From a virus, in IMG/VR virus record IMGVR_UViG_3300037113_000050, positions 1 through 52,744 of that record: a DNA stretch of 52,744 nucleotides; one strand, 5' to 3'. Of this stretch, positions 1 to 52,744 are shown one piece after another. The notes beneath the pieces are model-generated. The model worked only from the letters and a program-made list of their open reading frames with translations, was not told where the DNA came from and searched no databases. The position numbers and the translations under genes were made by a program. How positions within the stretch are numbered: the first letter of the stretch is position 1; each line of letters starts with the position of its first letter.

Positions 1-33
1 CCAACGCCGATTGTCTCCAGCAACTTGTTAGGC
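1..33 (+). repeat. Right half of an attC site, cut by the window edge
   Basis: The window opens inside an attC-like site. The right arm TTGTCTCCAGC (11-21) is followed by an R' box GTTAGGC (27-33), as in the complete sites further right. The left half is missing. If the molecule is circular it would be the partial site at 52713-52744, but the two arms are only weakly complementary. Confidence 0.6.
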
Positions 34-77
34 GGCTTTACGAGGCTCGCCAATCCGCTGCCGCTGCCAAAAAAGTG

Positions 78-314
78 ATGCAGGAAGCCGCTGAAAAACT
101 TGGACGCTGCGAAGGCTGCCACGGCGGCGATGACGAAGCAAGCGGGACTCGCTGCTACCAATCTCGCGAATTGGCGAAAGAAAAGTGGTGCGACATCTGC
201 AAAACCAAACTGCCGCTCTGGGAGGACTATCGGCACAAATCAAACATGGCTGGGGCTTCACTTCGGATGGTCTTAAAACACGCGCAATCTCTGCCGTCTA
301 ACGTAGAAAGCTGA
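78..314 (+). CDS. Cassette protein with two CxxC motifs (78 aa)
   Basis: First complete cassette ORF. A GTG at 75 directly precedes the ATG at 78, and the frame stays open leftwards through the attC right half, so a longer product read through the site is possible. The protein has CEGC near residue 12 and CDIC near residue 39, a likely zinc-binding pair, followed by a basic helix. Its last residues NVES and its stop are encoded by the next attC (R'' gives the N codon, the left arm AGCTGA gives the stop). No function is known; small Cys-rich proteins of this kind are common among integron cassettes and phage accessory genes. Confidence 0.6.
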   Translation: MQEAAEKLGRCEGCHGGDDEASGTRCYQSRELAKEKWCDICKTKLPLWEDYRHKSNMAGASLRMVLKHAQSLPSNVES

Positions 315-423
315 GCCACGGGCATCGTGAGCCAGCATAACCAAAGAAAGAAAATACAATGACTGAATCAAACATCCAAAACGACAAGGCGCAATGCCCG
401 TTGGCTCCGGCGACTTGTTCGGC
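296..423 (+). repeat. attC site B
   Basis: R'' GTCTAAC (296-302) and R' GTTCGGC (417-423) enclose inverted arms. Left GAGCCACGGGCATCG pairs with right CAATGCCCGTTGGCTC. The right arm has one extra T (TTGGCT against AGCCA), the kind of unpaired base that lets IntI recognise folded attC. Total 128 bp. A 26-codon ORF starts in the loop at 359. Confidence 0.85.
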
Positions 424-439
424 GAATCGAATTTTATGA
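359..439 (+). CDS. attC-spanning leader ORF (26 aa)
   Basis: ATG at 359 lies in the loop of attC B. The frame passes through the right arm and R' (peptide ..CPLAPATCSA..) and stops at TGA 437-439, overlapping the ATG of the next cassette ORF at 436 (ATGA). No Shine-Dalgarno is visible for the downstream gene, so termination-reinitiation is a plausible role. The same CPLAPATCSA frame is used at 52468 in a fused gene. Confidence 0.4.
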   Translation: MTESNIQNDKAQCPLAPATCSANRIL

Positions 440-717
440 AAACAGTCACAATACAAATCGGTAACTCGGACGATAAACTAACTCAAACCGAGTGGGCAGC
501 TTATGTGCTGATGATGCGGACAAACATCCTGCAACACTGCACCGCCGTCCAATTCTTCGGTGCTCCTGCAAACTGGGAGCGATGGCAAAACGTGGCGTGG
601 GTAGTCGTCTGCAAAGACGCCAAACTAGCCGCACTCAAAGCCGCAGTCACGGATGTGCGCTCAACTTTCAACCAAGACTCTGCCGCGTGGACAGAGGGTG
701 AGACTCAATTCGCCTAA
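436..717 (+). CDS. Cassette protein of unknown function (93 aa)
   Basis: Starts at the ATG overlapping the leader stop. An ATG at 394 in the same frame lies inside attC B and is a less likely start. The product is a compact mixed protein (MKTVTIQIGNSDDKLTQTEW..) with no motif I recognise. Its stop codon TAA is part of the following R'' box (GCCTAAC), so the cassette boundary provides the terminator codon. No promoter or SD precedes it. Confidence 0.6.
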   Translation: MKTVTIQIGNSDDKLTQTEWAAYVLMMRTNILQHCTAVQFFGAPANWERWQNVAWVVVCKDAKLAALKAAVTDVRSTFNQDSAAWTEGETQFA

Positions 718-760
718 CGAAAAAAGCTGAGCCACGGCCACTGTGACTCGGCGCAACCGA
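712..760 (+). repeat. attC left half without an adjacent right half
   Basis: R'' GCCTAAC (712-718) and left arm AGCTGAGCCACGGCC follow the 436 gene as in other sites. No matching right arm occurs within about 150 bp. The next right-half element is at 970-993 and its inner arm is not complementary (CTCATCGGCTC). Either the loop was expanded to about 280 bp or two sites recombined and lost material. Confidence 0.6.
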
Positions 761-769
761 AGAAAAACT

Positions 770-1168
770 ATGGCACAAGCAACATATCAAAAGCAGCGGG
801 TGATAGACGCCGCAACCAAAACGGCGACAAGCTATCGCGAGCAAATCATCGAACATTACCAGCGCGAAAAAGAGAGCAAAGAGAAACGAATCGTGGCCGC
901 GATGCAACCGCGCTGGTGGTGCGGCGCTTCGTGGTGCAACTGCGATGAGAAGCGGAAGGAACAGCGCTCATCGGCTCCGGCGATTTGTTCGGCAGCACGG
1001 GCGCGAATAGACGATTCTGTGCGGCAAGTCTGGATGGCATACCGAGACGCATCCGACGTGAGTGTGGACATGCTGACTGAACAAGACATGGAACTGTGGG
1101 GCATCGTGACTCGTCACGTGGCCATACAGGACAGGCTAAACGCCATGCTGCCGAACGACCGGAGCTAA
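770..1168 (+). CDS. Chimeric cassette protein read through an attC right half (132 aa)
   Basis: ATG at 770 follows an attC left half. The N-terminal part (residues 1-66) is helical and charged with a WWCGASWCNC cluster. Residues 67-75 (SSAPAICSA) are encoded by an attC right arm plus R' (970-993), in the same reading frame as CPLAPATCSA at two other sites. The C-terminal part (ARIDDSVRQVW.. to the end) resembles a separate small cassette protein. The likely origin is in-frame fusion of two cassettes across attC. The C-terminus LPNDRS and stop come from the next attC. A GTG at 743 is an alternative start. Confidence 0.5.
   Translation: MAQATYQKQRVIDAATKTATSYREQIIEHYQREKESKEKRIVAAMQPRWWCGASWCNCDEKRKEQRSSAPAICSAARARIDDSVRQVWMAYRDASDVSVDMLTEQDMELWGIVTRHVAIQDRLNAMLPNDRS
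970..993 (+). repeat. attC right half embedded in a coding region
   Basis: CGGCTCCGGCGATTT followed by R' GTTCGGC (987-993) matches the right halves of the complete sites but lies inside the 770-1168 ORF. No R'' occurs immediately to its left. Confidence 0.55.
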
Positions 1169-1261
1169 GGCATCCCGGACTAATGACTTATGAATGACCA
1201 AGAATCTTTACGGCAAACTGAAGGCGTCCAACCGGGATTGCCTTCAGCGACCTTGTTGGGC
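1150..1261 (+). repeat. attC site D
   Basis: R'' GCCGAAC (1150-1156) and R' GTTGGGC (1255-1261). Arms AGCTAAGGCATCCCGG and CCGGGATTGCCTTCAGC pair with one extra T on the right. The 112-bp site is nearly identical (about four differences) to attC K at 3268-3379. Confidence 0.87.
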
Positions 1262-1291
1262 ATAGCGATTAACGACATACAAATAAAATGA
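1190..1291 (+). CDS. attC-spanning leader ORF (33 aa)
   Basis: Starts at ATG 1190 in the attC D loop (MNDQESLRQTEGVQPG..) and reads through R'. Its TGA (1289-1291) overlaps the ATG of the next cassette ORF at 1288. The same leader in attC K (3308) is fused in frame to its downstream gene, which supports real translation of this frame. Confidence 0.42.
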   Translation: MNDQESLRQTEGVQPGLPSATLLGIAINDIQIK

Positions 1292-1506
1292 TAACTGCAA
1301 CCGAATGGCTAACTAGCCCCAACATCGCTCGGCGAGCAACCGAACAAGATTGCGTCGAATGGATAAAACAAATCCAAGCCGATGCGCTCCGTCACGCCGC
1401 CGACATAGCCGAGTCTTACGACAACGAATCTCATCATGGTAATGACACCATGACCAAACAAAACATCGCGTCAGAAATACGCGCCGCCGCCCTGACATCT
1501 TCGTGA
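1288..1506 (+). CDS. Cassette ORF of unknown function, 3' end probably replaced (72 aa)
   Basis: Begins at the ATG overlapping the leader stop (MITATEWLTSPNIARRATEQ..). The body looks like a small helical protein with DIAESYDNESHHGND. Its last residues are read out of frame from a fragment of the 3308 gene family that begins near 1488, and no attC follows its stop. The original C-terminus and attC were therefore probably lost in a fusion. The 5' non-coding sequence ATAGCGATTAACGACATAC (1262-1280) is identical to that of the cassette at 3959. Confidence 0.45.
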   Translation: MITATEWLTSPNIARRATEQDCVEWIKQIQADALRHAADIAESYDNESHHGNDTMTKQNIASEIRAAALTSS

Positions 1507-1675
1507 TAATCTCCGCGCCAGAAAACGCGACCGATGCGGAACTGCAATCACTGGCAGAAATCGAGGCAATGCAGAAAACCTACCTGTGGTCAAAAAAACA
1601 AGTGCGGCCCAACATAAAAGCTGAGCCGCCGCCTGTGAGCGGTGGTGAGGCGCAAAGGAAACATCCAAATGAGTA
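1494..1675 (+). pseudogene. Headless copy of the 3308 cassette gene
   Basis: From DIFVIISAPENATDAELQSL onward this fragment matches residues 39-76 of the gene at 3308-3598 with only a few changes (for example MAKTYIW against MQKTYLW). It has no start of its own, because the 5' part has been replaced by the 1288 ORF. The frame then runs through the left half of attC F to a TAA at 1673-1675. It is a decayed duplicate, not a functional gene by itself. Confidence 0.65.
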
Positions 1676-1728
1676 ACGACATCCAAACGGACAGCAATAA
1701 GGCGGTTGCCTCCGGCGATTGGTTAGAG
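1607..1728 (+). repeat. attC site F
   Basis: R'' GCCCAAC (1607-1613), left arm AGCTGAGCCGCCGCC, right arm AAGGCGGTTGCCTCCGGCG, R' GTTAGAG (1722-1728). The R' has a non-consensus last base. Total 122 bp. Confidence 0.78.
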
Positions 1729-1974
1729 CCAGCCGTCAAATCCATGAAGAACAGATTAAGTGATACAATCTTTTGTAGTGACATGGCTAAAATACCGAAT
1801 GCGCCGGACTGCTGTGCGTCCTGTCACGAGGACTGGAATGAAGGATATGACAACCCTGAATGGCGGGAACCGGATAAAACCATTCCGCACAAATACTGCC
1901 TATGCTGTGCGATGCGCTTATTTGCAGAAACGCAGGCTGGCTCTAACATAAAAGCTGACGCAAGCCGCACCTGA
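1669..1974 (+). CDS. Cassette protein with CxxC pairs, N-terminus encoded by attC (101 aa)
   Basis: ATG 1669 lies in the loop of attC F. The frame crosses the right arm and R' (..VASGDWLEP..) and continues into the cassette without a stop, so about 20 N-terminal residues are attC-derived. An internal ATG at 1744 could give a shorter product. The body has CCASC and CLCCA motifs separated by about 35 residues with H and D residues between, typical of a small zinc-binding protein. Function unknown. It ends inside attC G. Confidence 0.6.
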   Translation: MSNDIQTDSNKAVASGDWLEPAVKSMKNRLSDTIFCSDMAKIPNAPDCCASCHEDWNEGYDNPEWREPDKTIPHKYCLCCAMRLFAETQAGSNIKADASRT

Positions 1975-2049
1975 CGCATGAAACAACCACAAAACCGAAG
2001 CGAACAACTCGCAGCGCCAACCGTCATTGGCTCCGGCGACTTGATAGGC
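1941..2049 (+). repeat. attC site G (degenerate)
   Basis: R''-like CTCTAAC (1941-1947), AGCTGACGC left arm, right arm CATTGGCTCCGGCGACTT and R'-like GATAGGC (2043-2049, T to A in the core). Arm pairing is weaker than in its neighbours, so it may be a decayed or inactive site. Confidence 0.62.
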
Positions 2050-2058
2050 CACGGCTGA
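1978..2058 (+). CDS. attC-spanning leader ORF (26 aa)
   Basis: ATG 1978 is four bases after the stop of the preceding gene. It reads through the attC G right arm in the IGSGDL frame and stops at 2056-2058, 26 bases before the next ATG (2085). Coupling is less tight than at other sites. Confidence 0.3.
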   Translation: MKQPQNRSEQLAAPTVIGSGDLIGHG

Positions 2059-2084
2059 TAATCTGGACACACTAAACGACAAAT

Positions 2085-2294
2085 ATGAAAACAAACAAAC
2101 AAACGAAATCGGTCAAACCAATCCCGAAACCAAACTTTGTCAATAAATGCGAAGGCTGGTCTTTCGACTATGGCTTCGTCAGCGACATCGCCGAAGAATG
2201 CCGAAAGCTCGACGAGGACTTTGCGCCAAGCATGGAAGGCGTGGACGATGTGCTGAAAGTGCTTAAAAAACGCGGTCATATCGTAGTGGCCTAA
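2085..2294 (+). CDS. Cassette protein of unknown function (69 aa)
   Basis: Lys-rich N-terminus (MKTNKQTKSVKPIPKPN..) followed by an acidic helical region ending GVDDVLKVLKKRGHIVVA. The TAA stop is inside R'' of attC H. There is no SD, but AAACGACAAAT precedes the ATG. No family recognised. Confidence 0.6.
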   Translation: MKTNKQTKSVKPIPKPNFVNKCEGWSFDYGFVSDIAEECRKLDEDFAPSMEGVDDVLKVLKKRGHIVVA

Positions 2295-2388
2295 CATCCG
2301 AAGCTGAGCCATGACGCCACAAGAGACATCCAACCGCGAAGCGGAACTGACCGCGCCACCGCGCATTGGCTCCAGCGCCTTGTTCGGC
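2289..2388 (+). repeat. attC site H
   Basis: R'' GCCTAAC (2289-2295), left arm AGCTGAGCCATGACGC, right arm GCGCATTGGCTCCAGCG, R' GTTCGGC (2382-2388). The loop AACCGCGAAGCGGAACTGAC is shared with attC I. Confidence 0.87.
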
Positions 2389-2394
2389 GGATAA
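2311..2394 (+). CDS. attC-spanning leader ORF (27 aa)
   Basis: ATG 2311 in the left arm of attC H. It reads MTPQETSNREAELTAPPRIG.. through R' and stops with TAA 2392-2394, one base before the next ATG (2396). The arrangement TAA-T-ATG suits reinitiation. Confidence 0.4.
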   Translation: MTPQETSNREAELTAPPRIGSSALFGG

Positions 2395-2395
2395 T

Positions 2396-2608
2396 ATGAC
2401 AACTCAAAATACATGGCCAAACGGAGTCCGTCACGCGATGCACCAAAGCGACCACGAATCGTGGAACGCTCGAAACTATCCCGGCACAAGGCAACTCTGC
2501 TCAAAATGCGGCGAACCGACCGAACGATGCGAGGAAGATGCCATCTGGAACGATGACGGCGAACCTCTTTGTTCATCGTGCGCATATCCGCCTAACGACC
2601 GCGCATGA
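2396..2608 (+). CDS. Cassette protein with a zinc-ribbon pattern (70 aa)
   Basis: MTTQNTWPNGVRHAMHQSD.. followed by CSKCGEPTERCEED..EPLCSSC, a four-cysteine zinc-ribbon-like arrangement often seen in small accessory proteins. The C-terminus PPNDRA and stop are encoded by R'' and the left arm of attC I, and the TGA overlaps the next leader ATG (2605-2608, ATGA). The same PNDRA ending occurs in the 34-aa gene before the C5 methyltransferase at 44859. Confidence 0.62.
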   Translation: MTTQNTWPNGVRHAMHQSDHESWNARNYPGTRQLCSKCGEPTERCEEDAIWNDDGEPLCSSCAYPPNDRA

Positions 2609-2688
2609 GCCACGGCGCGAATAACGACGTGAACCGCGAAGCGGAACTGACAGCGCCCACGCGCATTGGCTCCGGCGACTTGTTAGGC
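2590..2688 (+). repeat. attC site I
   Basis: R'' GCCTAAC (2590-2596), left part GACCGCGCATGAGCCACGG, right arm GCGCATTGGCTCCGGCGAC, R' GTTAGGC (2682-2688). 99 bp. The left half is almost identical to the minus-strand attC in front of the C5 methyltransferase. Confidence 0.88.
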
Positions 2689-2700
2689 AGCAAAACGTGA
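2605..2700 (+). CDS. attC-spanning leader ORF (31 aa)
   Basis: ATG 2605 overlaps the stop of the preceding gene (ATGA). It reads MSHGANNDVN.. through the right arm as RIGSGDLLG and stops at 2698-2700, 15 bases before ATG 2716. The methyltransferase at 44862 begins with the counterpart of this leader (MSHAAPTTPA..IGVGSVRLLG), there fused in frame. Confidence 0.42.
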   Translation: MSHGANNDVNREAELTAPTRIGSGDLLGSKT

Positions 2701-2715
2701 ACTGACATAAAATCT

Positions 2716-3045
2716 ATGAAAGCAAAAGTCTCAAGTCTGTATCGGAACGGCAGAAACCTTCCGACAAACAAAGTATCCGGCACTGCCGAAGGCGACCTAA
2801 ACCTAGCCGTGAGCAAGCATCCTGTGACTGGACGTTGCACGCATGAAGCCTGCGTGCTGAATGATGACGGTCACTCACTTCTACCAGACCTGTATGATGT
2901 GACGTGCGTATCAATCTCCGCCGCCGGATTCCGGCTGCGCGGAATAGAAATAAAATCTGGTCGTGAGGTCTCACAAGAATGGTGGTGTATGCCAATGCTG
3001 CCTAACGTGGAGGTCAGCCACCGCCGGGCTGACGTAACCAAATGA
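2716..3045 (+). CDS. Cassette protein of unknown function (109 aa)
   Basis: The longest simple cassette protein (MKAKVSSLYRNGRNLPTNKV..). It looks like a beta-rich globular domain, with KHPVTGRCTHEACVLNDDGH in the middle and a C-terminal LPNVEVSHRRADVTK tail encoded entirely by attC J. Its TGA overlaps the next leader start (3042-3045). No family assigned. Confidence 0.62.
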   Translation: MKAKVSSLYRNGRNLPTNKVSGTAEGDLNLAVSKHPVTGRCTHEACVLNDDGHSLLPDLYDVTCVSISAAGFRLRGIEIKSGREVSQEWWCMPMLPNVEVSHRRADVTK

Positions 3046-3089
3046 AACTGACGCGGCCAACGGCGGTTGGCTGCACCGATTTGTTAGGC
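3000..3089 (+). repeat. attC site J
   Basis: R'' GCCTAAC (3000-3006), left arm GTCAGCCACCGCCG, right arm CGGCGGTTGGCTGCACCG with one extra T, R' GTTAGGC (3083-3089). 90 bp, with a very good palindrome. Confidence 0.88.
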
Positions 3090-3098
3090 GATATATGA
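3042..3098 (+). CDS. attC-spanning leader ORF with ATGA overlaps at both ends (18 aa)
   Basis: The start ATG (3042) overlaps the stop of the upstream cassette gene, and the stop TGA (3096-3098) overlaps the ATG of the downstream gene (3095). The 18 codons (MKLTRPTAVGCTDLLGDI) run through the attC right arm and R'. This is the clearest case of an attC leader linking translation of two successive cassettes. Confidence 0.48.
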   Translation: MKLTRPTAVGCTDLLGDI

Positions 3099-3286
3099 CA
3101 TACGAATCATGGGAAGATGAAATAGAACGTAGCGGCTGGTCTTTTGGACTCAGCACGCAAAAACAAATGCTGGCTGACTGGCGAACCGACCGCGCCGAGT
3201 GGCGTGCCGCTCTAAAAGAATCACGGCAAGAAATCGCCCGCCTGAAAGAAAGCTCGAAACCAATATCGCCTAACGCCGGGAGCTAA
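3095..3286 (+). CDS. Cassette protein, small helical (63 aa)
   Basis: MTYESWEDEIERSGWSFGL.. then a long amphipathic helix rich in E, R and W (ADWRTDRAEWRAALKESRQE..). It resembles short coiled-coil accessory proteins of phages. The C-terminal SPNAGS and stop come from attC K. Function unknown. Confidence 0.6.
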   Translation: MTYESWEDEIERSGWSFGLSTQKQMLADWRTDRAEWRAALKESRQEIARLKESSKPISPNAGS

Positions 3287-3379
3287 GGCATCCCGGACTA
3301 ATGACTTATGAATGACCAAGAATCTTTACGGAAAACTGAAGGCGTCCAACCGGGATTGCCTTCAGCGACCTTGTTGGGC
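3268..3379 (+). repeat. attC site K
   Basis: R'' GCCTAAC (3268-3274), arms AGCTAAGGCATCCCGG and CCGGGATTGCCTTCAGC, R' GTTGGGC (3373-3379). Near-duplicate of attC D, implying a recent cassette duplication. Confidence 0.88.
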
Positions 3380-3598
3380 CGCACGGTCGAATGGGAAATC
3401 GTCCTGAGCGGCGGACACCCTGACATCTTTGTGATAATCTCCGCGCCAGAAAACGCGACCGATGCGGAACTGCAATCACTAGCAGAAATCGAGGCAATGG
3501 CAAAAACCTACATCTGGTCGAAAAAACGAGTGCGGCCCAACGACGCGCTATGCCATCCCGCATCTGCGGTGCGGCATTCCACGGGCGCTACCGATTAA
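3308..3598 (+). CDS. Cassette protein with attC-encoded N-terminus (96 aa)
   Basis: The leader frame of attC K (MNDQESLRKTEGVQPGLPSA..) continues directly into the cassette: RTVEWEIVLSGGHPDIFVIISAPENATDAELQ.. The body looks like a small alpha/beta domain. It is the intact form of the family whose headless copy lies at 1494-1675. The C-terminal about 20 residues are read from attC L and may be non-functional tail. No function known. Confidence 0.6.
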   Translation: MNDQESLRKTEGVQPGLPSATLLGRTVEWEIVLSGGHPDIFVIISAPENATDAELQSLAEIEAMAKTYIWSKKRVRPNDALCHPASAVRHSTGATD

Positions 3599-3641
3599 AC
3601 GGACGCGGCCAATAGGGATTGGCATCAGCAACTTGTTAGAT
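3535..3641 (+). repeat. attC site L
   Basis: R'' GCCCAAC (3535-3541), left arm GCTATGCCATCCCGC, right arm TAGGGATTGGCATCAGC with an extra T, R' GTTAGAT (3635-3641). 107 bp. No ATG-started leader crosses this site. Confidence 0.78.
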
Positions 3642-3670
3642 GCCGAATCAACGACAACCAAATAAAAAAT

Positions 3671-3871
3671 ATGGGACAAGCCAAAAGACGCGGAACATAC
3701 GAGCAACGCCGCCAAGCGGCAATCGCACGAACAATGCCGACATCATCGCCTGAAACGATGAACGCGGCATATAAACAGCCACGCCGCCCCATGCGACGCG
3801 GGAACATGATAATGGCTGCCGCGATGCTGAGAGCAATGGCGTGGTCGGTGCCGCCCCGCCGAGGCATCTAA
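3671..3871 (+). CDS. Cassette protein, basic, MGQAKRRG-type (66 aa)
   Basis: Begins MGQAKRRGTYEQRRQAAIAR.., a start seen in many short basic proteins of phages and cassettes. The rest is Arg- and Met-rich. The high positive charge suggests nucleic-acid binding, but this is inference. The stop TAA lies in R'' of attC M. Confidence 0.6.
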   Translation: MGQAKRRGTYEQRRQAAIARTMPTSSPETMNAAYKQPRRPMRRGNMIMAAAMLRAMAWSVPPRRGI

Positions 3872-3958
3872 CGCTCAAGCTGAGCCAAGCCGCCAATGAA
3901 AACTCAAGAAAAACAGATGGACGCACGCGGCGGCTTTGGCTCCGGCGACTTGTTAGGC
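3866..3958 (+). repeat. attC site M
   Basis: R'' ATCTAAC (3866-3872), left arm AGCTGAGCCAAGCCGCC, right arm GGCGGCTTTGGCTCCGGCG with one extra T, R' GTTAGGC (3952-3958). 93 bp; among the best palindromes of the array. Confidence 0.88.
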
Positions 3959-3985
3959 ATAGCGATTAACGACATACGAATATGA
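3896..3985 (+). CDS. attC-spanning leader ORF (29 aa)
   Basis: ATG 3896 in the attC M loop. It reads MKTQEKQMDARGG.. through the right arm as FGSGDLLG, and its TGA (3983-3985) overlaps ATG 3982 of the next gene. Same layout as at attC B, D and J. Confidence 0.42.
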   Translation: MKTQEKQMDARGGFGSGDLLGIAINDIRI

Positions 3986-4173
3986 CATTCAAAAGATTCA
4001 GCAAACTTTGGGATACCTTTGTGACCAATCGGCCAAAGGCATCAAATCAAACTCCGCTTGCGGAACATAAGATGAACGAAGCGACATCAACCGCGCTCAT
4101 AGAATACGCGAACGGCGACAAATCAAAAATCAACGCAGTCCGCAAAAAGCTAAACCGCCGCCGCGATGCCTAA
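3982..4173 (+). CDS. Last clear cassette protein (63 aa)
   Basis: MTFKRFSKLWDTFVTNRPKA.. with a Lys/Arg-rich C-terminus KKLNRRRDA. The ATG overlaps the leader stop. Its TAA is inside an R''-like GCCTAAC (4168-4174), but no left arm, right arm or R' follows. This is therefore the end of the recognisable array, with a truncated or decayed last attC. Function unknown. Confidence 0.58.
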   Translation: MTFKRFSKLWDTFVTNRPKASNQTPLAEHKMNEATSTALIEYANGDKSKINAVRKKLNRRRDA

Positions 4174-4190
4174 CAACAGAATATGAGTCT

Positions 4191-4454
4191 ATGGCATCAT
4201 TCTTTAAACATCGTAACCAACGGCAGGACAAGCGGAAACGACAATTAGAAAAGTTGAAGCGCTGGCGAGAAGCAAAGGCGCGAAAGCATCAAGAAGCCAT
4301 TTCCGCCGGTTGGTTGCCTGAGCCACGTTTTATCCGGTCGTATCTCTACGAATACGGTATCCGCAATGTCGTCACCGGAGAAACCCATTGGCGAACACTG
4401 ACCAGCGCAAGGCAGGCGTCAAAGGCGTTGGGTCTGATAATGAAATTCATTTAA
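4191..4454 (+). CDS. Small basic protein at the array/phage boundary (87 aa)
   Basis: MASFFKHRNQRQDKRKRQLE.. is a highly basic coiled-coil-like N-terminus, followed by WLPEPRFIRSYLYEYGIRNV and a C-terminal helix. It follows the truncated R'' at 4168 and meets the minus-strand gene 4451-5065 tail to tail, with their stop codons sharing the bases TTAA. It could be the last cassette or a native phage gene. No family recognised. Confidence 0.55.
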   Translation: MASFFKHRNQRQDKRKRQLEKLKRWREAKARKHQEAISAGWLPEPRFIRSYLYEYGIRNVVTGETHWRTLTSARQASKALGLIMKFI

Positions 4455-5065
4455 TGCGGGATTGACGCTGGAGCCAGCACACCATTTTGCACCTGCCATC
4501 CAGCCTGATACTGTTTACACAGTTCTTGCATCGGCAGCAAATCCGCAGGCGTGTGCGCGTTCCATATCGGGCCACCGGCAATTTTCACAGTCGCCCATGC
4601 GGCGTTGCGCTGGAACCAGTTCGCGCCTAGGTCTTGCAGGTCTTGCAACAGTTGCCAGTCAGTTTCCGCTTTAGACTTGAGCTGGCAGCAATACCCCTTG
4701 TCGTGCCGTATCCATGCGGCGGAATATTGGCCTATCTTCGGTAGGAACGCATCCAACCAATCGCCACCATCGCTATCCGTCATACCGCTGCGGTAGTCCG
4801 TCGTCCAGACCGGCAGATTCATCATGTCGTCAAGTGTTCCAGCACTAGACGGGGGGATGATTTCAAACGTGCCGTCTGGATTCAGAGCGGCGAACGGCAA
4901 CGTGATGATCCAGTCGTCCGGCGCTGTTTGCAGCGTGTCTGGATACGCCATTGTCGCCGACGTATAGACGAATTTCTGGCACGGATTCCCGGCAACCAGC
5001 CGCTGTCCCTTTATGGCAACAGTGGCTTTCGCCATTCGTTTATCGGCTGATTGCCGGAAGTTCAT
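4451..5065 (-). CDS. Hypothetical phage protein, last late gene (204 aa)
   Basis: Last gene of the long leftward late operon. AAAGGATTT upstream of the ATG is a reasonable SD inside the end of the preceding gene. The sequence is Trp-rich with patches such as LPVWTTDYRSGM and ANWFQRNAAWATVKIAGG, suggesting a beta-rich fold, and has no signal peptide. Its position after the lysis genes suggests a lysis or host-interaction role, but nothing in the sequence identifies it. Confidence 0.6.
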   Translation of the reverse strand: MNFRQSADKRMAKATVAIKGQRLVAGNPCQKFVYTSATMAYPDTLQTAPDDWIITLPFAALNPDGTFEIIPPSSAGTLDDMMNLPVWTTDYRSGMTDSDGGDWLDAFLPKIGQYSAAWIRHDKGYCCQLKSKAETDWQLLQDLQDLGANWFQRNAAWATVKIAGGPIWNAHTPADLLPMQELCKQYQAGWQVQNGVLAPASIPH

Positions 5066-5068
5066 TGG

Positions 5069-5707
5069 TCAAAATCCTTTCGACCATCCAACCCACAGGT
5101 GGTAAATATCCCGCCCGACGGTGGCCGTGCCCTGCCACATTTCATACATCAGGCCGACATTCACCGCCCCACCCAACGCCTGGCATACCCCAAAATCCAC
5201 GCCAGCTCCCTCACGGGTCACTGCGGAGCCGCCAGAGCCAAGCGATGCGTTCATTGGGGTGCCTACGCCCGCAATCACCAGCGGGGTCATGGTGACGCCG
5301 GGCAGGCCATACGACGCCAGCGGGTGGGTTGGCAACTGGATCTTGATGTCCGCCGAAATCATTTGCCAGTTCCGGTTCCAATAATCCACGCCGACGCCCG
5401 CACCGACGTAACGGGTCATGTCGTAAAATGCCATGAGTCCGCCGCCGAATTGCTCCTTGGTCTTGCCGCTGGCCGGCGAGTAGCTCCCGTAAGCGAATGC
5501 ACCGACGTTGGTCACATTCTCAACGTCCTTCCACACGTTCACAATCGGCTCGTAAAACGGATTGCCGTTGGTGGAAAGTGCGTTGGTCACAACGATGTCC
5601 TGCCCGTGCGCCCGGCATGAATTGCCGATGCTCCACAGAAGCAGACAGGCGACGATAAAGATGGCCAGTCCGCAGGACACGTCCGCTTTTTTGAGGGGGT
5701 GTTTCAT
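5069..5707 (-). CDS. Outer-membrane-barrel-like protein (212 aa)
   Basis: The start chosen (5707) lies just after the stop of the small TM gene; a longer start at 5743 would overlap it. Residues 10-30 form a hydrophobic stretch that could act as signal or anchor. The remainder alternates short hydrophobic strands and glycines (VGAFAYGSY, GGGLMAFYD, YVGAGVGVDYW, AVNVGLMYEMW) and ends in an aromatic ..WVGWSKGF, a typical last-strand signature of Gram-negative outer-membrane barrels. It could affect the outer membrane at lysis or block superinfection; both are inferences. Confidence 0.55.
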   Translation of the reverse strand: MKHPLKKADVSCGLAIFIVACLLLWSIGNSCRAHGQDIVVTNALSTNGNPFYEPIVNVWKDVENVTNVGAFAYGSYSPASGKTKEQFGGGLMAFYDMTRYVGAGVGVDYWNRNWQMISADIKIQLPTHPLASYGLPGVTMTPLVIAGVGTPMNASLGSGGSAVTREGAGVDFGVCQALGGAVNVGLMYEMWQGTATVGRDIYHLWVGWSKGF

Positions 5708-5711
5708 AAAT

Positions 5712-5810
5712 TCAGATTTTCCGTAAATCATCCAGCCCGACAATTACCATGATGGCGACAAGTCCGGCAAGGCAGAATCCGCAGCCGAATAATGCGACGA
5801 GCGTTTTCAT
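5712..5810 (-). CDS. Small membrane protein (32 aa)
   Basis: MKTLVALFGCGFCLAGLVAI.. then VGLDDLRKI: one transmembrane segment with a short charged tail. ATG overlaps the stop of the papain-like protease (ATGA), and the next gene starts four bases after its stop, so it is embedded in a coupled lysis operon. It may be a small holin, antiholin or spanin accessory. No family match can be claimed. Confidence 0.5.
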   Translation of the reverse strand: MKTLVALFGCGFCLAGLVAIMVIVGLDDLRKI

Positions 5811-6574
5811 TGCGCGACGGTCTTGATCTGCCAAAAGTCGTCTGCAAGCGAGGCGTTGGTCAAATAACTGTATGGGATGGTGAAATATCCCGCCATGCCC
5901 CAAGTGGTATTCCATGAATTGCGCACGATAAACACCTGCTTGGCCTCAATGTAGCCCACCCCAACGACCGCGTGGCCGCCTACCACGCGCTCGCCCGGCG
6001 CTGGCATCGGTGCAATGCCGGTCTTCGCCACGGCGGCTGACTCAAAGCTCTCATAGACCGTGAAGCCGAACACAAACGGCAGCCCTGTGGCAAGGCACCC
6101 CTTGAGCTGATCCAGCGTCGGCACGATGCGTTGGTAAAGTATCGCCTTGTATTTCAGGCCGTCCAAATAGCAGGCCGGCGTCGGTCGCATTTTGAACTTT
6201 GTGACATAGTAGGGCCACTCCGGTTCCGGGCACGCGCCTTGCTTGACGACGGTCTTGATGCCGTCGCGGATCTGTGCGCCGGAGTCTGATTTGGTGGTTC
6301 CCTCAAGCGCCCGCTCGTTGTAGTAAATCATCAGGCGCGACGGGGTAAAATCGTTAATCCTCTGCTTGATGCGGTCAAATTCAAGCGCCCCGGCGATGGC
6401 GTTGGCGGTGCAACTGCCGAGCTGGCCCTGGTCGTAAACCGGCGGGCATTGCGGGCGCAGGTCAACCAGCGGCGGCAGCGGGCCGACCGGGGCCGGTGCG
6501 GCGTAGAGACGGTCGCGCTGGTCAGGCAAATCGGCAACCCAGCCCATGCTATGATGTTGAGGAATGATGTTCAT
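5807..6574 (-). CDS. Papain-like (C1A) cysteine peptidase (255 aa)
   Basis: All papain-family hallmarks are visible. The oxyanion-hole Gln (Q49) and catalytic Cys (C55) lie in YDQGQLGSCTANAIAG, the His (H201) in VGGHAVVGVGY and the Asn (N219) in IVRNSWNTTWG. There is no pro-domain or signal peptide. An AGGAG motif eight bases before the ATG at 6574 decides the start; the longer frame from 6625 overlaps the previous gene. It lies between holin-like genes and an outer-membrane-like gene, where an endolysin is expected, and no glycosidase or amidase is seen nearby. It may therefore take part in lysis, act as a virion protease, or be released as an effector. Confidence 0.82.
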   Translation of the reverse strand: MNIIPQHHSMGWVADLPDQRDRLYAAPAPVGPLPPLVDLRPQCPPVYDQGQLGSCTANAIAGALEFDRIKQRINDFTPSRLMIYYNERALEGTTKSDSGAQIRDGIKTVVKQGACPEPEWPYYVTKFKMRPTPACYLDGLKYKAILYQRIVPTLDQLKGCLATGLPFVFGFTVYESFESAAVAKTGIAPMPAPGERVVGGHAVVGVGYIEAKQVFIVRNSWNTTWGMAGYFTIPYSYLTNASLADDFWQIKTVAQ

Positions 6575-6578
6575 GGTA

Positions 6579-6779
6579 TTATTTCTCCTGCGGTTTCGCC
6601 GTGGCGTTACTCGCTGCGGTGGCAATGTAAATCAGCAGAGCCAGCTTGGTCGCATCGAATTGGGATTTGTATTGCGGAAACCAGATTCCACCCAGTTGAC
6701 AAACCAGAGCCGCCAGCGCGGGCCAGCGGATGTGATTATTCTGAACCAACGTCGTCAGGTTATTGATGAGATTTTTCAT
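6579..6779 (-). CDS. Holin-like membrane protein (66 aa)
   Basis: Two hydrophobic segments (about residues 18-34, RWPALAALVCQLGGIWF, and 43-58, ATKLALLIYIATAASNA) joined by a polar loop, with a charged C-terminus KPQEK. Size, topology and position directly before the protease fit a class II holin. Assignment rests on topology and context, not on sequence identity. Confidence 0.55.
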   Translation of the reverse strand: MKNLINNLTTLVQNNHIRWPALAALVCQLGGIWFPQYKSQFDATKLALLIYIATAASNATAKPQEK

Positions 6780-6782
6780 AGT

Positions 6783-7112
6783 TCAATGTTTTCCCAGCCA
6801 CCAGTTTACCAACGCTTCCCCGACAACCGTCAGGCAACCGCCCAAGACCGTGCAGATGATAACCATCATGGCCTGCCCGCCCTTGCGCTGTGCGTCCGCC
6901 ATTTCCATCACAGTCAACCGCCGGTTATATTCGACCATCACACTTTCCAACCGGGTGCAAGCTGCCGGGTCAGGACACGCTTTCTGGTTTTTTACGATGG
7001 CCATATCCTCACAAAGTTGATTCAGCTTGCCAAACAGTTTCCCCATGTCCTCACGGCGCTCACGCCGCTCGTTGTCAAGTGCCAGTCGCAAATCGTTATT
7101 CTCTTGGCTCAT
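6783..7112 (-). CDS. Coiled-coil plus C-terminal TM protein (109 aa)
   Basis: An N-terminal charged coiled coil (NNDLRLALDNERRERREDMG..) is followed by a CPDPAACTRLE segment, a second helix and one membrane span near residues 80-105 (MMVIICTVLGGCLTVVGEAL). This is the mirror image of an i-spanin and also resembles some holins that carry regulatory N-termini. It belongs to the lysis cluster. The ATG overlaps a possible 20-codon leader ORF stop (ATGA). Confidence 0.55.
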   Translation of the reverse strand: MSQENNDLRLALDNERRERREDMGKLFGKLNQLCEDMAIVKNQKACPDPAACTRLESVMVEYNRRLTVMEMADAQRKGGQAMMVIICTVLGGCLTVVGEALVNWWLGKH

Positions 7113-7171
7113 AAAGGTTTTAAATCAGCATCGCCTTTGCGCTCTGCGCGTGGTTTCCAGTCGGTGGTCAT
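7109..7171 (-). CDS. Possible 20-aa coupling leader ORF
   Basis: MTTDWKPRAERKGDADLKPL lies between the 36-aa ORF and the coiled-coil/TM gene, with an ATGA overlap to the latter. It has no homology or SD. It is reported because it fills the gap in a chain of tightly coupled genes. Confidence 0.28.
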   Translation of the reverse strand: MTTDWKPRAERKGDADLKPL

Positions 7172-7174
7172 AGG

Positions 7175-7285
7175 TTACCGGAGTATTTCTTTCACGCTAA
7201 TCAGCCAGATTCCGTTCGCGACCTTGAACTTAGCGAGGGCATCTGCCGCATAGGTGATTGGGGTGTTACCAGTTCGTGCCGTCAT
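7175..7285 (-). CDS. Small ORF overlapping the fibre gene end (36 aa)
   Basis: The ATG at 7285 is inside the last codons of the fibre gene, in another frame. The product (MTARTGNTPITYAADALAKF.. ending NGIWLISVKEILR) has normal amino-acid composition. Its NGIWLI resembles NGVWIMLV at the end of the 110-aa protein at 9295, so it may be a small virion-associated peptide. Only size and context support it. Confidence 0.38.
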   Translation of the reverse strand: MTARTGNTPITYAADALAKFKVANGIWLISVKEILR

Positions 7286-9275
7286 AATTTCCAGTCATCC
7301 AGGCATGAATCCCGGTAATGTTAATCGGTGTGGCAGTGTTTGGATTTCCCAAGCTTGAAAGGTCATAACTGATGTATTTTACGCAGTTTGTTCCTTGCAT
7401 ATCCGGGAACGTATTAGTTACCATCACATAAATGTAGTTCGTGGGTTGCAATGTAAATATAGGAAAGTATTGTGAAAAATTTACATGCCCGATAACCGGC
7501 CCGTTTATTTCCACAGCACTGCGATTTGTCCAAGTTAGAGAATTTGTTCCGGTATATTCAAATTGCAGTCTAAATATTAAGTTTGTCACCCATTGAGGAA
7601 TTGGAATGAAATAGACCTCAGATGCCGATCCAGTCCACATTGTCACTGCTGGTCTGGTAAAAAATGGAGATGGGGTACTACCCAGGTTTGGGTTTAATCC
7701 GCCAACCCAACCAAGTTCAGACAGTGGAATTTCTTTTTCGATTTTTAAGATTCCTTTTGAGTAGGAAGCTGAAGAAATACCAAACGTCCCCCCAAACACA
7801 TTGTTCGCGTTGGTCAGGGTCAGAGCCAGAGGAGAATTGGTGGCAACCAAACCATTAGTGGTGGCGCTGACGTTGGTCAGGCCGGAGCCGTTGCCGGTGA
7901 AGGTGCCGCTCAAGTTCACGCCGCTCGCGTTATTGGTCACCATCCCCGCCGTGGCGGAGTTGGCAATGTTGGTGGCATCTGACTTGAGCGCGTAGGTTGT
8001 CGGCACGCTGCCGATGTCAGAAGTGTATTTGATGCCGAGCGCCGAACCATCATCAGTGATGGTCGTTCCAGACACCGTAGCCGAATGGACGCTAAGAATT
8101 GCCAGCGGATTTATCTGCTCAAAGATCGTTCCAACATGCAACACTGAATAGGTATCCGTCTCGTACTTGTCGTATTGCGAATGAATAGCAGTAGTAGTTC
8201 CTTTTAGATTTCCAGCAGATACCATTTGATAATAACCTGCGGTACAGTCATAAAAATCAGTGTGGAAAAAAATGTTTTCAGCCGTCGCACTAGGAAGCAC
8301 AAAGCAGCCACCAGTCCAGAACGGGGATGCCGTTGTCCATCCAGTATTCCTGTTTCCACATGCGCCAAAAAGATTGTTGTGCCATTCGGCATGATCGTCA
8401 TTGCAATAGATGCCACCCAGTCCTGTAAACCGGTTGTTGTCATAAAATCCCTTTTCACCATTCGGAGTGCTGACTTGTATGACCAGGTTATTAACAATGC
8501 TGGAAAGATTTGGATAGGTACATGAATCACCAATCCCTAAACCGGTCGAAAACACACTGTTGTTGGTGACATAATTCCAGTATCCAAATTTGTTGTGTAT
8601 CCACTCGTTATGGCACACCCCATTAACCTCTTTGATAAGGTAGTCTGGATAATCGCTTATGCTCGAAATAACCATATCTTTCAGTGTCAGATAGATTGTC
8701 GGATTGCCAGCCGAGCCATTGTCAACTGTCAGGCCCGGCAGGGTTGTAAAAACCAAGGCGCTGTTATTGTATGCTGTCCCGATGAATTTATAAGAGTTGA
8801 TGGAGGTTGGGCCATTGGTTAATAGTATGCCTGGGCAATAGTTTTGACCACATACCAAGATTGTTCCACCTCCACAGATAGTTACATTACCTGGGTAGAA
8901 CGGAAGATGATTCACCGCCTGTTGCACGTAATTGTTGCCGAGCTGCGGTGAGAATACTTTGGTGCCAAGGAATTGCGCCGGGATGTTGGTGTAAGGAACT
9001 ACCAAAACACCATCAAGTGGAAGGATTTGCGCGAGTTGATTTGAGGTTATCATCCCAGCCGTGGCGGAGGCGAGTTGCTGCGTGGTGGCCAGACCGTTCG
9101 CGGCGGCGTTGAGGTTGGTAAGGTTGCCACCGTTGCCACTCGCCAGATTTGTCAATGACTGTGGCGTTGGCAGGTTCGCCGCAAGGTTGGTCGTCCACGG
9201 GTTCATTTGAACCGGAGAAACCCCGGCGAACACGTGGACACAGAAAAGCAGCAGCAGAGTCGTGAGTTTTTTCAT
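7266..9275 (-). CDS. Tail-fibre-like protein with an N-terminal signal sequence (669 aa)
   Basis: Residues 1-19 (MKKLTTLLLLFCVHVFAGV) look like a Sec signal peptide, which is unusual for a phage fibre. The motif GNGGNLTNLNAAANGLATT (about 47-66) recurs as GNGSGLTNVSATTNGLVAT (about 460-478). This GNGsGLTN pattern is common in fibre shafts and PVC-group surface proteins. The middle (130-400) looks like a beta-helix with many N, G, T and S. The C-terminal 170 residues form a separate domain. The gene is more AT-rich than its neighbours, as receptor-binding genes often are. The start is AT-rich (CGATTTTATG), without SD. Confidence 0.6.
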   Translation of the reverse strand: MKKLTTLLLLFCVHVFAGVSPVQMNPWTTNLAANLPTPQSLTNLASGNGGNLTNLNAAANGLATTQQLASATAGMITSNQLAQILPLDGVLVVPYTNIPAQFLGTKVFSPQLGNNYVQQAVNHLPFYPGNVTICGGGTILVCGQNYCPGILLTNGPTSINSYKFIGTAYNNSALVFTTLPGLTVDNGSAGNPTIYLTLKDMVISSISDYPDYLIKEVNGVCHNEWIHNKFGYWNYVTNNSVFSTGLGIGDSCTYPNLSSIVNNLVIQVSTPNGEKGFYDNNRFTGLGGIYCNDDHAEWHNNLFGACGNRNTGWTTASPFWTGGCFVLPSATAENIFFHTDFYDCTAGYYQMVSAGNLKGTTTAIHSQYDKYETDTYSVLHVGTIFEQINPLAILSVHSATVSGTTITDDGSALGIKYTSDIGSVPTTYALKSDATNIANSATAGMVTNNASGVNLSGTFTGNGSGLTNVSATTNGLVATNSPLALTLTNANNVFGGTFGISSASYSKGILKIEKEIPLSELGWVGGLNPNLGSTPSPFFTRPAVTMWTGSASEVYFIPIPQWVTNLIFRLQFEYTGTNSLTWTNRSAVEINGPVIGHVNFSQYFPIFTLQPTNYIYVMVTNTFPDMQGTNCVKYISYDLSSLGNPNTATPINITGIHAWMTGNYDGTNW

Positions 9276-9294
9276 AAAATCGGAAAAGTTGAAT

Positions 9295-9627
9295 TTAAAC
9301 CAGCATTATCCAGACACCATTTGAAACTGCCCAAAGCGTGCTATCCGAGTCGTTGATGTAAAGTGAAGGTGGAGCAACTGCCAGGCTATTTGATACCGGC
9401 GTGCCAGTGCCGTGCTGCACGCTGCCACCACTGCCACCGCCGGAGCCAGACGCCAGCAGGTAGATAATCACACCCAGCTTGTCCTGAATGCACTGGAAGC
9501 AGCTTGCGGCGGTTTGAAGTTGTTGGGCAGTCATAGAGCCTGTGTTGAGTAGGTAGATGATTGCCGCCAGCTTGTCCTGTATTGTGGAAAAGCTGACGGC
9601 ACCATTTTGAGTTTGTTGCGCGGTCAT
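9295..9627 (-). CDS. Small virion-type protein with internal duplication (110 aa)
   Basis: Two copies of a 31-residue unit, MTAQQTQNGAVSFSTIQDKL.. (1-31) and MTAQQLQTAASCFQCIQDKL.. (32-62), each ending IIYLL..GS. A Gly/Ser linker GSGGGSGGS and a C-terminal beta segment SLYINDSDSTLWAVSNGVW follow. Translationally coupled to the DUF3494 gene (ATGA at 9624). The helical repeats plus beta tail suggest a trimeric fibre or spike adaptor; this is inferred from shape only. Confidence 0.58.
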   Translation of the reverse strand: MTAQQTQNGAVSFSTIQDKLAAIIYLLNTGSMTAQQLQTAASCFQCIQDKLGVIIYLLASGSGGGSGGSVQHGTGTPVSNSLAVAPPSLYINDSDSTLWAVSNGVWIMLV

Positions 9628-10712
9628 TGCGGATAAGCCGCGTGTCTGCCTAGCTTGACGAGCAACAGCAGAAACGCCTGGGCCAGTTGACGGTCATTCA
9701 TCTGGTTTAAACCGGCAGTCCGAACCGCAATCACATTGACATCAGTCGGCAGGGAAGCTCCGTTGGCATTCGCATTTTCGTAGGCGGAGTTCAATGTGGC
9801 TTGGCCGGCGTAAGTTCCAACCGTGCCGACGCCAAGCTGTTCATCGGAGTAATTGTTGAAGATCACCGCGTCGGTGTTAAGTGTGTTTCGCAGCACATTG
9901 CCGTCCGCTGCGAGGTAATTTGTTCCGCCGATGGCCTTGAGTTCCGCCGCCATAAAATAGACGAGGAAGGCCATCTTTTGGTGCCCACTCAAGCATTGCG
10001 CAGCGCAAAACGTGGTGGTGCTGGTGCCAACACCAACCAAACTTGGCGCAACTCCAACCAAGGGCGGTGGAGTGACAGTCACCAAGACTGGCATGGTGAC
10101 GGTATTCGTATCGAGTGTGACGGCACCATTGCTGGCCAGCAAGCGGCCAGTGACCGTTGCGCTGGTCGTCGCGGTGATTGAGGTCAGCGCCAGAACGGTG
10201 CCCAACAGATTCGAGGATGCTCCCAGCGTGGCGGAGGTGCCGACCTGCCAGAACACATTCGCGGCCTGCGCGCCGTTGATGAGAACAACATTGCTCGCCG
10301 CGGCGGTGATGAGCGTAGATGCCATCTGGAAGATGAACACCGCGTTAGCGTCCCCCTGGCCGTCCAGCGTCAGCGTTCCGGTGATACCGAACGTGCCGTT
10401 GGCAGATGTATAGACCCCCGGCGTCTTGGTCGTACTTCCAAGCTCGGTTGGAACGGTGGATGCACCCGTCGCGGCTGCCGCAAACAGGTAAGCCGCCGTC
10501 AAATCCAGTTTGGCCTGCTGCGTTGTAGCGTCTCCGGCGTGGTTGACGCCGTAAAGGACGGCGTTGCCTATGCCAGTGATGGTCGTGGTCGGGAACGTCC
10601 CGATGCTGCCGGTGATCGCGGTTGAATTGGCTGCTCCGGCAAAGGTAATGCCGCTGCCGCCAAGCAGGGCAAACAGACCGGACGATAAAAGTGGTACCGT
10701 GGTTTCGTACAT
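9624..10712 (-). CDS. DUF3494 / ice-binding-like domain protein (362 aa)
   Basis: Residues about 8-208 match the DUF3494 (ice-binding protein, discontinuous beta-solenoid) pattern: GLFALLGGSGITFAGAAN, ITGSIGTFPTTTITG, AAYLFAAAATG, ELGSTTKTPGVYTS, VFIFQMAST, GAQAANVFWQVGTSATLG, VLALTSITATTSATVTGRLL and TLDTNTVTMP. Residues 210-362 are a separate helical domain. No signal peptide is obvious. It lies in the virion operon between a capsid-proximal gene and the fibre, so a decoration or head-fibre adhesin is likely. AAAGGA nine bases upstream of ATG is a fair SD. Ice binding itself is not shown. Confidence 0.8.
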   Translation of the reverse strand: MYETTVPLLSSGLFALLGGSGITFAGAANSTAITGSIGTFPTTTITGIGNAVLYGVNHAGDATTQQAKLDLTAAYLFAAAATGASTVPTELGSTTKTPGVYTSANGTFGITGTLTLDGQGDANAVFIFQMASTLITAAASNVVLINGAQAANVFWQVGTSATLGASSNLLGTVLALTSITATTSATVTGRLLASNGAVTLDTNTVTMPVLVTVTPPPLVGVAPSLVGVGTSTTTFCAAQCLSGHQKMAFLVYFMAAELKAIGGTNYLAADGNVLRNTLNTDAVIFNNYSDEQLGVGTVGTYAGQATLNSAYENANANGASLPTDVNVIAVRTAGLNQMNDRQLAQAFLLLLVKLGRHAAYPQ

Positions 10713-10715
10713 AAA

Positions 10716-11009
10716 TTACATTCCTTTCGGTTGGGGTTTGAATTCGTCAGCCATGCCATCGGTGCCGCCCGCAGATTCAGGCTCACTGGCCGGCATTGGC
10801 GCGAGATTGGCAATGCCATTCTGCTGGTCAACGCTGACGACCTTGAATTGAACCGTGTCGCCTTCCTTGGCTGCTCCAATCGCAGATGCTGGTACTTCGA
10901 CGGTTTGCGACTGATCGTCTTGTGGTGGGGCTGCTGGGGCCGCTGGCTGGGCGTCTTCGGCCATGACGGGCGGCTGGCCTTCCGCTTGGTTTTGAGGTGG
11001 AGTTGGCAT
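10716..11009 (-). CDS. Acidic Pro/Ala-rich protein next to the capsid gene (97 aa)
   Basis: Low-complexity Pro/Ala/Gln N-terminus (residues 1-38), then a small beta-domain-like core (TVEVPASAIGAAKEGDTVQF.. to NLAPM) and an acidic tail. Position right after the major capsid gene and its terminator suggests a minor head or decoration protein. No family recognised. Confidence 0.55.
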   Translation of the reverse strand: MPTPPQNQAEGQPPVMAEDAQPAAPAAPPQDDQSQTVEVPASAIGAAKEGDTVQFKVVSVDQQNGIANLAPMPASEPESAGGTDGMADEFKPQPKGM

Positions 11010-11033
11010 AATAATTTTTGTTTCGGGTCAAAA

Positions 11034-11064
11034 TGTGGCTGGCGTATGAACACCGCCAGCCACA
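11034..11064 (-). terminator. Hairpin terminator after the major capsid gene
   Basis: A perfect 11-bp stem (TGTGGCTGGCG / CGCCAGCCACA) with a 9-base loop, read on the minus strand and followed by TTTT. It sits between the capsid stop (11085) and the next gene (11009). The short U tract suggests partial termination, which would give capsid more transcript than downstream genes. Confidence 0.7.
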
Positions 11065-11084
11065 CCCGAACCCAATGACCCAAC

Positions 11085-12410
11085 TTACACCTGGCAAACC
11101 GGCGGATTATCGCTCGTGGAATACTGCGCGTATTGAGGTTCCGCGCCGCAAACCGGCACATCCACATTGCACGCCTTGCCTGCGCCGTCAATCAGGTGGA
11201 AGATCGGGATGGTCAGCGGCTTCTGCTCGTATCGGAAACCAAGCTCTATGTAGCAGGCCCAGAAGAACTTCCATTGGAGCAGGTTGTCAATGTCGCACAT
11301 GGTCCCGTCCTGTTGCTGGTACTTCAACACGCGGTCATTGAAATACTCCCAAGTGCCCCACATGGCCGAATTGACGGTGGGGATCATCTCGTGAACCTTC
11401 TTGGGCTTCGGAGTCAACAGTGTGGCAGACTTCGGGTGGATGATTTCAGACACAGCAAACCGAGCGTTCAAATACGCCGGATTCACAATCGGCTTAATGC
11501 CGGTCGAGGCGGCGACGTTGTAATACGGCAGCACCCGAGTAAACGTGCCACTACCGGGGGCTGTCTCCTGATAGCGCTTCTGGTGGTCGTCGAATGTGGG
11601 GGCGAACGAGCCAAACGGGTCGGCATTGACGCCAGCGCCAATCTGGTACAGCGGCGACACGTCCTTAACGCCGACGAGGTGCAACTGCGCCTTCACTTCG
11701 GGATTCAGGCCGACCAGCCGTTGATACGTACGCTGCCCGGTGACGAGCGAGCGCATACCCTTCGCCAGACCGCTTTCCATGTCGTACCCCTTCATCGTAA
11801 GCGATTGCTGGTAATAATTCAGGTAGGACAGAGACAGGTCAGAGGTTGGCGCGTTGCCAGCCCCCAGTGTGATCGTCGAGGCGTTGTCGTCAATCGTGAC
11901 ACCCGGCGCAATTGGCGTTTCCGTGAAGGCCGAACCGCAGATATACAGCGTGTCATTGCGGCTCAGGAACCGGGTGCGGAGATAATCCGCAGTGAAACCC
12001 ATCGGAATCCGGCGAATGTTCCGGTACATCTCCCGGATTTGGCCAGCGAGATTCGGAATCTGGCGCAGTTGGTTCAGATCCCACAGTTGCGACACGATCA
12101 TCTTGAAATCCATGCCGTAGCTGTCGCGCGTGGTGCCGCCGCTGATGAACTGACGGGGAGGAAGCGAATTGTCGCAGTCCGAACCGTTCGTGGTGCCGCG
12201 ACTGCCCCAGGGCGCAGTGTAATCGGGCTGTCCGACGTGAACCTTGTCAAACCATCGGATGGCCGCACCATCCTCCCATGTTTCGGTTTGGTGCCGCCCA
12301 ATGTAGGGCAGGCCAGGCATGTCGGAAATGAAATCCTTGAGGAATTCCTTGTCAAAAACCGGCGTTTGCCGGGCAAGAGTCGTTGAAAGCAAATTACAGG
12401 AAATTGCCAT
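11085..12410 (-). CDS. Major capsid protein (441 aa)
   Basis: The size (441 aa), abundance-type expression signals (own promoter, structured leader, terminator) and location after scaffold and portal point to the major head protein. The sequence begins MAISCNLLSTTLARQTPVFD.. and has the mixed alpha/beta, Pro/Tyr-rich composition usual for HK97-fold capsids (for example FLSRNDTLYICGSAF, NPAYLNARFAVSEIIHPKSA, GFRYEQKPLTIPIFHLID). I do not recognise a closer family. The start lies six bases after one arm of a long inverted repeat, in an AATTTTATG context without SD. Confidence 0.75.
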   Translation of the reverse strand: MAISCNLLSTTLARQTPVFDKEFLKDFISDMPGLPYIGRHQTETWEDGAAIRWFDKVHVGQPDYTAPWGSRGTTNGSDCDNSLPPRQFISGGTTRDSYGMDFKMIVSQLWDLNQLRQIPNLAGQIREMYRNIRRIPMGFTADYLRTRFLSRNDTLYICGSAFTETPIAPGVTIDDNASTITLGAGNAPTSDLSLSYLNYYQQSLTMKGYDMESGLAKGMRSLVTGQRTYQRLVGLNPEVKAQLHLVGVKDVSPLYQIGAGVNADPFGSFAPTFDDHQKRYQETAPGSGTFTRVLPYYNVAASTGIKPIVNPAYLNARFAVSEIIHPKSATLLTPKPKKVHEMIPTVNSAMWGTWEYFNDRVLKYQQQDGTMCDIDNLLQWKFFWACYIELGFRYEQKPLTIPIFHLIDGAGKACNVDVPVCGAEPQYAQYSTSDNPPVCQV

Positions 12411-12415
12411 AAAAT

Positions 12416-12504
12416 TGAATCACGGTTTTGTCGCAAAGCGACGGGTTAAAGTTTTGGAACAACCGACGAAGGGGACGGAAGCCTTCAACTGTAACCGTGA
12501 TTCA
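12416..12504 (-). promoter_or_regulatory. Structured 5' leader of the capsid mRNA
   Basis: Perfect 12-bp inverted repeat TGAATCACGGTT (12416-12427) / AACCGTGATTCA (12493-12504) ending six bases before the capsid ATG. A nested GTCGC-TTT-GCGAC hairpin lies near 12430-12443. Another hairpin (CTCGC..GCGAG) and a GTCGGGT/ACCCGAC stem lie further upstream. The leader could stabilise the mRNA or control capsid translation. Confidence 0.6.
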
Positions 12505-12589
12505 GGCCGCTCGCAGAGCGCGAGACACCTTGTAGCCGTCGGGTGCGGCGATTTTAAAACCCGACCGGCGTGTGAGCGCCGTTGAAGAA

Positions 12590-12618
12590 GAATTACACCA
12601 AATCAAATCACCTGTCAA
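12590..12618 (-). promoter_or_regulatory. Candidate sigma70-type promoter for the capsid gene
   Basis: On the minus strand TTGACA (12618-12613), a 17-base spacer, and TAATTC (12595-12590). The -35 is perfect and the -10 is partial. It lies in the only sizeable gap of this operon, just after the 12631 gene. It would give a leader of about 170 nt. Confidence 0.55.
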
Positions 12619-12630
12619 ATTTTATTTCGG

Positions 12631-13914
12631 TCAGACGGTAAAAACCGCGTTGTCTCGTTGGACAATACTGTTTTGAACCCAAGGGCAGACTTCCATTTCA
12701 AGTTTGTGGCCCAGCCCCATGGCGATCCACGCAGGGGAACTTTGATTTCCTATAAAAAGTTCACTTCCCGCGATTATTTCAGCCAGTTTCAAGAGATTCT
12801 CTGTTGGGTGGTATTCAACGTGCCCGAACTTGGATTCAAAGTCTCTGTGTTCAGATGGTAATCCGACAAACAGGGCTTTTTTGCCGTGCGTCCCAAGTCT
12901 GCCTTTCCAGTCGAAATTCGGGTTCTGATACCGATGGCTTCGGGCAATTACAACACGTCCACTTGATTCCGAAGATGGAGCGACCTTGATCCATGGAGAA
13001 AAATCAAGACTGGCACACCCCAGATGGCGGGCCTGCCAGCACGCAAGATTTTCTCCATCCCGGTAATCAATCCTGAACTGGGAAAAATCAAAGGTGGGAT
13101 TTCCTCTGTCCGCTGCCCAATCCACCGATGAAATATATTCCTGACTTTCCAGCAGCGGCCTGATGGCTTCAAATCTACCGCCAGCGAGTGATTCCCTTGG
13201 CTGCCTGGCACAAGGCCCGGTCACTGGCGGCCCGACAATAAACTTCCCGCCGCCAAGTTGCCTAGCTACCGGCATTGCGGCGATAATGTCCCCAAGGTCG
13301 CCAGTGTGAAAAAAGGAAGCCTGAAAGCCGGGAATCAGGGACTGGTGCTTGTCGGAGTGAAAAATCACCGCTTCAGGACGCAAAATGTCATTGTCACGCG
13401 GGAAAACCGGACGGTGTTTGACGAGCCCATTTTCGTAAAAACCGTAGCGATGCTGAATGAGCGGTGTCCGGTGAATCAATCCGGACAGATGATGGAGCAT
13501 CCACTTGTCCCATGCGTCATGCTTAAAATCAACTGGAATCAGGAACTTGGTGTCAGTCGGGTAAACTCCGATACCGCCTACAATGTCGTCAGGCGGGGTG
13601 CTGTCGCTGGACAACATGAATGGCTTTCCGCACCGGGCATATTCATCGCTCAAAATCTGCGCCCAACCCGGTCGTGTTGGGATTGAGTCAGGCTCCATCC
13701 AAATGAACGGCTGGCCATCCATTGAAATAGCTGCGGTTCTAAGCGAAAATGATGCGCGATATTCAGCTTCAGTGCCTTTAAACAATGGGGTATGCCCCTC
13801 ATCATTGACGTGTACCACCCGCACCACGGTCCCGTCCAGTTTTAGACAATGCGCCACAAGTCGTCTCACCTGTTCCTGTATCCGGGGCACGCAAGTTATT
13901 ACAGGCTGAATCAT
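12631..13914 (-). CDS. Two-domain glycosyltransferase, GT-A plus GT-B-like (427 aa)
   Basis: Start at 13914 is set by the ATGA overlap with the upstream methyltransferase gene. N-terminal about 190 residues: a GT-A-like domain (PVITCVPRIQEQVRRLVAHC.., IWMEPDSIPTRPGW, GVYPTD, RPEAVIFHSDKHQSLI) paralogous to the protein at 20707. C-terminal about 220 residues: a GT-B/heptosyltransferase-like domain (FHTGDLGDIIAAMPVARQL.., VVIARSHRYQNPNFDW, AEIIAGSELFIGNQSSPAWIA). It probably modifies a virion or host glycan. Confidence 0.7.
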   Translation of the reverse strand: MIQPVITCVPRIQEQVRRLVAHCLKLDGTVVRVVHVNDEGHTPLFKGTEAEYRASFSLRTAAISMDGQPFIWMEPDSIPTRPGWAQILSDEYARCGKPFMLSSDSTPPDDIVGGIGVYPTDTKFLIPVDFKHDAWDKWMLHHLSGLIHRTPLIQHRYGFYENGLVKHRPVFPRDNDILRPEAVIFHSDKHQSLIPGFQASFFHTGDLGDIIAAMPVARQLGGGKFIVGPPVTGPCARQPRESLAGGRFEAIRPLLESQEYISSVDWAADRGNPTFDFSQFRIDYRDGENLACWQARHLGCASLDFSPWIKVAPSSESSGRVVIARSHRYQNPNFDWKGRLGTHGKKALFVGLPSEHRDFESKFGHVEYHPTENLLKLAEIIAGSELFIGNQSSPAWIAMGLGHKLEMEVCPWVQNSIVQRDNAVFTV

Positions 13915-14483
13915 ATTGGTTTTTGGATTACAAACTCGATCCCGCATTCCACACCGTCGCATTCGTTCCACGTCTGGTCTATTGTGTCAGCAGCATTGAA
14001 ATCAAAGTTCTTCAAAATCAGCCGGCAAATCAGGACGTTGTAGAGTGACAGAAATTCTGGAACAAAAATCAACGGCGCATGGCCGAAAATCTTTCGGTGA
14101 AGTGAAAAACCGACCTTATGATCTGGATTGAACACGCTGGGGAACTGGCGTTTTTCGTAAGCATCAAAGTCTGGCACCATAATGACGGCGTGGCCACCGG
14201 GCCGCAGTAGCATAATCCATCTACGCAGAGCATCCGCCGGGTTGGTCATGTGTTCCAAGACGTGGGAGGCGTGAAGGTAATCGAAGGATGATGGCGGCAG
14301 AAGTTCATCCAGCCGGTTGGCGTCACCATCTTTCGCATCCCAGCCCATGCAATCCTCAAATGGCAGTTTGTCGTCACCGCAGCCAATGTCAATCCCCTTC
14401 CCGGTGAAAATCTTTTTCCAAGGGAATGCCCCCTCAAAATCTTCCACCCATCGGCGGCGAATTGCTTTGGATGTTTCCTTCAT
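13911..14483 (-). CDS. Class I SAM-dependent methyltransferase (190 aa)
   Basis: Motif I GKGIDIGCGDDKLPF (about residues 28-42), acidic partner WDAKDGDANRLDE, post-motif SFDYLHASHVLEHM, and LLRPGGHAVIMVPDFD: the Methyltransf_11 pattern. The C-terminal 80 residues are variable. Coupled by ATGA to genes on both sides within the glycosyltransferase cluster, so a glycan methylation role is a reasonable guess. An AGGTTTT stretch precedes the ATG. Confidence 0.75.
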   Translation of the reverse strand: MKETSKAIRRRWVEDFEGAFPWKKIFTGKGIDIGCGDDKLPFEDCMGWDAKDGDANRLDELLPPSSFDYLHASHVLEHMTNPADALRRWIMLLRPGGHAVIMVPDFDAYEKRQFPSVFNPDHKVGFSLHRKIFGHAPLIFVPEFLSLYNVLICRLILKNFDFNAADTIDQTWNECDGVECGIEFVIQKPI

Positions 14484-15226
14484 AAAACCTTGTTGGATGG
14501 TTTATTTCTCGCAAGCAGGTCAGGAGCGCCTTCTTCTAGTTCGGTTTTACTAACCGCCACCCACCCTTGGTATGAACAATTATACTGCTTTGATAGTATG
14601 TCTCTGATTCCGCCGGCGATCCGAAGCCAGTGCGGCAGTTTGGATGCTGGGGCGCAGTCATTGAACCTGCCTTGGTTCTGGCGTGCCCATTCGCTTAGGT
14701 TGCTGAAAGTGTGCGTGTAACCGTTCGGGTCGCGGATAGTCCAATGTTTTGCAGCGATGTGGTTGGGCATTCCTCTCGCGATGCCTGCCTTCCTGCGTAT
14801 TTCGTCGTACTTGCCAGATTCCTTCCATTCCTTAATTTTAGCCGTGAGGCGCACAGAATTTTCGGCACACAGCTTTGGCATATCTCGGAATTTATGGAGT
14901 TCGGCAGGATTTCCGCCGCAGTTTTCAAAATGGTTTTTGTAATACTTGAATCCAGACCTTTCAACGTGTTTTCCGCACCCGCACGCGCACAGTGGCCTTG
15001 CCGCGATTGTTTTCTCTTTTCGCTTGTTAAATCCTTCAGTAAAGCAACCACGCGCCCATGCTTTTTTTATGCCTGCCGTTTTCTTGGCCACCCATTCAGG
15101 AGATTGCTTTGTTCCGATGGAGTTATGAGCATGAATGTATCTTCTCGGACGCCCCCGATCATCTGGCGTCACTGCTTGTCCACAGCCACACGCGCAGAGT
15201 GTAGGAGATGTACTTTGGTAGATCAT
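14480..15226 (-). CDS. Homing-endonuclease-like protein with zinc-finger/NUMOD modules (248 aa)
   Basis: Two CxCGCG fingers (LCACGCGQAVTPDDRGRPRR near residue 10 and PLCACGCGKHVERSG near residue 78), NUMOD3-like helices (SPEWVAKKTAGIKKAWARG) and an HTFSNLSEWARQN segment resembling specificity domains of group-I intron and HNH/GIY endonucleases. I see no HNH or GIY-YIG catalytic motif, so it may be a DNA-binding remnant of a free-standing homing endonuclease inserted in the late operon. Confidence 0.55.
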   Translation of the reverse strand: MIYQSTSPTLCACGCGQAVTPDDRGRPRRYIHAHNSIGTKQSPEWVAKKTAGIKKAWARGCFTEGFNKRKEKTIAARPLCACGCGKHVERSGFKYYKNHFENCGGNPAELHKFRDMPKLCAENSVRLTAKIKEWKESGKYDEIRRKAGIARGMPNHIAAKHWTIRDPNGYTHTFSNLSEWARQNQGRFNDCAPASKLPHWLRIAGGIRDILSKQYNCSYQGWVAVSKTELEEGAPDLLARNKPSNKVL

Positions 15227-15229
15227 AGA

Positions 15230-15985
15230 TCAGTTTTCTACGTTTATTATTGCCGTCGAGACAGCGAACATGAGTTTATCCTTCTGCGCGTCCCAGTCTT
15301 TGTAACGCAGATAAAATCTAAACTTTGGGTGCAACGCACTCCCACGCCAGCCGTCCGCCGCCAGCACGAACGTCGGCACCGGGGACGCCTTGGAAAGATG
15401 GATGTGCGCCGTTTCCACCGTCACCAGCGCGGCAGCTCGGTCGAACAGGCCCAGCAGGTCGTAAAAGCGATCCACCCTGATTTCTGAAAGCCGGAAGATT
15501 TGATGGTTTGGGAACTCGGCCTTGAGCATCGCCGACAATTCCTCCTTTTGCGGGAACGGCGAGCTTTGGCTGTGATCCGCAAACAGAATGTAGGGCATTG
15601 GTGACAGACTCACCGGCTCGCGTGTGATTTCCCGGCGATCAAAAACAAGCGGCCACTCCTCAAAATGTTCCACGCACCCGGCCCGCTGCCACTGGTCAAG
15701 CTGGAAACTTGGCGTGCGATGCTGGATCGGCATGTTATTCGCATGTGTTTGGAGAACGATAACGTCACTGAAACGCTTTTTGGCAAACAGGATTGCCCCG
15801 GCCAAGTCCCCAATATCGCCTTTCCAAATACACTGTTCCACATACGAAACACCCTCAAGAATGGAGGCGTATTCGCGCCCAATGACGAGGGTTGGCTTCT
15901 CGCCGGTAGTTTGGTATTCGTGGAGAAGGATGGGGAGAATACTCAAGCAATCCCCTAGCTTTCCCAACTGAATAAAGCACTTCAT
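15230..15985 (-). CDS. Heptosyltransferase-like (GT9) glycosyltransferase (251 aa)
   Basis: Starts MKCFIQLGKLGDCLSILPIL, the usual N-terminal GxLGD signature of GT-9 enzymes. The C-terminal half has LGLFDRAAALVTVETAHIHL, the donor-binding region. It is shorter than cellular heptosyltransferases (about 320-350 aa). With 12631 and 20707 it makes three glycosyltransferases in the late region. The ATG overlaps the preceding gene (ATGA at 15982). Confidence 0.68.
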   Translation of the reverse strand: MKCFIQLGKLGDCLSILPILLHEYQTTGEKPTLVIGREYASILEGVSYVEQCIWKGDIGDLAGAILFAKKRFSDVIVLQTHANNMPIQHRTPSFQLDQWQRAGCVEHFEEWPLVFDRREITREPVSLSPMPYILFADHSQSSPFPQKEELSAMLKAEFPNHQIFRLSEIRVDRFYDLLGLFDRAAALVTVETAHIHLSKASPVPTFVLAADGWRGSALHPKFRFYLRYKDWDAQKDKLMFAVSTAIINVEN

Positions 15986-16431
15986 TTTGCGCCTTTAAGC
16001 TCAACCTCGCACAAATACTTAATCTGATCACCTACTACACTTACAACCTTCCATTTCCCAAATAGACTTATCCTTGAATCTGCGATGACATATTTTAACC
16101 CATGCTCAATCAGTTTTGTACCTATAAAAACTTCCGCTGTCCGGCGCAGTGTATGATATAGGTTTTCAGCTTGGATAGATATTGAATGATCGCCAAATAT
16201 TGGCAATGTCGCCGATATTAAAAACTCTACATGAATATCCAACAATTTCTCATTCTCGGATTCTTTTGATAAAATAGGAATTGTCCTAAAGGCGTATATG
16301 GCCGGGCGTTGTTGTGGGGTAATGCCTTGGTCCCAAGAGCCATAATGGAACTCTAAATCACTAGCAAATGCGCGTGGAATAACCTCACATTGCCTTGCAA
16401 TCGTCTGAATTATTGTGTCCTGCGTTATCAT
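15982..16431 (-). CDS. Hypothetical protein, AT-rich gene (149 aa)
   Basis: Coupled by ATGA to both neighbours. The protein (MITQDTIIQTIARQCEVIPR..) has alternating helices and strands and no motif I recognise. Codon usage is visibly more A/T-rich than in scaffold or portal, a sign of later acquisition. Tail-completion or accessory functions are possible but unsupported. Confidence 0.58.
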   Translation of the reverse strand: MITQDTIIQTIARQCEVIPRAFASDLEFHYGSWDQGITPQQRPAIYAFRTIPILSKESENEKLLDIHVEFLISATLPIFGDHSISIQAENLYHTLRRTAEVFIGTKLIEHGLKYVIADSRISLFGKWKVVSVVGDQIKYLCEVELKGAK

Positions 16432-16679
16432 TCCAGTATGGCTAGGATGTCCCCAGCGTCAATCATGGTGGATTTCTCGTCTTCGGAAAGCTGCTGATGG
16501 TGCTTTGAGAAGAACACCCGGTCTCCTACTTTTAACCCGGTGTCCTTCGAAGCCTTCTTGGATATGGCTGTGATGGTTCCTCTGTCCGGCATCTGGCGGG
16601 ACATTCTGGCACGCCATATCAAACCGACCTGATCCTCGATGTCAGGCCGGATGAATACTCGGTTGCCAAGTGGTGTCAT
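16428..16679 (-). CDS. GroES-like co-chaperonin (83 aa)
   Basis: Cpn10 pattern: TPLGNRVFIRPDIE at the start, a mobile-loop region with GLIW (about 19-22), RGTITAISKKASKDTGLKVGD, RVFFSKHH and a final AGDILAILE. It is slightly shorter than cellular GroES (about 95 aa). ATGA overlap with the scaffold gene. Phage GroES proteins (as in T4 gp31) redirect host GroEL to fold the capsid. No GroEL is encoded here. Confidence 0.82.
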   Translation of the reverse strand: MTPLGNRVFIRPDIEDQVGLIWRARMSRQMPDRGTITAISKKASKDTGLKVGDRVFFSKHHQQLSEDEKSTMIDAGDILAILE

Positions 16680-17908
16680 ACCTGTTGTTGGAGTTTTTCA
16701 ATCTCCGCACTCATCGCGTCCGTGCCACCCACTTCCTCGCCGCCGGCCTGCATCCCGCCGCCCGACTCACCGCCCGCGCCAGGGTCGCTCCCTTGCAACT
16801 TCAAAACAGTCGCCTCAAGCTCGGCAATCTTTGCCGTGTTCTGCTTGATTAAAATCTGGTTGGCCGGCCACGCCGACGCCCACCGCCGAATTAACGCCGA
16901 CGACTGCGCGCGCTGCTCCGGTGATTTCTGGTTGAACCCGGTGGAATTCGAGTCCACAAATTGAACGCCTTGTTGCAGGGCTTGATTGAACTCGTCATTG
17001 CCTTCAATCGGAGCGAAATACTGCGGGAATTTCTCCACTAGCAGCTTGTCGTATTCGCCAAACACTCTCTGGCCGGTTTGCAGCTCGCTTTGGAACCGCT
17101 GTTGCTGTTGCTGCCGTTCGCTCTGGAAACCGTTGCGCTTGGCCTCAATTTCATCGTTGGCCACGTCCTCAATACCTTTCAACTCACGCGCCAGTGACAA
17201 AACGACATCCGCATCCTCACCGAACAACGCCTTAGCCTGCCGCCGCTGTTCTACCTGTGAATCGCCAAAAGACCTGATTTTACCGAAGTCAGCCAGTGTC
17301 GCCGGGCGTTGAACATCATTCTCTGTGACCTGAATCCCATTCAATTCGGTCTGGACGGTCTGAAAAATCTTGTCCGCCTTGGCCTGATACTTAGCCTTGA
17401 ACTCCGGCGCTTCCCGGTAGTCACGCGAGTAAAGCTCGGCTTCAAGCTGTTGCTGGCGGGTCTCCAACTGCGTGTATTTGGCTTCCTGCTCCGGCGTGAG
17501 GAACTTCTTGGCCTCAAGCTGCTTCATGGATTGCTCCGTCGTGAACAACTTGCCCTTCAATTCGCGCTCGGTTGACTCAAATCGGGACTTCAACGCCTCG
17601 TGCGCCTCCTTGAACTGCTTGGGGGCGGTTTTCCAGTCCAGAACAGGGGTAGCAGGCTTGGCTGGTACCGGGGATGGCTTGGCCACAGGCACGAATTTTG
17701 TGGCAGGGGGCGGTGTTGACGCTGGTTTTGCTTCCGGCGGCGCTGGCGGGACAGCGGGAGCCGTCTCGGCGACTGGCGCTGACGTTGGTTCGGCGGGGGC
17801 GGCTGCTGGGGCTGCGGAAGTCGCCGCGTTCATTTCAGCAACCATCTGGTCAGCCATGTCGCCGTTGCCAGTGGAAGCATTGGGGGGTAGTGTAGTATCG
17901 TTTGCCAT
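16676..17908 (-). CDS. Scaffold protein (410 aa)
   Basis: Residues 1-85 are Ala/Pro-rich and disordered, followed by a long charged coiled coil (about 90-330: EAHEALKSRFESTERELKGK.., QSERQQQQQRFQSELQ..) and an acidic Gly-rich tail. This composition and the position directly after the portal and before GroES and capsid are typical of phage scaffolds. The ATG is preceded by AAATAATTT without SD. Confidence 0.68.
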   Translation of the reverse strand: MANDTTLPPNASTGNGDMADQMVAEMNAATSAAPAAAPAEPTSAPVAETAPAVPPAPPEAKPASTPPPATKFVPVAKPSPVPAKPATPVLDWKTAPKQFKEAHEALKSRFESTERELKGKLFTTEQSMKQLEAKKFLTPEQEAKYTQLETRQQQLEAELYSRDYREAPEFKAKYQAKADKIFQTVQTELNGIQVTENDVQRPATLADFGKIRSFGDSQVEQRRQAKALFGEDADVVLSLARELKGIEDVANDEIEAKRNGFQSERQQQQQRFQSELQTGQRVFGEYDKLLVEKFPQYFAPIEGNDEFNQALQQGVQFVDSNSTGFNQKSPEQRAQSSALIRRWASAWPANQILIKQNTAKIAELEATVLKLQGSDPGAGGESGGGMQAGGEEVGGTDAMSAEIEKLQQQV

Positions 17909-17911
17909 AAA

Positions 17912-18190
17912 TTATTTAGTCTCAACTCCGGGCGTGCCGTCGCCATCAAGAAACGTCAGCGACTTCACCGGCAGCCGCGTCAACTTCACTTCATCCGCCG
18001 CAAGCCCATTCAGAATTTCGATGAAACGGTTCGCGCCGTTGATCTCCTGATCGGTCGCGCCACGGTTCGCCAAGTCGGCCAGCGCGTAAATCACCGCCGT
18101 TTTGAACCAAGGCTTTTGAGACTCCTCAAGCAGAGTGTCCGCGTGAGGAGAATGGAACTTCTTGAAGTCGGATTTTGGGTCTAAGGACAT
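17912..18190 (-). CDS. Small head-region protein (92 aa)
   Basis: MSLDPKSDFKKFHSPHADTL.. with a helical middle (FKTAVIYALADLANRGATDQ..) and a C-terminal TRLPVKSLTFLDGDG segment. It lies between portal and scaffold and overlaps the end of the 52-aa ORF by ten bases. Probably a conserved small head-assembly or accessory protein; function unknown. Confidence 0.58.
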   Translation of the reverse strand: MSLDPKSDFKKFHSPHADTLLEESQKPWFKTAVIYALADLANRGATDQEINGANRFIEILNGLAADEVKLTRLPVKSLTFLDGDGTPGVETK

Positions 18191-18339
18191 TTCTTTTTTG
18201 GTTTTTTGATTTTCAACACCTTGGCGAGCGCCTCAACGATGATGTCATTCGCAATGAGCGTTCGAGACACTTTGAATTTCAGTGTTTCGTTATACTCATC
18301 AATCATCTTTACGGCGGTATCGCTCAACTCAACTTGCAT
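18181..18339 (-). CDS. Small ribbon-helix-helix-like protein (52 aa)
   Basis: This short ORF fills the gap between portal and the 92-aa gene: MQVELSDTAVKMIDEYNETL.. then KVSRTLIANDIIVEALAKVL and a basic tail KIKKPKKKCP. A short beta strand followed by two helices is the pattern of Arc/MetJ-type DNA-binding proteins. Its stop overlaps the start of the next gene. It could be a late regulator, but the assignment rests on pattern only. Confidence 0.5.
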   Translation of the reverse strand: MQVELSDTAVKMIDEYNETLKFKVSRTLIANDIIVEALAKVLKIKKPKKKCP

Positions 18340-18381
18340 GGACTCAACTTAACCACGTCCAGTTGAATCAGTCAAACATTA

Positions 18382-20703
18382 TTATTCTCCCCCAGTCTCC
18401 ACTTGGCTTGCCGACCGGATGGCTTCAAGCGCCCGCTCGAAAGTTTCATTCATCATATCCTGCTTGTGGGCAATGTCCTCGCGCTTGATGTCCGCCATCA
18501 GCTCCATGTCCTTGCGGGCCTCATCCAGTTTAAATTGCAGCATATCCTGATTGGCTTTCGCCTGCGCCTTCTGCTGTGTAATCGCCGCCTTGATCTTGGC
18601 CCCCATGATGGTGGACTGCGCTTTCGCCGCCGCCTGCGGGTCGCCCTGCTGTTTATTCTGCGCGGCCTGTTTCGCCTGATTTTGCCGTTGTGCGAACGCC
18701 TTGATGAGATTCACGATCTTGCCAAGTGCATCCCCCAACTGCTTCACCAACTGCTTTTGCTGGTCGTCAGCCGCAAGAATCATCACGTGTTGGTTGATGT
18801 TCTGAACCACTGTCACCAATCCGATTAAATCGTTTGGCGTGCCCATGTTGTCCGAACCGCTGATGCGCTGAACCACTGTTCCAAGCATCTTGAGCAGCGC
18901 CATGACGTAACCCTGCTGGTCAATGCCTTGGCGGATGCTCACTTGGTTGCCGGTCATCAAAGTTCCAAACACATTCTCAGCCATGTAGGTGCCATCGGTG
19001 GCCGTAACCGGCGTGGCCGGAACGAGCAACGCAGCTTTGGCCGGGTCGTCTAGCATGGATTGTGTTGCCAGCCGCAGAATCGTCTGTTGCGCCTTCGGGT
19101 CGAACATATTTTTGACCTGCAAAAGCCAAAGCGCCTGTTGCTGCGCCAAAGATTTATCACCGCCGCCCAGCACGCGCTCCGGCGTCACCTTCCACGCGTC
19201 CGGGTCGGTCATGTATTCCTTCGGCACACCCTCTTTGATGCACCGGGCCTGAAATGCCTTGATGTCCGGGTCGGTGGGCGACTCCTGACAGAAGCGGCGT
19301 TTCAACTCGTCGTAGTAGAAGCCCTCCTGCAGATACATCGTTTGCAGCATGGCGGAAACCAGCACGTTCGCCTGGTTCACCTTAATCATGGCCTCTTTCG
19401 CCGTCATCTGCTTCTCGCCGCCGGTGTCCTGTGACGCGACGTAGGATGAAGATGAAGACTGCATGATTTGACTCATCTGCCCCATCGCGTCACCAATTAG
19501 GTTGGCGTCAATCTGTTGCCGCTGATCTCGTGGAATGATTTCCATCCCGTCCTGAATGAATCCGTATTGGGAAAGAATCTGCTGCTTGGCGCGGTCTCGG
19601 TCGGCGGGGTCTTTGATGCGAAAATACATCTTCATGTGCTCGAATACCGCCTGCACGAATTCGCACCGCAGCCGGTTCAACGTCTCGACTGGCGAGTAGA
19701 GGTCAATCCCCAGCCCGCGAACAGTGTGATACTTGAGCGGAGCGACGTAGTTGCTGTCACCGTATTGCACATTGATGATCTGGCTGATGTCATCCGCAAA
19801 TGGCTCGTCGGTGCCATCGAACAGGAACTTCTTTTCAATGTCCTTGATCTTTCCGCCGATGTTTTCACGCGGATAGACTACGCGATACCATTTGTTCGGC
19901 GTGTCCATTTCCTGATAGAAGAACTGCACGAGCCGAACCTTGGGAATGGCATCGGAATAATAGTAACCTGAATTCTCAAAGAAAATCTGCTTCATGGCCT
20001 CCGGTTGGTCGCGCCAGGTTGACGGTGTGGACTCGTTGTAAAGGTCTTTGTGACCATCAAGAATCTGGTCCACCATGTCCTGATTCCACCCCTTCTTCGC
20101 CTTGTCACCCTTCGCCATTTCAATCAACTCGCCGATGGTCAGATACAGATTCACCGCGAAGTAGCGCAGATTCGAGAAGTCACACTTCGTCTCGGTCGGT
20201 ATCAGTAAATCTTCCATGCCAACAAAACGTGGACGCCAGATATACGGGTTGGCCCACATCATTGCGCCGACACCGTGCATACATACCGAGGCGTTGCGGT
20301 CTTTGACGAGGAAGAAGTTCTTGCGCCCACTGATACCCTCCTGCAAAGGAATGTGAATGTTTTTTGTGAAGGTGGCCGACCAAGCATCACGCTTGTCAAC
20401 CGGCCCTTCGCGCAGCGAGCATTGAAACAGCGTGCCGGGATGCAACAGGGCATTATTCAACTGCGAATTGGCATCGCGCATGATGCGTTTGCCTTCACCC
20501 CAATTTACATTCACCTGAATGTTGTATTTTTCCTCCTCGTCGCTGGTGTAAGGTCGCTTCCCGTTGAAGAGGTCATTGATCTTGGCCCGGTCACTGGCTC
20601 GATCATCCTCGACATCTTGTAAACTCTTGACGACGTTGATAACTTCCTTGGGACTACCAAATTCCTTTTTCTTGTCCGGTTTTTTGTCTTTGGTTTCAGC
20701 CAT
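18382..20703 (-). CDS. Portal (head-tail connector) protein (773 aa)
   Basis: Large portal of the podovirus type: basic N-terminus (AETKDKKPDKKKEFG), a core with NVNWGEGKRIMRDANSQLNN, FVGMEDLLIPTETKCDFSNL and YRVVYPRENIGGKIKDIEK, and a long Gln-rich coiled-coil C-terminus (about 640-760) as in portal barrel domains. It forms the dodecameric DNA entry channel and binds terminase. It precedes scaffold and capsid in transcription order. The start has AAAGAAATAATTTATG, with only a weak SD. Confidence 0.78.
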   Translation of the reverse strand: MAETKDKKPDKKKEFGSPKEVINVVKSLQDVEDDRASDRAKINDLFNGKRPYTSDEEEKYNIQVNVNWGEGKRIMRDANSQLNNALLHPGTLFQCSLREGPVDKRDAWSATFTKNIHIPLQEGISGRKNFFLVKDRNASVCMHGVGAMMWANPYIWRPRFVGMEDLLIPTETKCDFSNLRYFAVNLYLTIGELIEMAKGDKAKKGWNQDMVDQILDGHKDLYNESTPSTWRDQPEAMKQIFFENSGYYYSDAIPKVRLVQFFYQEMDTPNKWYRVVYPRENIGGKIKDIEKKFLFDGTDEPFADDISQIINVQYGDSNYVAPLKYHTVRGLGIDLYSPVETLNRLRCEFVQAVFEHMKMYFRIKDPADRDRAKQQILSQYGFIQDGMEIIPRDQRQQIDANLIGDAMGQMSQIMQSSSSSYVASQDTGGEKQMTAKEAMIKVNQANVLVSAMLQTMYLQEGFYYDELKRRFCQESPTDPDIKAFQARCIKEGVPKEYMTDPDAWKVTPERVLGGGDKSLAQQQALWLLQVKNMFDPKAQQTILRLATQSMLDDPAKAALLVPATPVTATDGTYMAENVFGTLMTGNQVSIRQGIDQQGYVMALLKMLGTVVQRISGSDNMGTPNDLIGLVTVVQNINQHVMILAADDQQKQLVKQLGDALGKIVNLIKAFAQRQNQAKQAAQNKQQGDPQAAAKAQSTIMGAKIKAAITQQKAQAKANQDMLQFKLDEARKDMELMADIKREDIAHKQDMMNETFERALEAIRSASQVETGGE

Positions 20704-20706
20704 AAA

Positions 20707-21387
20707 TTATTTCTTTCGGGTTTCAGATTGCTCCATCTTCTCGCGCAGGCTAGTCATTAGCACGGCGCTTTTGTCGCGGTGTAAAACCACAGCTTCCGGG
20801 TTTATTGTCGTGCTTTCTTCCCAAATTGCAACTTCCTGAACCAGCCGCGTCTTGGTCGAGGCGGGAATAATGACTTGCCCGGCGTTCATGTTGAACATGC
20901 TGTTGTCATTCAGGTACGGCTCAAGGTCGTTGATCGCGTCGTGCGGATAAACAGCCACACGCGCAAGGAAAAGCTCGCTGGCCTTCATCCATGAGCCGGA
21001 ATAACGCTTCGGCTGCGAGTAGTGGGCATCGGTGATGGCCTTGAGCCAGCCAGCTTTGAGCGGCACAGTGTCCGGTTCAAGCCACAGCCATGGCAGCGTG
21101 AACCGTCTGGCCACCGTTTCGGCGGCAACCCGGAACAGTGTGTTGACATGGACGTTTTTGTTCTGGCTGACGACTGCCGGCGCGGACACGACATCCACGG
21201 TTTCAAACGCAACCTGCGCCGCCAGTTCAACCTTCGCCCGCATCTCCGCGTGAACGTCGCCAGCGACGACGAGCAGCGCGTGGCCTTTCTGGACACGCTT
21301 ATTGAGGAGAAAAATCCAGTCACACAAATGTTCAGCGAGAATCGCATCATTTACAGAGAACGGAATGACAACGAGTATTTTGTTCAT
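20707..21387 (-). CDS. GT-A-type glycosyltransferase (226 aa)
   Basis: MNKILVVIPFSVNDAILAEH.. begins like a GT-2/GT-A enzyme. LPWLWLEPDTVPLKAGWL contains the probable metal-binding EPD, followed by VAVYPHDAINDL and NPEAVVLHRDKSAVLM. These segments are paralogous to the N-terminal domain of the 12631 protein. ATGA overlap with the upstream zinc protein. Likely target: virion protein or surface glycan. Confidence 0.65.
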   Translation of the reverse strand: MNKILVVIPFSVNDAILAEHLCDWIFLLNKRVQKGHALLVVAGDVHAEMRAKVELAAQVAFETVDVVSAPAVVSQNKNVHVNTLFRVAAETVARRFTLPWLWLEPDTVPLKAGWLKAITDAHYSQPKRYSGSWMKASELFLARVAVYPHDAINDLEPYLNDNSMFNMNAGQVIIPASTKTRLVQEVAIWEESTTINPEAVVLHRDKSAVLMTSLREKMEQSETRKK

Positions 21388-21755
21388 GGTTTAAATTCTT
21401 TCCGCAGCCAGCACGACTGGTCGAACTTTACCAGCCCATCGGCGTCAAGTCCGAGTCTGTCCAATTTCAGCCAGCACTTCAATTTTATTACGCAGCCGCA
21501 CCCTGAACAGGTGTGTAGCGACTTCTCGCCATTCAGCCGAAGATTGATCTTGTTCTTGATCTCAACCTGCTTACGGATGACAGCGGCAACCGTTTCCGGC
21601 AATGCGTATTCACGCACGTTCATCGGGCATTTCAAGCAGACGTTCGCACGCGCCTGCGCTTGTTCCTTGGGCACCGTATCGGCACCGTCGCCAAGCCATT
21701 CAGTGAGGATAACGACCCCATTGGCATACTGCTTTGCTTTTTCCAAGAGCCTCAT
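21384..21755 (-). CDS. Cysteine-rich zinc-binding protein (123 aa)
   Basis: The start at 21755 is fixed by the ATGA overlap with the upstream gene. Contains CLKCPMN (about residue 39), HTCSGCGCVIKLKCW and QSCWLRKEF, arranged as paired cysteines separated by a helix. Similar Cys-clustered proteins often accompany glycosyltransferases and ATP-grasp genes in phages. Biochemical role unknown. Confidence 0.55.
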   Translation of the reverse strand: MRLLEKAKQYANGVVILTEWLGDGADTVPKEQAQARANVCLKCPMNVREYALPETVAAVIRKQVEIKNKINLRLNGEKSLHTCSGCGCVIKLKCWLKLDRLGLDADGLVKFDQSCWLRKEFKP

Positions 21756-22162
21756 CGGGGAAACGCCTTTCCGCATTTCGGGCATTTGTAGCCGGTGACC
21801 ATCCTGCCACCGCAGGAACCGCAATAGGTCGGCACCAGTCCAACATTGCACGCCGGGCATATCCGTGTAGATTGTGGCGCCGGAGCTGGCGCTGCGAGTG
21901 AAACAGGAACACCTATTTCCAAACAGTAGCCAGCCGGGTAGCGCGGGCAGTTGAATTCCACGATCTGATTGCTCACGAAAGCGTATTCAGTCCATTCCGG
22001 ATCCGGGTAAACACCGGGATTGGCCATCCGGAATTTGATGACTTGCCCCACGCGTTCCGACAGCCAAGTAGTCTCATCGTTCCATTGCGCGGCGGGCGTT
22101 CGGGGGTCGGTGTAGGTGATACCGTGTGGAGGCATTCCGATATTTGTGCGAATTATTTTCAT
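21752..22162 (-). CDS. Zinc-ribbon protein (136 aa)
   Basis: The N-terminal two thirds is a Trp/Pro-rich domain (ITYTDPRTPAAQWNDETTWL..). The C-terminus has three CxxC knuckles (ICPACN, YCGSCG, KCPKCG), i.e. a zinc ribbon. Coupled by ATGA overlaps on both sides. It may be an adaptor protein of the neighbouring ATP-grasp enzyme; this is inferred from context. Confidence 0.55.
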   Translation of the reverse strand: MKIIRTNIGMPPHGITYTDPRTPAAQWNDETTWLSERVGQVIKFRMANPGVYPDPEWTEYAFVSNQIVEFNCPRYPAGYCLEIGVPVSLAAPAPAPQSTRICPACNVGLVPTYCGSCGGRMVTGYKCPKCGKAFPR

Positions 22163-23397
22163 ACAGTTTCCATTTCCTTAACCGCCTCGTCCAGCGAGTC
22201 GGCTTCCGTGTCAAGGTCGTAGCCTTCAACCTGCTCAGCAATGTCCTTGCACTTCTTGACGGCTTCCTCTGGCGTGTTGCCAAAGGCCACAACGGAACCG
22301 ACTTGCGACATGTTCGCCAGTTGCGGCACCGCGTAGTCAACGCCGTTTATCCGGCAGTGATTGTAAATCTTCACGAACGGTCGGATTTCTTCCGGAAACC
22401 GCAACGGCATCCATTTGCCCAGCGAATGCCATTCCGATTTCAGGATGATCTGCGCGCCGCATTTGAACTCACACACAGGGTTGACCAGCTTCCCCTGCGC
22501 GCCGTTCCAAAGAATCTCCGCCAGATTGGTGAACAGGCCGGTTTCAACCTCGCCCGCCGGGGATGGGTGCCGCGCCGTGATGTCTATGAGAAACGCCTTG
22601 TCGCCCTTCTCCCGAATCTCGGTGGAGAAGAATTGCCGGTATTGATGTTCACCCAGCGGCCCGGCCAGCGCGTCATTCACAGAGCGGACATTTTCGGGCA
22701 GGTCGTCGTATTTACACACGCGGCCAAAGTAGGAACGGTCCTTCTTTTCAATCCCCACAACTGCCAAGTCCGGGAACCTCCCATCAATGCAATATCCATC
22801 GTAGCCAATTTCCTTCGCATCCGGTATCGCGTCCTCGCAAATAAAATCCAGAATGTCAGCCAGCGCGCCGTTCTTGTCCTCAATCTCACGAATCTGCCCC
22901 TCGGCCATCTCCGCATCCTTGGCAAACCACGTCTCGCCAATGCCACGGAACGCCGACAGCTTCACGAACTGGTCATTGCGGCCGGCCAGATATTCGCGTA
23001 GCGCCTTGGTGCCGGTCATGCGCTCCGTCGGGTTTTCGTCCAGACCAAGCTCTTTGAACCGCTGCCGGGTTTTCCACCGGGCAAGCTCAAGCTCGCTGCC
23101 ATTGCCGGTGCCCCATACGATTTTACCAAGTGACCGCAGATGCTCCTGAAGGTCGCCATGCCACACGTCGGGGAAAATGAACAGGTCGTAATCGTTGATG
23201 ATCGGCCAGAGATATTTCTCACGGGTGACGCCTTCCAAGCCTTCACCGATGATAAGCTCCCGTCCATCAGGAAAACCGGATTGCCAATCGTAGAAGTAGC
23301 CCACCTTCGCAAAGTCGCCGACAAGCCGTTCAGCTAACGAGCAGAAAAGCCCATTGTCCACCACGAGCACCTTTTTGGATTTCAAATCATTCATCAT
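22159..23397 (-). CDS. ATP-grasp ligase, PurD-like (412 aa)
   Basis: GGAGG six bases before the ATG at 23397 decides the start; an in-frame ATG at 23430 lacks such a site. N-terminal Rossmann-like part (KVLVVDNGLFCSLAERLVGD..), ATP-grasp core (KWKTRQRFKELGLDENPTER / VKLSAFRGIGETWFAKD / FICEDAIPDAKEIGYDG / FLIDITARHPSPAGEVETG) and a C-terminal cap with GNTPEEAVKKCKDIAEQVEG as in phosphoribosylamine-glycine ligases and carboxylases. It would join a carboxylate to an amine using ATP. Its place beside zinc ribbons and glycosyltransferases suggests modification of a glycan, protein or nucleotide rather than purine synthesis. Confidence 0.68.
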   Translation of the reverse strand: MMNDLKSKKVLVVDNGLFCSLAERLVGDFAKVGYFYDWQSGFPDGRELIIGEGLEGVTREKYLWPIINDYDLFIFPDVWHGDLQEHLRSLGKIVWGTGNGSELELARWKTRQRFKELGLDENPTERMTGTKALREYLAGRNDQFVKLSAFRGIGETWFAKDAEMAEGQIREIEDKNGALADILDFICEDAIPDAKEIGYDGYCIDGRFPDLAVVGIEKKDRSYFGRVCKYDDLPENVRSVNDALAGPLGEHQYRQFFSTEIREKGDKAFLIDITARHPSPAGEVETGLFTNLAEILWNGAQGKLVNPVCEFKCGAQIILKSEWHSLGKWMPLRFPEEIRPFVKIYNHCRINGVDYAVPQLANMSQVGSVVAFGNTPEEAVKKCKDIAEQVEGYDLDTEADSLDEAVKEMETV

Positions 23398-23448
23398 CGG
23401 AATCCTCCGGGAGTCCATGGTCATCGTCATCAGTTGAACCTTCGGGCA

Positions 23449-23649
23449 TCATTTCTTAAAATTGGTTCGGTGGTTCATCGGCATGTTCCACATCTGGATC
23501 GCTGTTTCATCGTCAATCGCCCGGACACTCCGGCACGCGTTCCGGCTGCAACCGATTGTCACGGATTCTTTGCACTTGGCCACAACCGGAATGGCACCAC
23601 ACATCGGGCACCTTTGCAATTCCTTTCCGGCATGGAGGACGACTTTCAT
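23449..23649 (-). CDS. Lar-like zinc protein (66 aa)
   Basis: [20 protein letters not shown].. with CPMCG, CSRNAC and a closing AIQMWNM, the layout of the Lar restriction-alleviation family (CPxCG ... C ... C ... aiaxWN). Zinc-binding is likely. The family name comes from a prophage protein that weakens type I restriction, but most phage members are untested. ATGA overlap with the upstream giant gene. Confidence 0.6.
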
Positions 23650-26600
23650 TCGCTCATCACGTTCTTTTTTGGGGTTGCTCCGCCTTTCCAGTCTTCGGTA
23701 AGGCGTCCGCCGGTTGCGGCCATTACCGTAATCGTGGTGAAGGCTTTTATCAACTGATGCTCCTGTTGTGAGTTGGGGTTTTGCGTGTAGTGAAGAACTT
23801 CCTTTAAACCTTCCTCAAATGGGATTGGCAGCATTGTTTCAGAAATAAACTCCGGCCAGGTGTAGGGCTTCACCCCTTGCGCGGCGAGACGCTTGGGCAT
23901 CGGCGGAGGCGTGCCGTATCCGGGGATTTTCGGCAGTGGTCGGTCTTGATAGTCTGCCTTCATCACAAGAGAAGTGATTGGACTCAGGAACGGGCTTTCC
24001 TGTGTTCGGAGAAATGAGCCGATGGTTTTATACATGGACTCGTCCGGGTAAATCAGATACTTGGACTTTCCGCCGTCGCTCATTCCGATTTGAACGATCC
24101 GCAGCGGGAGCCGCATCATGGTCAGGAACGGACTGCCCCATGCGAAGTTCATGCCGGCAACCCGGAACTTCATAAAGTCGGACGCCATCGGATCAATTCC
24201 CGCGCCACCCAAGGCCACTGGAACGCCGTTGAGCTTCTTTTTGTCGCCAAACAGATTGTTCAACTGCTGATTCGCCAGCAATAGCCCACCGGCAACGGCA
24301 AAGATTTTCGCCTTTTCCTTGAACTGATTCACCGTGAACCATTTTTCTTCCGGTGTCATGTTGGACATCTTGGAAAGATTGTTGATCGCACGGTACGGAT
24401 CGCCGCCCATCACTGACAAGCGGGACAGCAACAACTTTGGAGCAAACAACGCCACGTTCGCAGCCGGGTGGCTGCCAACTTTTACCACTCCGGTCATGTG
24501 GTTCACTGAATCGGAAATCGCCTTGGCCATTTCACTGGTTCGGTCTGTCTCTGCCAGCTTGTTCCATTCATTATCAAAAAGGTCTTGGCGAAGAATTTTC
24601 AGCACGGAATAACCACGCGTCCCCATGCCTTGCAGCACCTTGAACTTGCCAAGATTGGTTCTAAACCACTCGGCCATTTTAGGAAACCCTTCCGCCAGTT
24701 TGGGGTCGTTGAAATCCTCCATCTTGGCCATGTCATTCACCAACCCGGCGCGCTGGGCGACGTTGTAGTTTGGACGGCGGGCGAGTTCCACCTGTTTCAT
24801 CTCGTAATACTGCGGAGACGCCACAAGATGATACATCTCGCCAAAATTCTTCGCAAAAATAACCGGGTGAGTTGCGGCAGTGAGCGGCGCATGGGTGCCC
24901 AGCGCGACGGTGCCGTGCAATCCAACTTTCGTTGAAAACGTCACCTTGACCGAGGTGGGTAGGATTTTTGCAATCCACTTTTCCTTCGTGTTATTCACCC
25001 AGCGTTTCGCAGCCTGCTTTAAAATGCGCGCCTGCCGCTGTTTCTGCCACACGTCGTCGGCCACACGCCTCACGGTCTGGTTTTGCGCCATGCCGCGCAG
25101 AACGTCTTTGACCGGGATGCCCAAATCGGACGAAAGTTTGTAGGCAGTGTCCGTCAGGCCCAAGTTTTCCTTGTCAATGTATTCAGTCTTGGCTCGCCGC
25201 CACAGGACTTTTACTTGCTCCGGTGTCATCGGCTTTCCTTCAATGAAACCTGCGAACAGTTGGCGATTGGCTTCCAACGTGTCGGCGGGCGTCGGCGCGG
25301 CCTTCGGTTGCAGCTTCACCGCACGCTTGACCTTTTTTCGCGTCGTCTCATCCTTCCCGACAACCTTTTTGAACCCGTCCTGAAATATTTTCAGCGAGGC
25401 TTTCCAGATGGCGTCCAGATGCGGCTTGATATAGTCGCCAATTTCATCCGTCATCTCCTTTGCCCACTCCGCCGTCATCTCTGCGCTTTCAATACCTTTT
25501 TCAAAAATCTTGCTCGCGCCGTAGTCGGCGTAATCAATCATGTCCTCCGTTGAAAGTTTTCCACCCGATAGAATGGCACCAGGATCGTTGAACATCCGGC
25601 CTTCGGCGCGGCGGGCCTTGATGCGTTCAAGCGCGGATTTTGCCCGCGTGTCAAAAAATCCTTTCAGTTTATTCGCCACAAGGCGGACGTGCGGCTCAAT
25701 GACTTCCGGCTTCGGTGCGGTGGCCTCCTTTTCAATGTAGGCGTCCAGCCGGGCCTTGGTTTGGGCTAACTCTGCTTCCGCCTTTTGCACTCTTTCAGCA
25801 TGATTCTTGGCGATGGCAGCTTCTGCTGGCGATAAATCTTTCCCAGTGACTTCACGGACAGCGCGGGCAATCCCGGAGTAAGTGCTGGTTTCAATGTCCA
25901 CTTCACCTTGTTGGGTGCGTCCAGCCTTTGCCCATTCGGTCTGCATTGCCTTTGTTCGCGCCGCCCAGTCGGATTCGGTTTTATACGCCGACTTGAATTC
26001 AGGCGTATCCGTTCCAAACTTTTCCTCGGTGGCATTGGTGACTTTTGCCAGCGCTTCTTGATGCGCCCGGACAACGGCAACATCATCGCTTGAAAACCGA
26101 TTGGTTTTCTCAAAATTCCGCATTACGGATTCCGGGTCTGCGCCGCCCTGAATCAGTTGTCGTCCACGTTCAACCGATGCCTCTGGCGCTATGCCGGCAC
26201 CGGGCTGCGTCGGCTCGGTCATGTCTGCGGCCTCACGCTGTTTTCGGACACGCTCGGCCAAGCCGGTAATTTCACGGTTTGGCTGAATACCTTTTCCAAC
26301 TGGTTCAAGCGGATCACCGGGGGCCAACCCGCCCATGCTGTGAAATGTCGGCTGCTGCTTGGCGGTGATCTTGGCGGCTTCGGCGGTGGTTTGCTCGGCC
26401 TTTGCCTTCTCTGCGGCGACACGCTCGCCGTCAGACGCCTTTTCACCCGAGAGATTGAATGGCTCATCGCCCTGCAAAAGACTGCCCGTGCCTTTTTCGC
26501 CAGGGCGAAGTTTTGGAACTTCGGCGGGCTTGGCCACTTCCGGCGGCTTCACGCTTCCGGTGTCAAGTTTTCCAGCAAGTTCAGGATGATCTTTTAACGT

Positions 26601-29066
26601 AGCCAACCGCGCCTCAAGTTCGACGACTTTCTTGGTGATTCCTTCCGGGTCTTTTACGTCAATGTTGAACTGCTTGGCGATGGCCGGTTTCTTCGCCGCG
26701 CCCTTGATGGCTTGAACCTGTTCGCGGATGGTCTTACGCTCATCGGAGGCCAGTTTCGACTGCGCCTCCATTTCTTGAATGGCTGAATCATCGAAGCCAA
26801 AAAGGTCATTCTGGTTTCCTTCCGCCTTGCGATTGTCCACGCGCTGCTTTGCAAGTGTGACCAAATCAGCGGCAGTCTCGGCGGGTTTGCCGTCCAATGC
26901 TGCTCGGATGCCAACGGCCTGCAATCCCGGTTCTCCCGGTGCGGTGCGGGCTATGGCGTCGGCTTGGGCGTCAGTGATTTTTCCAGACTGGTGTAGCGCA
27001 AAAAGGTCTTCGCCTGCATCTCTTGCGATTGCGAATCCGGCTTTGCCCTTTGCTCGCGCCAGAAGTCCGCGCTCTTTGGCATCCGCTTCGGTAATGCCTG
27101 AGTCTTTGAAGTAGTTTGCATAGTCTGTTACCTCTCCTTGTTCATCGCGTATGTTTAGCTCCGCGTCAAGCCGTGCGGCAGCTCGCGCGTCGAAGCCATC
27201 AGCCTCGTTGTGAATCTGCGCCGGGATGGTTTTCTCGCCCGTGCGCTGCGCCAAGTCAAACCGATGGCGTCCAGAAATGATTTCCAGTCTGCCGTCCATT
27301 CGCCGCCATACTTGGATCGGGGCCAGCCCGCGCCGGTCAAACTTCCCGCCGATTGGCTTCACAACTCCCTTTTCGTTGGCGTTAGACTTGAACTGTGGGA
27401 CATCGGCTGAAAGCGAAAGGTTTTCCAGCGGAATCTCAACCGTTTCCTTATCGGAAACCATGGCTGTTGGCTTCCCAGTTTCACTTGTTGCAGATTTTTC
27501 CAAAGATTGCTCCGGTGCCGGTTTGACGCCGGACACCGGAGCTGTTTTTGCTGCCTCAACTGCGGGTTGAGAAATCTTTTTAATGTCTTCCAAATCAGCC
27601 TTGAACACTTCCGCAGCGTCGGGGGATGTCAGTTTGACTTCCGAAAGCATTTGTTCAGGCGTTGCGTCTTGACGCCGCATTTCTTCCAAGATGATTCTGG
27701 CTTTCTGGTATTCCAGGCTGTCTTTCCCGAATTGAACAGCCTTTCCAGCCATGTTCTTTAAATCGCGCATCAAATCAGCGGGGTGCGTGCCGTGGGTGTT
27801 GCGCCGATAACGCTCTAGCCGTGCTGCATCGTAACGATCCTGAATTGCTCCGATGGCTTGCCGCTGATCTGGCGTCAAATCTTCGGAGCCAGTTTCGTCC
27901 ATTTTCTTTTCAGCATCGTTGACCTTATTTTTGGCGTCACTAAATTCAGAATCAAATTCTTCATCCGTCATCATCCGCAATTCTGGATTCTGGCGCGACG
28001 GACGGTTTAATCCCAAAGGAATTTCAGGTTGAGAAGGGGTTGGTGTGGCGACAGCGATAGGAGCGGCATTTCCCACGTCCTGCGTGGCCGTAGGGCTTGC
28101 CGTGGTATCTCTGGGCGTCAACACGGCTTCCGGTGGCTTTGGAGCCTGTGCGGGCGTCGTGGGGGCTTCTGGCGGGGGTAAAACTGGCTCGGTTTTGCCG
28201 GCGGGGTCGAAATCGGCCACTGTGAATCCGATTTTGGGTCGGGGCGCGGCCTGTTGAACCTCCGCATTGAGTAATTCTCTGGAAATCACCTTCGCAATGG
28301 GTTTTGTTGACTTTGGGGACAGCGCCGTCTCTCCCCGCTCGCCAGATCCACCCAACACGCCCATCAGCAGCGCATTTGCGGCGGTGTCCTCAATGGCTTG
28401 GTCACGTTCCTCACCCGGTGCCATGCTGGCGATTTGTGCCACTGCCGGTGCAGACATGATGCCGGCCACGCCCGTCGCGCCACCAACCCGGTTAATCAAC
28501 GCCATCGCCGCCTGTGAGGTGATTCCTGACTTGGCTGCCACTTTCGCCGCCACATTTCCCAAAATCTTTCCGGCACCTGGCGCAATAATCGCCGCCACCG
28601 CCTGAACCGGGTCAAAACCTTCCTTGTTTAAGCCAAACGTCGCGGCACCGGCTGGCCCAGCAACCATCGTCGCCGCAAGTTGTGGAGCGGAACCAATCAG
28701 TCCGGGGGCAATCCCGGAAGCGGCACGCTCGACCATTGGCAGTGTTTTTCGTGCTTCATCGTAAGGAGAAGTGTTGTCTTCGCCAGATGCTTCAATGTCA
28801 CGTTGCGTTTCTGGTGAAAGTTGGTCAAGGCCCAACGATGCGAATTCCTGTTTGGCCAGTCCCGGCTCGCCAACTGCGGTCAGAGCTGCCGCTTTGGCCG
28901 CTCTGGAAAGCAAATCGCCGCTTTCAATAAACGGCCTGCCGACGGCTTTGGAAACCTTTTTGAATGTGGATTCTTGCGGCGTGTCAGAAAAATCAGACTC
29001 ATTGAAAGTTAGCGGTTCGGATGGCTCTGTCTCCTCAAAGTCGTCGGTTGTAAAATTGAGGGGCAT
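23646..29066 (-). CDS. Giant polyvalent internal virion protein with ParB-like domain (1806 aa)
   Basis: Residues 1-60 carry short acidic repeats (FTTDDFEE.., [10 protein letters not shown]). Residues 140-230 are hydrophobic Gly/Ala-rich and may interact with membranes. Around 540-650 lies a ParB/Srx-like nuclease domain ([31 protein letters not shown]). Long coiled coils cover 700-1200, and the C-terminal third ([20 protein letters not shown].. to the end) resembles large polyvalent protein domains. Such proteins are packaged in the head and ejected with DNA, where they protect or process the incoming genome. It is by far the largest gene. Confidence 0.68.
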
Positions 29067-29068
29067 TT

Positions 29069-30013
29069 TTATTGCGCGCCAGACATTTTTTGAACGGCCA
29101 TTAGGACTTGCTGCTTCGTCCAGTCAGGATGATCGGCGGAAATCTTCTGAGCCATCGCCACTTTGTCTTTTGGAGACATCGCAGTGGCGGGCTGCGCTGC
29201 TGGCGCGGTCGGCCGGAATGAAACCGGCGGCTGCGCGCCGATGGCCGGCGAGTTGGTCGTTTTGTTAATCAGTTGTTGGGCAGCCTGTTTAATTTGGGGT
29301 GGCACGGTCAAACTGAATTTCTTCGCCTTGTCCATGGTTCCGAAAATAACCTTTTCCGGATCTTCCGCTGCCGCTTCCTTCGCATCAGCAATCTGCTTTT
29401 CCTTGGATGCTGCATCATTCTCACGCAATCCCATGTTGTAGATCGCTCGCCAGTTGGTTTTGTAACCGGGCTTGACTAGCAAGGTGGGGTGAGCTTCAAC
29501 CACAGACTGTTTGTTCTCTCTGTTGGCAATCGCGGAATAGGCGTCAGATTGCTCTTTCTGCATGGCTGGGTTGGCTAAGAATTGGCGAGCCAAACCCTCT
29601 TCCGAATCAGAAGAAGAATCCGGCAACTTCGACGCCGCCTGCCACTTCGCCAATGTCGGCTTGAGATAAATATTTTCCGAGTCATTCGCCTTGTAGCCGG
29701 ACTGCGCGCCCACCACGAACGCCTGTTGCGCCTGATCCATCTCCGCCGCCGCCTGACGCTTCATTGTTTCCGGCACATCCTTGAGAATGTCCCATTTGTC
29801 CTTCACGGGATTCAGATACAACTGCGCCGCGTCCGCTTCCGAGTAGCCAGAATTTACGGCGGCGCGATACCGTTGCTGCGCCGTATCCCAATCGGCATTG
29901 AACTGCTTGTCCGGGTCGGGCGTCGTGGTGCCGGTCGCTTGGATTGGCGTCGTGTCCTGAAACGAAAACGTCGAGGGATCGTCCGCGCCGTTCAAAATGA
30001 GGTTGTCGGACAT
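29069..30013 (-). CDS. Virion protein of unknown function (314 aa)
   Basis: Begins [20 protein letters not shown].. and consists mainly of helical, Gln/Ala/Asp-rich repeats such as [20 protein letters not shown] and [15 protein letters not shown], two copies of a Y-L-x-P-x-x-x-K-W unit. The C-terminus (KMSGAQ) is low-complexity. Position between the giant internal protein and Q-rich proteins suggests an internal or ejected virion component. Confidence 0.55.
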
Positions 30014-30016
30014 AAA

Positions 30017-30640
30017 TCAATACGCATTCGGATTTTTGGAGGTGGTTTGTCCGGAAGCGTTGTTGTAAATCGAACCCCCGTTGTAAATGGTTCCGTCACC
30101 AAGTTTTGTTTGCCCAATTACAAGTCCACCATTTCCAACTTTTCCAGTGCTGCCACTGGTGCTTTTGTTCTGGCCAATGTTGTTCAAAACATTCTGCATG
30201 GCATACCACGTCGCGCTGCCCGGAGTCACCGTGTTATTCTGTGAGAACTGTTGCGCGGCCTGCTGCAATGCGGTTTGAGCCGTCTGGTTGGCAATATCCG
30301 CAACCTGTTGATTTGTCTGCAAGGTGTTTTGTTGAGATTGTCCGGTATTCTGATACACCTGTTGTGCAGCGACCTGACTGGCGGCGTCTTTCTGCGCCTG
30401 TGTCTGTAAGACATTTTGCTGCGTCTGGCCGGTGGTATTAAAAGCCTGTTGCGCCTGCGCTTGAGCGTTGGCGTCATTCTCAGCCTGAGTCTGCAAGGCA
30501 AGATTTGAATTATACTCCTGTCCGCTTTGAGCCAGTGAACGGTTTTGCAGGTCGAGATTGGAGGCATACTCCGATGAAAGCTGACCCTGCTTGGTTCCAA
30601 GGAGGTTTTGCAAATAGCTGAGGATACTGGAAAAGTCCAT
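30017..30640 (-). CDS. Gln-rich virion protein (207 aa)
   Basis: Start at 30640 (MDFSSILSYLQNLLGTKQGQ..) lies just after the previous gene's stop. The body is a Gln/Asn/Ala-rich helical repeat (QAQQAFNTTGQTQQNVLQTQ.., QQVYQNTGQSQQNTLQTNQQ..) followed by a Gly/Asn-rich tail. Like its neighbour it could be an ejection or internal core protein. A longer start at 30694 would overlap the preceding gene. Confidence 0.55.
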   Translation of the reverse strand: MDFSSILSYLQNLLGTKQGQLSSEYASNLDLQNRSLAQSGQEYNSNLALQTQAENDANAQAQAQQAFNTTGQTQQNVLQTQAQKDAASQVAAQQVYQNTGQSQQNTLQTNQQVADIANQTAQTALQQAAQQFSQNNTVTPGSATWYAMQNVLNNIGQNKSTSGSTGKVGNGGLVIGQTKLGDGTIYNGGSIYNNASGQTTSKNPNAY

Positions 30641-30644
30641 AATT

Positions 30645-31337
30645 TTAGGAAGTTGTGATGTTGCCCGTGGTGTTACCGACAATGTTATTTCCAAGACCCA
30701 TCGCGTTCAACATTTCTTGGAACTGGTTCAACTGGTTGGTGGAATTAAACTGGTTTTGATTTTGGTTCAGGTTATTGTTAAACTGTGTGTTCTGTTGGTC
30801 TTGCGATTGGGTGAACTGGTTTTGATTTTGGTTCAAGTTTTGGTTGAACTGTGTGTTCTGCTGACCTTGAGACTGATTGAACTGGTTGTTGGCCTGATTC
30901 AGTGAATTCTGATATTCCGTAAGCTGCTGGCTCTGCGCTTGCGTATTTTCAGCGTTTTGCTGCGCCAATGAATTTGCCGCCTGTGTATTCTGATTTTGAA
31001 CGCTTTGATTATTCGTTGCAGCCGTTGTATAAGTTCCAAGCAGCGAGTTTAAATCACTCAATCCAGTCTGCTGGTTCGCATTCGCCTGCGTGTTGTAAAG
31101 GTCGCTACCACGAGCATCAATGAAGGAATTTACATCGTTTCCAGCCGTTTGGCCATTGGCGGCACCATAGTAGGCGTTCGTTGTCCGGGCTTGTGACGCC
31201 GAAGGCAACCCGTTAAGCAAGTTTCCAATGACCCCAGTGGCGCTGGTGGTGAGATTGCCCACGCCGGGCAGGACGGATTCAAGCCAATTTTGTGAGTCCG
31301 ATGTTACTGGTTGTCCAGTTGCAGTTGTCGTTGCCAT
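30645..31337 (-). CDS. Asn/Gln-repeat virion protein (230 aa)
   Basis: An N-terminal helical region (NWLESVLPGVGNLTTSATGV..) is followed by a low-complexity N/Q domain with tandem 22-residue units (FNQSQGQQNTQFNQNLNQNQ / FTQSQDQQNTQFNNNLNQNQ). It ends MGLGNNIVGNTTGNITTS. Such domains form long coiled coils or prion-like assemblies. Location next to tail genes suggests an internal virion or tail protein. The start has AAATTTTATGG context. Confidence 0.55.
   Translation of the reverse strand: MATTTATGQPVTSDSQNWLESVLPGVGNLTTSATGVIGNLLNGLPSASQARTTNAYYGAANGQTAGNDVNSFIDARGSDLYNTQANANQQTGLSDLNSLLGTYTTAATNNQSVQNQNTQAANSLAQQNAENTQAQSQQLTEYQNSLNQANNQFNQSQGQQNTQFNQNLNQNQNQFTQSQDQQNTQFNNNLNQNQNQFNSTNQLNQFQEMLNAMGLGNNIVGNTTGNITTS
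30748..30879 (-). repeat. Tandem 66-bp repeat in the N/Q-rich gene
   Basis: Two adjacent 66-bp units (30748-30813 and 30814-30879), both starting AACTGGTTTTGATTTTGGTT on the + strand, encode the 22-residue N/Q repeat. Such repeats can expand or contract by slippage. Confidence 0.8.
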
Positions 31338-31342
31338 AAAAT

Positions 31343-32329
31343 TTAATACGGATTTCTAATTCTACTACCTAAAACACTGTTCACCCGAATCGGCATTTGA
31401 TCGTCGCCATTCTTGTCACGCAAATCAAAATTCAACTCCCTGATCGCCTTGCTAATTTTAAGCTCCGCCGTCTGCTCATCGTTCGCTTCTTCCGCCTTGA
31501 TCGCCTGTATCATAAACTTTATGGCGTCAAGGTTGTCAATCATTAAAAAGTCCCGGTCATTCACCACTGGAATGAATTCCAGTTTTATCAGGGCTTCCAT
31601 CGTTGTCCAACAAATCCCATTCGCGTCTGCTTGGTCTCGGTTATACGGCTTGTTGTGGATGATGCTGCGGCGGATGCGGGGATTGGTTTCGCCCGGTTCA
31701 AACGCGGCCAGGTCGCGCAGTGTATTCGCTGTCGGGTCAAACTCGTAAAGATAGGCCATGCCGATTGTCGCCTGACGGACTACCGAATCAATCCGCGTCA
31801 CCAGCGTTGTGCTTGCGCCGTAAGGATTAGCCGCCGTCAGAGAAAGCCCAGCCGCGCCTGTGGAGTCCTGCAACGGTTGCGCGCCGTATTGTGATCCGTA
31901 AAGGGTGATCGTCTTACCAACGTCGGCAGGGTTGACGACGTAGTATCGAATCAGTTTTCCCGCCGTGCCACTCACTTCATTCGCGCATGGTCCCATGTTG
32001 GCATCCTCAATCACCGTGTCACAATGAAATCCGCTGTGACGCAGATGCGGCCCAACGAAGGAATAGTTGTTGTTGAAAAGCTGGCCCGGTCTGCCCTTGC
32101 CAAATCGGATTCCATTCACACTGCCAACCCAGCGCGGCCACGCGATGATGTTGCCAGACACGCAGAATGATACCACCCATTCCGTGTCATACCAGTTGCC
32201 GCGCCGCATCAGCCGCCGCTGCGCCTCGTTCACATACTGCGCAAGTTGAGCGGAGGAACCGCACACCCCGGAAATGGATTTGATCCCAAGGTCATTCCGG
32301 GCGTCTGAAAGTTGAAAGCGAAAAGGCAT
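31343..32329 (-). CDS. Tail tubular protein A / head-tail adaptor-like (328 aa)
   Basis: MPFRFQLSDARNDLGIKSIS.. then YVNEAQRRLMRRGNWYDTEW, a motif pattern (neighbour helix plus R-x-x-W) frequent in the short-tail adaptor that sits under the portal. It ends with a helical region (AIKAEEANDEQTAELKISKA..). It lies directly downstream of the large tail protein gene, in the A/B pair position of podoviruses. Identity is inferred from order and general pattern. Confidence 0.5.
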   Translation of the reverse strand: MPFRFQLSDARNDLGIKSISGVCGSSAQLAQYVNEAQRRLMRRGNWYDTEWVVSFCVSGNIIAWPRWVGSVNGIRFGKGRPGQLFNNNYSFVGPHLRHSGFHCDTVIEDANMGPCANEVSGTAGKLIRYYVVNPADVGKTITLYGSQYGAQPLQDSTGAAGLSLTAANPYGASTTLVTRIDSVVRQATIGMAYLYEFDPTANTLRDLAAFEPGETNPRIRRSIIHNKPYNRDQADANGICWTTMEALIKLEFIPVVNDRDFLMIDNLDAIKFMIQAIKAEEANDEQTAELKISKAIRELNFDLRDKNGDDQMPIRVNSVLGSRIRNPY

Positions 32330-32334
32330 AAAAT

Positions 32335-35300
32335 TTAGATGATTGCAAATACGATGGTAGCTTGTGTTTCTGAATTCCAGTTTTCTTCGCTAGCTACGGT
32401 AATTGTCTGAGTACTGTAAGCCGGGACAACAATGTCAACATAAGAACTTGTATTGTCTGACAATGCAGGATATACTATCAAACCGCTAGGCTGGGCGTTT
32501 AACAGATAAAATCCATTCACACTTACGGTTGTATAAGCACCACTATGATTTGGGTCTGGTGGAAGATCACCAAAATAACACAATGGGTTGCTGTATCCGG
32601 TATTGGGGTTTGAAATTGGCAGAACCCAGCTTGCCCGGATTGTGACCGGCGCATTGGTTGGATTGCAGAACTGGGCGACGGCACTGCTTTGATGATTACT
32701 TGGATAGTCTTGACCCTGCCAAACAAACAAGTGCGCATTGTCCGAACCTAAACTGATGTTATTTTTAGCTGGATTGTCTGATGGCGTGATTACCCATGCA
32801 AGGTCGGTTAAAAGTGTGGGCGCTCCGCCGCATCCAAAACAAATCAGATTCCCAGAACCGAGATTGGTATTGGCGAACTCTTGCAACGCGGACAACGCAG
32901 AGTTGTTGGCCGCAGATTGGCTTACCCCGGTAAAGACCGAAGCCGCACCCACCAGTTGCGAACCGTTGATGGTTATCCATGACGGCAGCGGGACAAGCGA
33001 GACAAGTCCTTTCCCGGTTACGCAGTTTGCATCGTAATACACCGTGTCATTGACATAGGTAAGCGCCTGTTGCTGCGTGGTGGGCTGCAAAGGCGGCAGC
33101 GCGGTGACATCGAACACCGGCAAATCGTCGTCCACCGTGCAGTTCAGATTTTGGGACGGAGCCAGTTCACACTCCACCGGAGCAAAGGCCGGTGACGGGA
33201 CGGTGATGGCGGACACCATCATGCTCATCCACTTGCACGATCCGGTTATTTCAATCCTGAACTGGAAAAAGCAGCCGTTCCTAAGTGGCCGGTTGTTTCC
33301 CAATTCGTAATCTTCCACTGATGGTTCACCAAGCCCGACGCGCATCCGGTATCCGGGTTGGATGTTCTGATTCAAGTCACTGCCTTGCAGTTGAACTTCT
33401 TTCCAAAGTGTCCAGCATGGGTAAAAGTCTGGCCGGTAAAAAACCTTGATGTCAACGACCCCCTGAATTTCCTGAACGTAGAACTCGCCGTCGCGCAGTT
33501 GCACCAATTCCGTTGCCGGCTTCACGTCTTTATTGAAAAGCACGGCGGTTTCAAAAACGGATGGAATTGGGTTTCCGTCATCGGAATAGGCATCCGTGCT
33601 TTCGGCCAGCAGTTCAAGAATTTCTATTTTCTGAGTGGTTGAATTCCAAGAAAAAATGAAAGCCCGGTCAGTTCCGTTCACCCGTCCATTCAGCAGTTTG
33701 AGTGTGTTCGGACCAACCCACGCCCCTTCCCATGCAGGATTTGCGTCCTGCGTGAAAGTGCTGGCAATGTCAAAATCAAGAGTCGCCAGTCCAGTGTGAA
33801 TCACACCCCCCGGAGAGGCGTAAGGCCGTGCGGTGAAGATGAATCGGTTATCGAAGAAGATTGCCGAGCCATACGAAAGCAGCGATTGGTCGTCGTCTTT
33901 AAGAATCCGCTTGATCTCGTTTGAAATAGGTTTGTTCCCCCAACCGGCAATCTCCCGCCGTGAAATGACGAGCGTGGAAATGCCATCATAGGTTCGGAAG
34001 AATGTGTCGGTGTTCACCGCAATCGTGGAGTCCTGGCCGAGTGGCCCTCGACCGCGAGATGTCTGGGTTGAAATCGGGTAGGACAACGCGTTCCAAGTTG
34101 TCCGGTCAGGCGGAGCGTTGTTGCTGAAAATTGATCTCTGGGTTGCAACCTGCAACGGGCCGACACCGAGCGACGTGTCCATGACAGCCGGGAAAAACAT
34201 CGCAGTGATGGTATCTCCGGCACCGGGCAGTTTGAATGAACCGCCGTTTTGAAGAAACGTGTTTTCAGTCATCCGCAAAACTGCATCCCGGAAATTATAG
34301 GCGGATGTGCCTGAACCGCCCCCAACAATGTCGCCAGCGGTGTAACTTAGTCCATCGTTGTTGCAAAGCCAGTTTCGACCATTGCCGTAAGCGCCCATTT
34401 TACCGGAAGGCAGTTCCGGCACGGACATGATGACGTATCCTGATGGAATATCCTCTCCAACCAGCCCACCAGTTCCACCCACGTCTGTAATGTTTGTCAC
34501 AACCAGTTGGTTGACTGGCGGAGGCGGACTGGCGGAAGTGATCGTGTAGCGCGCCGTGCCGATATAAACCGTCATGCCCTGCTGGCCGGTGAAAGGTGAA
34601 CTTAACAGCACGTTCACCAAACTGTTGACCGCAGGCACAACAAACGCAGTCTTTACAAATCCCACCGTGGATGTATTTATGGTTACAGAAAGTCCAATGT
34701 CTCCGTTTATTTCAAGAACAATATTGCTGCCGTTTGAAATCGAGTCGGGGGCCGTGGAGATTTGAAGGTATGACCATAAGTTGGTGTTGTTGGTTCCATT
34801 GGAATGAACCGGAGTCTGAACCACAGTCATGGGGCTATTCGTTGGATAGCCAGCCTGAACTTGTTCCGCAATCGCCATGTAATCCATTGCAAAATATGTG
34901 GAGTTTGGATAATAGTAACCCAAGGTGCTGGTATAAATAGGACGGCCATTGAGATCGAATCCAGTGAGCAGATTAAGGTATCCGGGGGCTACCTTGATGT
35001 TGCTGGGAACGGCGTAGGCGATTGTAGGAACTCCGCCGGGAATATTGTATTCAGTGACGCCAGTTATGTCATTTTTCAACTTCGCAGAAATATTCAGGCT
35101 GTCAATGATTGCAACCACCGTCCACTGTGATTGCTGGTTGATCGAATTTAAAACCCCATTCTGATAGTAGTTCTGAGTTGCCTTCACATTCAACACGTCG
35201 CCGACCTTGCCTTGAAACTGGGTTTTAAGCGGGATGGTGGTAATGGTTCCTGCGGATATTTTTCGAGAAATCGTAGTTGTGTAGTTCTCTTGAATAAAAA

Positions 35301-36372
35301 ATGAAACCCCATCGTAACAGGATGAAAAGTTCAAGGTTCCGCTGCCACCCCAATAGGTACCCCCCATCAACGTGTTTCCTAAACCTAAATTATCAGTACT
35401 GGTTCTGGTTGAATCTATCTGCGGTGTGAAATAGGTCTCCCCATAATCATGCAGGTTTCCCGCACAAAACTGGGGTGCAGGAACCTCAGTGATTGCCTGT
35501 GCGAAATATTGTGAGAAGGAACCTAGATTGTTGTTAAATCCCAAGCCGTAAAACCCAGCGTAAGTGTTTCGCGTCTGATTCCCACCGGCTAGTTCTGACT
35601 GCTGGTCTGGAGTCACCTGCGCTGAAAGACTATTTGTGAACGTCGCCTCAACCACCACGGCAGAGTCAACCGGAACGGTTGTTCCCGGCACGTCGCTGAT
35701 ATTGGTCAGCGCGGCGTTGTAGTTTCCACTCACCAACTGGTTTGAAGAACTGATGTTGTAATACTCTCCATTTATGATCGCGGATACATCCAGCGGCCCG
35801 GTATAACTGCCGGAAATGGCAAGAGTCGCTGAATCACCAATCGCAATCCCAGCGTGCAGCGCCGTCGTTGTGGCAATCGGCTGGGATAGACCAGTGGATC
35901 GTCGTGATTGGGTGCCATCAAAGAATATCGGCAGCGCCGTCGTACCATCCCGGATGATAAGCCACTTCTCGGACTGCCACATCCACACCTGATTCACGCT
36001 CGAATTATTGAAGTCACCCGGCACGCTGACTTCTACGCATAACCATGTGCTGTCCACTTGCTCAATGAACTGAAATAACCGACCACTGATCTGCGCCACA
36101 AGTGATTCAGTTCCGAAGTCCGGCAGATAATACGCACCTCCTTGAAATTTTCCACCCTCAACAAAGGCTTGCAGCACGGCATCACTTCCGTAGGTGATGG
36201 ATTTTTTTGTGATTGGTGGCCGATGCTTTGCAAAGCCACCGCGAAAGGAGCAGTTCCGGGCAAAGGCAACTTGATTTTTGGGAATCCGGTAAGGCGACCA
36301 GCCAGACTGCATCCCCCCGTCGAGAACGGAAATTAAATCCGTCAGCGCGCCGGGGGTGAAATTCTTTTCCAT
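32335..36372 (-). CDS. Large tail protein, nozzle/tubular-B-like (1345 aa)
   Basis: N-terminus MEKNFTPGALTDLISVLDGG.. with NQVAFARNCSFRGGFAKHRP, a theme seen in podovirus tail-tube/nozzle proteins (ligand loop followed by propeller). Residues about 760-960 contain propeller-like blades (DTFFRTYDGISTLVISRREI.., FDNRFIFTARPYASPGGVIH). The C-terminal about 250 residues include LPSWITINGSQLVGAASVFT, a fibre-type module. One gene fills the role of several tail genes. Function is inferred from size, order and composition. Confidence 0.52.
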   Translation of the reverse strand: MEKNFTPGALTDLISVLDGGMQSGWSPYRIPKNQVAFARNCSFRGGFAKHRPPITKKSITYGSDAVLQAFVEGGKFQGGAYYLPDFGTESLVAQISGRLFQFIEQVDSTWLCVEVSVPGDFNNSSVNQVWMWQSEKWLIIRDGTTALPIFFDGTQSRRSTGLSQPIATTTALHAGIAIGDSATLAISGSYTGPLDVSAIINGEYYNISSSNQLVSGNYNAALTNISDVPGTTVPVDSAVVVEATFTNSLSAQVTPDQQSELAGGNQTRNTYAGFYGLGFNNNLGSFSQYFAQAITEVPAPQFCAGNLHDYGETYFTPQIDSTRTSTDNLGLGNTLMGGTYWGGSGTLNFSSCYDGVSFFIQENYTTTISRKISAGTITTIPLKTQFQGKVGDVLNVKATQNYYQNGVLNSINQQSQWTVVAIIDSLNISAKLKNDITGVTEYNIPGGVPTIAYAVPSNIKVAPGYLNLLTGFDLNGRPIYTSTLGYYYPNSTYFAMDYMAIAEQVQAGYPTNSPMTVVQTPVHSNGTNNTNLWSYLQISTAPDSISNGSNIVLEINGDIGLSVTINTSTVGFVKTAFVVPAVNSLVNVLLSSPFTGQQGMTVYIGTARYTITSASPPPPVNQLVVTNITDVGGTGGLVGEDIPSGYVIMSVPELPSGKMGAYGNGRNWLCNNDGLSYTAGDIVGGGSGTSAYNFRDAVLRMTENTFLQNGGSFKLPGAGDTITAMFFPAVMDTSLGVGPLQVATQRSIFSNNAPPDRTTWNALSYPISTQTSRGRGPLGQDSTIAVNTDTFFRTYDGISTLVISRREIAGWGNKPISNEIKRILKDDDQSLLSYGSAIFFDNRFIFTARPYASPGGVIHTGLATLDFDIASTFTQDANPAWEGAWVGPNTLKLLNGRVNGTDRAFIFSWNSTTQKIEILELLAESTDAYSDDGNPIPSVFETAVLFNKDVKPATELVQLRDGEFYVQEIQGVVDIKVFYRPDFYPCWTLWKEVQLQGSDLNQNIQPGYRMRVGLGEPSVEDYELGNNRPLRNGCFFQFRIEITGSCKWMSMMVSAITVPSPAFAPVECELAPSQNLNCTVDDDLPVFDVTALPPLQPTTQQQALTYVNDTVYYDANCVTGKGLVSLVPLPSWITINGSQLVGAASVFTGVSQSAANNSALSALQEFANTNLGSGNLICFGCGGAPTLLTDLAWVITPSDNPAKNNISLGSDNAHLFVWQGQDYPSNHQSSAVAQFCNPTNAPVTIRASWVLPISNPNTGYSNPLCYFGDLPPDPNHSGAYTTVSVNGFYLLNAQPSGLIVYPALSDNTSSYVDIVVPAYSTQTITVASEENWNSETQATIVFAII

Positions 36373-36373
36373 C

Positions 36374-37252
36374 TCATGTAAGGCTCAACGGGATGATGGC
36401 GAGACTGGCGGAATCGACCGTAATGCTTCCCGCAGCAGTCACCGCAGTGGTTAAAATTTGCAATGCAAGGATGTCGTTGAGCGCAAGACTTGAAACGAAA
36501 AACGGAAGCACGATGTCAATCGTGGGCACGGTTGCAGTCGTCAGAATACCAGACGCCCGATACGTCACCGCCAGAGTCCCAACCGTGTTGTTCGTTCGTT
36601 GAACCTGAACCGTGATGACTTTGGAATTGGCATAGGTTACTCCAGTGAAGTTCAAGGAACATCTTGCCATGACAAGATACAGCCCGGCAGCGGGAGCCGT
36701 CAGCGTCATTCCAGTGATGGTCGTCGCCACTGAAAGGTAAGCGCCAGTTCCCGCCAGCGACAAGCCGATGGCTTCCAGATTTACGACGGTTCCATTTTGA
36801 CCTAGACCAAGCGCTGCTAGCGCACCTGACTTTGTGGAAACTCCGGTACCACCTTGAGAAATCCCAATCGGAAACGTAAGCGGTGGTTGAGTTCCAGCCG
36901 GTGAAACCTGTGCCCCGGAAACGATGGTATTTCCGGTCTGATTGTTCCCCGTGTAGTTAAGGTAAGTCAGGATCGCCTGCGTGTTTCCAGTTTTGGACTT
37001 GACGGAGAAGTATCCAGCATAGGCAATGTAAACATTCTGGCCGACGATCATCCACTGGTTGTTGTCGAATGTGAGATTGACGGTGTCAGCAGCCTGCGCG
37101 GGAACGGTGAAGTTTGCCGTAGTGAGAATCGAAAATGAGTTTGCTCCGTTGGTTCCAGATGATCCCGCCGACCCCGCCGCGCCGGGCAGTCCCGGAATTG
37201 CAACAATTTCCGGCGACGGACAACCGCAGTTTCTTGAAAGGGTGTTTGCCAT
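36374..37252 (-). CDS. Fibre-like protein with a short collagen-like stretch (292 aa)
   Basis: Residues about 20-37 contain six G-x-y triplets (GLPGAAGSAGSSGTNGAN). Two beta-rich domains follow, with TNF/C1q-like strand patterns (YIAYAGYFSVKSKTGNTQA.., GLYLVMARCSLNFTGVTYA..). A Cys-containing N-terminus (RNCGCPSPE) may anchor it. First gene of the leftward late operon, divergent from terminase. Probably a tail or head fibre that forms trimers. Confidence 0.6.
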   Translation of the reverse strand: MANTLSRNCGCPSPEIVAIPGLPGAAGSAGSSGTNGANSFSILTTANFTVPAQAADTVNLTFDNNQWMIVGQNVYIAYAGYFSVKSKTGNTQAILTYLNYTGNNQTGNTIVSGAQVSPAGTQPPLTFPIGISQGGTGVSTKSGALAALGLGQNGTVVNLEAIGLSLAGTGAYLSVATTITGMTLTAPAAGLYLVMARCSLNFTGVTYANSKVITVQVQRTNNTVGTLAVTYRASGILTTATVPTIDIVLPFFVSSLALNDILALQILTTAVTAAGSITVDSASLAIIPLSLT

Positions 37253-37305
37253 ACCCGTTATATTTCTACTGGATTTGGCTCAATGTCAACTCTATATTGC
37301 CCTTT
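37253..37305. promoter_or_regulatory. Divergent intergenic region, fibre operon / terminase
   Basis: 53 bp that must contain start signals for both directions. On the minus strand a perfect TTGACA -35 is present but the nearest TATAAC lies 21 bases on, too far for a standard sigma70 promoter. On the + strand TATATT sits nine bases before the terminase ATG, with only a poor -35 (TGGATT). Upstream promoters inside genes are also possible. Confidence 0.3.
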
Positions 37306-39090
37306 ATGGCAGCTACTTTTTCAAAATACGGCTACGAATGGCCCGCCGGAACCGACCCCCTGGCCATCGAATTTCAGATGATCCGATTGCCGGATGGAAA
37401 AATCAAGACACCCCACTACCTCGCCGCGCACAAACTGCTCTGGCCGGAGGATGAACAGCACCGCTGGTTCGTGTTGGGACTGAAAACCATCGTCGAGAAC
37501 AAGGTTACTGTCCTGCTTGGCTGCGCCTCTTCAGGGAAAACCTACATCATGGCAATCCACGCCCTGATTGATTTCTTCTGCTTCCCAGAAACGTCACTCG
37601 CCCTCGTGTCGTCAACCGACATTCGTTCCCTTGAATTGAAGGTGTGGGGTCGGTTTAAAACCCTGTTCAACCGGGCGCGCCGGAATTATCCATGGCTGCC
37701 CGGCTACGCGCTGGATTCAAAAATGACCATCACGCCCGATGACATTGACGGGGATAACCAAGTCGCACGAGAGCTAAATCGCGGCGTGGTGTGTGTTCCC
37801 TGTGTCAGCGGTGGCCGCTTCATCGGCATGGGCAAGTTTCAAGGGGCCAAGCCTCCGCACTCACCCGGCAAGGCAGACGGCCTGCTCAAGCACTACGGCG
37901 ACGAGGCGGCGGTCATGCAATCCAGTTTCCTTGACGCCTACACCAATTGGACGGTGTCGCCGGGATTCAAGGGGGTCATGTGCGGAAACCCGACGGATAT
38001 TTCGGATCCGCTCTGTGTCGCGGCGGAGCCGGTCGGCGGCTGGGATGAGTTCATTGACACCGGCAAGACACAGGAATGGATTTCGCAATGGTACAAGGCG
38101 CATGTGGTCGCATTTGATGGCCGGGATACCCCGAACAATGATGATCCAAAAAAGATCTATCCCTACCTCGTGTCCGCTGACTGGGTGGAGTCCATGAAAC
38201 AGACACACGGCGAAGACTCGTGGCAGTTTTTCCAGCAGGCCATCGGCAAGCCATCGCGTGGCATGGTCAGCAACCGAGTCATCACCATCGGCCTGTGCGA
38301 GCGCAACCTGGCATTTGAAGACCCAATCTGGCGTGATTCCACCTTTACCGACATCTACGCCCTTGACCCGGCATACGCCGGCGGTGACCGTTGCGTCGGT
38401 GGTAAAATCCGCATCGGCACCTCGATTGACGGCAAGCAGATCGTTGAAGTCGGAATCCCCGAAACCCTCCCCATCCGGCTAAATGTCGGTCTGGAACCGG
38501 AAGAGCAAATCGCACGACTGGTCTTTGACCGGATGAAAGCCGATGGCATTCCTGCCGAGAATGGCTTCTACGATTCGTTTGGACGCGGCACCCTTGGCTT
38601 CGCCTTTGCCAAACTCTTCGGCGCGTCCTGCCCGGTGCCGGTGGACTCCGGCGCGCGCCCCACATCCCGGCCAGTCCGGTTTGATCTGTTCGTGGATGAT
38701 GGCCATGGCGGGAAACGTCTCAAGCGCTGCGATGAACACTACTCCAAGTTCGTTACTGAAATGTGGTTTTCCACCCGCGAAGCCATCGAGTCAGGCCAAA
38801 TCCGCAGCCTGCCTCGCACCGTCGCCAATGAAGGCCAGTTGCGAATGTTTGAAATCGTTTCCGGCAACCGCGTTGAGGTTGAAACCAAGGACGACATGAA
38901 GCAGCGCATCCGCAAGTCCCCCGACCTTTACGACTGGTTCGCCATCGCCATCGAAGGCGCACGCCAGCGCGGTTTCAAAATCCAACGCATCGGTGCCGCC
39001 ATCGAAGCCAAGCGCAAACCCGACTGGCTCGACGGCCACTTCAAAGAACTTGCCGAACTGGGCAAATCCAGACAGTTGCAGAACGGTTAG
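37306..39090 (+). CDS. terL: Terminase large subunit (594 aa)
   Basis: The start at 37306 (MAATFSKYGYEWPAGTDPLA..) is preferred; an open frame from 37135 overlaps the divergent fibre gene. Walker A GCASSGKT (residues 72-79), LVSSTDIRSLELKVWGRF, HYGDEAAVMQSS (Walker B region), GNPTD and the nuclease-domain Asp in ALDPAYAGGDR are visible. It powers DNA packaging and cuts the concatemer. It is on the strand opposite to the late genes and meets a minus-strand gene tail to tail with overlapping stops (TTAG, 39087-39090). No small subunit could be assigned. Confidence 0.85.
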   Translation: MAATFSKYGYEWPAGTDPLAIEFQMIRLPDGKIKTPHYLAAHKLLWPEDEQHRWFVLGLKTIVENKVTVLLGCASSGKTYIMAIHALIDFFCFPETSLALVSSTDIRSLELKVWGRFKTLFNRARRNYPWLPGYALDSKMTITPDDIDGDNQVARELNRGVVCVPCVSGGRFIGMGKFQGAKPPHSPGKADGLLKHYGDEAAVMQSSFLDAYTNWTVSPGFKGVMCGNPTDISDPLCVAAEPVGGWDEFIDTGKTQEWISQWYKAHVVAFDGRDTPNNDDPKKIYPYLVSADWVESMKQTHGEDSWQFFQQAIGKPSRGMVSNRVITIGLCERNLAFEDPIWRDSTFTDIYALDPAYAGGDRCVGGKIRIGTSIDGKQIVEVGIPETLPIRLNVGLEPEEQIARLVFDRMKADGIPAENGFYDSFGRGTLGFAFAKLFGASCPVPVDSGARPTSRPVRFDLFVDDGHGGKRLKRCDEHYSKFVTEMWFSTREAIESGQIRSLPRTVANEGQLRMFEIVSGNRVEVETKDDMKQRIRKSPDLYDWFAIAIEGARQRGFKIQRIGAAIEAKRKPDWLDGHFKELAELGKSRQLQNG

Positions 39091-39305
39091 GAATTGAGTT
39101 TTTCACAATCAGATCGAACCCGATTTGTTGAATCCTCAATGAAATCCAGAACCTCACACTGACAACCGTCTGGTTCATTACCGATTTGTCCATAGTGAAT
39201 TCCACCGGAATCTGCAAAGATGCAGAATTTAAAATCACCAATTCCAAGCAAAAACATCTGCTCGTAACCAGCCGGAATTTTAAAATTTGGTGTGATGGTG
39301 GTCAT
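39087..39305 (-). CDS. Small protein of unknown function (72 aa)
   Basis: Starts at 39305 by ATGA overlap with the upstream gene (MTTITPNFKIPAGYEQMFLL..). The frame is open further upstream but that part is a shadow of the neighbouring gene. Contains CQCEVLDFIED near the C-terminus. No family known. The stop overlaps that of terminase on the other strand. Confidence 0.55.
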   Translation of the reverse strand: MTTITPNFKIPAGYEQMFLLGIGDFKFCIFADSGGIHYGQIGNEPDGCQCEVLDFIEDSTNRVRSDCEKLNS

Positions 39306-39871
39306 CGCAAACCCTCCGGCAGTGAGGCGGTCACAATCTCGGAGAGTTTTTTTTCGCTGGCCCCATTTTCCAATGCCTTCACATATCGAATCTCGCCCGG
39401 AGTTGCACCCTTGCGTTTCTGATTTTTTTTCTTCACCCCATCCTGACCACCCATCTTCTTTTCCCGATAACGCCTCGACCGCTCCGCACTGGTATGGTCT
39501 TTTTCCCGGTAATGGGCGTAATTCAAAGCGATGAATCCACCAGTTATCCGAACCAACCGTCGGCCATCCCATGCCGGAGTCCTGCTTAAAAGTTCTGGAT
39601 TCCCCAGCCGTTCCAATGCCGAAAGTCCAGTCTCCTCATCCATCAATGCCCGCCTCACAATCCCAACCCCGGCAGCAGCAACAAAGCCATACCACCCAGC
39701 AGGCACAACAAACCCTGTTTCCTCCAGAGTTCTTACCTTAATCTGCGCCATCGGTTCCTTCAATTCATATGGTATCGCCATCAGCAAAGCCGCAAAGAAG
39801 ATTCTCGTCGCATCCACATCCGCCCACAATGTTGAGTCCAATGTCCCACAATCCAGTTTTACAAATGCCAT
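39302..39871 (-). CDS. Phage replication-type accessory protein (189 aa)
   Basis: MAFVKLDCGTLDSTLWADVD.. followed by NPELLSRTPAWDGRRLVRITG and GFIALNYAHYREKDHTSAERSRRYREKK: a pattern shared with many short phage proteins encoded near replication genes, with a basic region likely to bind nucleic acid. The C-terminus is Lys-rich. It could act in replication initiation or regulation, but no enzymatic motif is seen. Confidence 0.58.
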   Translation of the reverse strand: MAFVKLDCGTLDSTLWADVDATRIFFAALLMAIPYELKEPMAQIKVRTLEETGFVVPAGWYGFVAAAGVGIVRRALMDEETGLSALERLGNPELLSRTPAWDGRRLVRITGGFIALNYAHYREKDHTSAERSRRYREKKMGGQDGVKKKNQKRKGATPGEIRYVKALENGASEKKLSEIVTASLPEGLR

Positions 39872-40241
39872 ATTCCAAAGGGTAATTCTTTATATTGCAC
39901 CGTGTCAAGCGTAGCGTCACGCGTGATATGCCGTAGCGTCACACAAGCAGAAGCAGAAGCAGAAGGGGGTATGGGGGAATGAACATCTCCCAAAATAGCA
40001 GTTCGTGTGGAAAGGGGGAGTCCCGTTATCCGTGGCCGTCGCCGGATTTGGGGTTCCGGGGGCAGGGTGTGGGGACGGTCGGCCCGCAAAAAGGATGCTT
40101 ACCCTCGAATAAAATCGCAGCGCGCGGCAGAATCATCTGTGTGCAGGTAAGGCAATTAAGGATACACAGTATCAATTATCTTTAATCCACTTCATCACGA
40201 AACCATTGGTATCATTGATTATCTTTAAAGCGACACAATGT
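39872..40241. other. 370-bp non-coding interval: G-rich motif and AT repeats
   Basis: No convincing gene. Contains tandem AGCAGA/AGAAGC repeats (39940-39965), a perfect G-quadruplex-type motif GGGG-TTCC-GGGGG-CA-GGG-TGT-GGGG (40050-40074, + strand), two copies of ATTATCTTTAA (40175-40185, 40218-40228) and two of TTAAGGAT (near 40157 and 40243). This mix of AT repeats and G-tracts close to terminase makes it a candidate replication origin or packaging site. Confidence 0.4.
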
Positions 40242-40700
40242 TTAAGGATTATTTTGGCTTGAAACACTACCTGTTGGGGTGTTGATCGGCATTGCAATCG
40301 GCGCTTCTGCACGCTTGGATCGCCCAGGATGAGAGACACCTGCGGTTGGAGATACCAACTTCCAAAGGTCAGAGATGCAGCTGGCAATCTTGCGGCGCTC
40401 GCTTGAATCTCGCTCTTTTTCCATATCTTCCAGCAGTCTATCAATCTGTTTTTTCGTTCTGTTCACGCGCTTATCTTCTGCATCGGGTATCATTGCGAGA
40501 GCGATTGCGCGAGCTTCTACGTCCCTCTGTCTTTCTTCCGCCTTTTCGGCTGCTATTCGGGCATTTCTTGATTCAGTTGCGCGGCGCTGGTATTCTCTGG
40601 CGGTCTCTGGCGTGAAAGCTGGCGCGAGGTTTGCGAGATTCATAATCGGACTGTGCTCCGGGTAGTTTTCGATGTCAACTCCGATGTTTTTCTGTCCCAT
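40242..40700 (-). CDS. Helical protein, possible small-terminase candidate (152 aa)
   Basis: ATG at 40700 (MGQKNIGVDIENYPEHSPIM..) is preferred; a TTG at 40718 would add MGHFPE. The sequence is dominated by charged helices (REYQRRATESRNARIAAEKA.., RTKKQIDRLLEDMEKERDSS..) with a Pro/Ser-rich tail. This resembles small terminase or DNA-binding oligomers in composition only. It lies 1.2 kb from terL but on the other strand. No family assigned. Confidence 0.5.
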   Translation of the reverse strand: MGQKNIGVDIENYPEHSPIMNLANLAPAFTPETAREYQRRATESRNARIAAEKAEERQRDVEARAIALAMIPDAEDKRVNRTKKQIDRLLEDMEKERDSSERRKIASCISDLWKLVSPTAGVSHPGRSKRAEAPIAMPINTPTGSVSSQNNP

Positions 40701-40917
40701 TTCTGGAAAGTGTCCCAAGACACATAAAGTCCTTTATTTGCAAGGGATTTGTGAGATTCTTCTGTTTTGACTGTCCTATTTTCTTCTGTTAAATCTGGCG
40801 TGGAATTGAGGATTAGGCGTAATCATTGGCTTTTTTGAGTTTTTCAAAGTTGGCACGATTCAGGCTATATGATACCTGTCCACCGGAATTATCCGGGGAC
40901 AAAACAAAATAAAAATT
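40701..40917. promoter_or_regulatory. Divergent intergenic region between minus and plus operons
   Basis: About 217 bp without a gene. Holds a GTGTC-CCAA-GACAC palindrome (40710-40723) near the minus-strand start and a CCGGA-ATTA-TCCGG hairpin close to the + operon. The AT-rich leader AAACAAAATAAAAATTATG precedes the first + gene. No standard -35/-10 pair stands out, but promoters for both directions are expected here. Confidence 0.35.
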
Positions 40918-41109
40918 ATGAAAGCCAAAATCACACTTCAAGAGGCGGTGAACTGGGAATATATCCATGCGCACCACAAACTCGGAGATGGCAAGGTGAA
41001 GCCCGGCCCGTGGTGCAAGCGCATCATTGAGCACGCCCGCAAAAATGGATACACCGGGCAAATCACCGAGCGCGGCGCCTGCCGAATCATCAACCGGAAT
41101 CTCTACTGA
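40918..41109 (+). CDS. Small accessory protein (63 aa)
   Basis: MKAKITLQEAVNWEYIHAHH.. ends with TERGACRIINRNLY. Basic and helical. First gene of the plus-strand accessory operon; its TGA shares a base with the next ATG (TGATG). AT-rich leader, no SD. Function unknown. Confidence 0.58.
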   Translation: MKAKITLQEAVNWEYIHAHHKLGDGKVKPGPWCKRIIEHARKNGYTGQITERGACRIINRNLY

Positions 41110-41291
41110 TGAAAAATCCAGCAGCAGTAGCGCTCGGGCGCCTAGGGGGAAAAGTAACTTCTAAGGCAAAGACTCGTGCGGTCCGCGCCAACGCAAAACT
41201 TGGCGGCTGGCCGAAAGGGAAGCGGATACCTACCCAAGCGCGCGGAAAAAATCGCCCACAAACACTGCGCAGCTTTCGACGGGTATGGTAG
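41109..41291 (+). CDS. Small basic protein (60 aa)
   Basis: MKNPAAVALGRLGGKVTSKA.. with Ala, Gly, Lys and Arg repeats, the NPAAxALGRLGG type common in phages and plasmids. Likely nucleic-acid binding from its charge. Coupled to the preceding gene by TGATG. Confidence 0.58.
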   Translation: MKNPAAVALGRLGGKVTSKAKTRAVRANAKLGGWPKGKRIPTQARGKNRPQTLRSFRRVW

Positions 41292-41403
41292 TTGATCGCG
41301 CGTGGCTTATCGGTCACAGATGTTGCCGGTTTTGAAAAAATATGCGGAAAACATGGCGGTCCAACCTTTTTGAAAAACGGTTTAAAATTCAACTGAAAAT
41401 ATT
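41292..41403. promoter_or_regulatory. 112-bp gap before the SymE-like gene
   Basis: Contains a possible 21-codon ORF (ATG 41342, MRKTWRSNLFEKRFKIQLKI..) whose TGA (41405-41407) overlaps the ATG of the next gene. It also contains imperfect repeats TTTTGAAAAA and TTTTTGAAAAA. No clear promoter. A translational leader for the SymE-like gene is possible. Confidence 0.3.
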
Positions 41404-41586
41404 ATGAAAACGCGCACATTGAAAATTGAGGAGTCCGGCGATTATGCCGCTAAGAAAATCACGCCGACCGTGAGGCTTAAAGGGAAATGGCTACAAGCAG
41501 CAGGGTTTCCGCCGGGCAAACACCTTGAATTGACGGTGATCGCGCCGGGCGTGATCGAACTACGCGTGATTGGGGGTGTGGCGTGA
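41404..41586 (+). CDS. SymE-like protein (60 aa)
   Basis: The core TPTVRLKGKWLQAAGFPPGK followed by HLELTVIAPGVIELRV matches the SymE toxin-like fold (AbrB superfamily, RLxGxWLxxAGF). It is shorter than E. coli SymE (113 aa). No antisense RNA partner is evident. It may work as an RNA or DNA binder or toxin. It overlaps the next gene by four bases (GTGA). Confidence 0.65.
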   Translation: MKTRTLKIEESGDYAAKKITPTVRLKGKWLQAAGFPPGKHLELTVIAPGVIELRVIGGVA

Positions 41587-41909
41587 AACACATTGCACCA
41601 CAATTTGAACTGCCCGGCGGCGCGGAAGCCTTTAATCTGTCCGGTGAAGTCTTGCGCGCAGCGGACCCAATCGCGCAGGCAAAAACATGGGACGACGTGG
41701 AAAACGCGCGTGACCTATTCACCGGGCCGCAGTCTGAAATTAGCAAGGCGTTCCCACCCAATTTCCGCTGCTATCGCGCGCAGCCGCTTTTTCTTGGTGA
41801 TAATCCCGGCTGGCTGGTAAAGCCGAAGTGCGGGTTTGACAAACGAACATGGACTTTCCACACGCAGTCGGACGCGCAGGACTGGATCAACTATTTAGAG
41901 AGAATTTAA
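41583..41909 (+). CDS. Accessory protein of unknown function, GTG start (108 aa)
   Basis: GTG at 41583 overlaps the stop of the SymE-like gene. Sequence KHIAPQFELPGGAEAFNLSG.. contains paired aromatic strands (NFRCYRAQPLFLGDNPGWLV, RTWTFHTQSDAQDWINYLE). Compact alpha/beta; no family recognised. Confidence 0.55.
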   Translation: MKHIAPQFELPGGAEAFNLSGEVLRAADPIAQAKTWDDVENARDLFTGPQSEISKAFPPNFRCYRAQPLFLGDNPGWLVKPKCGFDKRTWTFHTQSDAQDWINYLERI

Positions 41910-41924
41910 ACGCGCAAACGCGCA

Positions 41925-41944
41925 CAACCAAAAACACGAAAGAA
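41925..41944 (+). repeat. Repeated gene leader, copy 1
   Basis: CAACCAAAAACACGAAAGAA, identical to 42143-42162. Each copy lies seven or eight bases before an ATG and a shorter relative (CGAAAGAA, 42977-42984) precedes 42990. It may be a regulatory leader or atypical ribosome-binding region. Confidence 0.6.
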
Positions 41945-41951
41945 TAAAATT

Positions 41952-42104
41952 ATGAAAACATACAAAGTCATCACAGCACGTGGGTCGGAAATTATCGAAG
42001 CTGAATCGCCGGAACTGGCCGCAAAAAGCCGTAAGGATTGGGATAAAGAGGTCATCCGAATAAAGACGGTGGAAAAAGATGAGACCTCCGATGACGATGA
42101 ATAA
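41952..42104 (+). CDS. Small protein with acidic tail (50 aa)
   Basis: MKTYKVITARGSEIIEAESP.. then AAKSRKDWDKEVIRIKTVEK and a DETSDDDE end. Typical small phage accessory protein; the start is preceded by the repeated leader. Function unknown. Confidence 0.5.
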   Translation: MKTYKVITARGSEIIEAESPELAAKSRKDWDKEVIRIKTVEKDETSDDDE

Positions 42105-42125
42105 GGCTGCAGGTAATCTGGTTTA

Positions 42126-42135
42126 CCCCCCCCCC
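42126..42135 (+). repeat. Homopolymer of ten C
   Basis: Ten consecutive C between the 41952 and 42170 genes, 35 bases before the ATG. Homopolymers of this length are prone to slippage and can change spacing between promoter or leader elements. Confidence 0.9.
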
Positions 42136-42142
42136 AACTCAA

Positions 42143-42162
42143 CAACCAAAAACACGAAAGAA
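42143..42162 (+). repeat. Repeated gene leader, copy 2
   Basis: Identical 20-mer to 41925-41944, eight bases before the ATG at 42170 and just after the C tract. Confidence 0.6.
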
Positions 42163-42169
42163 CAAAAAT

Positions 42170-42451
42170 ATGAGCACTGAATTAACCATGGAATCCGCGG
42201 CTAAAATCATGGACCTCAAAATCCGCCCCGGCGAGCCGGATGACCTGACCATCGCGCAGCTTATCCGCCAGCGGGCTGACCTGCTTGCCGCGCTGGTGGA
42301 TTGCCGGGACTGTTTAATAGCCACCCGCGATTCTGGACGATCTGACGCGCTGACTGATTGGCAAAAGCGGGCGATCGGAGCGGGTTACGAAGCTATGCAA
42401 TCCTCCGGATACCCCAATGCTCAAGACACTTCCACGAAAGGGGGGATTTAA
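42170..42451 (+). CDS. Helical accessory protein (93 aa)
   Basis: MSTELTMESAAKIMDLKIRP.. with a central RQRADLLAALVDCRDCLIAT helix, a pattern frequent in short phage proteins of early regions. TAA is three bases before the next ATG. Function unknown. Confidence 0.55.
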   Translation: MSTELTMESAAKIMDLKIRPGEPDDLTIAQLIRQRADLLAALVDCRDCLIATRDSGRSDALTDWQKRAIGAGYEAMQSSGYPNAQDTSTKGGI

Positions 42452-42454
42452 TTT

Positions 42455-42904
42455 ATGAACTCAATGACTGAAATCTTCGGCGAACCGATTTGCGGATATT
42501 CACGCGCGCAGGCAATCGAGGACGGCGAACTTGTGGACGTGAGCCAGTTGGTCACGCCCTGCCCGTTCAAATACCCGGTTGCAATGTCGCGAGCGGCGTA
42601 TCACGCGACAATTACCGCCGGAGGTGGGTGGGTAAACGATGCTGAAAAGCCATTCGAAGAGGGCAGCTCCGGCGCGACATTCACATTGCCCGGCGGGCAG
42701 GACGTGGCAGGCCGCGCTTGGGACGTGTTCCAAATGATGCTTGCGGCCATACGCGCGGGTAGGACGACCGACAAAATATGGTTTTCCGTACTTGTTGACG
42801 TTAAGGGCAACGGACGGAAAGAAAAAGTTGATCTTTACAGCGTTTGCGGTCCGGGCGACGATGCTGCGCCAGTTCTGACCATCATGCTGCGCGGAGAAGA
42901 CTGA
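42455..42904 (+). CDS. DUF6573-family protein (149 aa)
   Basis: MNSMTEIFGEPICGYSRAQA IEDGELVDVSQLV matches the start of the DUF6573 family, common on phages and plasmids. Later KIWFSVLVDVKGNGRKEKVD and LYSVCGPGDDAAPVLTIM complete the domain. Function not established. Confidence 0.68.
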   Translation: MNSMTEIFGEPICGYSRAQAIEDGELVDVSQLVTPCPFKYPVAMSRAAYHATITAGGGWVNDAEKPFEEGSSGATFTLPGGQDVAGRAWDVFQMMLAAIRAGRTTDKIWFSVLVDVKGNGRKEKVDLYSVCGPGDDAAPVLTIMLRGED

Positions 42905-42989
42905 TAAAATCGGCGCGGGAGTGACTAACGCGCCGACAAAACCACATGAAAAAAACAGCTACAAACGCACAGAAACCGAAAGAATTAAA

Positions 42990-43247
42990 ATGAAAATCAC
43001 CAATGAAAACGCGCTGCGGATTGCGGCTGCAATGGCCCAGCTCGATCTACGCATCGGCTCGCACTTCTGCGCGCTGACAAACCCAACCGACAAGGATTTT
43101 TCGGACATGCGGAAACTGGCCATTAATTTCGATCTGCCGGAGCTGGCCGCGCAATTCCAGCCGCAACTGGCCGAGGTCAAACCGCTGGAGGTTGGGATGG
43201 CCGACCCGGAAACACCGTTTGTCGTGGAAATTGGAGGCTCAAAATGA
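42990..43247 (+). CDS. Small accessory protein (85 aa)
   Basis: Start ATG 42990 (MKITNENALRIAAAMAQLDL..) is preferred over an upstream in-frame ATG at 42921 because an AAAGAATTAAAATG leader precedes it. Ends DPETPFVVEIGGSK, coupled by ATGA to the next gene. Function unknown. Confidence 0.52.
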   Translation: MKITNENALRIAAAMAQLDLRIGSHFCALTNPTDKDFSDMRKLAINFDLPELAAQFQPQLAEVKPLEVGMADPETPFVVEIGGSK

Positions 43248-43480
43248 AACGAATCCACTGTGAAGAATTTCAGAACGACGTGGGCGAAACCATTGAAGGG
43301 AAAGTCTTTATTGCAGAATCCCTTGGAACCGATACCGACGAGGCTTTTGTCCGTGGGCGCGACTACGCCATTAAGCGCCGGCCGGCATCGGCCATTAAAA
43401 CCGCCTGCAAGAACAAACCAGCAGCCATCGCCGCCGCCATGTTGGACGGTTGGAAATGGCAGAAAAGGAGGATGAAATGA
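43244..43480 (+). CDS. Small accessory protein (78 aa)
   Basis: MKRIHCEEFQNDVGETIEGK.. then a helical basic C-terminus (IKRRPASAIKTACKNKPAAI..). Linked on both sides by ATGA overlaps. Function unknown. Confidence 0.52.
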   Translation: MKRIHCEEFQNDVGETIEGKVFIAESLGTDTDEAFVRGRDYAIKRRPASAIKTACKNKPAAIAAAMLDGWKWQKRRMK

Positions 43481-43821
43481 ACTTACTTGAATCCTACGGC
43501 CTAACCCCCGCGCGTGGTTCCATCGGTAAAATTGGGTTTTTTACCAGCACACACAGCGATGTCAGAATCTCCGCACAGCTCACCGACGGCCATATTTTTC
43601 TGGTTCGGCTCGACGCGGTGACCCCTGGCCATGGCGCCGGCGGTGCGGCACTGGAGCGGTTGAAACGATTTGCACATGATTCTGACCGGATCATCCGTTT
43701 AATCGCGGCGGCGGACACGCTGGATTTGCAGCCCCACCTGAACAAATTCTACGCGACTCGGGGGTTTATCCAGCAAGACGACGACCAGACACCAGAATTT
43801 GTTTGGACGCCGACGATTTAA
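43477..43821 (+). CDS. GNAT-like acetyltransferase domain protein (114 aa)
   Basis: Start ATG 43477 follows by ATGA. The central VTPGHGAGGAALERLKRFA resembles the acetyl-CoA loop of GNAT enzymes (RxxGxGxx with P-G-H-G-A-G-G) and LNKFYATRGF matches their final Y-x-x-x-G-F. The first 45 residues form the N-terminal strands. Substrate unknown. Last gene of the operon. Confidence 0.62.
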   Translation: MNLLESYGLTPARGSIGKIGFFTSTHSDVRISAQLTDGHIFLVRLDAVTPGHGAGGAALERLKRFAHDSDRIIRLIAAADTLDLQPHLNKFYATRGFIQQDDDQTPEFVWTPTI

Positions 43822-43831
43822 ACACCCCGCC

Positions 43832-43863
43832 ACGCGTCCTGGGATGGACTAGGACGCGTTTTT
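43832..43863 (+). terminator. Rho-independent terminator
   Basis: Perfect 9-bp stem ACGCGTCCT / AGGACGCGT with a 10-base loop (43841-43850) followed by TTTTT on the + strand. It ends the accessory operon that starts at 40918 and protects against readthrough into the convergent methyltransferase. Confidence 0.85.
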
Positions 43864-43933
43864 AGCGTCCGGGTGGCACATTGTAGCTTTCAACGCTCTG
43901 CGCTCCATCGTTTTTGGAAAATAGGTCGTTCAT
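43862..43933 (-). CDS. Possible 23-aa ORF after the methyltransferase
   Basis: ATG overlaps the methyltransferase stop (ATGA) and the ORF (MNDLFSKNDGAQSVESYNVP..) runs into the plus-strand terminator. Begins like some phage MxDLFxxN peptides and like the attC leaders with MND. It may be the leader of a lost next cassette. Weak support. Confidence 0.25.
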   Translation of the reverse strand: MNDLFSKNDGAQSVESYNVPPGR

Positions 43934-44862
43934 TTTACGTTCGAGGCGGCGCTGTCGGCGTCTTGCCTCAAGTCTGCGTTAGGGGTCCTTGCCATCATCC
44001 CAATCAGAGCGGCGGCGACTTGCGGCACGATGGCGTTGCCGAGTCCTTTAAGTCTGTCCACCCGGTTGGGTAGCCCATTAACCACTCGACAAATTGCGGG
44101 TTCAGGCTCCCACCGATTTCCGCATTGAGCGGTTTCGTGTTCCTCACCATTTGCGACGGGGCGCCGTTGTTCTTCGCGTCCTGCGCCGTTGGCGTCGGCC
44201 ACATTTTCACGGCGAGAGTCAGCGGCGGCGTTGAGACTTTCCCCGCGTCCCGGCGCCGCGTCCACGATTCTTCCGTTTCGTCCGTCGTCTTGCCCGCTCG
44301 CGGCGTGGGCCACAATCCATACTCGGTTTCTTCGGTGTCTGGCATCTGTGGCGCAAGCTGGAATAGCAACCGGCCACGCGGAGTAGCCGAGACTTTCCAA
44401 GTCAGCAAGCACACGGTCGAGTTCCATTGTGATGATTCCAGGCACATTTTCACCAAGCACCCAGCGGGGTTTGGCCTCATCAATAACGCGGAGCATTTCA
44501 GGCCAGAGCGCACGGTCATCTTCCGCGCCTCTGCGCTTCCCGGCGAGACTGAATGGCTGGCAAGGAAATCCGCCTGTGAGTAGCCAAGTTCCATTGAAGG
44601 GTTTTCCGTCAAATTTGCAGATATCATCATAGATTGGAATGTCCGCGAAGTTTTTCCGCAGGACTTTTTGAGCGTAGGCGTCTTTCTCCACGAAGGCCAC
44701 GGTTTGCACTTCATTCATTCGCGCAGCCAGGGCGAAGCCGCCGATGCCACTGAAAAGGTCTAGGTGGGTTCGACGGACACCTAACAAGCGCACGGAGCCA
44801 ACGCCTATTGGCGTCGTCAGTCCGCTATCGCGGGCGGGAGTCGTTGGTGCGGCGTGGCTCAT
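43930..44862 (-). CDS. C5-cytosine DNA methyltransferase with attC-encoded N-terminus (310 aa)
   Basis: Motif I LDLFSGIGGFALAA, motif IV GGFPCQPFSLAG with the catalytic Cys, motif VI ENVPG, motif VIII RRNRVWIVA and motif X RLKGLGNAIVPQVAA are all present. The start at 44862 overlaps the stop of the 34-aa gene (ATGA). The first about 28 residues (MSHAAPTTPA..IGVGSVRLLG) are encoded by the minus-strand attC at 44779-44877. The C-terminus TPNADLR is encoded by an R''-like box (43978-43984), as in cassette genes. Probably protects phage DNA from restriction. The target sequence is unknown. A GTG at 44916 is a less likely start. Confidence 0.82.
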   Translation of the reverse strand: MSHAAPTTPARDSGLTTPIGVGSVRLLGVRRTHLDLFSGIGGFALAARMNEVQTVAFVEKDAYAQKVLRKNFADIPIYDDICKFDGKPFNGTWLLTGGFPCQPFSLAGKRRGAEDDRALWPEMLRVIDEAKPRWVLGENVPGIITMELDRVLADLESLGYSAWPVAIPACATDARHRRNRVWIVAHAASGQDDGRNGRIVDAAPGRGESLNAAADSRRENVADANGAGREEQRRPVANGEEHETAQCGNRWEPEPAICRVVNGLPNRVDRLKGLGNAIVPQVAAALIGMMARTPNADLRQDADSAASNVK

Positions 44863-44877
44863 GCGCGGTCGTTCGGC
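44779..44877 (-). repeat. attC site N, in front of the methyltransferase
   Basis: On the minus strand: R'' GCCGAAC (44877-44871), left part GACCGCGCATGAGCCACGCC, right arm TAGGCGTTGGCTCCG with one extra T against the left arm, R' GTTAGGT (44785-44779). 99 bp, the same size as attC I and nearly identical to it in the left half. It lies 40 kb from the array and on the opposite strand. Confidence 0.85.
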
Positions 44878-44963
44878 AGCTCTTGCCGGTATCGGCAGAC
44901 ACAGTGAGAGTTGCACGCTATGAAACTCATCGCTGATTCTTCATCCTTGACGCGATAAATCAT
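44859..44963 (-). CDS. Small Cys-containing protein between DUF1376-type and methyltransferase genes (34 aa)
   Basis: MIYRVKDEESAMSFIACNSH.. CVCRYRQELPNDRA. Its ATG overlaps the stop of the 44960 gene and its TGA overlaps the methyltransferase ATG (both ATGA). The ending LPNDRA is encoded by the R'' and left arm of attC N, as in the cassette protein at 2396. It may be a genuine short gene or the shortened remnant of a cassette. Confidence 0.5.
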   Translation of the reverse strand: MIYRVKDEESAMSFIACNSHCVCRYRQELPNDRA

Positions 44964-45652
44964 CGCATTGCCTCTGATAACATTTCTGCCGATGTCATTT
45001 TGGACATTGGCTTGTGTTGTTCTGGTTGGTTATTCCGTTGCTGCTGTTGCTTAGGTGCTCCATCCGCTCTCCACCATGCCTGACAGCGTCGTGCATATGC
45101 CTGCCAATTCGTCTTGCCTTTCCAGTTGTCTGCTTCTGCTGCCAGGAATTTGTCCTTTGCGTAGAATTCTGCCATCAAGCTACACTGCGGACTTTGGCAA
45201 TATTTCCACCATTCTTCCCATGTTGGATGCTCCGCGAATTGCGGTGGAGCGCTCTCTCTCTCTTCTGGAGATGGAGATGGAGATGGAGTGTTGCCATTTG
45301 GTTGCAAGCATGGCTGGTTGCCGTTTGGTTGCAAGGGTGGTTGAAGGGTGGTTGAACCACGCTTGGCAGCGGAATGCAATCCGCCGATGCGCGATTTATC
45401 GCGCCAGACCGCTTGTTTATTGCGTTCCTCTTCCATCCTGCCATTTTTCCCATCGGTGAATTTTGAAAGAACACTTTCCGAAACCGTTACACCCGCAATG
45501 CGTTTGAGCGCGCAGGAATCCGACGGGATGAAACCGTTTCCCCATGCAAAACAAAGCAGTCTAATGTATGCCCCCACTTCGACGGCGGTCATGCCTACCG
45601 TTCCGCCAATGAAGTCGTCTGGATAGAATTGGAAAGCGGGTGATGATTTCAT
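44960..45652 (-). CDS. DUF1376-type replication protein (230 aa)
   Basis: N-terminal FYPDDFIGGTVGMTAVEVGA YIRLLCFAWGNG and IPSDSCALKRIAGV match the DUF1376 domain, found in phage replication initiators and helicase-loading proteins. A Pro/Ser/Gln-rich linker (100-130) leads to a C-terminal helical domain with WEEWWKYC and WQAYARRCQAWW, as in some loader proteins. Located next to DnaB, which supports a loader role. ATGA overlaps at both ends. Confidence 0.65.
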   Translation of the reverse strand: MKSSPAFQFYPDDFIGGTVGMTAVEVGAYIRLLCFAWGNGFIPSDSCALKRIAGVTVSESVLSKFTDGKNGRMEEERNKQAVWRDKSRIGGLHSAAKRGSTTLQPPLQPNGNQPCLQPNGNTPSPSPSPEERESAPPQFAEHPTWEEWWKYCQSPQCSLMAEFYAKDKFLAAEADNWKGKTNWQAYARRCQAWWRADGAPKQQQQRNNQPEQHKPMSKMTSAEMLSEAMR

Positions 45653-46980
45653 GGTGTGGTGTAGCTTTCTGGAATGTCTGGCGTCACAATGCGCCGATTT
45701 TCAAACACTGAAAATTGACCCTCAAAACTCATTTCGCAGTTGCCTACGTCGCCGTCGCGCTGTTTGGCGACAATAAGGACGGCGTCACGTCCGCCGTTAG
45801 TGTCGCGGTCGCGGTGTAGCAGACCGATACAGTCCGCATCCCGCTCAATCTGCCCAGAGTCCGCCAGGTCGCTGATCCTCGGCAACCGGGGTGTTTTCTC
45901 CTTCACGCTTTCCCGGTTCAACTGGGCCAGCGTTAGGAGCGCGCAGCCGGTTTCTTTCGCGATAGCCATGAGCGCGCCGGATACTTGCCCAACGGCGTAG
46001 GTTTTCTTCTCAAAATTTCCAACCTCTTTGATTTTTTGCAGGTAGTCAATCACCACAAGCTTGACACCTTCCGATTTCACCATCCGCCGGATCGTGCCGC
46101 AGATGCGTGCGCTGTCCGTGCCACTGATCGAGTCCATAAAGAATATCGGAGACGAATTGAGGAGCGCGTTAAAATGGGTGAATTTTGACATGTCTTGTTC
46201 CGAAAATCTTCCCGCCCGCAGGTCGCCCAACGGAAACCGGCAGTGATTGGCCAGCATCCGCCGGCAGAGCGCGTGAATGGACATTTCAAGGGTGATTACC
46301 AGCGTTGGGATTTTGTCCGTGAGACAGACACGGTGAATAATAGTCGTGGCCAGCGCGGTCTTTCCTTGTGACGGTCTCGCCCCGATGATGGTCTGTTCGC
46401 CGGCCTGCAAACCGTCCGTCAGGTTGTCGAATTGGTCAAGCCCAGTCACAAGGCCAGATTTCCGCCCCTTCAAAGCGAAACGCTCCTCAAGGTGGTTAAT
46501 CAGCATGTGCGACGCATTTCCACCACCGACAACCAAGTCATTTGACCTGATTTCACGGATGTTTTGCAGCTTGGTTTCAACCGACGAAATAATCTCTTCC
46601 GCTGATTCCTGATTTTCGTAAACGCTGGCCGCAGCTTCTGAACACGCCGCCATTGTTTTGCGGAGCATGTAAGCCTCGCTCACCCTGTCCGCGTAGGACT
46701 GAAAATTTGAAACCAGAACAGCCACCGAGTCGCATTCGTCCAGATACACCATGTCATGGACTTTGTCGTTTACGGTTATCAAATCAATCGGCTCGCCAGC
46801 CTGCCGCATGGCAATCAAAGCTAGATAAGTCTGCCGATTATTTAGATCGTAAAAAACATCTCCGCCGGCCTTAAATCTTGAAATGCACTCATCTGCAAGA
46901 TTGGGATTTTGCAGGATGCAACCAATGATTGCCCGCTCAAATTCAGGCTCGTTTGGGGGTAGTTTGTCAGGTTCGCTCAT
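45649..46980 (-). CDS. dnaB: Replicative DNA helicase, DnaB family (443 aa)
   Basis: N-terminal DnaB-type domain (residues 5-115, EFERAIIGCILQNPNLADEC..), linker, and RecA-type core with Walker A GARPSQGKT (near residue 200), TLEMSIHALCRRML, Walker B VVIDYLQKI, TLAQLNRESVKEKTPRL and DLADSGQIERDAD. Unwinds the fork 5' to 3'. No polymerase or primase is encoded, so the phage presumably uses host enzymes. Coupled to the neighbours on both sides. Confidence 0.9.
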   Translation of the reverse strand: MSEPDKLPPNEPEFERAIIGCILQNPNLADECISRFKAGGDVFYDLNNRQTYLALIAMRQAGEPIDLITVNDKVHDMVYLDECDSVAVLVSNFQSYADRVSEAYMLRKTMAACSEAAASVYENQESAEEIISSVETKLQNIREIRSNDLVVGGGNASHMLINHLEERFALKGRKSGLVTGLDQFDNLTDGLQAGEQTIIGARPSQGKTALATTIIHRVCLTDKIPTLVITLEMSIHALCRRMLANHCRFPLGDLRAGRFSEQDMSKFTHFNALLNSSPIFFMDSISGTDSARICGTIRRMVKSEGVKLVVIDYLQKIKEVGNFEKKTYAVGQVSGALMAIAKETGCALLTLAQLNRESVKEKTPRLPRISDLADSGQIERDADCIGLLHRDRDTNGGRDAVLIVAKQRDGDVGNCEMSFEGQFSVFENRRIVTPDIPESYTTP

Positions 46981-47210
46981 ATTTCAATGAGTTCCAAGGC
47001 TCCGGCACATTTTGACGCCCTGAATTTTTCCGCCCCAGCGTGGGCATCCGCATGGGATTCAAAAAGGCACAAAATCATCCAATCCAGCTTAGTGTTGGTG
47101 GAAAAAGCGCGTTGGGTTGAACGAAGCGAATCACCAAGTGTTTGAATGTGAAACGCCTTTTGTCTTGAACTCCATTCCAAAACATAAATCGATCTCAGGT
47201 TAATGCTCAT
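46977..47210 (-). CDS. Small protein before DnaB (77 aa)
   Basis: MSINLRSIYVLEWSSRQKAF.. alternating strands and helices with LDWMILCLFESHADAHAGAE. ATGA overlap with dnaB. Directly preceded by the 13-bp inverted repeat at 47225-47300. Function unknown. Confidence 0.55.
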   Translation of the reverse strand: MSINLRSIYVLEWSSRQKAFHIQTLGDSLRSTQRAFSTNTKLDWMILCLFESHADAHAGAEKFRASKCAGALELIEI

Positions 47211-47496
47211 AATTCAAAAGCTAAAATCCGCAGCCAGCTTCCCGCGAGACAACAGAGCGGCCACTTGGCACTTTGGAGGTCGGGTTACTGGCTGCGGATT
47301 GTAAATTTCGATGTTTCATTTTCTCTGTTATCGGTGTGTCTCACGCACCGGCTGGCAATCTGTCAGCAACTCAAATTTCTTATAAAACTCAATCCCTGTC
47401 AACGGAAATCCCGGATAGTTCAACCGATCGTCTTACCGACGCCGGGAACATGATCGAGACCATATTCCTGACGCCACGAAAATGGTTTCCTCACAC
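47211..47496. promoter_or_regulatory. 286-bp non-coding interval with a large stem-loop
   Basis: Perfect 13-bp inverted repeat AATCCGCAGCCAG (47225-47237) / CTGGCTGCGGATT (47288-47300), with a smaller CCA-AG-TGG element in the loop. A TTGACA (minus, 47402-47397) occurs upstream but lacks a well-spaced -10. As minus-strand RNA the stem would end about 15 bases before the 47210 start. It may be a structured leader, ncRNA or attenuator. Confidence 0.5.
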
Positions 47497-47886
47497 TTAC
47501 CAGGCCTCTGAAATTGTTTGATCTGTGAGCGTCGTTATTTCCACCACAACACATTCGCGCCCGGTTTGTCTGGCACGCTTTACGTGATCGTGAACCTGAA
47601 TCCTTCCACCGCTGGCCAGCCAGATTGCAGCTCGTGGTTCATTGTGAATCTTCGCAATGCGCGACGGCCCATTGCCGCCCCCGGTGACCTGCACGGCCAT
47701 GATTCCACGCGACGGGGAACAGGCCACAAGGTCGGCAAACCCGTAAAGGTCGCGGGTTATGAAGCAGTGCGGAATACGCTGCTCGACAACCCCAACAGTC
47801 CAACCTTCCGCTTCCAACTTCTTCCGGCTGGCAAGGTTTGCCGCGAAAGGTTTTGCACGTCTTTTTTTCAATTTAGGTTCATTCAT
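47497..47886 (-). CDS. PD-(D/E)xK-type nuclease (129 aa)
   Basis: After a basic N-terminus (KKRRAKPFAANLASRKKLEA) the protein shows YGFADLVACSPSRGIMAVQVTG, i.e. a D-x-L ... x-V-Q-V-T nuclease core of the VRR-NUC/Holliday-junction-resolvase kind, followed by a helical C-terminus. The usual E is replaced by Q in MAVQVT. It belongs to the replication/recombination operon, where resolvase or structure-specific cleavage would fit. Confidence 0.6.
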   Translation of the reverse strand: MNEPKLKKRRAKPFAANLASRKKLEAEGWTVGVVEQRIPHCFITRDLYGFADLVACSPSRGIMAVQVTGGGNGPSRIAKIHNEPRAAIWLASGGRIQVHDHVKRARQTGRECVVVEITTLTDQTISEAW

Positions 47887-47913
47887 AAAAAGTTGCCGGC
47901 GGAATGCCGGAAA

Positions 47914-48102
47914 TTAATCCTGTTCCACGTCGCGCTCATGGTCGGCGGCGTCGGCCTTGCGATCCTCGATGTCTTCGGTCGTCACTGGGACTTCACCTTC
48001 ACCTTTGCAGTCAGGACACACTTGCATTTCTTCATCGCCAAAATGATGGTTAATTTCGGCGGTATTGCAGCCCGGCGGCAAGTCCCAGCCAAAAGGATTC
48101 AT
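47914..48102 (-). CDS. Small CxxC protein (62 aa)
   Basis: MNPFGWDLPPGCNTAEINHH.. with CPDCKGEGEVPVT (half zinc-ribbon, DnaJ-like) and a strongly acidic tail. Overlaps the exonuclease gene by ATGA. Accessory role unknown. Confidence 0.52.
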   Translation of the reverse strand: MNPFGWDLPPGCNTAEINHHFGDEEMQVCPDCKGEGEVPVTTEDIEDRKADAADHERDVEQD

Positions 48103-49100
48103 AAAGTTGCCCCTAGGTCGTCGCCAATAGGTTTAGGTGCATGCGTTTCAGGATTTTTAAATTCTGTCATGCCAGCACACTTCCGATAATTCCAACAGTC
48201 TTCCGGCCCGATGATTTGAGTATTTCCAAAAGGGATTCCAACCGGCGGAAACGACGGCCATTCTCCGGTTGAAAGGCATTGGCAATAACGCTTCAAAGCC
48301 ATCCTATATTTCGTCCGGCCCCAGTCCAGAAATTCAGACGACATGGCCGGTGGCGGGGTGACGACGTGAAATGGAAATACATTCTCTTGGACGATGTGGA
48401 CAAAATCAACCCGCTCTTCTGCCGTCGCGGCGCAGTAAATATCGCGGTAAAGTGACGCCTGAATGTCGTATGATTGGTCTTCAATCACACGCGCCCACGT
48501 CGCCGGGTTTCCATTGCGCGCAGTTTTGAAGTCAGCCAACCACTTGCCGAAAATCGGATGATCCGACGGTGGCACAAGGTCAAGCAGGATTCGAAGCGGA
48601 ACCTCAATCCCAGTCGCCTCATCTTTCCAAGCCGCGACGCAGAACACCTGCTTTTGTGACGCAGCAAAGAGTGCTGCGATCAGGTCACTGCCACGAATCG
48701 CGGCAACCGCTTTATCCGCGTCAGCCTTTGTGTCAGACTTAATTATAGTCTTGTCTCCCTGCTCTTTTTTCCATTCCTTGCAGAAAGTGGCAGCGCCTGT
48801 CCATGGCTTCGCTTCGCCAGTCTTCTTGTCGGGATAAGTTTCCGGCGACACGGAAAACATTGCTTCAAACTTTTCCGGCGAAGTCAGCAGACAGTCAATC
48901 ATGCTGCCCCATTTCGTTGAATCGGTTTCCGACAGCTCCTCACGATAGCCAGCCAACCAGCGCGCCGGGTTGCTGGCGAAGTTTACGATCTCGCCACGCG
49001 ACATGATAAATGCCGGATTGCCACGGAACATCCCTGGCTCTTGTCTGGAATAATCCTTGTAAGATACGTTGTCACCGATTATTTTCGCTTTCGTAATCAT
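48099..49100 (-). CDS. RecE-like PD-(D/E)xK exonuclease (333 aa)
   Basis: Pattern of the RecE/exodeoxyribonuclease VIII family: SRGEIVNFASNPARWLAGYR at the start, WGSMIDCLLTSP, RILLDLVPPSDHP, WLADFKTARNG (metal-binding D and K) and SYDIQASLYRDIY (QxxxY). Forms a 5'-3' exonuclease that prepares ends for annealing or strand exchange. Directly follows the Sak4-like ATPase with overlapping start and stop, so the two make a recombination module. Confidence 0.78.
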   Translation of the reverse strand: MITKAKIIGDNVSYKDYSRQEPGMFRGNPAFIMSRGEIVNFASNPARWLAGYREELSETDSTKWGSMIDCLLTSPEKFEAMFSVSPETYPDKKTGEAKPWTGAATFCKEWKKEQGDKTIIKSDTKADADKAVAAIRGSDLIAALFAASQKQVFCVAAWKDEATGIEVPLRILLDLVPPSDHPIFGKWLADFKTARNGNPATWARVIEDQSYDIQASLYRDIYCAATAEERVDFVHIVQENVFPFHVVTPPPAMSSEFLDWGRTKYRMALKRYCQCLSTGEWPSFPPVGIPFGNTQIIGPEDCWNYRKCAGMTEFKNPETHAPKPIGDDLGATL

Positions 49101-50044
49101 TTTTGCCCTTTCAGTTTCTTTTCAACAAGGTTGGTTATGCTGGTCAGTTCGGCAGCGGTCAGACTTTCAAGGTGCTTGTCTGGCTCCATCAAGACTTCAT
49201 CCCATAGCCATTGCTCAAGCGCGGATTTATCGCCGCTGTGAATATGTTTAGTGGAGTCCCAAAGAATCTTTTTGAGATGGCTGATTTCATCCCCAGTTGT
49301 TGCCTTTTTTGCAACAGGTGGTTTTCCGGCGGCGTTACACCATTCGGCCAGAGCCATTCCGTGTCCAACCATGATCGGTGTCGTCTTGTCTTTCGGAAAG
49401 CAATCCCGCAGTGAAGGGTGACTGCATTTTGTGAGGATGATGGAATGATTTTGCAGAATCTCAAAGTGACAGGTGGCTTCAAAGATGAAGTCCTCGGCTT
49501 GAATCGGCGACGTGGCCTCGTCCTTTATCAGGACGGTTTTACCCTGCTCGTTCTTCGTCTGCCGTGTTTTGTATTTCGCCCGCAGGCAAACAATGATCGG
49601 GATTTTCGTCCGCAGCAACCGTTGGACAAATTTCGCGTGTTCAAATTTCGGCGCCTTCCAGCAATGCAATCCAGTCTTGCCGGTGCGCTGTTCAATCTCA
49701 CCTGCCATATCCAGGACTCCGCCAATACCTTCCCATTCGTGCGAGCCTGAATCAATAATTCCGACTGCTGCGCCGCTGGATTCAATGGCATCCACGGCCT
49801 CGACGTATCGAGCCGGGGCGAATGGTGCGGCCAGATCAAACGTCTCAAAACCGCCCGGCAGCACGTCCGCGTAAAGGCTGGCGCGGCCCGACTCCGAATC
49901 AGCGACAACTATCTTGCCGGACGCCCCGGCCATGCCACGGGCCAGCAGGAGCGCGGAATAGGTCTTTCCGCATCCGCTTTCGGAATACGCGACGATCAGC
50001 GGGTTAATGCCGACACGGGTCGCGGTTTTTATTTCAAAGTTCAT
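49097..50044 (-). CDS. Sak4-like RecA-fold ATPase (315 aa)
   Basis: PLIVAYSESGCGKTYSALLLA contains Walker A, followed by VVADSESGRASLYADVLPGG, AVGIIDSGSHEW (Walker B) and KFEHAKFVQRLLRTKIPIIV. The pattern matches the phage AAA_24/Sak4 proteins that carry out single-strand annealing or strand exchange. A GGAGAAC motif about ten bases before the ATG may act as SD. Confidence 0.75.
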   Translation of the reverse strand: MNFEIKTATRVGINPLIVAYSESGCGKTYSALLLARGMAGASGKIVVADSESGRASLYADVLPGGFETFDLAAPFAPARYVEAVDAIESSGAAVGIIDSGSHEWEGIGGVLDMAGEIEQRTGKTGLHCWKAPKFEHAKFVQRLLRTKIPIIVCLRAKYKTRQTKNEQGKTVLIKDEATSPIQAEDFIFEATCHFEILQNHSIILTKCSHPSLRDCFPKDKTTPIMVGHGMALAEWCNAAGKPPVAKKATTGDEISHLKKILWDSTKHIHSGDKSALEQWLWDEVLMEPDKHLESLTAAELTSITNLVEKKLKGQK

Positions 50045-50046
50045 AA

Positions 50047-50109
50047 TTAAATCAGTTCTCCGGTTTTTCTTTCCGCAATTCCCAGCGCATCTCTTAGCGC
50101 TGCTTTCAT
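50047..50109 (-). CDS. Possible 20-aa leader ORF
   Basis: MKAALRDALGIAERKTGELI lies between the 45-aa ORF and the Sak4-like gene (TAATATG before it, TAATTATG after it). It carries the GGAGAAC used by the next gene. Either a short coupling leader or chance. Confidence 0.3.
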   Translation of the reverse strand: MKAALRDALGIAERKTGELI

Positions 50110-50110
50110 A

Positions 50111-50248
50111 TTAATGCAAAATTAGATCGTTAATTTTGACGCCTTGCTTACGGTTATCTGATGTCAACTCACATTCATCCACGTTGCCGCTGATGCCGGA
50201 ATGTATTCCAACGATTTTGTTGGTAATTTTATTGAGTGCTTTTTTCAT
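50111..50248 (-). CDS. Small protein (45 aa)
   Basis: MKKALNKITNKIVGIHSGIS.. then GNVDECELTSDNRKQGVKIN. It starts four bases after the stop of the HTH gene and fills the gap to the next start, as real genes do in this operon. Function unknown. Confidence 0.48.
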   Translation of the reverse strand: MKKALNKITNKIVGIHSGISGNVDECELTSDNRKQGVKINDLILH

Positions 50249-50251
50249 GAT

Positions 50252-50488
50252 TTATTTTATTAGTTTATAATTCCAAATCTGTCCGCCGTTTTCCGACTTG
50301 CCAATGCGCTTGGATTCAATCTTGACCCCGTTCGCCCGCAGTTCTGAAATATCCGAACTTGGTCGGGTGGTACAACAATGATCCATAATGTCCATCGTGG
50401 TTGCTCCTGCGTAGCATCCGGTAAGAAATTGTAGCACCATCTTAAGGCGATGGCTTTTCATTGTGCCGTGATGGAAAGTTGATCTCAT
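50252..50488 (-). CDS. HTH_39-type helix-turn-helix protein (78 aa)
   Basis: LQFLTGCYAGATTMDIMDHC followed by RPSSDISELRANGVKIESKR and a wing ENGGQIWNYKLI, the short winged-helix seen in many phage early genes. A start at 50461 (MKSHRLKMVLQFL) would remove the first nine residues. Probably a regulator or DNA-binding cofactor. Confidence 0.62.
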   Translation of the reverse strand: MRSTFHHGTMKSHRLKMVLQFLTGCYAGATTMDIMDHCCTTRPSSDISELRANGVKIESKRIGKSENGGQIWNYKLIK

Positions 50489-50502
50489 GTGGTTATAATG
50501 GT

Positions 50503-50697
50503 TTAGTAGAGGTCTTGTTTTCTTTGCGTTCCGGGTTTCGGTTGAAATTCGAGCAGGATTTGCTTGGTCACGATGTCAAGCTGCACGTCCACGACTGGCG
50601 ACCAGAAGTCGTCAATCTCGACGCCCGGCACAAAGGCATTCACCTCATAAAGAGGCGGCAGTTTTTGCAGCCGTTCAATTAGTTCCTCGGTGGTCAT
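50503..50697 (-). CDS. Small protein (64 aa)
   Basis: MTTEELIERLQKLPPLYEVN.. followed by beta strands (DDFWSPVVDVQLDIVTKQIL). Resembles short helper proteins of phage early operons. ATGA overlap with its upstream neighbour. Confidence 0.55.
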   Translation of the reverse strand: MTTEELIERLQKLPPLYEVNAFVPGVEIDDFWSPVVDVQLDIVTKQILLEFQPKPGTQRKQDLY

Positions 50698-51077
50698 AAT
50701 TTTGAATCCTCCCCGCCAGCGGCCCGTGACGGCACCGCATAGCCCGACATGGGTGCGGCCTCATTAGTCTGGCACTCATTGGTGTATTTAGCGTCACCAC
50801 GAGGCCCGTCCGGTTGTACGTCTGGCAAGGAGGAAATTCTAGGCTTGCAGCCGACTGAAATGTTAGGCATCGCGGCGGCGCGAAGTTTTAGTCCGAGCGG
50901 GATTGAGTTTTCAAACGGACAATCCTCGATCCAGATTGCTGCGGTTTTCATTAGCTCTTTGGCTTCGTTTAGCTCGCGTTCAATTTTTGCGTAAGCATCT
51001 ATGATTTCAATCCCGCTGATTAAATCAGCATCATATCGGTTGCGAAGTTCGTCTGTTCTTGGTGTTTCAGTTTTCAT
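50694..51077 (-). CDS. Early-region protein (127 aa)
   Basis: N-terminal helix-rich half (TPRTDELRNRYDADLISGIE.. to LKLRAAAMP) is like many phage hypothetical proteins. The C-terminal half from NISVGCKPRISSLPDVQPDG on is Pro/Gly-rich and of different character, beginning at a GCCTAAC sequence. This may reflect a join, but no attC arms follow. Coupled by ATGA on both sides. Confidence 0.5.
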   Translation of the reverse strand: MKTETPRTDELRNRYDADLISGIEIIDAYAKIERELNEAKELMKTAAIWIEDCPFENSIPLGLKLRAAAMPNISVGCKPRISSLPDVQPDGPRGDAKYTNECQTNEAAPMSGYAVPSRAAGGEDSKL

Positions 51078-51373
51078 TTCATCGCCTTTTCAATGCGCTC
51101 CATGATGTCGTTTAACGCGCTCCGCACGTCCGCCACGCCACCGCGAGCCTCTTCGGATAACATTTTGCCCGGCAGGGCTTGGAACGCTTTGGCGACTGTC
51201 CCAAAGTAACCCCAAAACTGGCCCTTAAATTGAACCTCCCAATTTAAAATGTCTGAGCGGATGATCCGCCAGTGGTTGTCAATGGTGATCGTTTGGGACT
51301 CGAAAGCGGCATTTTGAGCGTCACGCGTCTCTTTGATTTTCCGCATGGTTTCCGGTGTCATTATATTTGCCAT
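51074..51373 (-). CDS. Early-region protein (99 aa)
   Basis: MANIMTPETMRKIKETRDAQ.. with a Trp-rich middle (NHWRIIRSDILNWEVQFKGQ FWGYF) and a helical C-terminus (VADVRSALNDIMERIEKAMK). Start context AATAATTTTATGG, preceded by a 7-bp hairpin. Function unknown. Confidence 0.55.
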   Translation of the reverse strand: MANIMTPETMRKIKETRDAQNAAFESQTITIDNHWRIIRSDILNWEVQFKGQFWGYFGTVAKAFQALPGKMLSEEARGGVADVRSALNDIMERIEKAMK

Positions 51374-51383
51374 AAAATTATTT

Positions 51384-51407
51384 GCCGGGCTTTCCTCGCC
51401 GCCCGGC
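51384..51407 (-). promoter_or_regulatory. Hairpin before the 51373 gene
   Basis: Perfect stem GCCGGGC / GCCCGGC with a 10-base loop, followed on the minus strand by AAATAATTTTATG. It lacks a clean U tract, so it is more likely a leader hairpin or weak attenuator than a terminator. Confidence 0.45.
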
Positions 51408-51416
51408 TGGCGCTTC

Positions 51417-51602
51417 TTACGTTAGACGCTGGTCTATTCCTTTTGCATCGCACAGGTCGGCACCGCGCAGGTCGGCACCGAACAGGTCGGCACCGCACAG
51501 GGCGGCATCGTTTTTTAATGCTGTGCAAACCGCTTTTGAGATATTTTCAAAATCACCCTCAAAAAGCAGATTTCCAAAAATGGATTTGATTTGGATATTC
51601 AT
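51417..51602 (-). CDS. Short pentapeptide-repeat protein (61 aa)
   Basis: MNIQIKSIFGNLLFEGDFEN.. followed by ALCGADLFGADLRGADLCDA, four A(D/N)Lxx units encoded by 15-bp tandem repeats (51452-51500). Full pentapeptide proteins form a right-handed beta helix; this one has only about one turn. It may be a DNA-mimic relative or a fragment. Confidence 0.62.
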   Translation of the reverse strand: MNIQIKSIFGNLLFEGDFENISKAVCTALKNDAALCGADLFGADLRGADLCDAKGIDQRLT

Positions 51603-51607
51603 TGGAA

Positions 51608-51910
51608 TTATTTCCTGACTTTAACAGCTTTAACCAACTCGGTGACAACATATTCAAATGCCTGGTTATCCAACCTGTCAGCCGCGTCTTGGATGGCCCA
51701 TGCGTCGTCACCAATCCGGCGCGTTGCTGCAAATTCAAGGGCGGCACGCTGTAATTTGGATCGGGGCGTGTGATCAGCGATTTTCATGTCTGCCGCGCTC
51801 CGCAACTCCTCGATCTTGTCATCCGCTTTACCAGCGCAGCGAAGTAATGATAGCGCGTAAAGGCCGGACCAAACAATGATGACGATGATGATATAAACGT
51901 AGGTAGGCAT
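51608..51910 (-). CDS. Single-pass membrane protein (100 aa)
   Basis: Starts MPTYVYIIIVIIVWSGLYAL, one TM segment (4-22), then a soluble helical domain (KADDKIEELRSAADMKIADH.. VTELVKAVKVRK). The longer frame from 52117 overlaps the preceding gene and is discarded. Early membrane protein; possible superinfection exclusion, not shown. Confidence 0.55.
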   Translation of the reverse strand: MPTYVYIIIVIIVWSGLYALSLLRCAGKADDKIEELRSAADMKIADHTPRSKLQRAALEFAATRRIGDDAWAIQDAADRLDNQAFEYVVTELVKAVKVRK

Positions 51911-51914
51911 AGAA

Positions 51915-52121
51915 TTATTTTTTGATTTTAACTTGGGGCAAATAGCACACAAAAAACCCACCACGATCATCCTTACCTGTGCGGTAATGCGCTTTTGATG
52001 ACAAGATATACTCAAGTGCCGTAGTACGCTCGGATGCTGATCCAACCCAGAAACTTTTTTTGGCGTCAATGCGCGCCCGGATTTCAGCGGCGCACAGGTG
52101 GATTGATTTTTTGTCACTCAT
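51915..52121 (-). CDS. First gene of the leftward early operon (68 aa)
   Basis: MSDKKSIHLCAAEIRARIDA.. with KTTALEYILSS-like core (ERTTALEYILSSKAHYRTG) and a basic end. Transcribed from the divergent control region; the predicted promoter leaves a leader of only about five bases. Function unknown. Confidence 0.55.
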   Translation of the reverse strand: MSDKKSIHLCAAEIRARIDAKKSFWVGSASERTTALEYILSSKAHYRTGKDDRGGFFVCYLPQVKIKK

Positions 52122-52132
52122 TTATTGTGATG

Positions 52133-52160
52133 ACTTTAGAACTGTCTTGAAATATTTCAA
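52133..52160 (-). promoter_or_regulatory. Candidate leftward early promoter
   Basis: TTGAAA (52160-52155), 16-base spacer, TAAAGT (52138-52133), minus strand. The expected start point near 52126 lies only about five bases before the first ATG. The -35 is inside the 16-bp palindrome, so a bound repressor would block it. Confidence 0.45.
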
Positions 52161-52161
52161 G
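52146..52161. promoter_or_regulatory. 16-bp palindromic operator candidate
   Basis: CTTGAAATATTTCAAG is a perfect palindrome between the divergent early operon and the XRE gene. Its size and symmetry suit a dimeric HTH repressor. Confidence 0.6.
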
Positions 52162-52225
52162 CTATTTTTTCAACTATTTTCTGGCGTATCAACATTACCC
52201 TTTGTTTGCAATAGTTTTTGAGTGA

Positions 52226-52258
52226 ATTTATTTTGAAAACAAATCACGCAAAATAAAT
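52226..52258. promoter_or_regulatory. Inverted repeat, second operator candidate
   Basis: ATTTATTTTG (52226-52235) / CAAAATAAAT (52249-52258), perfect 10-bp arms with a 13-base spacer, ending three bases before the -35 of the XRE promoter. It may be bound by the XRE protein or another regulator. Confidence 0.5.
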
Positions 52259-52260
52259 CG

Positions 52261-52288
52261 TTGACTTTGCTGCGAACGGTAGTAGTAT
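52261..52288 (+). promoter_or_regulatory. Candidate promoter of the XRE gene and cassettes
   Basis: TTGACT (52261-52266), 16-base spacer, TAGTAT (52283-52288). The start point would fall at about 52295, the A of the XRE ATG, i.e. a leaderless mRNA as for lambda cI from PRM. AAGGA directly abuts the ATG, too close for a normal SD. Transcription would continue into the cassettes. Confidence 0.5.
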
Positions 52289-52294
52289 CAAGGA

Positions 52295-52471
52295 ATGAAG
52301 AAAAAAACCATCGCCGACGTGCTACAAAGGTGGCGTAAGAAAAATGGCTACTCCCAACAAAAGGCGGCGTCCCTTCTGGAATGTTCCATTGCCACGATTC
52401 AGTCCTGGGAACAGGAACGGAACGAGCCGCTGCCGCAAACCGCTGATTTTATCCGGGAGAAATGCAAATGA
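52295..52471 (+). CDS. Minimal XRE-family (HTH_3) regulator (58 aa)
   Basis: MKKKTIADVLQRWRKKNGYS then QQKAASLLECSIATIQSWEQ is a full XRE helix-turn-helix with little else, as in Cro-like proteins. It lies opposite the early operon with two palindromes between them, so it is the likely repressor or Cro-type switch. No integrase was found, so its role in lysogeny is unclear. Its TGA overlaps the ATG of the first cassette ORF (52468-52471). Confidence 0.8.
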   Translation: MKKKTIADVLQRWRKKNGYSQQKAASLLECSIATIQSWEQERNEPLPQTADFIREKCK

Positions 52472-52731
52472 AACCATGCCCGTTGGCTCCGGCGACTTGT
52501 TCGGCGATTCCTGCGAGTCATCTGGACTTCTGCCGTGAAGTCGGAAGGCTCGCAAAAGAGCATAGACTAAACCGAGTTACGATCACTTTCCAGCCGGGGT
52601 TCCGCGATGAGTGGAGGGACCAAATAAGCGCGACGTGGGAGAGTGGCCGACACGAAGAGGAAGTGGGTATAATCCACGTCGAAAGCACCGTGCGCGTTCA
52701 CACGAGTATTTCGCCGAACGTAGAAAGCTGA
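52468..52731 (+). CDS. First cassette ORF, coupled to the XRE gene (87 aa)
   Basis: ATG 52468 overlaps the XRE stop. Residues 4-13 (CPLAPATCSA) are encoded by an attC right half (52479-52505), in the same frame as the leader at 359. The body (HLDFCREVGRLAKEHRLNRV.., TITFQPGFRDEWRDQISATW..) resembles a small alpha/beta protein. The C-terminus SPNVES is encoded by the following attC, like the PSNVES of the 78-314 gene. An ATG at 52462 is also in frame. Function unknown. Confidence 0.58.
   Translation: MKPCPLAPATCSAIPASHLDFCREVGRLAKEHRLNRVTITFQPGFRDEWRDQISATWESGRHEEEVGIIHVESTVRVHTSISPNVES
52476..52505 (+). repeat. attC right half at the start of the array
   Basis: ATGCCCGTTGGCTCC.. GGCGACTT then R' GTTCGGC (52499-52505). 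The 32 bp from 52476 are identical to the right half of attC B (394-425). No R'' or left arm precedes it, because the XRE gene lies there. It marks the point where the array was joined to phage DNA. Confidence 0.65.
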
Positions 52732-52744
52732 ACCGCCGCCGACC
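52713..52744 (+). repeat. attC left half, cut by the window end
   Basis: R'' GCCGAAC (52713-52719), then GTAGAAAGCTGAACCGCCG, like the left half of attC B. If the molecule is circular it would continue at position 1, but the complementarity to the right half at 1-33 is weak. Confidence 0.6.

What the first reader, a model, noticed from the sequence alone, without database searches (positions are those of the whole stretch)
1..4174. A phage genome carrying an integron-type cassette array without an integrase
Eleven attC-like sites (B, D, F-M, plus N elsewhere) and several half-sites alternate with small same-strand ORFs. Each full site has R'' (RYYYAAC), complementary arms and R' (GTTRRRY-like). 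In most sites the right arm has one extra T compared with the left (TTGGCT against AGCCA), the kind of unpaired base IntI uses to choose the bottom strand. Arms differ in sequence but stay complementary within each site, which is strong evidence for folding-dependent recombination. The rest of the window is clearly phage. No integron integrase gene is seen, so this is a phage-borne array lacking intI that could capture and spread cassettes when a host integrase is present.
Basis: partly seen in the sequence, partly recalled or inferred. Interest (0 to 1): 0.93.

Follow-up and report, generated by a model that had tools for sequence, protein, structure and literature searches.

The report
Phage integron array with inverted genes
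This virus of bacteria carries a row of about ten movable gene cassettes of the integron kind but no integrase at the array's usual integrase end, and it belongs to a wider set of phages, many with their own integron integrase, in which the cassette genes point the opposite way from the bacterial integrons I compared.

Summary
The array is real. A covariance model trained only on bacterial attC sites finds 10 full sites in window 1-4174 (E 2.5e-14 to 7e-4) and one at 44779-44877. The array also runs into both contig ends, from 52476. No tyrosine recombinase is present.
Sites in the array are classical attC on the MINUS strand, while all cassette genes lie on PLUS, so the genes are inverted relative to their attC. 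This is not local. In viral arrays of this attC type, Pfam domains fall on the anti-attC strand (19 families against 1). In Verrucomicrobiota chromosomal arrays with the same attC they fall on the attC strand (35 against 1).
Many other viral contigs carry an integron integrase beside such an array, with attI upstream of intI and attC in the standard divergent geometry. Their cargo is rich in DNA methyltransferases, Mom, Dam and PAPS reductase. The window's array ends at a boundary shared with another phage (G022/G032), followed there by a small gene instead of intI.
Best reading: a phage-adapted integron whose cargo is read toward attI; here intI is lost or supplied in trans. Phage CALINs and prophage integrons were known (Qi 2023). 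I found no report of the inverted cargo or this phage-dominated IntI clade.

The parts
296..423 (-). attC site
   Evidence: CM R1 62.3 bits, E 3.1e-12; near-copy of the attC beside a chromosomal intI in a Limisphaerales MAG (L034/L143)
1150..1261 (-). attC site (96% identical to 3268-3379)
   Evidence: E 1.7e-9; repeat D5
1607..1729 (-). attC site
   Evidence: E 1.9e-6
1940..2049 (-). attC site, degenerate
   Evidence: E 7e-4
2289..2388 (-). attC site
   Evidence: E 8.3e-13
2590..2688 (-). attC site
   Evidence: E 2.5e-14
3000..3089 (-). attC site
   Evidence: E 2.2e-11; plus (bottom) strand folds as the full hairpin, z -4.36
3268..3379 (-). attC site
   Evidence: E 5.2e-9
3535..3641 (-). attC site
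   Evidence: E 2.1e-6
3866..3958 (-). attC site
   Evidence: E 3.3e-10
44779..44877 (+). attC site at the 5' side of a C5-methyltransferase gene; again opposite to the gene
   Evidence: E 8.6e-9; PF00145
43930..44778 (-). C5 cytosine DNA methyltransferase, cassette-like (homologs sit as cassettes in other phage integrons)
   Evidence: PF00145 5.4e-40; 51-52% identity to cassette genes in L243 and L246
4..38 (-). attC half-site at the contig start
   Evidence: repeat D1
714..740 (-). attC half-site (R' side)
   Evidence: repeat D7; CM E 0.19 only
964..995 (-). attC half-site (R'' side), inside an ORF
   Evidence: repeat D1
52476..52506 (-). attC half-site that starts the array after the HTH gene
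   Evidence: repeat D1, 97% identical to 394-428; CM E 0.022
52715..52744 (-). attC half-site at the contig end
   Evidence: seen directly; repeat D12
4163..4188 (-). attI-side end of the array, GCCTAAC|AACAGAATATGA, single core without hairpin partner; putative attI or attG-like primary site
   Evidence: same boundary in G022 and G032
4191..4454 (+). 87-aa basic protein gene that occupies the place of intI
   Evidence: 49% identical homologs right after the array in G022/G032
436..717 (+). cassette ORF
   Evidence: codon LLR +9.8 for the 394-717 frame; antisense ORFs negative
770..1168 (+). cassette ORF
   Evidence: codon LLR +7.7 for the 743-1168 frame
1288..1506 (+). cassette ORF
   Evidence: codon LLR +2.4
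1669..1974 (+). cassette ORF
   Evidence: codon LLR +3.5 for the 1642-1974 frame
2085..2294 (+). cassette ORF
   Evidence: codon LLR +13.2
2396..2608 (+). cassette ORF
   Evidence: fills the gap between sites on plus; weak zinc-ribbon-like Pfam matches below cut-off
2716..3045 (+). cassette ORF
   Evidence: fills the gap between sites on plus; LLR -3.9 against -19.7 antisense
3095..3286 (+). cassette ORF
   Evidence: codon LLR +2.2
3671..3871 (+). cassette ORF
   Evidence: fills the gap between sites on plus
3982..4173 (+). cassette ORF nearest the attI-like end
   Evidence: codon LLR +8.3
52295..52471 (+). small HTH (Cro/CI-like by eye) gene at the promoter side of the array
   Evidence: codon LLR +11.3; fold assignment by eye only
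37135..39090 (+). large terminase, shows that the contig is phage
   Evidence: phrog_2 5.4e-11
45649..46980 (-). DnaB-like helicase
   Evidence: PF03796 2.2e-63

Best explanation
A phage carries an integron cassette array of the Verrucomicrobiota attC type. It is one instance of a phage-adapted form of integron. IntI, attI and attC keep the standard geometry, but the cassette genes are inverted relative to attC, so they read from a phage promoter toward attI and, where present, into intI and the downstream phage genes. IntI folds and cuts the attC bottom strand, which here is the coding strand. New cassettes enter at the attI-side end, i.e. at the 3' end of the transcription unit. In the window's phage intI is missing from its usual place; the array ends at a conserved attI-like core followed by a small gene, so recombination must depend on an integrase from the host or a co-infecting phage. 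The cargo of such arrays is a swappable set of small genes, in relatives enriched in DNA-modification and anti-restriction functions. Shown here: sites, polarity, inversion, phage IntI, attI motif, conserved array ends. Inferred: activity, promoter, supply in trans, function of the window's own cassettes.
For: attC: CM, covariation, bacterial-trained PWM. Polarity: class 1 control; standard divergence from intI in every host integron locus that gave a CM hit and in 33 of 34 viral intI loci with upstream or downstream sites next to a complete intI. Inversion: window codon LLR, leave-one-out codon calls in viral arrays 42 opposite to 6 same with 94% control accuracy among decided calls, Pfam 19 families opposite against 1 same in viral arrays, 1 against 35 in bacterial arrays. 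Phage IntI: TIGR02249 256 and 264 bits, catalytic residues conserved, best solved relative is Vibrio integron integrase 2a3v, well-supported clade dominated by viral rows. attI motif upstream of intI. Shared array end in window and G022/G032. A cassette block shared by two otherwise different phages with ends at attC cores. No recombinase in the window.
Against: No recombination was observed. The window contig is linear and broken inside the array, so cassettes or even a displaced intI could be missing. Window cassette proteins match no known family above cut-off. Codon-based strand calls are noisy in high-GC contigs: 21 opposite to 13 same in the intI-linked set. Some Limisphaerales chromosomal integrons have IntI of the same clade with standard gene orientation (L072/L148), so the inversion is not a property of the enzyme. 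The G029/G033 block ends at an R'' core on one side, which a standard exchange at R' would not leave.
Confidence: 0.76

Rival explanations
1. An ordinary phage CALIN: a segment of a host chromosomal integron picked up by the phage, with standard cassettes, waiting for a host integrase.
For: attC type equals that of Verrucomicrobia subdivision 3 chromosomal integrons; phage CALINs are known (PMC9892861); one window site is a near-copy of a site beside a chromosomal intI (L034).
Against: Cassette genes in viral arrays are inverted while those of host arrays are not, so the arrays are not simply copied host segments. Related phages have their own IntI and attI.
Confidence: 0.12
2. Relic array: the sites are decaying remnants and are no longer recombined by anything.
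For: Several half-sites and one degenerate site in the window; no integrase.
Against: Most sites keep R boxes, arms and the extrahelical base with strong covariation across phages; a 98% identical cassette block sits in two unrelated phages.
Confidence: 0.1
3. The hairpins act on RNA (processing, termination or stability of a polycistronic phage transcript) and recombination is secondary; inversion exists because the bottom-strand form is what is transcribed.
For: In viral arrays the mRNA carries the attC bottom-strand sequence, a consistent bias.
Against: R-box core and attI/intI linkage are conserved as in DNA-recombining integrons; compensatory changes keep the pairs as in bacterial attC.
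Confidence: 0.05
4. Assembly artefact joining a bacterial array with a phage.
For: Repeats and contig ends lie inside the array.
Against: The array-end boundary with the 87-aa gene recurs in a different phage recovered from two samples; many independent viral contigs show the same arrangement.
Confidence: 0.03

Closest known systems
Phage CALINs and phage-borne integrons of Qi et al. 2023 (PMC9892861), e.g. Tetrasphaera phage TJE1, Polaribacter phage P12002L, Vibrio phage Va_90-11-286_p16
   Same: attC arrays in virulent and temperate phages, methyltransferase cargo; five of six tested sites were recombined by IntI1.
   Different: There, 17 CALINs among 10,705 genomes, and integrase-bearing cases were temperate or cryptic phages, some shown to derive from the host integron. 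Inverted cargo is not mentioned in the parts read. In TJE1 the one (weak) CM hit lies on the strand of the neighbouring gene. No annotated phage in INPHARED has an IntI above 60% identity to the G042 enzyme.
Verrucomicrobiota (Limisphaerales, Opitutaceae) sedentary chromosomal integrons
   Same: Same attC type, IntI family, intI-attI-attC geometry.
   Different: Cassette genes run in the attC direction, away from intI.
Treponema integrons (PMC3607928)
   Same: Cassette genes and intI point the same way.
   Different: There intI itself is flipped and reads toward attI. In the phages intI keeps the standard position and the cassette genes are flipped relative to attC.
attG sites (integrase-mediated insertion of cassettes outside integrons; recalled from memory)
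   Same: A single core site in front of an ordinary gene takes cassettes; the window's array end could be such a site.
   Different: Not tested here.

Membership tests
Integron gene cassette array (CALIN) | Two or more attC sites: R boxes, complementary arms, extrahelical base | tested here: met
   10 sites plus one, E down to 2.5e-14; covariation
Integron gene cassette array (CALIN) | Sites alternate with single small genes | tested here: met
   Plus-strand ORFs fill the intervals
Integron gene cassette array (CALIN) | Cassette gene in the attC direction (usual, not strictly defining) | tested here: not met
   Sites minus, genes plus; general in viral arrays
Integron gene cassette array (CALIN) | Sites recombined by an integron integrase | not testable with these tools
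   needs an attC x attI assay
Complete integron | intI gene linked to the array | tested here: not met
   No PF00589 match in the window; met in relatives such as G042
Complete integron | attI site | tested here: inconclusive
   attI-like conserved array end at about 4163-4188; motif differs from that upstream of phage intI
Tailed phage | Terminase and phage replication genes | tested here: met
   phrog_2 5.4e-11, DnaB, exonuclease VIII-like
IntI family (G042 and G027 integrases) | TIGR02249 match and tyrosine recombinase active site | tested here: met
   256 and 264 bits, best family by far though just under the 265 cut-off; active-site residues invariant in A1; 2a3v

The most novel reading that the evidence does not exclude
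Phages, mostly of Verrucomicrobiota-type hosts, maintain their own kind of integron: a phage-dominated IntI clade and attI, and a separate cassette pool whose genes are inverted relative to attC, so that cassettes are read from a phage promoter toward attI/intI and the recombinogenic strand is the coding strand. Host and phage cassettes would be recombination-compatible but not expression-compatible, which would separate the two pools. The arrays serve as swappable anti-restriction and accessory loci.
Probability: 0.62. Interest if true: 0.92.

Novelty: new variant of a known kind. Interest (0 to 1): 0.85.

Why it matters
In the integrons compared here and in the literature read, cassette genes lie in the attC direction and, classically, are read from a promoter near attI. 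A large group of phage arrays with the reverse arrangement shows that the recombination polarity and the expression polarity of cassettes can be uncoupled. It gives a natural test of why they are coupled in bacteria (promoter Pc, and placement of the attC bottom strand on leading or lagging template, PMC5371416). It also suggests that phages use integrons as a gene-swapping device for DNA modification genes, probably against host restriction, and offers a route by which cassettes move between phages and hosts.

Tried and rejected
Rfam gathering scan of the window: no hits. AT/GC skew as a guide to coding strand: rejected, since a class 1 integron itself has negative AT skew. Longest-ORF and tblastn-based strand calls: too noisy, because undetected attC inside intervals gives matches on both strands; replaced by Pfam counts on both strands. 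Codon model on high-GC intI contigs: weak. CM R1 on TJE1, P12002L and MW202573: at most one weak hit, since the model is specific to the Verrucomicrobiota type, so other phage CALINs could not be judged. Considered that the sites might be plus-strand attC with an unusual bulge: rejected by the class 1 control and by intI-linked geometry. Considered that phage IntI alone explains the inversion: rejected, since a chromosomal integron with a related IntI keeps standard genes. General test for cassette-end breakpoints in phage pairs: too few pairs (3 of 22 ends within 12 nt, about chance), although one pair is exact. Single-strand DNA folding of the window's sites did not clearly favour one strand, so the strand call rests on the extrahelical base, the CM and the intI geometry.
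Full report
What was claimed and what is there. The window is a whole IMG/VR record, linear, 52,744 bp. It is phage: large terminase (phrog_2, 5.4e-11), DnaB, exonuclease VIII-like. A covariance model built from 24 attC sites of bacterial chromosomal arrays only (A6, R1) finds ten full sites in 1-4174 and one at 44779-44877, E 2.5e-14 to 7e-4, and nothing else better than 0.02. The array does not begin at base 1: a half-site lies at 52476 after a small HTH gene, one more cassette follows, and both contig ends fall inside attC sequence. The two end halves do not pair with each other, so at least part of the array is missing.

Polarity. attC is nearly symmetric, and the strand is set by the extrahelical base on the L'' arm and by TAACAA after R''. 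In a class 1 integron whose array lies on minus, the plus reading shows the extra base in the right arm and TAACG...TTGTTA, exactly as in the window. The CM places the class 1 sites on the correct strand and the window's array sites on minus. Independent check: in every Verrucomicrobiota intI locus that gave a CM hit, the attC called this way are divergent from intI as in standard integrons, and the same holds for nearly all viral intI loci with sites (33 of 34). Folding energies of the two strands alone do not separate them.

Genes. The window's cassette ORFs are on plus: codon log-odds from phage genes are higher on plus than on overlapping antisense frames throughout the array. So genes are opposite to attC. 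I tested this beyond the window. The attC core pattern gave 20 viral and 68 bacterial loci, the latter mostly Verrucomicrobia subdivision 3 and Opitutaceae. With leave-one-out codon models, viral intervals were 42 opposite to 6 same; control pieces of known genes were called right 941 to 63. A model-free test: the longest ORF of each inter-attC interval on each strand was scanned against Pfam. Viral arrays: 99 opposite-strand ORFs matched 19 families (C5-methylase 4, N6/N4-methylase 4, PAPS reductase 4, Dam 3, Mom, GNAT, HTH and others), 99 same-strand ORFs matched one, DpdA. Bacterial arrays: 86 opposite-strand ORFs matched one family (an IS transposase), 86 same-strand ORFs matched 35. The two kinds of array have reversed cargo. 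Caveat: loci were chosen through one attC pattern and through IntI similarity, not at random.

Integrase. The window has no tyrosine recombinase. A relative with 64% identical terminase, G042, encodes an IntI at 3183-4151 next to its array; G027 has another. TIGR02249 is their best family, 256 and 264 bits against a cut-off of 265; the active-site residues are invariant in the alignment; the best solved relative is the Vibrio integron integrase 2a3v. Scans of viral contigs gave many more, with arrays on the standard side of intI. Terminase of one profile was found in 15 of 40 of the array-bearing records tested, portal in 3. In the tree most viral IntI fall in one clade (36 rows, 32 viral, 100/99 support), which also holds the IntI of a Geminisphaera colitermitum TAV2 provirus record and a few MAG sequences, at least one of them apparently chromosomal with standard cassettes. 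Viral IntI outside this clade also occur, so the viral enzymes are not one lineage. Host and phage enzymes are thus exchanged, and inversion goes with the phage setting, not with the enzyme.

attI and the array end. Upstream of viral intI a motif recurs, YNAACARTGATTANNC...TTCGTATAT, 33 to 66 nt before the start codon. In the window the array ends at GCCTAACAACAGAATATGA, followed by an 87-aa gene; the phage G022/G032 has CCTAACAATAGAATATGA and a 49% identical gene there. G023 has the attI-like motif without a recombinase gene. This looks like arrays that keep a primary site and have lost, or never had, intI.

Mechanism. Shown: folded-site covariation across 107 viral sites (93.2% paired against 70.9% in shuffles, and at most 44% when slid), standard IntI-attI-attC geometry, inverted cargo, conserved ends, and one 879-bp block, 98% identical in two otherwise different phages, whose ends lie at attC cores. 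Inferred: the cassettes are read from a phage promoter toward attI, so a new cassette joins the 3' end of the unit; the coding strand is the recombinogenic strand. If the replication fork runs with transcription, that strand is the lagging template, where attC folding and excision are favoured (PMC5371416). Host cassettes would be antisense in such a phage and phage cassettes antisense in a host. In the window's phage the integrase must come from the host or another phage.

Known and new. Phage CALINs, including methyltransferase cargo and recombination by IntI1, were reported in PMC9892861. Treponema integrons flip intI, not the cargo (PMC3607928). In the open library I found no report of inverted cargo or of this IntI clade; subscription journals and preprints were not searched. 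Among annotated phages no IntI reaches 60% identity to that of G042. I rate it a new variant of a known kind.

Noticed in passing
window 43930-44916: C5-methyltransferase on minus with an attC (plus polarity) at its 5' side, inside the long ORF's N-terminal part; a left half-site-like CCCTAACGCAGACTTGAGGCA lies near the 3' end. Pfam covers only the first half of the profile. Homologs are cassettes in other phage integrons.
   Followed up: partly
window 1150-1261 / 3268-3379 and 1483-1613 / 3411-3541: Duplicated attC (96%) and a duplicated cassette fragment (91%) at different spacing, a trace of shuffling or repeated capture.
   Followed up: no
G029:2082-2958 and G033:60934-61812: 98% identical block of two attC and three small genes in two otherwise different phages, ends at attC cores; one end is at R'', not R', which a standard exchange would not leave.
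   Followed up: partly
L263 (IMGVR_UViG_3300027811_000005): Viral intI with attC of plus polarity downstream, i.e. a Treponema-like flipped intI.
   Followed up: no
L149 / L261, Geminisphaera colitermitum TAV2: IMG/VR provirus record of a named host genome with a clade IntI directly behind a methyltransferase gene, a possible experimental system.
   Followed up: partly
L072 (PLGF01000075.1): Apparently chromosomal Limisphaerales integron whose IntI groups with the phage enzymes but whose cassettes have standard orientation.
   Followed up: partly
L326, Virus Rctr41k (KX853513) 4680-5678: Annotated phage with an IntI-like integrase (39.7% identity to G042 IntI) behind a run of same-strand small genes; attC not examined.
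   Followed up: no
window 51445-51504: 15-bp tandem repeats in a small minus-strand ORF, pentapeptide-repeat-like by eye.
   Followed up: no
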